The notes below the pieces were generated by a model that was given only the letters and a program-made list of their open reading frames with translations, did no database searches and was not told the origin of the DNA. Positions 1 through 33,227 of a DNA stretch of 33,227 bases are shown here, piece after piece. The stretch lies in assembly GCA_020629775.1 (NCBI GenBank), contig JAHDCP010000024.1:1-33227 (forward strand), in the 5' to 3' direction. The DNA comes from Planktomarina sp. (GTDB lineage Bacteria; Pseudomonadota; Alphaproteobacteria; Rhodobacterales; Rhodobacteraceae). Numbering within the stretch: position 1 is the stretch's first letter; each line of letters starts with the position of its first letter. Position numbers and translations under genes: made by a program.

Positions 1-18
1 CCCCAAAACAATTAGATC

Positions 19-427
19 TTATCTAAGCACTAGAACATTGGTTTGTGCGTGTCGTACGACCCAAGCGGCGGTGGACCCAAGGAAAAGATCAGTCAAGTTT
101 GGCTTGTGCGATTTGACCACGATACAATCTGCTTCGTTTGCCTTTGCCCAATCGACGATGCTGCGCCCCGCACCACCCAGAATGACAGCAGTTTTTGTGA
201 CATTTAATTTTCCGGGCCATGCTGTCCAGTTGGTGTTGAATATCTTCCCTGGATTTGACCTCAAAATCTGGTGGAATGTAAGATTGGGCATAGGTTGGAA
301 TAGGTTCAATCACGTGCAACAAAGTTATTTCCCCCCCTTCACTCAACAGCGCAGACGTTGCCTGCACTGCACTTTCATAGGCATCTGATTTTCCAAGTTC
401 GACTGGAACGATGATGTTGTTGAACAT
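19..427 (-). pseudogene. Universal stress protein (UspA family), frameshifted
   Basis: This is a small UspA-fold stress protein with the usual length of about 136 residues, but it is split over two reading frames. The N-terminal part (MFNNIIVPVELG, then ITLLHVIEP) is in one frame. The C-terminal part, with the nucleotide-binding-like pattern GGAGRSIVDWA and the end TNVLVLR, is in another. The frames join near 203-211, where the minus strand reads AAAATTAAATG; removing one A restores one continuous protein. An AAAGGA-type ribosome site precedes the ATG at 427. A degenerate FNR-type box lies upstream, which fits the usp genes often found next to fnr/hemN/cco in Rhodobacterales. The lesion is in an A/T-rich run, so a sequencing error is possible, but neighbouring genes are also broken. 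Confidence 0.8.
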
Positions 428-478
428 GTTTTTTCCTTTCGCTTTGAGATGAGTTTCGCAGGCTGAATCATCGGCTTC

Positions 479-492
479 ATGACATGGATCAA
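479..492. promoter_or_regulatory. Degenerate FNR/FnrL-type box upstream of usp
   Basis: The site reads ATGACATGGATCAA, against the FNR consensus TTGAT-N4-ATCAA; the right half is perfect and the left half has two mismatches. It lies about 50 bases upstream of the usp ATG at 427. The 160-base gap between usp and hemN holds nothing else I can identify. Confidence 0.45.
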
Positions 493-587
493 AAGCAGCG
501 AAATTAATATTTCGCCGCGATCAGGCTTCATTTCCAAAATCTAAGTATTGGCCTTAGCCACGCCGATAAACGCCGGTAATCACAACA

Positions 588-1943
588 TTAAATCGCGACG
601 CGGTGCACATGTTCGGCCTGCAAGGCCGTATCGATATGGGCGGCGACCACACGGGCCAGTTGTTCCATGCCGCTTTTCAAGTTCATCGTTTCGTCCGATC
701 GTTCTAAAGCTCTTGGAAAAGTAAATTGCAGATCTTGGAAAATCTGCTGAACGGTATCGGCGTATGCCGGATGGGACACCGCCAAGGTTTTGCCATTTAT
801 GCTGCCTTGGCACATCAATTGATCAAGGGCGTCTGCAATAAATGCATCTTCCGGCGTCAGAACATATCCCTTGTGACCGGACAATCGCCCTTCCCTGATA
901 TGCATTTGATAGGCCGCTGTTGCCACGGCGTTTTGCACAAAGCCCTGCCGATATCGGGAAATTGCCGATGCGCCAAAACCGATAAGCGTGGCGCATGGAT
1001 CGTCCGTATAACCCTGAAAATTCCGCCTCAATGTTCCCAACTGGGCAGCGGCTGCAAGACTATCGGTTTCTAAACTAAAGTGATCGATCCCCACCGGCAG
1101 GTACCCTAAATCTTGCAATCTGTGCTTTGCCAACTGGGCAGCTTCAAACCGTTGCAAGGTGTTGGGCAAAGAATCTGTGGCAATTAACCTCTGCCGCTTG
1201 GACATGTGCGGCACATGGGCATACCCGTACAGCGCCATTCGGTCAGGGCTAAGCGAATGCACCTGATCCAAAGTCGTAAGCAAGGTCTCCAGTGTTTGAA
1301 ACGGCAAGCCGTATAACAAGTCCACATTTAAACTTTCAACACCGCCCGCGCGCAATCGATCCACCACTGCTTGCGTTTGCTGAAAACTTTGCACCCGGCC
1401 AATGGCCACCTGCACTTTGGGCGCAAAGTCTTGCACGCCAATACTGGCACGGGTCATCCCCCGTTCAGCCAAAATATCCAAAACATCATCGGCAGCTTCG
1501 GTCGGATCAATCTTCACCGAAAATTCGCAATCGGATGTCCTAGTGAAGTGCTGATCTATAGCCTCCAACAGCCGTGCCATCTGTTCCCCAGAAAGCAGTG
1601 TTGGTGTTCCACCCCCTAAATGCAAACGCGCAATCTTTGGCTTGCTTTTCAATTGCGCAGAAACCAAGGCGATTTCATGTATCAAGTCATTCAAAAATGC
1701 TTCGACCGGGTGCATCGTTTGGGTGCCCTGTGTTCGGCATGCACAAAACCAACACAAGCGGCGGCAAAACGGGATGTGGAAATACAAAGAGACTGGCTCC
1801 TCGGCCGGCAGCCGACGAAGCCAATCGCTTTGCACCTTGGCGCCAACATTCACTTTGAAGCGGTTGGCTGGGGGATAACTGGTTTAGCGCGGCACCTTCG
1901 CGTCAAAAAGGCCGTACTCTTGCAGGATGGTTAAATTGTTCAT
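588..1943 (-). pseudogene. hemN: Oxygen-independent coproporphyrinogen III dehydrogenase, early stop codon
   Basis: HemN is a radical-SAM enzyme that decarboxylates coproporphyrinogen III for haem synthesis without oxygen. The CxxxCxxC cluster motif is visible as CRRLCWFC, followed by GGGTPTLL and the usual C-terminal region. The ORF track starts at 1853, but homologous sequence continues upstream from an ATG at 1943: MNNLTILQEYGLFDAKVPR, then a TAA at 1886-1884, then TSYPPANRF in the same frame. The TAA therefore replaces the Tyr of the conserved (P)RYTSYP motif, which in characterised HemN contributes to the active site. A GTG at 1853 could restart translation but would drop the first 30 residues, and I see no good ribosome site for it. 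A perfect FNR box lies 35 bases upstream of the ATG. Confidence 0.85.
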
Positions 1944-1977
1944 GGGCTCAGCTTAAGCTGATCGAAATCAGCCTTCT

Positions 1978-1991
1978 TTGATTCAGATCAA
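1978..1991. promoter_or_regulatory. Perfect FNR-type box, hemN promoter
   Basis: TTGATTCAGATCAA matches the FNR consensus TTGAT-N4-ATCAA exactly. It lies 35 bases upstream of the hemN ATG at 1943, in the 187-base divergent hemN/ccoN gap, and could also contribute to ccoN control. Confidence 0.8.
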
Positions 1992-2033
1992 TACGTAATA
2001 AAATCAGATTTAGCGTCAGCTTATCTGGCGGTT

Positions 2034-2047
2034 TTGACATAGATCAA
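2034..2047. promoter_or_regulatory. FNR-type box, ccoN promoter
   Basis: TTGACATAGATCAA has a single mismatch to TTGAT-N4-ATCAA and sits 84 bases upstream of the ccoN ATG. Together with the box at 1978 it makes the divergent hemN/ccoN region an oxygen-responsive control point, as is usual for cbb3 operons. The fnrL gene itself is not in the window. Confidence 0.75.
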
Positions 2048-2130
2048 AGTGCAAATCCCAAAACCACGCCAAGGTTATCCAAACGGCGGACTCCGATTCC
2101 GTCTTTTTTGGAGATTTGGAAAGGGCTGGT

Positions 2131-3767
2131 ATGGCGGATGCAGTTAAACTCAGTGTTTTGGTATTGATTGCTTTGGTAGCAACTTATGCTGCCGAACAAG
2201 GCAACGATTTGGCATTTCGCGCACATGGGCTGATTGTACTGCTTGTCGCAGCAGTGTTGTTCGTTTGGATCCTTCGCAAAAGTGGCGACTCCCGCCCGCA
2301 ATATTCCAGCACAGACTATATGGACGACCCGGTTCGTGCTGGCCTTTTGGCAACTGCTTTCTGGGGGATCGCGGGCCTTGGCGTGGGCACTTTCATTGCC
2401 TTTCAGTTGGCATTTCCGGGGTTAAACTGGGAGTGGGCACAACCATTCGGAAATTTTGGCCGCTTGCGGCCTTTGCACACTTCTGCGGTCATTTTTGCAT
2501 TCGGTGGAAACGCATTGATCGCACGTCCATTTATATCGTTCAGCGTACCAGCAGGACACGGTTGTTCGGAGGGAACCTGGTTTGGTTTGTCTTTTGGGGC
2601 TACCAACTTTTCATCGTTCTGGCGGCAACGGGCTATCTTTTGGGGGCCACGCAATCCAAAGAATATGCAGAGCCGGAATGGTACGTTGATATTTGGCTTA
2701 CAATCGTTTGGGTCGCGTATCTGATTGTTTTCTTAGGAACGATCATCAAGCGCAAAGAACGGCACATCTATGTTGCCAACTGGTTCTTCTTGGCCTTCAT
2801 CATAACAGTCGCGATGTTGCACATTGTGAACAACTTGGCGGTGCCTGTCAGCATCTGGGGTAGCAAGTCAGTTCAGCTGTTTTCTGGTGTCCAGGATGCA
2901 ATGACCCAATGGTGGTATGGACACAACGCGGTGGGCTTCTTTTTGACCGCAGGCTTTTTGGGCATGATGTATTATTTCGTACCCAAGCAGGCCAACCGCC
3001 CTGTTTACAGCTATAAACTGTCCATCGTTCACTTTTGGGCACTGATTTTTCTGTATATTTGGGCCGGTCCCCACCACCTTCATTATACCGCCTTGCCTGA
3101 TTGGGCGTCCACATTGGGCATGGTCTTCTCTGTTATCCTTTGGATGCCAAGTTGGGCCGGAATGATGAACGGTTTGATGACCTTGAATGGTGCATGGGAC
3201 AAAATTCGCACGGACCCGATCATCCGTTTTTTGGTGGCAAGCCTGGCTTTTTATGGGATGGCAACCTTCGAAGGTCCAATGATGTCGATCCGGGCCGTGA
3301 ACTCACTCAGCCACTATACTGACTGGACAGTGGGGCACGTGCATTCCGGCGCACTGGGTTGGAACGGAATGATCATCTTTGCCATGATCTATTTCTTGAC
3401 CCCACGGCTTTGGAATCGAGGTTCCATGTATTCGACATCTGCCATGAATTGGCACTTCTGGCTCGCGATGATTGGTATCGTTCTTTACGCTTCGTCAATG
3501 TGGGTCTCTGGAATTATGGAAGGACTGATGTGGCGTGAAGTTGATGATCAGGGGTTCTTGGTCAACAGCTTTGCTGACACCGTCAGCGCGAAATTCCCGA
3601 TGTATGTGGTCCGTGGTTTGGGTGGTGTCCTCTACCTCGCTGGGGCCGGGATCATGTGCTGGAACATGTGGATGACCATTCGTGGCTATGCCCGTGTCAC
3701 CCAACCCATCAGCGCGGTGACCCCACCAGCAATCGATACCCCCGCCCCTGCAACTCCCGCTGAATAA
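2131..3767 (+). pseudogene. ccoN: cbb3-type cytochrome c oxidase subunit I (CcoN), frameshifted
   Basis: CcoN is the catalytic haem-copper subunit of the high-affinity cbb3 terminal oxidase in the inner membrane. The reading frame opens at ATG 2131, preceded by GGAAAGG, and runs to GGNALIA. It then needs the +1 frame ([15 protein letters not shown] onwards) to continue to the stop at 3767. The break is at about 2521-2526: gcacgtcc is found where gcaacgtcc (A-T-S) is expected, i.e. loss of one A. With that base restored the protein is about 545 residues. The metal-site histidines ([41 protein letters not shown]) are all preserved, so the damage looks recent. The N-terminal fragment alone ends at 2724 and could not form an oxidase. 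Confidence 0.9.
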
Positions 3768-3778
3768 GGAGACACCAA

Positions 3779-4504
3779 ATGGCACTCATTGATAAACACG
3801 TCATATTGGAACGCAGCCCATCTTTGCTGCTGGCTTTCTCACTGTCAGTCGTGACCATCGGCGGGATCTTAGAAATTGCGCCTTTGTTCTGGCTGGAAAA
3901 CACGATCGAGGATGTGGAGGGCATGCGCCCTTATAGCCCGCTCGAACTGACGGGGCGGGACGTGTACATCCGTGAAGGCTGTTACGTCTGTCACAGCCAG
4001 ATGATCCGCCCCATGCGCGACGAGGTGGAACGGTATGGGCACTACTCACTTGCCGCCGAAAGCATGTACGATCACCCGTTCCAATGGGGTTCTAAACGCA
4101 CGGGTCCGGATTTGGCACGTGTTGGCGGAAGATACTCAGATGAATGGCATTTGGACCATTTGATCGACCCCCAATCTGTGGTGCCTGAAAGCATTATACC
4201 CAAATACGGCTTCCTGCTTGAGGCAAAACTGGAAGGTGACCAAATCGGTGATCTGATGGCAACGCAGCGCTTAGTTGGTGTTCCCTATACAGACGAACAA
4301 ATTGAAAATGCTTCATCCGATTTTCGGGTACAAGCGGACCCCGATGCTGATTGGGATGATATGCTGGATCGGTATCCTGGCGCGCCCATTGGCAATTTCG
4401 ATGGCCAACCACAACTGACTGAGATGGATGCCCTGATTGCATATCTTCAGATGATGGGCACGCTGGTCGATTTTTCAACATTTGTTCCCGAAAAAAGCCG
4501 GTAA
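3779..4504 (+). CDS. ccoO: cbb3-type cytochrome c oxidase subunit II (CcoO), mono-haem
   Basis: CcoO is the membrane-anchored cytochrome c subunit that passes electrons to CcoN. The 241-residue ORF is intact: an N-terminal transmembrane helix at about residues 18-40 ([23 protein letters not shown]), the haem-c motif CYVCHS at about residue 68, and a Met-containing distal part. It begins 11 bases after the ccoN stop, preceded by AAGGAGACACC, a strong ribosome site. The gene is undamaged, but its partners ccoN and ccoP are broken, so it probably has no assembled complex to join. Confidence 0.95.
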
Positions 4505-4517
4505 GGAGAGCCTGGAT

Positions 4518-4742
4518 ATGGAAACTTACACCCTCCTACGTGAATTTGCAGACAGCTGGTTTTTGATCGCAATGTTCACGTTTTTCATTGGCACATGGAT
4601 TTTTGCCTTTGGGCCTTCTTTAACACCGGCGCGCGACGAAGCCGCGTCTATTCCATTGCGCGACGATACGGCAAAGTGCGCTGAGACTTGTGAAAACTGC
4701 GCACCCAAAACTGACGTTAAGAAAGGGGCACATCATGGGTGA
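4518..4742 (+). CDS. ccoQ: cbb3-type oxidase small subunit CcoQ
   Basis: CcoQ is a small single-helix subunit that stabilises the cbb3 complex. The ORF track starts at 4482 inside ccoO. The ATG at 4518 is preferred because it follows AAGGAGAGCCTGGAT. The product is 74 residues with one transmembrane segment (WFLIAMFTFFIGTWIFAFGPS) followed by a charged tail with an unusual cluster of cysteines (CAETCENCAP). Its stop overlaps the ccoP start. It is intact. Confidence 0.85.
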   Translation: METYTLLREFADSWFLIAMFTFFIGTWIFAFGPSLTPARDEAASIPLRDDTAKCAETCENCAPKTDVKKGAHHG

Positions 4743-5586
4743 ACCGCGCAAAGATGAACTGACCGGTCGTAAGACCATGGGCCATGATTTTGACGGGATA
4801 GAAGAGCTGAATACCCCGATGCCGCGATGGTGGTTGATCACCTTCTATCTGACAATTTTTTTGGGGTGTTTGTTATACCATCGCCTTTCCCGCTTGGCCC
4901 ATGATCTCTGGCGCGACGGCGGGTTTGCTTGGCTATTCCACCCGTGCAGAAGTTGCCGCAGATATGGACGCGCATGAAAATACAAACGCTGCGCTAGTGG
5001 CGGACTTGCTTGATGTTGATCTGACCGCATTTGATCCACAATCCGATCTGCACAGATATGCTGTTGCCAGAGGAGGGTCGGTGTTCCGTGCGCAATGTAG
5101 CCAATGTCATGGCTCCGGTGCTGCAGGGGCCATCGGATACCCGAACCTTTTGGACAATGACTGGTTGTGGGGTGGTGATTTGGAAAACATCGCCTTTTCT
5201 GTGCGCCATGGTATTCGCAATGAAACCGATGGTGATGCTCGCTGGTCCGAAATGCCCGCTTTCAAAGACATCCTCGAACCATCTGAAATCAACGTCTTGG
5301 CTGATTACTTGCTGTCCTTGTCCAGCAGCGGAGATGCAAGTGAAGGTGCCACCCTTTTTGCTGACAACTGTGCCTCATGTCACGGTGACAAGGGACCGGG
5401 AATCGCGAATTGGGGGCCCCCAACTTGGCAGATGCGATTTGGCTGTATGGCGGCGATCGTGACAGCTTGATGGAAACAATATCCAATGCCCGCTTCGGGG
5501 TTATGCCTGCATGGGGCCAACGTTTAACAGAAGCTGATGTTCGCGCTGTATCAACTTACGTGCACGCCTTGGGTGGAGGTGAATAA
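4735..5586 (+). pseudogene. ccoP: cbb3-type oxidase di-haem subunit III (CcoP), two frameshifts
   Basis: CcoP is a membrane-anchored di-haem cytochrome c that feeds electrons into cbb3 oxidase. Three frame segments are needed to read it. The first (MGEPRKDELTG to LTIF) ends in a run of seven T at 4856-4862; six T would continue as WGVCYTIAFPAWP. The second holds the first haem motif CSQCHG and the second CASCHG, and breaks at 5391-5400, where agggaccggg lacks one A (GTGNRELGAPN expected). The third runs to the TAA at 5584. The two indels are +1 and -1, so start and stop are back in the same frame, but a stop at 4975-4977 prevents read-through. The start overlaps ccoQ. The restored length is about 283 residues, normal for the family. 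Confidence 0.88.
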
Positions 5587-5601
5587 GAGCAGATTGCCTG
5601 C

Positions 5602-5631
5602 GCCGGCAAAGGTGACCTCCTCCTTGTCGGC
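5602..5631 (+). other. Possible RNA hairpin between ccoNOQP and ccoGHIS
   Basis: GCCGGCAAAGG and CCTTGTCGGC can pair, with one G-T and one bulged A, around a 9-base loop just after the ccoP stop. There is no T-run, so it may be a stabilising or factor-dependent end rather than an intrinsic terminator. The rest of the 224-base gap to ccoG holds the FNR box at 5742. Confidence 0.3.
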
Positions 5632-5741
5632 CTAACGATCTGATGCGCCGGAAATTAAAAGGGGCACCGGAACCTGCCCAAAAGGCCGCATTAAGTCCCC
5701 GCAAGAACCCCGTCACTTTTCATGGCGTAGGGCCTGATGTT

Positions 5742-5755
5742 TTGACTTGGATCAA
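5742..5755. promoter_or_regulatory. FNR-type box, ccoGHIS promoter
   Basis: TTGACTTGGATCAA has one mismatch to TTGAT-N4-ATCAA and lies 56 bases upstream of the ccoG ATG. It suggests that ccoG-fixH-ccoI-ccoS had its own oxygen-regulated promoter in addition to read-through from ccoNOQP. Confidence 0.7.
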
Positions 5756-5810
5756 TATGTCGAATTCTGATCCAGGCAATACTGGTCCTATCATTTAGAA
5801 GTGGCCACCC

Positions 5811-7226
5811 ATGACAAACCCAAGCGAAAACCTTTACGCAGCACGTGAACCCATTTTTCCCAAAAGAGTTTACGGGAAGTTCCGTAACCTGAAATGGGTT
5901 GTGATGTTGGTCACCTTAGGCATTTACTATATCACCCCTTGGATCCGTTGGGACCGGGGGCCAAACCTTCCAGACCAAGCCGTGCTGGTCGATCTGGCCG
6001 GGCGTCGATTTTACTTCTTTTGGATCGAAATCTGGCCCCACGAATTCTATTTCGTTGCTGGTTTGTTGATCATGGCCGGGCTTGGGCTTTTCTTGTTCAC
6101 GTCCGCATTGGGGCGTGTCTGGTGCGGATATACGTGCCCTCAAACAGTGTGGACCGATCTGTTCATTTTAGTGGAACGCTGGATAGAGGGGGATCGAAAC
6201 GCCCGATTGCGGCTACACAGAGCGAACTGGTCCTTTGCGAAAGCCAGGCTTCGGGTCACAAAATGGGTGGTATGGGCTTTGATAGCTTTGGCCACCGGCG
6301 GCGCATGGGTTTTTTACTTCGCGGATGCGCCAACCCTGGCTGCTCAGTTCCTTTCGTTGTCTGCGCCATATGTTGCTTGGGTCACTGTTGGCATCCTTGC
6401 CGCAACAACATTTGTTTTCGGCGGCTTCATGCGTGAACAAGTTTGCATTTACATGTGCCCGTGGCCACGCATTCAAGGTGCAATGATGGATGATGACACG
6501 CTTACTGTCGCCTATCGCGATTGGCGTGGCGAACCCCGCGGCAAGGCACGTGATTCCACCGCCGGGGACTGCGTGGATTGCATGGCTTGCGTCAATGTTT
6601 GCCCAATGGGGATCGACATCCGGGATGGTCAACAAATGGAGTGCATTACCTGCGCGCTGTGAATTGATGCCTGCGACGAGGTGATGAACAAATTGGGCCG
6701 TGAACGCGGCCTTATCGATTACCTTGCATTGTCCGATGGCCCTCGTGAACAGACCGGAGAAAAACCACGGCCCAACTGGCAGCATGTGTTGCGTCCAAGG
6801 ACCATTCTTTATTCCTGCATCTGGGCCTGCTTTGGGCTTGCGATGACATACGCTTTGTTCATTCGACCGGAAATTGATGTCACGGTGGCGGCGGTCCGCA
6901 ATCCAACGTTCGTAACACTTTCGGACGGGTCAGTGCACAACACATATGAGCTTCGGCTTTGCAACAAGCATGGTGTAGATCGCATGTTTGGCGTGCATGT
7001 CATGGGCGATCTCAGCCTAAAGATCTCTTTGGAAGGCACCCCATACGAAGCGGTTAACGTGCCCGCCGATGAAACCATGAAATTGCGGGTTTACATAACA
7101 GCCCCAGCGTCCAGCTTACCCGCACAATCCCAAGAAAGCCCTGTCCGGTTTTGGATCGAAGATTTGGGCAACGGTGAACGCGCGTATCAAAACAGCCACT
7201 TCAAAGGAAAAGGAGATATGTCATGA
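5811..7226 (+). pseudogene. ccoG: cbb3 oxidase assembly ferredoxin CcoG (RdxB/FixG), in-frame TGA at a cluster cysteine
   Basis: CcoG is a polytopic membrane protein with two ferredoxin-type [4Fe-4S] motifs, implicated in copper reduction during cbb3 assembly. The reading frame runs from ATG 5811 through several membrane helices, the motif CGYTCPQTVW and CVDCMACVNVCPMGID, and reaches ECITCAL followed by TGA (6660-6662), then IDACDEVMNKLG in the same frame to the stop at 7226. The family has Cys at that position (CxxCxxCxxxC), so a TGY Cys codon became TGA. The C-terminal fragment contains the periplasmic immunoglobulin-like domain. Recoding as selenocysteine cannot be excluded from sequence alone but is unlikely, given the other lesions nearby. 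The start codon follows AGTGGCCACCC, a weak ribosome site. Confidence 0.88.
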
Positions 7227-7679
7227 AAACGCTTACTGGTTGGCATGTCTTTGTAATGTTTGGCTTTGGTTTTGGAACCATCATTGCCGTGAACCTGACA
7301 CTGGCTTTCAACGCAGTCCGCACATTTCCAGGCCTTGAAGTAAAGAACGCCTATGTCGCCAGTCAGGGGTTTGACGCTGACCGCAAGGCGCAAGGCGCAA
7401 GAAGCGTTGAATTGGACGGTCAGTGCACACCTTGATGGCAACACTTTGGTTGTTCGTTTTGAAGATGATGGCCACTTGGTGGCGCCGACCATTGAAAAAG
7501 CCACTTTTGGCCGTGCGACTAGTGTTACGGCAGACCAAGCACCTGACTGTGCCCTGACAAATGGCGTGTTCAAGGCACAAGTTTTGGCTGGTTCGGGGAA
7601 CTGGAATTTGCGCATTGTTGCCCGCGCAGATGATGGGACCCGTTTCCAGCAACGGATCGTGGTCGAGGTGCTGCAATGA
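7223..7679 (+). pseudogene. ccoH: FixH/CcoH family cbb3 assembly protein, frameshifted by a 7-base duplication
   Basis: FixH/CcoH is a small membrane protein required for cbb3 maturation. The frame opens with ATG 7223, overlapping the ccoG stop, and encodes one N-terminal transmembrane helix (WHVFVMFGFGFGTIIAVNLTLAF) and NAYVASQGFDADRKAQ. It then runs out at 7435. The family sequence resumes in another frame (QEALNWTVSAHLDGNTLVVRF) to the stop at 7679, which overlaps ccoI. The cause is a third copy of a 7-base unit at 7382-7402; removing one copy gives a continuous protein of about 150 residues. A 7-base duplication is not a typical sequencing error. Confidence 0.87.
7382..7402 (+). repeat. 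Tandem 7-base repeat (three units) inside fixH
   Basis: The sequence CGCAAGG-CGCAAGG-CGCAAGA is three adjacent 7-mers, the last with one change. Two units keep fixH in frame; the third shifts it. The unit length is not a multiple of three, so slippage would turn the gene on or off. Confidence 0.85.
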
Positions 7680-9796
7680 CAGCGGCGTGCGCCGCGGCCC
7701 CATTCGCAATGGAACTGGCCGACACATCAACGGGCATCCAACTTTCGGTGCCTTCCATTCACTGTGCATCTTGCATTGGGGCAATCGAAAGACACTTTTC
7801 CAAGGTCCCGGGCGTTCAGGATGCCCGCGTGAATGCCACTCAAAAACGAGTCGCAGTTCAATCGAATTTGTCGGCCGATGTGCTGGTTCAGGAACTCAAC
7901 TCAATCGGGTATGAGGCCTTCCCTCTTGATGATGATGCCTTAAAAAATGACGCAGACCCTGTCTGCCGTGATCTTATTCTAAGGATGGGCGTCGCTGGAT
8001 TTGCCATGATGAATGTCATGCTTCTTTCAGTGGCAGTTTGGACCGGTGCCACAGATGCGACACGCGATCTTTTTCACCTGCTTTCGGCAGCGATCGCCGT
8101 GCCAGCCGTCATCTTTTCTGCAAGTCCATTCCTCAAAAACGCAATCCACGCGCTGAAAGGCGGCCGTCTAAACATGGATGTTCCAATTTCGTTAGCCATT
8201 GTTCTTGCAGCCGGAATGTCCCTTTATGAATCGCTGCACGGCGGTGCGCATGCGTATTTTGATGCGGCCCTGTCGTTGACGTTTTTTCTGATGATCGGAC
8301 GGTATTTGGAACACCAAACCAAATCGGCCGCACGGTCTGCCGCTGCAGAACTCGCCGCACTTGAAGTGCACCGGGCCGACCGGAAGGTCGGAAACGAAAT
8401 TGAGTCTGTTGCTGTGAAAGATCTTTTCATCGGCGACACCATTCTTGTGGGGTCGGGCATGCGTGTCCCGGTGGATGGCAGACTTCAAACACAAACAGCA
8501 TGTACCGATCGTTCCTTTCTGACCGGCGAAAGCGAACCCATAGAGCACACAAAACATGAGCCGTTGTGCGCCGGAGAAATTAACCTTGGCGCCCCGTTCG
8601 AAATCATTGCCACCGCCATCGGCGCAAACACCCGTTTGCGGCGGATCGCGGAACTTGTGGAAACAGCCGAAAATGCGCGCAACAGTTATACCAGTTTAGC
8701 CGATAAAGCGGCGCAGATTTATGCACCCGTTGTCCACGTGCTGGCCGCCGCAACGTTTCTGGCTTGGATTCTTATCAATGGGGACGTTCGAAACGCCCTT
8801 AACATTGCCATCGCTGTTTTAATCATCACATGTCCTTGTGCATTGGGGCTGGCGGTACCCGCGGTTTCGACCGCCGCAATAAGCCGACTTTACCAAATGG
8901 GGTTTTTGGTCAAATCCGGCACGGCATTGGAACGTTTGGCCTTGGCCAAAACCATGATTTTTGACAAGACTGGCACCCTTACGGCACCTGGGTTTTCATT
9001 CGGAATAAAGGACCTTTCCCCGACCCAGCGCGCCATTGCCAAAGGGTTGGCACAACAATCGTCCCATCCTTTATCAAAGGCACTTGCACAACACCTGACA
9101 GAAGACGTTGCCGCACAAATCGAAAATATCTTCGAACATCCTGGCTTGGGGGTTGAAGGGGCCTGGAAGGGGCGAAAAGTGGCCCTTGGCAAACCCGCTT
9201 GGTTAAACCAGCCTGGCGATGCGTTGACATTGAAGGTTGGTGGCACGGCATGTCCCTTATTGAGTTACGAAAATGTATTGCCCGGTGCGGAATATCTAAT
9301 AAGTGACTTAGATCTGCTGGGTATCTCTTCGCAAATTATTTCCGGTGACACGGAGGCAAATACCGAAAGACTTGCGCGCAAGCTTGGGTTCGGATCCTGG
9401 CGCAGCAACGTTTCACCCGAACAAAAAGCGATGTGTGTTAAACAATGTTCCCTCGCTGGACCAGTTTGCATGGTTGGTGACGGGATCAACGATACTGCGG
9501 CACTGGCGCAGGCTAACGTTTCCATAGCGCCAGGTACGGCCCTTGATGCAACCCGAAATGCTGCTGACATTGTCATGATTGGAGACGGATTGGGCAGCAT
9601 TCCCAAGGTGGTTTCTGTTTCGCGCAAAGCGGTGAACCTGTCCAAACAGAACTTTGGGATCGCAATTCTTCACAGTGTGATCGCAGTTCCCATCGCCATG
9701 GCTGGATTTGCAACACCGCTTATCGCAGCTTTGGCCATGTCAACGTCGTCCATTACTGTTCTTTTGAATGCTATGCGTGTGAGACTTGGAAAATGA
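7676..9796 (+). CDS. ccoI: Copper-translocating P1B-type ATPase for cbb3 oxidase (CcoI/FixI)
   Basis: CcoI is an inner-membrane P-type ATPase needed for copper delivery to the CcoN active site. The 706-residue ORF is intact and close to full family length. It has an N-terminal metal-binding domain with CASC at about residue 30, eight predicted membrane helices, the TGES loop (~280), the intramembrane copper motif CPC at about 385-387, the phosphorylation motif DKTGT at about 430, SSHPLS of the nucleotide domain and GDGINDTAAL at about 600. It overlaps fixH by 4 bases and ccoS by 4 bases, so translation was probably coupled. It remains undamaged while fixH immediately upstream is frameshifted; a general copper-export role could explain its retention, but simple chance is also possible. 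Confidence 0.93.
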   Translation: MTAACAAAPFAMELADTSTGIQLSVPSIHCASCIGAIERHFSKVPGVQDARVNATQKRVAVQSNLSADVLVQELNSIGYEAFPLDDDALKNDADPVCRDLILRMGVAGFAMMNVMLLSVAVWTGATDATRDLFHLLSAAIAVPAVIFSASPFLKNAIHALKGGRLNMDVPISLAIVLAAGMSLYESLHGGAHAYFDAALSLTFFLMIGRYLEHQTKSAARSAAAELAALEVHRADRKVGNEIESVAVKDLFIGDTILVGSGMRVPVDGRLQTQTACTDRSFLTGESEPIEHTKHEPLCAGEINLGAPFEIIATAIGANTRLRRIAELVETAENARNSYTSLADKAAQIYAPVVHVLAAATFLAWILINGDVRNALNIAIAVLIITCPCALGLAVPAVSTAAISRLYQMGFLVKSGTALERLALAKTMIFDKTGTLTAPGFSFGIKDLSPTQRAIAKGLAQQSSHPLSKALAQHLTEDVAAQIENIFEHPGLGVEGAWKGRKVALGKPAWLNQPGDALTLKVGGTACPLLSYENVLPGAEYLISDLDLLGISSQIISGDTEANTERLARKLGFGSWRSNVSPEQKAMCVKQCSLAGPVCMVGDGINDTAALAQANVSIAPGTALDATRNAADIVMIGDGLGSIPKVVSVSRKAVNLSKQNFGIAILHSVIAVPIAMAGFATPLIAALAMSTSSITVLLNAMRVRLGK

Positions 9797-9963
9797 GTGT
9801 ACTGGTTATCCTTATTCCCGTGTCGCTTTTCTTAGGGCTTTTGGGGCTCGTCGGTTTTCTGTGGACCATTCGCACACACCAATATGAAGACCCTGTGGGC
9901 GAAGCTTCCAGGATCTTACTGAACTTTGATGACGAAGGCCCCCGAGACAAAACGGAAAACTGA
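9793..9963 (+). CDS. ccoS: cbb3 oxidase maturation protein CcoS
   Basis: This 56-residue ORF is too short for the ORF track. It starts at an ATG overlapping the ccoI stop (ATGA). It encodes one N-terminal transmembrane helix (MSVLVILIPVSLFLGLLGLVGFLW) followed by TIRTHQYEDPVGEASRILL, the expected CcoS pattern (membrane anchor, then a Gln-Tyr-[Glu/Asp]-Asp-like stretch and acidic tail). CcoS is required for cofactor insertion into CcoN. It is the last gene of ccoGHIS and is intact. Confidence 0.85.
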   Translation: MSVLVILIPVSLFLGLLGLVGFLWTIRTHQYEDPVGEASRILLNFDDEGPRDKTEN

Positions 9964-10035
9964 AGGCCACAGCGCCATAATAGACGACCTGATTTATAAG
10001 CGAAAGGCGCGCACTTGTCGCCCGACAAACCCCAT

Positions 10036-10074
10036 TTAATAATAAAAAAGGCGCCCCAGCAAAACTGGAGCGCC
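10036..10074 (-). terminator. Rho-independent terminator of dctP copy 1
   Basis: On the minus strand, GGCGCTCCAG and CTGGGGCGCC form a 10-pair stem with one mismatch around the loop TTTTG, followed by TTTTTTATTATTAA. It lies 22 bases beyond the stop of the minus-strand dctP gene. The remaining gap towards ccoS holds nothing I recognise. Confidence 0.8.
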
Positions 10075-10095
10075 CTGAACTTCTATGAAATTGGC

Positions 10096-11103
10096 TTAAT
10101 TATTCAAAGCTTCATAGATGGCTTGTGCATTGGGAATTCCCCGATCCGCATAGTCCTCATAGATGGCGGCCATACCCTCAATTACGGCCGCATCCATCTT
10201 GGCACGCTCAGTGTCGGAAACCGTTTTCCATTCGTATGGCAGTTCATTCGGATCTAACACTTCACGGGCAACATCATCGGCGTGGTCAAAAGATTTTGCC
10301 AACTCCATCGACATGGGCAATCCTGCAAGTTCATCGATGATTGCACGGTGTTCAGCTGACAGGCCTTCGTAACGTTCTTTGTTCATGATCGCGTAAGTGA
10401 CTTGGAAGCTGACCGGGATGTTCTCGACCGCATATTTCGCCACATCAGCCAGATTCCAAGGTGGCATCAGACTGTTCAATGATGTGGTGACAACATCAAT
10501 GGTTCCGGTGCTGAGGCCCGTGTACATTTCGGTTACCGGCATTTGGACCGGAACAGCGCCCAACCCTTCAATCACCGGAGTTGTCATGGCGGCAAAGGGA
10601 ACCAATTTCGCACCCTTCAATCCTTCCATGGTGGACACGTCTCTGGTTCCCACAAAAATACCGCCAGCAACTGTGCCAACCGCCAACACTTTTACTTCTG
10701 AAAATTCGTCAGCCAAAAATTCATCAAATGCCGACCAATATCTTTGGGTGGATTCCACTGAATTGTTCGCCTTGCCCGGCAAAATTGCCAGCATGGTTTT
10801 TGGAAAAATAGTCGGCGTATAAGCCGCAACTCCGAAGGTGATATCAGCGACTCCTTCGATCGTGCGCTTATACTGCTGCACGGGACCGGCACCCAATTGG
10901 CCTGCTGGATAAAGCTTCATGGTCAACTCACCGCCCGAGCGCCGGGCGATTTCATCTCCGAACCATTTGAACATACCAGTATTGGTTTCATGGTTTGGCG
11001 GCACGAAAGTCCCAACACTGAGTTCTTCTGCATGAGCAGAAAACGCTGACAGCCCCAATACGGCAGTCATTGCCAGGGTCAGTTTAAAACGATTGAAAAT
11101 CAT
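10096..11103 (-). CDS. TRAP transporter solute-binding protein, DctP family (copy 1)
   Basis: This is a periplasmic substrate-binding protein for a TRAP transporter, importing an organic acid with a sodium gradient. The ORF track begins at 11223, but the start is placed at ATG 11103 because it follows GGAGAAAGAT and directly opens a signal peptide (MIFNRFKLTLAMTAVLGLSAFSAHA-EE). The mature part has the DctP features (GGELTMKLYPAGQLGAGP, a conserved Arg region GTRDVSTMEGLKG, and TEMYTGLSTGTIDV). It is a close paralogue of the protein at 18575-19582. There are no membrane-subunit genes next to it; it presumably shares DctQM with copy 2. The 135-base region upstream carries two GGGATCCC palindromes, so it has its own regulated promoter. 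The true ligand is unknown; an aromatic carboxylate is an inference from context. Confidence 0.9.
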   Translation of the reverse strand: MIFNRFKLTLAMTAVLGLSAFSAHAEELSVGTFVPPNHETNTGMFKWFGDEIARRSGGELTMKLYPAGQLGAGPVQQYKRTIEGVADITFGVAAYTPTIFPKTMLAILPGKANNSVESTQRYWSAFDEFLADEFSEVKVLAVGTVAGGIFVGTRDVSTMEGLKGAKLVPFAAMTTPVIEGLGAVPVQMPVTEMYTGLSTGTIDVVTTSLNSLMPPWNLADVAKYAVENIPVSFQVTYAIMNKERYEGLSAEHRAIIDELAGLPMSMELAKSFDHADDVAREVLDPNELPYEWKTVSDTERAKMDAAVIEGMAAIYEDYADRGIPNAQAIYEALNN

Positions 11104-11137
11104 ATCTTTCTCCATGCTTCTGCGATTAAGTTCCGAT

Positions 11138-11149
11138 TCGGGATCCCAA
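11138..11149. promoter_or_regulatory. GGGATCCC palindromic operator, dctP1 proximal
   Basis: TCGGGATCCCAA contains the exact GGGATCCC core with one flank mismatch. It lies 35 bases upstream of the dctP1 ATG. It is one of six copies in the window and the probable binding site of the GntR protein at 19742. Confidence 0.7.
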
Positions 11150-11211
11150 AATTCTAGAAATCGCGTATTGAAAGTCAATAAATTTGCGCTTTGCCCGCAG
11201 TATTGATTTTG

Positions 11212-11223
11212 TTGGGATCCCAT
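11212..11223. promoter_or_regulatory. GGGATCCC palindromic operator, dctP1 distal
   Basis: TTGGGATCCCAT has the TGGGATCCCA core. Its centre is 74 bases from the proximal copy, about seven helical turns. Confidence 0.72.
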
Positions 11224-11238
11224 TATTCTGGTTTCATT

Positions 11239-11502
11239 TCATTGTGGCTCAGTAAATTGCGACTTTTCGCGGATCGCCAACACAGACGAATATGTCGAAA
11301 CACAATAGGGCACGCAAAAGGTCAAAAGGATCTTGATAAGATCCGATGACTGCACTGAACCTGCCAAGAATTTGTCTGAATGGTTGATAATCGCCAAAAT
11401 AACCCCGACGATCAAAGCAATTTTCAGGGCTCTTCTTACGACAGACGGCTGCAAGGCAAGTTCAAGAAAAGGTCCATTATGATCCAATGTCACGACAGCC
11501 AC
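11239..11502 (-). CDS. Small two-helix membrane protein, NrtS-like
   Basis: This 87-residue protein starts at a GTG that overlaps the stop of the double-OsmC gene (TAGTG). It has two hydrophobic segments (VVRRALKIALIVGVILAIINHSD and LIKILLTFCVPYCVSTYSSVLAI). The spacing and the patterns INHSD and VPYCVSTYSS resemble the NrtS family of small membrane proteins, one member of which has been linked to nitrate/nitrite transport in a cyanobacterium. Here it closes a catabolic operon, so the family name may not describe its role; an anion transporter or exporter for a pathway product is equally plausible. The family call is from memory of the motif, not a search. Confidence 0.6.
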   Translation of the reverse strand: MAVVTLDHNGPFLELALQPSVVRRALKIALIVGVILAIINHSDKFLAGSVQSSDLIKILLTFCVPYCVSTYSSVLAIREKSQFTEPQ

Positions 11503-12683
11503 TAAATTCGTTTGACGCGTAATTTTGTTTTAAGGTCGGTCTTGCAAAATGCATGCAAGAAACAAGTTTGCTCTGAAATATCCAACATTTCTTGTGCGGT
11601 TTCGTCGGATTCAGATGTTTCTAAGAAGACATGCGTTTCGATTGGATCTGCTTCGCCGGGTTTGCTCGTTTTGCCAGATGCCCCACCTAAACTGAAATGC
11701 GTATCTTGAACGATGCGATAATCTGGCAGATCTAATTTCAACATAGATACAAATCGTCCGAACTGGGTCATAAAACAAAACCCAATTCCCGCGCTGATCA
11801 ATGTGTTCGCGTCCGGCGCACGGCCGTCTTCCGAACTGAGAAGATTGAACGAACTGCCCCAAGGGGAATATTGCATTTGCTGAATGGTTTTGATGCCGTC
11901 TTCGCGCAGTTCAGCCACAGCCCCGATATTCAAACGCCGGTTCTGTTCGTCAGATAAAGATGACGCGCCCGTGGCGGTTCCAAGAACAACGTCTTTTTTG
12001 GGTGTCGGTCCAACTTTGGACAAATAGTCTAAAGAACTTTGAGCAGCGGTTGCCCGGGCAAAATCATCACGTGGATCAGCCGAAAGGTTTCCATCCAATT
12101 CCAACGCTTTTCCAGTGGCCAGTTCTGCGCCATTTTTGCTGAGCTTGAACAAGCTTTCCACGTTTCCACGCATCAACCCATTCAAAGGCGAAGCGAAGGT
12201 CGCGTCGATCAAAAACTGGTTCAACGCTCCATCGTCAAGGTCACAGTCAATTTCGATCTGCAGGTCAATATTCTCTGCGCCGCCCACCATAGTGCGTTTC
12301 AACATGGAACCCGTCATGGTGTAATAGTTGTCTTGGATCAGCTTCAGTTTTCGAATGTCGATGTTGCGAATTTCGGCCAGGGCCATAATCTCGTTCATGT
12401 AACTTGCCGCCATCCCGCATGACAAAAAAGCCAGCGGGCAGCACGCCGCGTCATGACCATTCAGATACGGGCCTTCATCACTGACAAATCGCCAAGTGTC
12501 CCCAGTTTTTGCGGATCGTACCAGAGCTTCCTTTTGAAAACCGCTCAAGGAACGCACCCATGTTCGAACCGCGTCCCCTTTGCGATTTTCAGGCGCCGAA
12601 ATGCCTACATCGTCACCGTTTGTAACTTTAAAAAACGGGGCAATACCACTGTCGGTGATCAAATCATTTCCTAGAGTAGCCAT
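11502..12683 (-). CDS. Double-domain OsmC family protein
   Basis: The 393-residue protein appears to hold two OsmC/Ohr-fold domains in tandem. Domain 1 (about residues 35-170) has HDAACCPLAFLSCG on the helix that carries the reactive thiol. Domain 2 (about 245-393) has SAGIGFCFMTQFGRF and ends with a second Cys pair region (SEQTCFLHAFCKTDL). OsmC proteins are thiol-dependent peroxidases or, in some members, act on unusual thiol chemistry. It starts at ATG 12683 after AAAGGATGAGCTGA and overlaps the NrtS-like gene. Its place in an operon with two GST-fold proteins suggests a thiol or glutathione-linked step or detoxification. Substrate unknown. Confidence 0.75.
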   Translation of the reverse strand: MATLGNDLITDSGIAPFFKVTNGDDVGISAPENRKGDAVRTWVRSLSGFQKEALVRSAKTGDTWRFVSDEGPYLNGHDAACCPLAFLSCGMAASYMNEIMALAEIRNIDIRKLKLIQDNYYTMTGSMLKRTMVGGAENIDLQIEIDCDLDDGALNQFLIDATFASPLNGLMRGNVESLFKLSKNGAELATGKALELDGNLSADPRDDFARATAAQSSLDYLSKVGPTPKKDVVLGTATGASSLSDEQNRRLNIGAVAELREDGIKTIQQMQYSPWGSSFNLLSSEDGRAPDANTLISAGIGFCFMTQFGRFVSMLKLDLPDYRIVQDTHFSLGGASGKTSKPGEADPIETHVFLETSESDETAQEMLDISEQTCFLHAFCKTDLKTKLRVKRI

Positions 12684-12770
12684 TCAGCTCATCCTTTAGT
12701 TCTTCAATGACGAGTTAAGAAGTTCCGGCACGCCCACGCGGTTCATTTGGGGACGCACCAGTGGCTTGGA

Positions 12771-13526
12771 TCAAACGTTCACTTTTCCGCCGTCCACATT
12801 CAGTGTTTGACCGGTGACAAAATCACTGTCCGAGGTTGAAAGATACAACAGCGTGCCCAACAAATCTTCTGGCAGCATCTCACGTTTGATCGATCGTGAT
12901 GCAACGGTCGGAGCCCGCGCCATGTCAAAGCCTGAATTTCCAGCCAACCCTTCACTTTCGGTCAAACCCGGGGCGATTGCATTCACTTGGATATTTTTGT
13001 CACCCAATTCCCGACCATGGCAACGTGTCAACGCCATCACAGCCCCTTTAGACGCCGTATAATGGGACAAACCCGGAGGGCCGTAATAGAAAGTGCCAGA
13101 AGCGATATTCACCACTTTTCCACCGCCTGCTTTGATCATTGTGGGCACAATGGCCTTCATGACCTGGTGCACACCGCGTGTGTTAACCCGCATGATGGTG
13201 TCAAATTCTTCGTCCGAGATTTCGAAGAACGGTTTGGGGGTCAGCGTCGCGAAAATGGATGCGTTGTTGACCATGATGTCCAAACCACCCAGATCACCCG
13301 TCGCTGTTTCCACCATGGCTTTCAGATCGTCATTATTGGTTACATCAACTTTCATACCCTGGGCTGTACCACCCGCGTCCGTGATCGCCGCAACGGCTTT
13401 GGCAGTGTCCTGTACATCAGTCACCAGAACTTTTGCGCCCTGTTCTGCCATCGCCTTTGCCATCAAGGCGCCAATGCCCTGTGCCGCGCCGGTGATGACG
13501 GCGGTTTTTCCTTCCAAACGTCCCAT
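12771..13526 (-). CDS. Short-chain dehydrogenase/reductase (SDR)
   Basis: This classical SDR of 251 residues is an NAD(P)-dependent alcohol/ketone oxidoreductase in the cytoplasm. The Rossmann motif TGAAQGIG is near residue 12, NNAS near 88, the catalytic Ser in VNIASGTFYY, and Tyr-x-x-x-Lys as YTASK near 155. The end (FVTGQTLNVDGG) is typical. The start follows GGGAGAACAAGC. It sits between the double-OsmC gene and the first GST gene in the minus-strand operon, and could oxidise an alcohol that the aldehyde dehydrogenase then takes over, or a benzylic alcohol as the Cα-dehydrogenases of lignin-dimer pathways do. The sequence is generic, so the substrate cannot be assigned. Confidence 0.88.
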   Translation of the reverse strand: MGRLEGKTAVITGAAQGIGALMAKAMAEQGAKVLVTDVQDTAKAVAAITDAGGTAQGMKVDVTNNDDLKAMVETATGDLGGLDIMVNNASIFATLTPKPFFEISDEEFDTIMRVNTRGVHQVMKAIVPTMIKAGGGKVVNIASGTFYYGPPGLSHYTASKGAVMALTRCHGRELGDKNIQVNAIAPGLTESEGLAGNSGFDMARAPTVASRSIKREMLPEDLLGTLLYLSTSDSDFVTGQTLNVDGGKVNV

Positions 13527-13537
13527 GCTTGTTCTCC

Positions 13538-14362
13538 CTAGCTGTAGATTTTTATTTCGAGTATTTCTGCAACTTCAGGCCAGCTTCGCTTGCCGTTTTC
13601 GCGCAAATCATTGGTCAGATCTTCAGGCACCCAATCCAGCAAACATTTCTTGAAATTTGGTCTTGCTTCGATTGCCGTGAACCAGCGTTCCACATTCGGG
13701 AACCGTCCACCTTCCCACATGCCACGCATGGACATCATGGCCAGGCGATTGACATAAGGTGTCATTGCTATATCGGCGATGGAAAACTTGTCACCCACCA
13801 GCCAATCTTGGCCTTCCAGCGCCTGGTCCATTTTGCCTAGATAACTGTCATAAAGGCGCACTTTTTCCACGGCACCAGGCGCTTCGAACCCTTGACGCAC
13901 GATGGCATCTTTGAAGCTTTTCCAATCGGATGTGACCGAAAATTCTGGCGTCGAAGCCAGGAACTTTTCTGCGCCTTCTTTGCCCAGCTTTTTCAAAACC
14001 GTAAAGCGGTGTGAACACAGGAACGTCATCGCACCGCACGCAGGGTGCAAGTCTTCATCCACGGCTTTGGTCCAATACCGTGCCTGCGCGCGTTCCCAAG
14101 GGTCCTTCGGATGAACGCTTGTTTCAGGCTCCAACTGGTCAAGATATTCGATGATCACAGTGCTGTCCGGCACAATTGTTTCATCGTGGACCAACGTTGG
14201 AACAACCGCCTTTGGATTAATGGCAAGATATTCAGGTGTGAACTGTTCGCCTTTCAGGATATCGATATACACCCCATCCCATTCCATACCCTTTTCATCC
14301 ATGGCGAAACGGACTTTGGCAGCACACACCGACGATCCGTGATGATATAAGGTGAAAGTCAT
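13538..14362 (-). CDS. Glutathione S-transferase family protein (GST-1)
   Basis: This 274-residue protein has an N-terminal thioredoxin-like GST domain (TFTLYHHGSSVCAAKVRFAMDEKG; the cis-Pro region VVPTLVHDE; the glutathione-contacting motif DSTVIIEYLD) and an all-helical C-terminal domain (YWTKAVDEDLHP, DWLVGDKFSIADIAMTPYV). It is longer than typical bacterial GSTs (about 200-220). The length and the W-T-K-x-V-D-E pattern recall the LigF-type β-etherases of sphingomonads, but the resemblance is not proof. The start used is ATG 14362, overlapping the aldehyde dehydrogenase stop (ATGA), rather than 14380 in the ORF track. Likely role: a glutathione-dependent step in degradation of the imported compound. 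Confidence 0.87.
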   Translation of the reverse strand: MTFTLYHHGSSVCAAKVRFAMDEKGMEWDGVYIDILKGEQFTPEYLAINPKAVVPTLVHDETIVPDSTVIIEYLDQLEPETSVHPKDPWERAQARYWTKAVDEDLHPACGAMTFLCSHRFTVLKKLGKEGAEKFLASTPEFSVTSDWKSFKDAIVRQGFEAPGAVEKVRLYDSYLGKMDQALEGQDWLVGDKFSIADIAMTPYVNRLAMMSMRGMWEGGRFPNVERWFTAIEARPNFKKCLLDWVPEDLTNDLRENGKRSWPEVAEILEIKIYS

Positions 14363-15798
14363 AGTTGAACCGTGATCCACTTGAGTTCTGTCATTGCTTC
14401 CAAATCAGCATCTGTGCCTTCGCGGCCAACGCCAGATTCGCCATTACCCCCAAAAGGGACATGCGCTTCGTCGTGGATCGTCGGCCCATTGATGTGGCAC
14501 ATGCCAGCGCCAATATTGCGCGCGAAGTGAAACGCTTTGTCGATATCTTTTGTAAAGATCGCGGAGGACAGCCCATATTCGGTGTCGTTGGCTTTTTCCA
14601 AAGCTTCTTCGTAGCTATCAACAGGATAAATCGAAGTTACCGGGCCAAATGTCTCGGACTTACAAAGAATCATTTCTTCAGAAACGCCCGTCAGAAGTGT
14701 CGGTTGGCACCGGTTTCCCTCCCACTCACCGCCGGCAACAACCGTGGCACCTTTGGCCACGGCATCGGCAATGTGATCTTTAACCCGCTGTCGCTGGCGG
14801 TCGGAAATAATGGGCGCGATTACAGTGTTGGGGTCGCGAAGATCCCCCATGCTGACTTTGCCGGCGATCATTGCAAAACGTTTAACAAATTCATCATACA
14901 ACGGCCTTTCTACATAAAACCGGCTGGACCCTATGCAGGCCTGTCCGGCAAACATGAAAATCGAACGCGCAGCCAAAGGCATGACCTTGTCCAAATCTGC
15001 ATCCGCCAAAACCACGGTCGGGCTTTTACCCCCCAATTCCAAGGTGACGGGTGTTTTGTTCTTTGCGCAAATTTCATTGATGTGTTGGCCAACGACGGTG
15101 GATCCTGTGAAGGTCAGGAAATCAATGTCTTTGTGCCCAGTCAGATCATCGCCAATTTCATGCCCAAAACCAGTAACCACATTGTAAGCACCATCAGGGA
15201 AGCCCGCTTCCGCAATAATTTCTGCGAAAATGACCGTCAAATGCGGGGCCAATTCCGACGGCAAATGCACAACCGTATTTCCCACTGCCAAAGCATTCGC
15301 CACCAGCCGCGTTGTCTTGATCAACGGGACGTTAAAGGGCGTGATAACACCGACTACGCCAACTGGTTCACGCACCGACATAGAGAACGTTCCAGGCCTG
15401 TCCGACGGGATGGTCTCACCCCGCACGTTCCGGCACATCCCCGCCGCAGCACGCACCATGGTTAAGCCTTTGGTGAACTCAAACATTGCCTTTTGAAATG
15501 GTGAGCCGATTTCATCGATCAAACAATCCACCAATTCTTTCTGACGCTCTTCCATCAATTCTGCGACCCGCAGCAACCATCGTTCCCGCTGGCTTGGCGT
15601 TGTTTCCTTATAGCCGGGGAATGCCGTTTTCGCAGCAGCAACTGCTTTTCGCATATCGCCACCGTCGCCACGGGCCGCTTTGGCATAGGGGCTGTCATCC
15701 AGCGGGTTCAGAACATCAAACGTCGCGTGTTCGCTGGCATCCACCCAAGAACCTCCAATGAAGTGTTGAAGGGCTTTCAGATCAGTTTTCATATCCAT
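14359..15798 (-). CDS. Aldehyde dehydrogenase, benzaldehyde/vanillin dehydrogenase-like
   Basis: This 479-residue NAD(P)-dependent aldehyde dehydrogenase has the proline-asparagine substrate region (GVITPFNVPL), the glycine motif FTGSTVVG, the catalytic Glu in TLELGGKSP and the catalytic Cys in AGQACIGSSR near residue 288. The C-terminal motif CHINGPTIHDEAHVPFGGNG resembles that of aromatic aldehyde dehydrogenases such as vanillin, benzaldehyde and salicylaldehyde dehydrogenases, which supports an aromatic aldehyde substrate. The start follows AATTGGAGTAAATT. It lies between dctM and GST-1 in the catabolic operon; a product such as vanillate or a hydroxybenzoate would point towards the protocatechuate pathway encoded downstream. 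Confidence 0.88.
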   Translation of the reverse strand: MDMKTDLKALQHFIGGSWVDASEHATFDVLNPLDDSPYAKAARGDGGDMRKAVAAAKTAFPGYKETTPSQRERWLLRVAELMEERQKELVDCLIDEIGSPFQKAMFEFTKGLTMVRAAAGMCRNVRGETIPSDRPGTFSMSVREPVGVVGVITPFNVPLIKTTRLVANALAVGNTVVHLPSELAPHLTVIFAEIIAEAGFPDGAYNVVTGFGHEIGDDLTGHKDIDFLTFTGSTVVGQHINEICAKNKTPVTLELGGKSPTVVLADADLDKVMPLAARSIFMFAGQACIGSSRFYVERPLYDEFVKRFAMIAGKVSMGDLRDPNTVIAPIISDRQRQRVKDHIADAVAKGATVVAGGEWEGNRCQPTLLTGVSEEMILCKSETFGPVTSIYPVDSYEEALEKANDTEYGLSSAIFTKDIDKAFHFARNIGAGMCHINGPTIHDEAHVPFGGNGESGVGREGTDADLEAMTELKWITVQL

Positions 15799-15817
15799 AA
15801 TTTACTCCAATTCACCG

Positions 15818-17179
15818 CTAACCACCGACGAGAGTCTGCGGCAAGAACAGCGCGATTTGCGGAAAGATAATGAGAAGGACCAGCATGAACGCCATTGCGA
15901 ACCAAAAAGGCCAGATCCCCCTAAATATGCGGCTCATTGGGACATCCGGTGCGATGGATTTAACGATAAAAACGTTAATGCCCACAGGCGGGCTTATCAT
16001 GCCCATCTCCAGAACAATGACCACGATAATACCGAACCAGATAAGATCCCAGTTCAAACCGATTGCGATTGGTATCACCACTGGAATGGTGAGTACCAAC
16101 ATTGCCATACTTTCCAGGAACATTCCCAAGAAAATGTATGCGCAAATTATCACAAGCAGAATACCCACATCACCTACCGGCAATGACGTCAGCAGTGTTA
16201 CCAGTTGGGCAGGAACTTCTGTCAACGACATGAATGGAATGAACACAAACGCGCCGATAATGATGAGAAATACCGTCGCTGTGGCGCTCATGGTTTGCAG
16301 GACAACGGCTTTAGTGGCCTGCCAATTCAAAGATCGTCTGGCAGCAGCAACAACAAACGTCAAAAACGCGCCAACAGAGGATGCTTCAACGGGTGTGAAG
16401 AACCCTGTGTACATGCCCCCAATGGTGGCAAGCACCACGCCCAAGATTGGCGCTGCACGCCACAAGGATTGCAGTCGATCTGCGCGATTGGACCGTTCAG
16501 CAGCCGGCCCTGCCTCAGGCTTACGCCAGACGACGAAATAAATCGCACCAATGAAAAGTAGGGTTAAGATAATGCCCGGAAAAACCCCAGCCATGAACAA
16601 TCGGCCAATCGATTGTTCGGTCAAGATGGCATAGATGATCATACCACCTGAAGGCGGGATCAAAAATCCAAGCGTGCCCCCAGCGGCAACAGATCCGGTC
16701 GCCAAACTGTCAGCGTATTTGTACCGCTTCATTTCCGGCAGGGCGACACGCCCCATGGTTACAGCAGAAGCCAATGAAGATCCGGACAGCGCGGCGAAGC
16801 CAGCGCAGGCTGCGATAGTAGCGGATGCCAACCCGCCGCGCAGGTGGCCCATCCAACGGTTGGCCGCCGTGAACAAATCATTCGACATGCCCGAAACACC
16901 CGCCAAGTTGCCCATCAAAACGAACATCGGAATGACCAATAAGTTAAAATTCGACGCTGCCTCGAATGTTTCACCGGCCAGATTTGAATAAGCGATCTTC
17001 CAACCGCGCGCCCAGGCTTGATCCGACGACATTCCCACCATGATAAATTTGTTGGCATTGGCGATCACTGTGCCAACGAAACCCACAGCAAGCATCGAAA
17101 GCGCAACGGGCATCCGCAAGGCCAAAAGCGTGAACAAGGCACCAAGACCGATGACTCCTAATAGCGTCATGCTAATCAT
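15818..17179 (-). CDS. dctM: TRAP transporter large permease subunit DctM
   Basis: This 453-residue polytopic membrane protein is the ion-driven translocation channel of a TRAP transporter. More than ten hydrophobic segments are visible, with family patterns such as GFAALSGSSLASAVTMGRVALPEM, GTLGFLIPPSGGMIIYAILTEQSIG and ISPPVGINVFIVKSI. It overlaps dctQ by 4 bases (translational coupling) and stops 19 bases before the aldehyde dehydrogenase. It is the only DctM in the window and probably serves both DctP copies. Confidence 0.95.
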   Translation of the reverse strand: MISMTLLGVIGLGALFTLLALRMPVALSMLAVGFVGTVIANANKFIMVGMSSDQAWARGWKIAYSNLAGETFEAASNFNLLVIPMFVLMGNLAGVSGMSNDLFTAANRWMGHLRGGLASATIAACAGFAALSGSSLASAVTMGRVALPEMKRYKYADSLATGSVAAGGTLGFLIPPSGGMIIYAILTEQSIGRLFMAGVFPGIILTLLFIGAIYFVVWRKPEAGPAAERSNRADRLQSLWRAAPILGVVLATIGGMYTGFFTPVEASSVGAFLTFVVAAARRSLNWQATKAVVLQTMSATATVFLIIIGAFVFIPFMSLTEVPAQLVTLLTSLPVGDVGILLVIICAYIFLGMFLESMAMLVLTIPVVIPIAIGLNWDLIWFGIIVVIVLEMGMISPPVGINVFIVKSIAPDVPMSRIFRGIWPFWFAMAFMLVLLIIFPQIALFLPQTLVGG

Positions 17180-17715
17180 AATGGGCCCCCTTTAATTTTC
17201 AGTATTGGAACCTTGCGACCGCAAAAAATTTGCCAAACCTCGATGACCAGAACAAGCGCGTAAATCGCCATGGCAACCGCCAATAAATAGTAAAATGGTT
17301 CATAGGATATGAGGAGTTGTTGGGTTGTTTCCCCAAACTTCACGGCGGTTTGCCCAGCGTGCCAAAGACGCCAAGTCATAACCAACAACATTACGGCGCA
17401 CATGCATTTCACAAGGATCGCAGACCATTTTGCAAAGCTTGCGGACATCCAGGGTTCTGCCACTTCGATTTCGATGTGGGCGCCAGACCGCGCACCCCAT
17501 GGGACCGAAAGTGCGACGATAACCACCAAAAGAAGGATCAAGATATCTTCAGCGCCCGTAATGGGCGAATTCATGGCTTTGCGCATGATCAAGACATTCC
17601 ATACAGAAAACCCCGTCATGAACGCCAATGTGGCCCCACCCAAAGCCAAGGAAACCCAGGTAAGAGAGGTGTCTAGAACCCTCAGGATCTTTGGCATGTT
17701 TTGATCATCGATCAT
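17176..17715 (-). CDS. dctQ: TRAP transporter small permease subunit DctQ
   Basis: This protein of about 179 residues has four predicted membrane helices (around VSLALGGATLAFMTGFSVW, ILILLLVVIVALSVPW, ILVKCMCAVMLLVMTW and YLLAVAMAIYALVLVIEVW) and the small-subunit pattern VPWGARSGAHIEIEV. It forms a complex with DctM. The ORF track gives 17721; the second ATG at 17715 is preferred because it is seven bases from AGGA, whereas the first is too close. Confidence 0.92.
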   Translation of the reverse strand: MIDDQNMPKILRVLDTSLTWVSLALGGATLAFMTGFSVWNVLIMRKAMNSPITGAEDILILLLVVIVALSVPWGARSGAHIEIEVAEPWMSASFAKWSAILVKCMCAVMLLVMTWRLWHAGQTAVKFGETTQQLLISYEPFYYLLAVAMAIYALVLVIEVWQIFCGRKVPILKIKGGPL

Positions 17716-17734
17716 GTGCATTTCCTTTAGAAGT

Positions 17735-18496
17735 TCAAACTTCAGAAAAGTCAGGACACCACTTCAGAACGCCCTCTTGAAAACTTGGCTTGGCACGAAA
17801 ATCTTCCGCCCAGCGTACGATGTTGGGATAGGGGTCAAATGAGTATCCGCACCCCACCAAGACAAAATGAACAGGGATCCAAGAAATATCTGCAAGGGTA
17901 TATTTGTCACCCATGATCCATTGATTTCCGGCCAGCGCTTTTTCCAATTTGCCAAAACACTCCGCCAAAATCGCTTCTGATTTTGCCAAATCATCATCCG
18001 TGAACTGATTTACACCCTTGTGCTTTTCGTGAAATTCTTTCAGCTCATCATTCGTCTGAAGTGCGGCATATTTGGCTTCTTCTTCCGCCGATTTCTTGAT
18101 CTTATTTGCCATCTTCGTTGCGTAAACATATGGCTTGATGGCGGGAACATGGATGGATCCAGCAAGGCGAAGCCACTCCATCATTTCCGCATTTTTTGAA
18201 GCGCGCAGCGAAGGTTCAGGATAGGTCTCATCCAGATAATCGATGATTTCATTGGATTCGATGTGAACCACGCCATTATCAACAAGCGTCGGTACCAGAC
18301 CATTGGGGTTAATCCCAAAATATTCGTCGGTGATATTCTCTTTTTTCTTCAGGTCGATATGGTGGCTTGTCCAATCCAACCCTTTTTCGATCAACGTCAT
18401 GCGCACCCGCATAGAACAGTTCGAAATTGCCCCATGATAAAGGTGCAACCCTTGCAGGGATTCTACAGATTTGTTTGTCGGGATCACAACAGCCAT
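17735..18496 (-). CDS. Glutathione S-transferase family protein (GST-2)
   Basis: This 253-residue GST-fold protein has a thioredoxin-like domain (LHLYHGAISNCSMRVRMTLIEKG; cis-Pro GLVPTLVDNG; glutathione motif ESNEIIDYLDETYPEP) and a helical C-terminal domain (NQWIMGDKYTLADISWIPV). The segment LYHGAISNCSMRVR places a Ser/Cys pair where the catalytic residue of GSTs normally lies, so it could be a Cys-type (lyase/thioltransferase) or Ser-type enzyme. The start is taken at ATG 18496, preceded by GGAG; the track start at 18541 lacks a ribosome site. It differs clearly from GST-1, so the two are not a recent duplication and probably catalyse different steps. Confidence 0.86.
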   Translation of the reverse strand: MAVVIPTNKSVESLQGLHLYHGAISNCSMRVRMTLIEKGLDWTSHHIDLKKKENITDEYFGINPNGLVPTLVDNGVVHIESNEIIDYLDETYPEPSLRASKNAEMMEWLRLAGSIHVPAIKPYVYATKMANKIKKSAEEEAKYAALQTNDELKEFHEKHKGVNQFTDDDLAKSEAILAECFGKLEKALAGNQWIMGDKYTLADISWIPVHFVLVGCGYSFDPYPNIVRWAEDFRAKPSFQEGVLKWCPDFSEV

Positions 18497-18574
18497 TGGC
18501 GCAGCTCCACTTTGGTGTGAGCAGATGCCCCCCAAACACATTTTCGGGTGGGTATCTGGATTATTTTTGGGTTG

Positions 18575-19582
18575 TTAGTCATTCAAAGCGTTGTAAATCG
18601 CGCGCGCATTCTTGATGCCGCGTTGTTCATAATCCGCAAAAATGGCATCCAATCCGTTTGAAACGGCGCCGTCCATTTTGGCCCGTTCTTCATCTGAAAC
18701 GACGATCCATTCATACCCTTTGTCAGCTGTCGCCAACATGTCTTTAGACCGTTCGTCTGCGCCATCAAAGGACTTCGCCAATTGAAGAGACATTGGCAGG
18801 CCAGACACTTCATCAATAATCGCACGGTGTTCATCTGACAGACCCATGTACCGTTCTTTGTTCATCGCGACAAAAGTTACCGCAAAGCTTACGGGCACAT
18901 TTTCAACAACATGAGTGGCAACATCCCAAAAGTTCCAGGGCGGCGTCAAATTATTGTAAGATGCTGTGGTGACATCGATGGTTCCTGTGCTCAGACCTGT
19001 ATACATTTCACTGACAGGCATTTGGACAGGCACGGCACCAAGGGCCTGAACGATCGGCGCTGTCATGGCAGCATATGGCACCAGTTTTGCACCCTTCATG
19101 CCATCAAGTGTTGAAACGTCACGCGTCCCCACCAACAAGCTACCAGCAACAGTCCCCACAGCGAGAACCTTCACGTCCGAAAACTCATCAGAGAAGTGTT
19201 CGTCAAAGTTTTCCCATATACGGCGCGTGGATTCGTCTGCTGTGTTCGACGCCCCTGGCAAAATCGCCAACATCGTCTTTGGAAAAATCGCGGGCGTATA
19301 AGCGGCGACACCAAACGTAATGTCCCCAACCCCTTCAACCGCACGCTTGTATTGCTGAACTGGCCCCGCGCCCAGTTGACCCGCAGGATATAACTTCATG
19401 GTCAGCGATCCATTGGATCTTTTGGAGATTTCATCGCCAAACCACTTGAACATGCCAGTGTTCGTATGATGTTGCGGAGGCACAAACGTTGCCACGCTCA
19501 ATTCTTCTGCCACCACCGAATGCGATGAAAAACCAATTGCACTTGTGAATGCCATTACAACGCCAAATCGTCTGAAATCCAA
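18575..19582 (-). CDS. TRAP transporter solute-binding protein, DctP family (copy 2)
   Basis: This is a periplasmic TRAP binding protein, strikingly similar to copy 1 along its whole length (for example LYPAGQLGAGPVQQYKR, AAYTP-IFPKTMLAILPG, MPVSEMYTGLSTGTIDV). The track starts at 19609, but a strong GGAGGAG lies inside that region, seven bases before a TTG at 19582. Starting there gives a clean signal peptide (DFRRFGVVMAFTSAIGFSSHSVVA-EE), so TTG 19582 is preferred. It is the first gene of the minus-strand operon that continues with GST-2 and dctQM. Two GGGATCCC-type operators lie upstream, at spacings similar to those of copy 1. Confidence 0.9.
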   Translation of the reverse strand: MDFRRFGVVMAFTSAIGFSSHSVVAEELSVATFVPPQHHTNTGMFKWFGDEISKRSNGSLTMKLYPAGQLGAGPVQQYKRAVEGVGDITFGVAAYTPAIFPKTMLAILPGASNTADESTRRIWENFDEHFSDEFSDVKVLAVGTVAGSLLVGTRDVSTLDGMKGAKLVPYAAMTAPIVQALGAVPVQMPVSEMYTGLSTGTIDVTTASYNNLTPPWNFWDVATHVVENVPVSFAVTFVAMNKERYMGLSDEHRAIIDEVSGLPMSLQLAKSFDGADERSKDMLATADKGYEWIVVSDEERAKMDGAVSNGLDAIFADYEQRGIKNARAIYNALND

Positions 19583-19620
19583 ACCAATTCTCCTCCAGTT
19601 TTGCCACATCTACAGGATCT

Positions 19621-19632
19621 TTAGGATCCCAA
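19621..19632. promoter_or_regulatory. GGGATCCC palindromic operator, dctP2 proximal (imperfect)
   Basis: TTAGGATCCCAA has one mismatch in the core (A for the first G) but good TT/AA flanks. It sits 38 bases upstream of the dctP2 TTG start, matching the position of the proximal operator at dctP1. Confidence 0.6.
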
Positions 19633-19682
19633 ATCTGGGAAAAGACCCCGTTGGGCCGCCATATTTGTAATTGCTTGCACAA

Positions 19683-19694
19683 ACGGGATCCCAT
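19683..19694. promoter_or_regulatory. GGGATCCC palindromic operator, dctP2/gntR intergenic
   Basis: ACGGGATCCCAT holds the perfect 8-base core. Its centre is 62 bases from the previous copy. It lies 47 bases from the gntR start, so it could serve both dctP2 control and autoregulation of gntR. Confidence 0.68.
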
Positions 19695-19741
19695 TTCAAG
19701 TCTCGCGTTGCAAAGCATTTCGACGGCTTGACTTTGTTATC

Positions 19742-20533
19742 GTGTGCACACCCTATGGCCTTATGGAATCCATAGACACTGAACTCGCTGCCAAAATTCG
19801 AAACGATATCCTCGTCGGAAACTACGACGGTGGTGAGCGCTTATCCGAAGCCCAACTTTGCGAAACGCACAACGTATCACGCACCCCTGTTCGCCTGGCA
19901 CTTCGGCTGCTTGAGCGCGAAGGCGTTATTCGAAGGGGCGAAGGTCGCGGCTATTTGGTGCAAAGCCCTTCTGTTGAAGACATTCGACAAGCTGTCGAAG
20001 TGCGTGGCCATTTGGAAAGCCTTGCGGCACGGCTGATGGCGCAAAACCCAAGTAGATTTGACCATTTGAACAACCTGAAGCAAGCGATTGAACAAATTGA
20101 AAGTGCAATTTCAGAGTTAACAAAGCTGGGCCGGCTTGATGACGGAATCACCCGCCAAGCCCAAGCCGCCAATGAGACGTTCCATTCGACTATCTTGCAA
20201 GCATGTGGCAACGACTATGTCGGCTACACCTGCGAACAGATCAGCCACCTTCCGATGTTGGCCGTCGGATCCATGGTTTTTGACCGCAGCGTCGGAGACA
20301 CCCCTGATCATTTCGAACGCGGTATGTTCCGGCTACGTATGGGCAACGCCCAACACCGTGTGATTTGCGACGCGATCGAAAAAGGAGATCCCGTTCGGGC
20401 TGAAGGTATGATGCGCGAACATTCCCACACCATGGTGGAATATATTCAGACTTTTGAAAAACAAAATGAAAGCCTGACTGTTGCAGACTTGATTGCCTAT
20501 TCCACGGGCCACAACGAGAAAAAATTGCCCTAA
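19742..20533 (+). CDS. GntR family transcriptional regulator, FCD (VanR/FadR-type) subfamily
   Basis: This is a repressor-type regulator. The N-terminal winged helix-turn-helix is at about residues 10-75 (RLSEAQLCETHNVSRTPVRLALRLLEREGVI), and the C-terminal helical FCD ligand-binding domain has metal-site-like residues (NETFHSTILQACGN, RVICDAIEKGDPVRAEGMMREH). The track starts at GTG 19742; an internal ATG at 19763 is equally possible, as neither has a clear ribosome site. It lies divergently between dctP2 and the metallo-hydrolase gene, with palindromic GGGATCCC copies on both sides. From memory, Caulobacter VanR, a member of the same group, binds a similar ATTGGATCCAAT palindrome. The inducer is probably the imported substrate or a breakdown product. 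Confidence 0.9.
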   Translation: MCTPYGLMESIDTELAAKIRNDILVGNYDGGERLSEAQLCETHNVSRTPVRLALRLLEREGVIRRGEGRGYLVQSPSVEDIRQAVEVRGHLESLAARLMAQNPSRFDHLNNLKQAIEQIESAISELTKLGRLDDGITRQAQAANETFHSTILQACGNDYVGYTCEQISHLPMLAVGSMVFDRSVGDTPDHFERGMFRLRMGNAQHRVICDAIEKGDPVRAEGMMREHSHTMVEYIQTFEKQNESLTVADLIAYSTGHNEKKLP

Positions 20534-20562
20534 CCAACCGACCTCCGGCTGCACAGCGCTCC

Positions 20563-20574
20563 ATGGGATCCCAA
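20563..20574. promoter_or_regulatory. GGGATCCC palindromic operator, metallo-hydrolase distal
   Basis: ATGGGATCCCAA contains the TGGGATCCCA core. It lies 30 bases after the gntR stop and 108 bases before the metallo-hydrolase start. Confidence 0.7.
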
Positions 20575-20623
20575 ATCAGCGTTTCTCCGAATTTATTTCT
20601 TGTTTCATCCAATTACGTTGATT

Positions 20624-20635
20624 GTGGGATCCCAA
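20624..20635. promoter_or_regulatory. GGGATCCC palindromic operator, metallo-hydrolase proximal
   Basis: GTGGGATCCCAA contains the TGGGATCCCA core, centre 61 bases from the previous copy and 47 bases before the metallo-hydrolase ATG. The repeated arrangement of one site near -40 and one 60-75 bases further out is the same as at both dctP genes. Confidence 0.72.
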
Positions 20636-20681
20636 ATAGCTAAGCTTTGAACACCCTTGAAAATCCTGAGGAACGACGCTG

Positions 20682-21968
20682 ATGCATCCGGAACTGAAAG
20701 CCCACCCCGATTATTTCAAAAAAGAAATCGTCCAGCTTAGCGACAATGTTTATCAGGCTTTTGGTTTTGCGGCTTCGAACGTTTACATGATTGTTGGCGA
20801 TAGTGGCGCCATTATTGTGGACACATCTGAAACCACCGCTGCTGCTTCAAATATATTGGCAGAATTTCGCAAAATCACAGATTTACCCATCCACACGATC
20901 ATCTTAACGCATTCCCATCGAGATCACGTCTCTGGGGCGAGCGTCTTCGCAGAAGGTGGAACCCCAGACATCCTGGCCAGCACCAAACATTCAGACGATT
21001 CGCTTTTTGTGGCCTCAGAACACCCCTTGCCCGTAAAGGCCATGCAGGCGCGCACGAAGCGCCAGTTCGGTATTGGCTTATCTTATCCGGATGAAATCAT
21101 CGGTATCGGCGTTGGCCCCGGATCGCGGCCCTTACAAGGCATGGGGGCAGGATCACTTACGCCAACACGTTTCATCGGAGACGAAGGTGAAAACCTGACC
21201 ATCTGCGGCGTGGATTTGGAATTGTCTATGGCACCGGGTGAAACACCCGACCACATGATCGTGTGGATCCCGTCCGCAAAGGTGTTGATCAGCGGAGATA
21301 ACTTTTACCGGTCCTTCCCTAACCTATACGCCATTCGCGGCACAGCTTACCGGGATTTTGATACCTGGGCAGACACAATGGATACCCTCATAGCGTTCAA
21401 CGCCGAAGTTTTGGGGCCAGGGCACACAAAAGCTGTTTTCGGAAAGCAGCAGATCCGAGGCGTTCTTACAGATTACCGTGATGCCATCCGCCATGTGGTG
21501 GATGAGACCCGCAATGGCATGGACGCCGGCATGACAATCGATGAACTCGCCCACCATGTGAAACTGCCACCCCATCTGGCGGAAAAGCCTCATCTTCGAG
21601 AATACTATGGAAGGGTGGATTTCTCTGTTCGCGCCTATTTTGTTGGGACGATGGGCTGGTTTGACGGAAACCCAACAACTTTGGGCAGTTTGTCACCGCA
21701 AGAAGAAGCTGAGCGGATTATACGACTGGCCGGTGGTGCAGACAAAATTTTGCAAGAAATTCAGAAATCCCATGCAGACGGTGAATACCAATGGGCCCTT
21801 GAATTGGTGGATCGGTTGTTGGCTGCGTGTGAACACATGGACGTGGCCCGCGACCTTAAGGCCAAGCTTTTACGGGCCCATGCCGTAAGCCAGATCAATT
21901 GCCCCACGCGCCATTATTATATTCAGTGTGCAAAAGAATTGGAAAATTCAGCTGGGTCCAGCGCATAG
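20682..21968 (+). CDS. Metallo-β-lactamase-fold hydrolase, alkylsulfatase (SdsA/BDS1)-like, short form
   Basis: This 428-residue protein has an N-terminal metallo-β-lactamase domain, with the zinc-binding THSHRDHVSGA near residue 86, GETPDH near 187 and ISGDN near 204. It is followed by the helical dimerisation domain of alkylsulfatases (LPPHLAEKP, REYYGRVDFSVRAYF, MGWFDGNPTTL). The usual family length is about 600-650 residues with a C-terminal SCP2-like domain; that domain is absent here, and the protein ends soon after RHYYIQCAKEL. No signal peptide is visible, so it is probably cytoplasmic. It starts at ATG 20682 after TGAGGAACGACGC. Sulfate-ester hydrolysis is the family activity; whether this short form does the same is unknown. 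It is preceded by two GGGATCCC operators and followed by an aldo-keto reductase. Confidence 0.87.
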   Translation: MHPELKAHPDYFKKEIVQLSDNVYQAFGFAASNVYMIVGDSGAIIVDTSETTAAASNILAEFRKITDLPIHTIILTHSHRDHVSGASVFAEGGTPDILASTKHSDDSLFVASEHPLPVKAMQARTKRQFGIGLSYPDEIIGIGVGPGSRPLQGMGAGSLTPTRFIGDEGENLTICGVDLELSMAPGETPDHMIVWIPSAKVLISGDNFYRSFPNLYAIRGTAYRDFDTWADTMDTLIAFNAEVLGPGHTKAVFGKQQIRGVLTDYRDAIRHVVDETRNGMDAGMTIDELAHHVKLPPHLAEKPHLREYYGRVDFSVRAYFVGTMGWFDGNPTTLGSLSPQEEAERIIRLAGGADKILQEIQKSHADGEYQWALELVDRLLAACEHMDVARDLKAKLLRAHAVSQINCPTRHYYIQCAKELENSAGSSA

Positions 21969-22034
21969 CCGCAGTGTTATTGTCAGTGGAACATTGATAA
22001 AAACAAAGCACCTCAATTTTTCCGGAGCAAACGA

Positions 22035-23024
22035 ATGAAGATGCGTAAACTTGGCCAACATGGGCCAAATGTCAGCGTAATTGGTTACGGGGCCATGTCG
22101 TTCACGAACTTTTATGGCCCTGCGACAGTTGAAGGCTCATGCCGGATTTTGGATGCATGCCTTGATATGGGCATTACCCATATCGACACCGCAGATGCAT
22201 ATGGTTTGGGTCATTCAGAAACAGTGATCGGGGATTGGCTGAAAGCCCGCAAAGGTGAAAACCCCTTCACCATTGCTAGTAAAGTTGGCATCACCAACGA
22301 CCCCAATCAACGCCTTAAGAACAACCCAGACCATCTGGAAAAATCGTTGGATGATAGTCTCTCACGCTTGGGCGTAGATGCCTTAGATTTGTACTACGTC
22401 CATCGCCGTGATGATCGCTTTGAAATAGAAGATGTCACCGAAACATTGGCGGGCTTTGTGAAAGCTGGGAAAATCAAAGCGTTCGGATTTTCTGAAATCG
22501 CACCTTCTTCATTGCGACGTGCCCATGCCGTGCATCCGGTGGCGGCTGTTCAATCTGAATATTCGCTGTCGACCCGGGCACCTGAATTGGGATTGCTTCA
22601 AACGTGTAAGGAATTGGGCGCAAGCATGGTTGCCTTTTCACCCGTTGGGCGTGGACTTTTGACCAATCGCCCGCACAGTCTGGGCGCCATTGCTGAAATG
22701 CCGTGGATGAAAACAAATCCACGTTTCAATGAACCGCATTACAGCCTCAATCTGGAATACAATGCGAAGTTTCAAAACCTGGCTGCTGATATGGGTATTG
22801 CCGCAGCAACCTTGGCCGTGGCTTGGCTGGTACATCAGGGGGAACATGTCCTTCCCATCCCTGGCACGCGCCACGTTCAGCATTTGGCAGAAGTCGCAGC
22901 GGGCGGATCTATGGATTTATCTGAAGAAGATCTGAACCGGATTGAAACAGTGCTGCCTGCTGGCTGGGCCCACGGGGACCGTTATTCTGTTGCCCAATGG
23001 GTGGGGCCAGAACGATATTGCTAA
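22035..23024 (+). CDS. Aldo-keto reductase
   Basis: This 329-residue TIM-barrel NADPH-dependent oxidoreductase has the catalytic tetrad recognisable as DTADAYG (Asp and Tyr), ASKVG (Lys) and YYVHR (His). It also has the C-terminal cofactor-binding stretch PIPGTRHVQHLAEVAAG. It resembles the AKR families that reduce aldehydes and quinone-like or sugar substrates. It begins 66 bases after the metallo-hydrolase stop, with GGAGCAAACG as ribosome site, and probably shares that promoter. It could reduce the aldehyde or ketone released from the substrate, or detoxify aldehydes; the specific substrate cannot be inferred. Confidence 0.9.
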   Translation: MKMRKLGQHGPNVSVIGYGAMSFTNFYGPATVEGSCRILDACLDMGITHIDTADAYGLGHSETVIGDWLKARKGENPFTIASKVGITNDPNQRLKNNPDHLEKSLDDSLSRLGVDALDLYYVHRRDDRFEIEDVTETLAGFVKAGKIKAFGFSEIAPSSLRRAHAVHPVAAVQSEYSLSTRAPELGLLQTCKELGASMVAFSPVGRGLLTNRPHSLGAIAEMPWMKTNPRFNEPHYSLNLEYNAKFQNLAADMGIAAATLAVAWLVHQGEHVLPIPGTRHVQHLAEVAAGGSMDLSEEDLNRIETVLPAGWAHGDRYSVAQWVGPERYC

Positions 23025-23033
23025 AATGAAGAT

Positions 23034-23058
23034 GGGGCAGGCCTTTCTGGCCCGCCCC
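23034..23058. terminator. Hairpin between convergent genes, probable bidirectional terminator
   Basis: GGGGCAGGCC and GGCCCGCCCC form a 10-pair stem with one mismatch around TTTCT. It lies 9 bases after both the aldo-keto reductase stop and, on the other strand, the ligC stop. The T-runs are poor, so its strength is uncertain. Confidence 0.6.
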
Positions 23059-23066
23059 TATCTGCG

Positions 23067-24010
23067 TCAGCTGAACGATTTTTCAATCCGGTCTAAAGTA
23101 CGCATAGCATCCAGAGTATCGTGAACCGAACCGTTTGGTTCCCGGCCTTCCTGAATGGCTGTTATGAACTCTCGATCAATCAATTCGATGCCATTGCTGG
23201 ACACCGCCACATCACTCAGATCAATCTGATTTTCCCGCCCGTCATAAAGATCATCATATCGCGCCAGATAAGTTCCATTATCGCAAATGTAACGGAAGAA
23301 CGTTCCCAAGGGGCCGTCATTGTTAAACGACAGGGACAACGTGCAGATTGCGCCAGATGGGGTTTTCATCCCGATGGACATGTCCATGGCAATGCCCAAA
23401 TCCGGGTGATGCGGCCCTTCAAGGCCAAAGCATTGGGAAGCCACTTCACCGGTTTGGTATTGAAACAAATCCACCGTATGACAGGCATGGTGCCACAACA
23501 GATGATCCGTCCAACTGCGCGGTTCGCCCTTTGCATTCATATTTGATCTGCGAAAGAAATAGGTCTGAACATCCATCTGCTGGACCTTCAGTTCCCCTGC
23601 ATCAATCTTGTTGCGAATCCATTGGTGTGACGGATTAAATCGGCGCACCTGACCGGCCATGGCCAAAACCCCTGTTTCCTTTTGAACCGCACAAATGCGT
23701 TCGCTGTCTTCCAATGAATCCGCCATGGGAATTTCAATCAACACTGGCTTTCCCGCCTTCATGCACGCGATCGCCTGTGCGGCGTGCATTTGGGTTGGCG
23801 TCGCCAAAATGACAGCATCCACATCGTCACGGGCCAAGCAGGCTTCAAGCGATGTGGATGCGAATCCAATATTACGTTCAGCCGCCAGGGCATCAATCTT
23901 TGTCTGCGTTGGGCCCATCACAGCAGTCACCGTCACTTCATCAATCGCGGACAACGCATCCAAGTGTTTGATCCCAAATGCACCATAGGCCCCTGCTACA
24001 CAAATTCGCA

Positions 24011-24011
<1 letters not shown>
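23067..24011 (-). CDS. ligC: 4-carboxy-2-hydroxymuconate-6-semialdehyde dehydrogenase
   Basis: LigC oxidises the hemiacetal of 4-carboxy-2-hydroxymuconate-6-semialdehyde to 2-pyrone-4,6-dicarboxylate with NAD(P). The 314-residue Gfo/Idh/MocA-type protein has a Rossmann start (CVAGAYGAFGIKHLDAL) and stretches I recognise from Sphingobium LigC: QVRRFNPSHQWI, GEPRSWTDHLLWHHACHTVDLF and FNNDGPLGTFFRYICDNGT. It overlaps ligB by one base (TAATG-like junction) and is the last gene of the minus-strand operon. Confidence 0.93.
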
Positions 24012-25288
<1,277 letters not shown>

Positions 25289-25296
<8 letters not shown>

Positions 25297-26206
25297 TTTT
25301 CAAAGCAAGCAACATGGCATCTGTCAGCGCTTGAATGTCTGTTGCACCGATTTCAGACGCATTGAGCGCAAGTGATCCCGCCTGGCTTTGGCGGGCAACA
25401 GTGCCATTTGTGACACTCGGATCCAGCCCCAAATCCCGCAATGTTTGTGCCACTTCGCGCATTTCAGCGGCGCGTCGGACCCCATGGGTGATGGCACGTT
25501 CAATCATATAAGGCGCGCGTTCTGGCCAGTTAAACCCTGGATAGCTTTTATCAAGCGATGCCATTATTTCCGTGTCTATGCCCGCTTTGCGCGCAGCCAA
25601 AAAACATTCAAGCGTCAGGGCTTCCAGCCCTTTGACCATGATCGATCTGATCATCTTGCGGGTGGACGCGTCCCCCACTGACGGCCCGGCAATGGACGCC
25701 TCCATGCCCAAGTGCTCCAGCATGGCCAAGCCTGCCTTTGCGTGGGGGCCAGCCAAAAGACAGGGCGATCGATGCAACTTCGGATGAACCGGCGTCATGA
25801 TGGCAACATCAACGTACCGCCCACCGGCAGCATTCACCACTTGGGCCGAACGTTTTTTTGTTTCAGGGGCGCAACTGTTGCAATCGAAATAAAGACACCC
25901 CGCCATATCAACCTGGGCTGCCTGTCCGGCCGCATCTTCAGCTTGCTCCGCTGTAACTAACGAAAAAACCGCGGGCACCCTCAAACAGGTTTCTGCCGCG
26001 CTTTTCGCAGTTTTCATACCGCACTGATCAAACGCTTTCAGAATGCTGTCAGGATCGCCTTGATCCAGTTTGATATCATAGGCACAAAACTGCAAATCCG
26101 GGTTGCCTTGCTGCATCCCAGTGCAAAACGCCTGCGCAGCCTCACCAAAGCCAATAAAGGCAACACCATTTTTAAATCGGGTGGTTTCTTTTGCGTTCTT
26201 GGCCAT
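25289..26206 (-). CDS. NAD(P)-binding oxidoreductase, 6-phosphogluconate dehydrogenase-like with DUF1932-type C-terminus
   Basis: This 305-residue protein has an N-terminal Rossmann domain (VAFIGFGEAAQAFCTGM) of the β-hydroxyacid dehydrogenase type and a helical C-terminal part (STRKMIRSIMVKGLEALTLECFLAARKAG, PYMIERAITHGVRRAAEM) of the kind called DUF1932. The usual β-hydroxyacid dehydrogenase Lys appears as RKMIRSIMVKG. It is the first gene of the operon leading into ligABC, overlapping ligA by 8 bases. Homologues are, to my knowledge, often seen next to protocatechuate 4,5-cleavage genes without a settled role; no step of the known pathway requires it. I do not assign a substrate. Confidence 0.85.
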
Positions 26207-26265
26207 GCGATCAGGCTAACACCCCCCCGACAAAGGATGCCAATTCAAATCGAATAATCAATATT

Positions 26266-26277
26266 GAAAAAAGCTAT
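26266..26277 (-). promoter_or_regulatory. Shared TAGCTTTTT element upstream of the ligABC operon
   Basis: Reading towards the operon, the minus strand has ATAGCTTTTTTC about 60 bases upstream of the first start at 26206, followed by AATATTGATTATTC. The same word in the same orientation occurs upstream of galB at 27528. It is a candidate binding site of the LysR protein. Confidence 0.4.
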
Positions 26278-26311
26278 TCATGTTGGTTTTTGCATCGGTC
26301 TCGTGCGGAAA

Positions 26312-27517
26312 CTAAGGGCTGTACTTATGCAAAAAATCAATGAATTGCTCTTGTGTCGCGGTTGGGCGCCAACCCTTACGATACGTCAAGCCAATTTCCC
26401 GAACGTGGCCTTGAAGCGCCACATTCAATGGGGCCAGCAGCCCCAATCTTGCTTCCACCCCAATTTGATGGCGTGAAACGATTGAAACATAATTTCCTTC
26501 GGATAGGACCCCGCGCAATACCGCCATCGAAGAAGAAACCACTCGCACCGGGGACCGATCCAAGTCTTGGATTCGCAAAGTTTCAAACAAATATTGCCCA
26601 GCCGGGGTTTCTTTCGGCGGCGCCACCCAAGGGTACGCCAATGTATCTTGCAGGCTGACTGCGCTTTGTGACGCCAAAGGATGATTGGGATGCGCAACAA
26701 TTGACAATTCGTCCCGAAAAAGACCCTTCTGCACCACGTCCTCCGCAGGATGCGGGGACCGCAATGCCCCAATCAAACAATCCACATCGCCTTCTCGCAA
26801 CGACCGCAAAAGTTCGGAATACCGACCATCAATAATGCGAACTTGAACACCTTTGCGGGACGTTGTCATCGCGTGGATCGCTTTTGGCACAATGCTTGTT
26901 CTGGCAAGCGGCAAACTGCCAAGCACGAAGGTGCCTTTGTCTTCGCCAGTGATTTGGCTTATTTCTTCAATCCCTTGGCGAATTTCAGATTGGGCGAGTT
27001 TGACTTCCTTCACGAAGGTCTCGGCCACAGGGGTTAAGGCAACGCCAGATGGGCGAGCCATAAAAAAAGGTGTTTTTGCCAAAGCCTCTAGGCTGCGTGC
27101 GGCGCGATGGATTGTGGGCTGTGAAAGCCCCAACGCACTTGCTGCCAAAGTGAAACTGCCGGTGTTTGCGATGGCCACTAGCGTGCGCAACTGGGCCGCT
27201 GTTACAGCAAGATCAAACCCAGCCTGGCGCTTTTTGGTGGTGTTGGTGCCGCGCATGGCCGCTTTGGCGCCTTGTCTCAAATGCGCCAACGCCTGGGACG
27301 CCCTTTGTTCAAATACTCTGCCACTGGGGGTGGGGCCAAAGCTATGTTTTTGTCGGTTCAACAACGGAACGCCAATGTCTGCTTCCAACCTCGCGATCGC
27401 TTGACTGGCAGCAGGTTGGGACAAGTGGCAACTTTCGGCCGCGGCAGAAACCGAACCAGTTCGCACCGTTTCCAGGAAAACACGCATATGCCTAATATTT
27501 GGAAAGCCATTCCACAT
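26312..27517 (-). CDS. LysR family regulator with two N-terminal helix-turn-helix domains
   Basis: This 401-residue regulator is about 100 residues longer than a usual LysR protein. Residues 7-70 form one winged helix-turn-helix (IRHMRVFLETVRTGSVSAAA, LSQPAASQAIARLEADIG). Residues 106-165 form a second (LRTLVAIANTGSFTLAASAL, LSQPTIHRAARSLEALA). They are followed by the effector-binding domain (GTFVLGSLPLARTSIVPKAI, VDCLIGALRSPHPAEDV, VSSSMAVLRGVLSEGNYVSIV). It is divergent from galB and upstream of the ligABC operon in the same direction, so it probably regulates both transcription units of the protocatechuate pathway. The likely effector is a pathway intermediate or protocatechuate. Confidence 0.9.
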   Translation of the reverse strand: MWNGFPNIRHMRVFLETVRTGSVSAAAESCHLSQPAASQAIARLEADIGVPLLNRQKHSFGPTPSGRVFEQRASQALAHLRQGAKAAMRGTNTTKKRQAGFDLAVTAAQLRTLVAIANTGSFTLAASALGLSQPTIHRAARSLEALAKTPFFMARPSGVALTPVAETFVKEVKLAQSEIRQGIEEISQITGEDKGTFVLGSLPLARTSIVPKAIHAMTTSRKGVQVRIIDGRYSELLRSLREGDVDCLIGALRSPHPAEDVVQKGLFRDELSIVAHPNHPLASQSAVSLQDTLAYPWVAPPKETPAGQYLFETLRIQDLDRSPVRVVSSSMAVLRGVLSEGNYVSIVSRHQIGVEARLGLLAPLNVALQGHVREIGLTYRKGWRPTATQEQFIDFLHKYSP

Positions 27518-27527
27518 GAAACCATTC

Positions 27528-27539
27528 TATAGCTTTTTC
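27528..27539 (+). promoter_or_regulatory. Shared TAGCTTTTT element upstream of galB
   Basis: TATAGCTTTTTC lies about 89 bases upstream of the galB ATG, in the 110-base divergent gap with the LysR gene. It is followed by TTATTTTGAATACCC, similar to the sequence after the copy at 26266. Confidence 0.4.
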
Positions 27540-27627
27540 TTATTTTGAATACCCAATTCGAAATAGGCAATTTCACCCCGGCAGGTTTACTGTCTTGCCT
27601 AAAGAAACCCAAAGAAAGGCTTGACCC

Positions 27628-28365
27628 ATGGCTGATAAGAAAACTGCGCTGGTGATAAGCGCGCATTCTGCTGATTTTGTCTGGCGGGCTGGCGGCGCAA
27701 TTGCATTGCATCAGGACAAAGGCTTTGAGGTCACGGTGGTTTGTCTGTCTTACGGTGAGCGCGGTGAAAGCGCGAAACTTTGGAAGCAAGAAGGTATGAC
27801 TTTAGAAAAAGTCAAAACCGAACGACGTAAAGAAGCAGAAAACGCGGCAGCCGCTTTGGGCATGAACGACATCCGCTTTTTCGATGTTGGGGATTATCCC
27901 CTGGATTTAGGTCGGGACACCCAAGACCGCATGGTGGATGTTATCCGCGAAGTTCAGCCCAAGTTTATGATGTCCCATTCCAAGTGGGATCCATACAACA
28001 CGGACCACATGAACACGACGCAATTTGTTTTGGAATGCCGAATGATTGCCCAAGCCTGGGGCCACAACCCCGGGCAAAAGGTTTTGGGCGCCCCGCAGTT
28101 GTATCTTTTTGAGCCGCACCAAACAGAACAGATGAATTGGAAACCAACCACGTTTCTCGACATCACGGAAGTCTGGGACAAAAAATGGGCGGCGATCCAA
28201 TGCATGCAAGGGCAAGAACACTTGTGGCACTTCTATGAAAACGTCGCGCAAAATCGGGCCAACCATTTCCGCCGCAACTCTGGCGGAATGGCGGGTGGGC
28301 GTGTCGCCAAATACGCCGAAGGGTTTGAAACGGTCTTCCCACGCACAGTGGACGAGTTGGAATAA
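27628..28365 (+). CDS. galB: 4-oxalomesaconate hydratase (GalB, PIG-L fold)
   Basis: GalB adds water to 4-oxalomesaconate to form 4-carboxy-4-hydroxy-2-oxoadipate, using a zinc site in a LmbE/PIG-L fold. The 245-residue protein contains [20 protein letters not shown] (metal-binding motif) and stretches I recognise from Pseudomonas Gal[32 protein letters not shown] and [11 protein letters not shown]. It replaces the unrelated amidohydrolase LigJ used by Sphingobium for the same step. It starts after AAAGGCTTGACCC and its stop overlaps the ligK start (TAATG). Confidence 0.9.
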
Positions 28366-29054
28366 TGCATAAGCCGGGAACAGCGGGCGTTGTCGTCCAG
28401 AACATTGAACGCGCGGACCAGACCATTATCGATGGATTGGCTCAATGCGGTGTTGCAACAGTCCACGAAGCGCAAGGCCGCAAAGGTTTGCTGGCGGATT
28501 ATATGACGCCGATTTATCCAGGCGCGCGCATTGCCGGATCTGCCGTAACAATCTTGGCGCCGCCCTGCGACAACTGGATGATCCACGTTGCCATTGAACA
28601 ACTGCACCCAGGTGATGTGCTTTTACTGGGAACGATGGCCCCTTCGAATGCCGGGTATTTTGGCGATCTGTTGGCAACATCTGCGATGCATCGTGGGTGT
28701 AAAGGCCTGATCATCGACGCAGGTGTTCGGGATGTGAAAGATTTGACCGAAATGGGCTTTCCGGTTTGGTCAAAGGCAGTGCATGCCCAAGGCACGATTA
28801 AGGAAACCCTGGGGTCAGTGAATGTACCGGTTGTTTGCGCGGACGGACTGGTGAACCCCGGTGACATTGTCGTGGCCGACGACGATGGTGTTTGCATTGT
28901 GCGCCGCGAAGAAGCTGCTTCTGTTTTGGAAAAAGCAAATGCCAGAGAGGCAAACGAAGGCGGCAAACGCGCCCGTTTTGAAGCTGGTGAATTGGGTCTT
29001 GATATCTACAACATGCGCGAACGTTTGGCTGAGAAAGGCTTGAAATATGTCTGA
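28365..29054 (+). CDS. ligK: 4-carboxy-4-hydroxy-2-oxoadipate aldolase
   Basis: This 229-residue RraA-fold class II aldolase (LigK/GalC/ProA group) splits 4-carboxy-4-hydroxy-2-oxoadipate into pyruvate and oxaloacetate; many members also decarboxylate oxaloacetate. It shows the family core [38 protein letters not shown], where the final Arg-Asp lies in the substrate/metal site, and [14 protein letters not shown]. It overlaps galB by one base and ligU by 8 bases. This is the last chemical step of the pathway. Confidence 0.92.
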
Positions 29055-30102
29055 TGGCATCCGCTGCATGTGGATGCGCGGCGGGACATCCAAAGGCGGG
29101 TATTTCTTGTCAGACGATTTGCCGTCAAATCCGGCCGCCCGAGATGCCATTTTACTGGGGGTTATGGGGTCACCTGACAGTCGTCAGATTGATGGTATGG
29201 GCGGGGCAGACCCTTTGACGTCTAAGGTGGCGATGGTGCGCAAATCGACCCGGACAGGTGTGGATGTTGACTACCTGTTTTTGCAGGTTTTCGTCGATCA
29301 AGCGATCGTGACCGACGCTCAAAATTGCGGGAACATTTTGTCGGGCGTAGGTCCTTTTGCCATCGAACGTGGGCTCGTTCAGGCAAATGATGGCGAAACC
29401 CCCGTAACGATTTTTATGGAGAATACCGGGCAAATTTCAGTTGCGCGCGTGAAAACCCCTGGGAAACGCGTAGCCTATGCGGGGGACGCAATGATCGACG
29501 GCGTTCCAAAAGGATCAGCCCCGGTGCCTATCACATTCAAAGACACTGCTGGTTCTTCATGCGGCGCGCTTTTGCCAACAGGCAATGCGCTTGACGTAAT
29601 CGATGGCGTACCTGTGACGATGATCGACAACGGCATGCCGTGCGTTGTCCTTCGGGCCAGCGATATGGGTATTTCAGGCGACGAAACACCTGAAGATTTG
29701 GAAAAAGATGAGAGTCTACGCAGCAGATTAGAGTCGATCCGATTGATTTGTGGTTCAATGATGAACTTAGGCGATGTCACTGAAAAATCAGTTCCCAAAA
29801 TGACCATGGTCAGCGCACCTGCCAACGGCGGCGCAATTTCAACACGAACTTTCATCCCCCACAGATGCCACAAAACCATTGGCGTTTTGGGTGCCGTCTG
29901 TGTGGCCACTGCGTGTTTGATAGAAGGATCCTCCGCATTTGATTTGGCCAGCCGTGGCGAAGGCACAACCCGTAGTCTTTCTGTCGAACACCCAACTGGA
30001 GAGATGACTGTTGTCGCAACATTGGATCATTCTGGCACAGTGTCCGAAGCGGCAATCCTGCGTACCGCCCGCAAACTTATGGATGGAAAGATTTTCCCAT
30101 GA
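29047..30102 (+). CDS. ligU: 4-oxalomesaconate tautomerase (LigU/GalD, PrpF family)
   Basis: This 351-residue PrpF-type isomerase has the signature [13 protein letters not shown] near the N-terminus, which contains the catalytic Lys region. Further family stretches are [28 protein letters not shown] and GNALDVI. It shifts the double bond of 4-oxalomesaconate so that the hydratase can act. It overlaps ligK by 8 bases and ligI by 4. The name galD is used for the Pseudomonas enzyme. Confidence 0.9.
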
Positions 30103-30983
30103 TTGATCAGCCAATGGATCCGAATTGGCTTCGGTTTCACCCGGACCCGAAGACCCCCAACTTTATTTTGCCAGACGGTGCGGTAGATGCCCACTGCCAC
30201 GTTTTTGGTCCAACGCCGGAGTTTCCATTTGCTCCTGAACGAAAGTACACGCCGTGCAATGCCGGCAAGGATCAGCTTTATGCCCTACGTGATCATCTAG
30301 GATTTGCCCGAAATGTGATTGTACAAGCTACCTGTCACGGCAAAGACAACAGCGCGATGGTGGATGCCTGTCGAACTGCGGGTGATTTGGCACGCGGCGT
30401 GGCCAGCGTGGGTGCGGATATCACCCGGGATCATCTGGCCGAAATGCACCAAGCCGGTGTACGCGGTGTACGCTTCAATTTTGTCAAACGCCTGGTAGAT
30501 GCAACACCACGGGAGGTGTTCATTGGGATTGCCGAAAAGATACAGGAATTTGGTTGGTCAATCGTGGTCTATTTCGAAGCGGCAGATTTAGAAGATCTGG
30601 AACCTTTTTTGCGCCAATTGCCCGGAATTATTGTCGTGGATCACATGGGGCGACCGGATGTTACCAAAGGGGTTGATGATCCCGATTTTGAACGGTTCAT
30701 CCGTTTAATGTCAGAAAATGAAAACATCTGGACTAAGGTTACCTGCCCAGAACGGCTAACTGCCCAAGGCGCACCTTATGATGATGTCGTTCCGTTTTAC
30801 CGATCGATCATTGACCGATTCGAAGACAAAGTTCTTTGGGGTACCGATTGGCCGCACCCGAATATGAAGTCACATATGCCAGACGATGGCAGGCTGGTGG
30901 AATATATCCCGCGTATTGCGCGCACAAAGACACAGCAACAAAAGCTTCTGGTGGATAACCCAATGCGACTTTACTGGTCCTAG
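30099..30983 (+). CDS. ligI: 2-pyrone-4,6-dicarboxylate lactonase
   Basis: This 294-residue amidohydrolase-superfamily lactonase opens 2-pyrone-4,6-dicarboxylate to 4-oxalomesaconate. It has the HxH motif in VDAHCHVFGP, the substrate-contact region LGFARNVIVQATCHG, GVRGVRFNFVKRLVD, VDHMGRPDV and the catalytic Asp in LWGTDWPHPN, ending in DNPMRLYWS as in Sphingobium LigI. It is the last gene of galB-ligK-ligU-ligI. The stop codon TAG lies inside a 12-base perfect palindrome (GGTCCTAGGACC). Confidence 0.95.
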   Translation: MIDQPMDPNWLRFHPDPKTPNFILPDGAVDAHCHVFGPTPEFPFAPERKYTPCNAGKDQLYALRDHLGFARNVIVQATCHGKDNSAMVDACRTAGDLARGVASVGADITRDHLAEMHQAGVRGVRFNFVKRLVDATPREVFIGIAEKIQEFGWSIVVYFEAADLEDLEPFLRQLPGIIVVDHMGRPDVTKGVDDPDFERFIRLMSENENIWTKVTCPERLTAQGAPYDDVVPFYRSIIDRFEDKVLWGTDWPHPNMKSHMPDDGRLVEYIPRIARTKTQQQKLLVDNPMRLYWS

Positions 30984-31009
30984 GACCGGGAGCTGCAACA
31001 GCCATTTTG

Positions 31010-31588
31010 TCAAATAATGTCACACTCGAACGCAACATAGGGTTTGCCTTCTTCTTTAACGACGTCACCAAGTTGCTTGGGATTGTAACCATACCGCTTG
31101 GCCATCCGCATAAAGGCATGCCAGCCCAGAAACAGACATCGCTCACCACCATGCATTTTTATGTAAGCATTGGCCGTATCCAAGATTTGCTTGCCCACCA
31201 TTCCCTTGTTTTCAATCGCCACCAACCGGGACAATTCCCATGACTTTTCGTCGGTGGGCGGGGTGTTCCAACAAATATTGGAGGGCAGCCCTATTTTGCC
31301 GTGAAACGCATCATTGATCATATAGGTGTTTTTCGTTCGCCCATTTCCAACCGAATTGTCACATCGCACCAAACGTGCGCCGCCGATGACACGCCCATTT
31401 TCATGGCCGACAATGTAAACGGTGCCTGCGCCAACGTCATACTGCTCATATTCGATTTCCTCGACGGTGGTTAAATCCCAACCGATTTTATCAATGAAAA
31501 CGGCACTGCGCAGACGCAGATAATCAACCACTAAATCCCATCGCGCAATGCCACCAGGCATCTTCAAAACTGAAATTTCCACATGCAA
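31010..31588 (-). CDS. LuxI-type acyl-homoserine-lactone synthase
   Basis: This 192-residue autoinducer synthase makes an N-acyl (or N-aryl) homoserine lactone from S-adenosylmethionine and an acyl donor. Conserved features are RLRSAVFIDKIGW (Arg, Phe, Trp of the SAM site), EYEQYD, YIVGHENGRVIGGARLVR and WELSRLVAIE (Glu, Arg). In the family the segment before QYD normally reads ExDQYD; here the first Asp is Glu. The gene is divergent from luxR with a 73-base gap and converges with ligI. Acyl chain and donor cannot be predicted from sequence. Confidence 0.9.
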   Translation of the reverse strand: MHVEISVLKMPGGIARWDLVVDYLRLRSAVFIDKIGWDLTTVEEIEYEQYDVGAGTVYIVGHENGRVIGGARLVRCDNSVGNGRTKNTYMINDAFHGKIGLPSNICWNTPPTDEKSWELSRLVAIENKGMVGKQILDTANAYIKMHGGERCLFLGWHAFMRMAKRYGYNPKQLGDVVKEEGKPYVAFECDII

Positions 31589-31644
31589 ACATCCCTATTT
31601 CATCTTCACCATACACTAAAAAAGATTGTATAGCACAACGACTA

Positions 31645-31656
31645 CACCTTAAGGTG
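31645..31656. promoter_or_regulatory. 12-base perfect palindrome at the luxR start
   Basis: CACCTTAAGGTG ends 5 bases before the luxR ATG and includes the ribosome-binding AAGGTGA. It may be an operator for LuxR autoregulation, or may simply fold over the ribosome site. It is shorter than a classic 20-base lux box. Confidence 0.4.
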
Positions 31657-31661
31657 AATCA

Positions 31662-32306
31662 ATGTTCGAAAGCATGATCCCCAATTTTGAGGGCGAAGAA
31701 GCCGCCATTAAGTTTGTATCCACAAAAGGGTACGTCATGGTGGTGAACCTTCGAAACTTGACCCCGCAATATTACAGATCGACGTTCCCGCAAGGATGGC
31801 AGAACAGATATATTGCCAACCGCTTCGCATTGATTGACCCGATTTTATATTGGGCTGCTTGGAACACAGGGGTGGTGCGTTGGTCCGAAATTGCGGCCAC
31901 TCGCAAGATCGCTTTGAACGACCATGTGATGAAATGCGCCAAAGAATACGGGCTGAATTATGGGGCCGTTTTTTCCTACAAAACAGGCAAAAGCCGAACA
32001 AGCCGGAACATCTTTTCTGTTTCTCGTGATGACAGGGATTTCACCGATGAAGAACTGACGTTCCTGGAAACCAGTTTCAATCGAATCCTAGGATATATCG
32101 GCGAGGCCACGCAAATCACCCAAGCAGAACTGGACGTTTTGTCTTTGGCTGCCCGCGGAAAAACCCAACAGGAAATTGCGGAAATGGAAGGCATTTCCAA
32201 AGAAACGGTCAAAAAAAGAATGGAAAAAGCCAGGCGAACGCTGGGGGCTAATTCTGCCACCCATGCAGTTGCCATTGCGATCTCACGAAAATTGATTACA
32301 CTATAG
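31662..32306 (+). CDS. LuxR-type quorum-sensing regulator
   Basis: This 214-residue protein has an N-terminal autoinducer-binding domain and a C-terminal LuxR helix-turn-helix. The ligand-pocket residues of TraR/LuxR are recognisable: GWQNRYIANRFALIDPILYWA (Trp, Tyr, Asp-Pro) and VVRWSEI (Trp). The DNA-binding part (ELDVLSLAARGKTQQEIAEMEGISKETVKKRMEKAR) keeps the conserved Glu, Leu and Gly residues and ends in THAVAIAISRKLI. It is slightly shorter at the N-terminus than typical members. It is divergent from luxI and probably responds to the product of that gene. Confidence 0.9.
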   Translation: MFESMIPNFEGEEAAIKFVSTKGYVMVVNLRNLTPQYYRSTFPQGWQNRYIANRFALIDPILYWAAWNTGVVRWSEIAATRKIALNDHVMKCAKEYGLNYGAVFSYKTGKSRTSRNIFSVSRDDRDFTDEELTFLETSFNRILGYIGEATQITQAELDVLSLAARGKTQQEIAEMEGISKETVKKRMEKARRTLGANSATHAVAIAISRKLITL

Positions 32307-32396
32307 GGTAACACCTATTTGGCGTTTGGTTGATTAAATTTGGAATGCTACCGTTAAGCGAGTATTTCCAAATCAAGCAATAGAAAGTGGTCATCA

Positions 32397-32735
32397 ATGG
32401 CTTTTGATTTCGTAAAACGGCCTTCAGGCACAGCAAAACTTGTTGGAAAGGTTAACTTCCTTTCTGACAATTCCGCCCCCAAGTCCGCGGGCACCGCGCT
32501 GATGTTCGATGATGGCACGATTGAAATTTGTTCGATGCTGCTGCCCATAAACGGTACGTCTTTGGAAATCGAGTTCTTGGATCCACAAGTCCCGCAAAAA
32601 CGGTATTTGGCTGCACTTTTGGAAACACCTGCAGGTCACGCACGCATCGAAATTGGTTGGGCTGATGTTGAACAGCACCGCGCGACCCTGAACTTTCTGG
32701 CCATCCCAGAACGCGGGTCGCGCATCGTTATGTGA
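32397..32735 (+). CDS. Hypothetical protein, 112 residues
   Basis: I do not recognise this protein. It is mostly alternating hydrophobic/polar sequence suggesting β-strands (AKLVGKVNFLSD, SLEIEFLDPQ, HARIEIGWADVEQHRATLNFLAI), with no signal peptide or membrane segment and no clear catalytic motif. It starts 90 bases after luxR in the same direction, so it may be read from the same transcript or be a quorum-regulated gene. Its stop directly abuts the stop of the convergent amidinotransferase gene. Confidence 0.7.
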   Translation: MAFDFVKRPSGTAKLVGKVNFLSDNSAPKSAGTALMFDDGTIEICSMLLPINGTSLEIEFLDPQVPQKRYLAALLETPAGHARIEIGWADVEQHRATLNFLAIPERGSRIVM

Positions 32736-33227
32736 TCACTGCTTGGGGAAGTAATCCTCGCAACCGCCTTCGCGGTAAACGTCGGCCGTACAACAGTGCA
32801 GCCCGCCACCAAACGCATACGCATCACGCAATTCAACTTCCACAACGTTCATGCCCAGCTTGTCCATTTGTTCAGCTTGGTAAACTTCGGATTTTTCCAC
32901 ACAGACGGTTTTTGGGTCCAACACCAGCACGTTCATCGACAACCAGGTGGATGAATAACACAGCGGCGGTGGGGCGTTGTGGGCGGGTTGGGCTGCATCA
33001 ACGATTTCCCAATCATTGTCATTGAACATCTTGCGCTGATCTTCGGGCAGACGGCGCTGCGGGTTGTTCAGGATCAGACCCGGACGCAACGGCGTGAAGG
33101 TGGCGTCGATGTGGATGGGGTACGGGTCCCCGGGGAAATTGACGGTGTGCACCCGGTGGTCCGGGAAGTGACGCCGCAGCCATTCAATGCCCTTCAGGTT
33201 CGTGGTGAACCCGTGCTGCACCACCAG
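32736..33227 (-). CDS. Amidinotransferase family protein (glycine/inosamine amidinotransferase-like), partial
   Basis: This is the C-terminal 163 residues of a guanidine-group-modifying enzyme; the N-terminus lies beyond the window and the frame stays open to the edge. Visible features are GFTTNLKGIEWLRRHFPDHRVHTVNFPGDPYPIHIDATF, with the His-x-Asp of the active site, and the C-terminal catalytic Cys motif AFGGGLHCCTADVYREGG. The family includes L-arginine:glycine and inosamine-phosphate amidinotransferases and related hydrolases, so transfer from arginine is likely but the acceptor is unknown. The stop codons of this gene and the upstream hypothetical gene touch with no gap. Confidence 0.85.
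   Translation of the reverse strand: MVVQHGFTTNLKGIEWLRRHFPDHRVHTVNFPGDPYPIHIDATFTPLRPGLILNNPQRRLPEDQRKMFNDNDWEIVDAAQPAHNAPPPLCYSSTWLSMNVLVLDPKTVCVEKSEVYQAEQMDKLGMNVVEVELRDAYAFGGGLHCCTADVYREGGCEDYFPKQ

Follow-up and report, generated by a model that had tools for sequence, protein, structure and literature searches.

A 2025 survey of 653 genomes reported that the cbb3 and bd oxidases are both absent from six pelagic Roseobacter clusters, RCA included, with the exception of two deep TCR species that carry cbb3, and explained the absence by oxygen-rich water (PMC12661815). In the CHUG roseobacters, populations whose oxygen affinity was measured to differ are set apart by cbb3 together with the regulator FnrL (PMC9426536). 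The intact modules closest to the locus described here are those of Pseudaestuariivita atlantica (L027) and of a genome labelled uncultured Halocynthiibacter (L028), in which the genes follow the arrangement hemN-fnrL-[usp]-ccoNOQP-ccoGHIS.

The window, that is, the whole stretch of 33,227 nucleotides analysed here, begins with the chromosomal cbb3 oxidase unit (usp, hemN, ccoNOQP, ccoGHIS) of a marine Roseobacter-group bacterium. The order of hemN, ccoNOQP and ccoGHIS is the same as in L027 and L028, the FNR boxes occupy corresponding sites, and the CcoN, CcoO, CcoP and CcoG pieces are 88% identical. The window differs from these two modules by six broken genes, by the absence of fnrL and by the location of usp, which lies on the opposite side of hemN. 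As in the pelagic Roseobacter clusters, RCA/Planktomarina included (PMC12661815), most members of the genus are devoid of cbb3: CcoO is encoded by a single one of 19 genus mates, G013, in an operon of a different lineage, and a cytochrome bd-type subunit I is found, besides the genome under study, in G011 and G014 only. Unlike the situation in those clusters, however, the module is still present here, although decaying, and a bd-type oxidase is retained. The CHUG populations offer a second parallel, since loss or gain of a unit made of ccoGHNOPQ and FnrL likewise splits close relatives (PMC9426536); there the contrast is one of presence and absence, whereas here pseudogenes remain in place. 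The locus looks like the group-wide loss known for pelagic roseobacters, caught part-way.

Lesions and intact genes in the cbb3 module

Positions 1-9800 of the window were compared with the intact modules of four relatives, namely L027, L028, HTCC2150 (L044) and the genus mate G013. The first two are the closest and the last two lie further away. The genes of the module are the following:

19..427, minus strand: usp (universal stress protein) pseudogene, frame break near 203-237
588..1943, minus strand: hemN, in-frame TAA at 1884-1886, inside a conserved motif
2131..3767, plus strand: ccoN pseudogene, frame break near 2523
3779..4504, plus strand: ccoO, intact (TIGR00781, 355.6 bits)
4518..4739, plus strand: ccoQ, open frame
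4735..5586, plus strand: ccoP pseudogene, two frame breaks (4856-4866 and 5389-5422)
5811..7226, plus strand: ccoG pseudogene, TGA at 6660-6662 replacing a conserved Cys
7223..7679, plus strand: fixH (ccoH) pseudogene (PF05751), frame break near 7382-7402 with a 7-base tandem duplication
7676..9796, plus strand: ccoI, copper P-type ATPase, intact (TIGR01511, above cut-off)
9793..9960, plus strand: ccoS, intact (PF03597)

A reading of the sequence alone had proposed seven lesions in six of these ten genes, and every one of them was recovered in its place when the module was aligned by tblastn with the intact orthologues of these four relatives. The frame breaks appear as collinear matches in different frames: two for ccoN (2137-2523 and 2523-3731, the distal piece being 94.5% identical to L028), three for ccoP (4603-4866, 4856-5422 and 5389-5583) and two for fixH (7220-7393 and 7356-7664). 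For usp, the pieces 427-167 and 237-22 lie in two frames and each matches part of the L027 protein. The two remaining lesions are stop codons. In comparison with the intact relatives, the TAA of hemN falls within the conserved 'DAKVPR-Y-TSYPPANRF' motif, and the TGA of ccoG takes the position of the third Cys of their 'CITCALCIDAC', a ferredoxin-type cysteine motif. The hemN stop may be bypassed through a GTG start at 1853, which would yield a shortened protein; this remainder of 421 amino acids scores 328.2 bits and passes the NCBIfam hemN cut-off of 324.95.

The same early reading held that ccoO, ccoQ, ccoI and ccoS were spared, and their frames are indeed open, with CcoO, CcoI and CcoS above their family cut-offs. 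The operon order ccoNOQP-ccoGHIS is conserved and all the subunit and assembly genes are in place. The catalytic and haem subunits and the assembly factors are nevertheless not uninterrupted. The products of ccoN, ccoP, ccoG and fixH are needed for the cbb3 enzyme or for its assembly. Because these four genes are broken, this locus is not expected to yield a functional cbb3 oxidase.

The missing regulator and the age of the loss

The FNR boxes are intact, as had been noted from the sequence alone. There are three of them, listed here together with the site at which the closest relatives carry fnrL:

1944..2130, site of fnrL in the closest relatives, here intergenic DNA alone
1978..1991, FNR box upstream of hemN, TTGATTCAGATCAA
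2034..2047, FNR box upstream of ccoN, TTGACATAGATCAA
5742..5755, FNR box upstream of ccoG, TTGACTTGGATCAA

The boxes lie at sites matching those of the relatives, and nine equally strict sites occur elsewhere in 1.04 Mb. The targets of an FnrL regulon are thus preserved upstream of the operons, but the regulator, an oxygen-sensing activator, is missing from the genome. Among the relatives' loci with enough flanking sequence, fnrL is found upstream of ccoN, usually beside hemN, in 59 of 67, while no credible remnant of it was detected in the roughly 190 bases that separate hemN and ccoN in the window. FnrL is absent from the genus mates and from the genome itself, whose best match is a stretch of 30% identity at the end of contig C81, and no HTH_Crp domain scored above cut-off in the whole 98% complete genome. 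In the only FixK-like homologue, at positions 5345-5848 of C81 (L141), the DNA-binding region is preceded by an in-frame TAG, and 63 bases beyond this codon the contig comes to its end. The gene resembles one of G013 that has no N-terminal Cys cluster. Its stop codon may be an eighth lesion, in the circuit that regulates the module. The loss of fnrL and the apparent truncation of the FixK-like gene go beyond what the sequence-only reading had observed.

The remaining pieces of the module were then considered as a record of time. The similarity of the ccoN, ccoO, ccoP and ccoG pieces to L027 and L028 is about the same as that of these two modules to each other, their changes are concentrated at third positions as in the intact relatives, and the window branch is not long in the cbb3 tree. 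No clear excess of amino-acid changes is seen in these four genes, and a slight one is seen in fixH and ccoI, a pattern that a recent loss would produce. Because the module decays at a normal protein divergence, the loss appears recent when set against the divergence between species, in agreement with the date first suggested for it. Assuming that no nonsense change other than the two stops has arisen since selection ended, one would expect about 55 neutral changes (0.6% of sites), a very rough estimate that rests on two events and carries a several-fold uncertainty both ways.

The reading that we favor, with a probability of roughly 0.88, is that the cbb3 module is in the course of being lost, by multi-lesion decay and with its regulator gone. 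The decay of a single functional unit, as originally proposed, is strengthened by the absence of FnrL and by the lack of cbb3 in most of the genus. According to this scenario, the lineage would have ceased to use cbb3 and purifying selection on the module would have stopped. Mutations of several types would then have accumulated by drift, recently enough for the rest of the proteins still to look constrained. The loss of the regulator, of FnrL and then perhaps of a FixK-like successor, may have preceded this decay and silenced the operon. Against full decay, ccoO, ccoQ, ccoI and ccoS are still open and hemN may restart.

It is possible, although we judge it clearly less probable than not, that the lesions exist but belong to a module that is still polymorphic, some cells keeping an intact operon while the assembly displays one degraded haplotype. 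The low inferred age of the loss is compatible with such variation, as is the variability of cbb3 and FnrL between close CHUG populations (PMC9426536), and next to the module the contig stops at a branch of the assembly graph. A second version of the module DNA is, however, absent from the bin. This possibility would refine the decay explanation and does not contradict it. A somewhat more tentative proposal puts the regulator first: FnrL would have disappeared genus-wide, a FixK-like protein lacking the Cys cluster may have sustained the operons with FNR boxes for a time, and its own loss in this lineage would have released the whole regulon to joint decay, the cbb3 of G013 having come from another lineage.

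Background rate, assembly and origin of the contig

To estimate the background of frame breaks, the proteins of G012, a closed genome consisting of one contig of 3,288,122 bases, were compared by tblastn with about 1.07 Mb of the assembly, to which the remainder of the window belongs. Six of the ten module genes are broken against one of 139 orthologues elsewhere (Fisher P = 1e-7), in a control that takes genes conserved with G012 and under-samples accessory pseudogenes elsewhere. The same kind of test recovered all six broken module genes. With the proteins of other relatives, it returned no further break apart from hemN itself. The seven lesions all fall within 7.7 of the 33.2 kb (P about 4e-5), and the clustering described from the sequence alone is therefore not a matter of chance. 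Disabling lesions relative to intact orthologues thus exceed the background of the same assembly.

The single flag of the control, on contig C113, is probably not a lesion. It looks like a gene fission, since two genes that are separate here, presumably ispD and ispF, are fused in G012 (as what we take to be ispDF). Raw N-terminal flags proved to be overcalled start sites, and requiring identity upstream removed them. A homology-free frameshift detector based on codon usage was replaced by the homology test, as it gave zero events even in the window, its penalties favoring non-coding gaps.

Positions 1-55 of the window are the exact reverse complement of positions 1-55 of contig C28 (L107), which is the left neighbor of the window in the assembly graph. 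Exact 55-base ends are common to C28 and C82, the contig of the window, and to several other contig pairs; they are the mark of a k = 55 short-read graph assembly. The apparent circularity of two other contigs, C2 and C141, came from masked N sequence.

All seven lesions lie within 7.4 kb of the contig end, at the branch shared with C28, and the first ccoP break sits at a run of seven T, the sole lesion in a long homopolymer. Errors of sequencing or assembly, due to low coverage or to a collapsed strain mixture at this end, are an unlikely explanation all the same. An assembly made of error-prone long reads alone, which would have undermined the initial observation, is not what the 55-base ends point to, and indel errors, which are rare in short reads, are thus an unlikely cause of the lesions. 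Two of the lesions are moreover base substitutions that create stop codons, a third is a 7-base tandem duplication, the adjoining ccoI (2.1 kb) and ccoO (0.7 kb) are clean, and the other contigs, many of them short, are almost break-free by the same test.

The origin of the contig was addressed with trees built by one method from few taxa. The core alignment of 4,884 residues places the genome within the genus, together with G013 (support 100/100), and has L027 and L028 among the nearest outgroups. In the cbb3 protein tree, the window module groups with L027 and L028 (100), and G013 is found elsewhere, with Shimia, Tateyamaria and Silicimonas (96). That the CcoN, CcoO, CcoP and CcoG pieces are less similar to the genus mate G013 than to L027 and L028 could suggest a misbinned contig from a relative of Pseudaestuariivita. 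This is even less likely than assembly error: the core tree unites the genome with G013, the genus mates have counterparts of the window genes from 10 to 30 kb, often clustered with a similar set of genes, C28 is joined to the contig by the 55-base overlap, and the genome is rated 98.0% complete with just 0.13% contamination. Given the position of L027 and L028 just outside the genus in the core tree, the window module fits vertical descent. The intact operon of the sister species G013 (L108, G013 C38, 11618-19267), located at a different site that has neither hemN nor fnrL, is probably a later acquisition.

Recoding with a working enzyme is very improbable: a TGA in place of Cys in ccoG might evoke selenocysteine, and the other lesions programmed frameshifts, but five frame breaks of differing kinds in four genes and the TAA of hemN have no common recoding mechanism, and FnrL is missing too.

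Remaining oxidases and significance of the decaying module

A search of the genome for a second ccoNOQP found none, nor any other copy of the module DNA. One other COX1 gene is present, of the aa3 type. Contig C105 (L142) carries at 1029-3433 an intact two-subunit cytochrome bd-type oxidase, though bd was reported absent from the pelagic clusters (PMC12661815). The similarity to E. coli CydA is weak (235 bits for a cut-off of 968), and the oxidase is perhaps of the cyanide-insensitive kind. Since the aa3 and the intact bd-type oxidases remain, the abandonment of low-oxygen respiration put forward in the sequence-only reading goes beyond the data; hemN, too, may persist in a shortened form.

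That reading also had the lineage keeping aromatic catabolism, which holds for the contig but which nothing ties to the loss of cbb3. Protocatechuate 4,5-cleavage genes, all with open frames, occupy positions 23067-30983 of the window. The LigA and LigB subunits, 4-oxalomesaconate tautomerase and a LigK-type aldolase score above their family cut-offs, and the other steps of the pathway are probably encoded alongside. At 31010-32306, an autoinducer-synthase-like gene (PF00765) is divergent from a LuxR-type regulator with an autoinducer-binding domain.

The decaying module is a good example of a described trend and not a new kind of system. The loss of high-affinity oxidases, a known mark of pelagic roseobacters, is usually seen just as presence or absence. 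A module that retains its structural genes, with varied lesions and no regulator, offers a way to date such a loss and allows one to ask whether the loss of the regulator precedes structural decay. Surveys of gene presence would wrongly take the ccoO, ccoI and ccoS of this genome as signs of microaerobic respiration.
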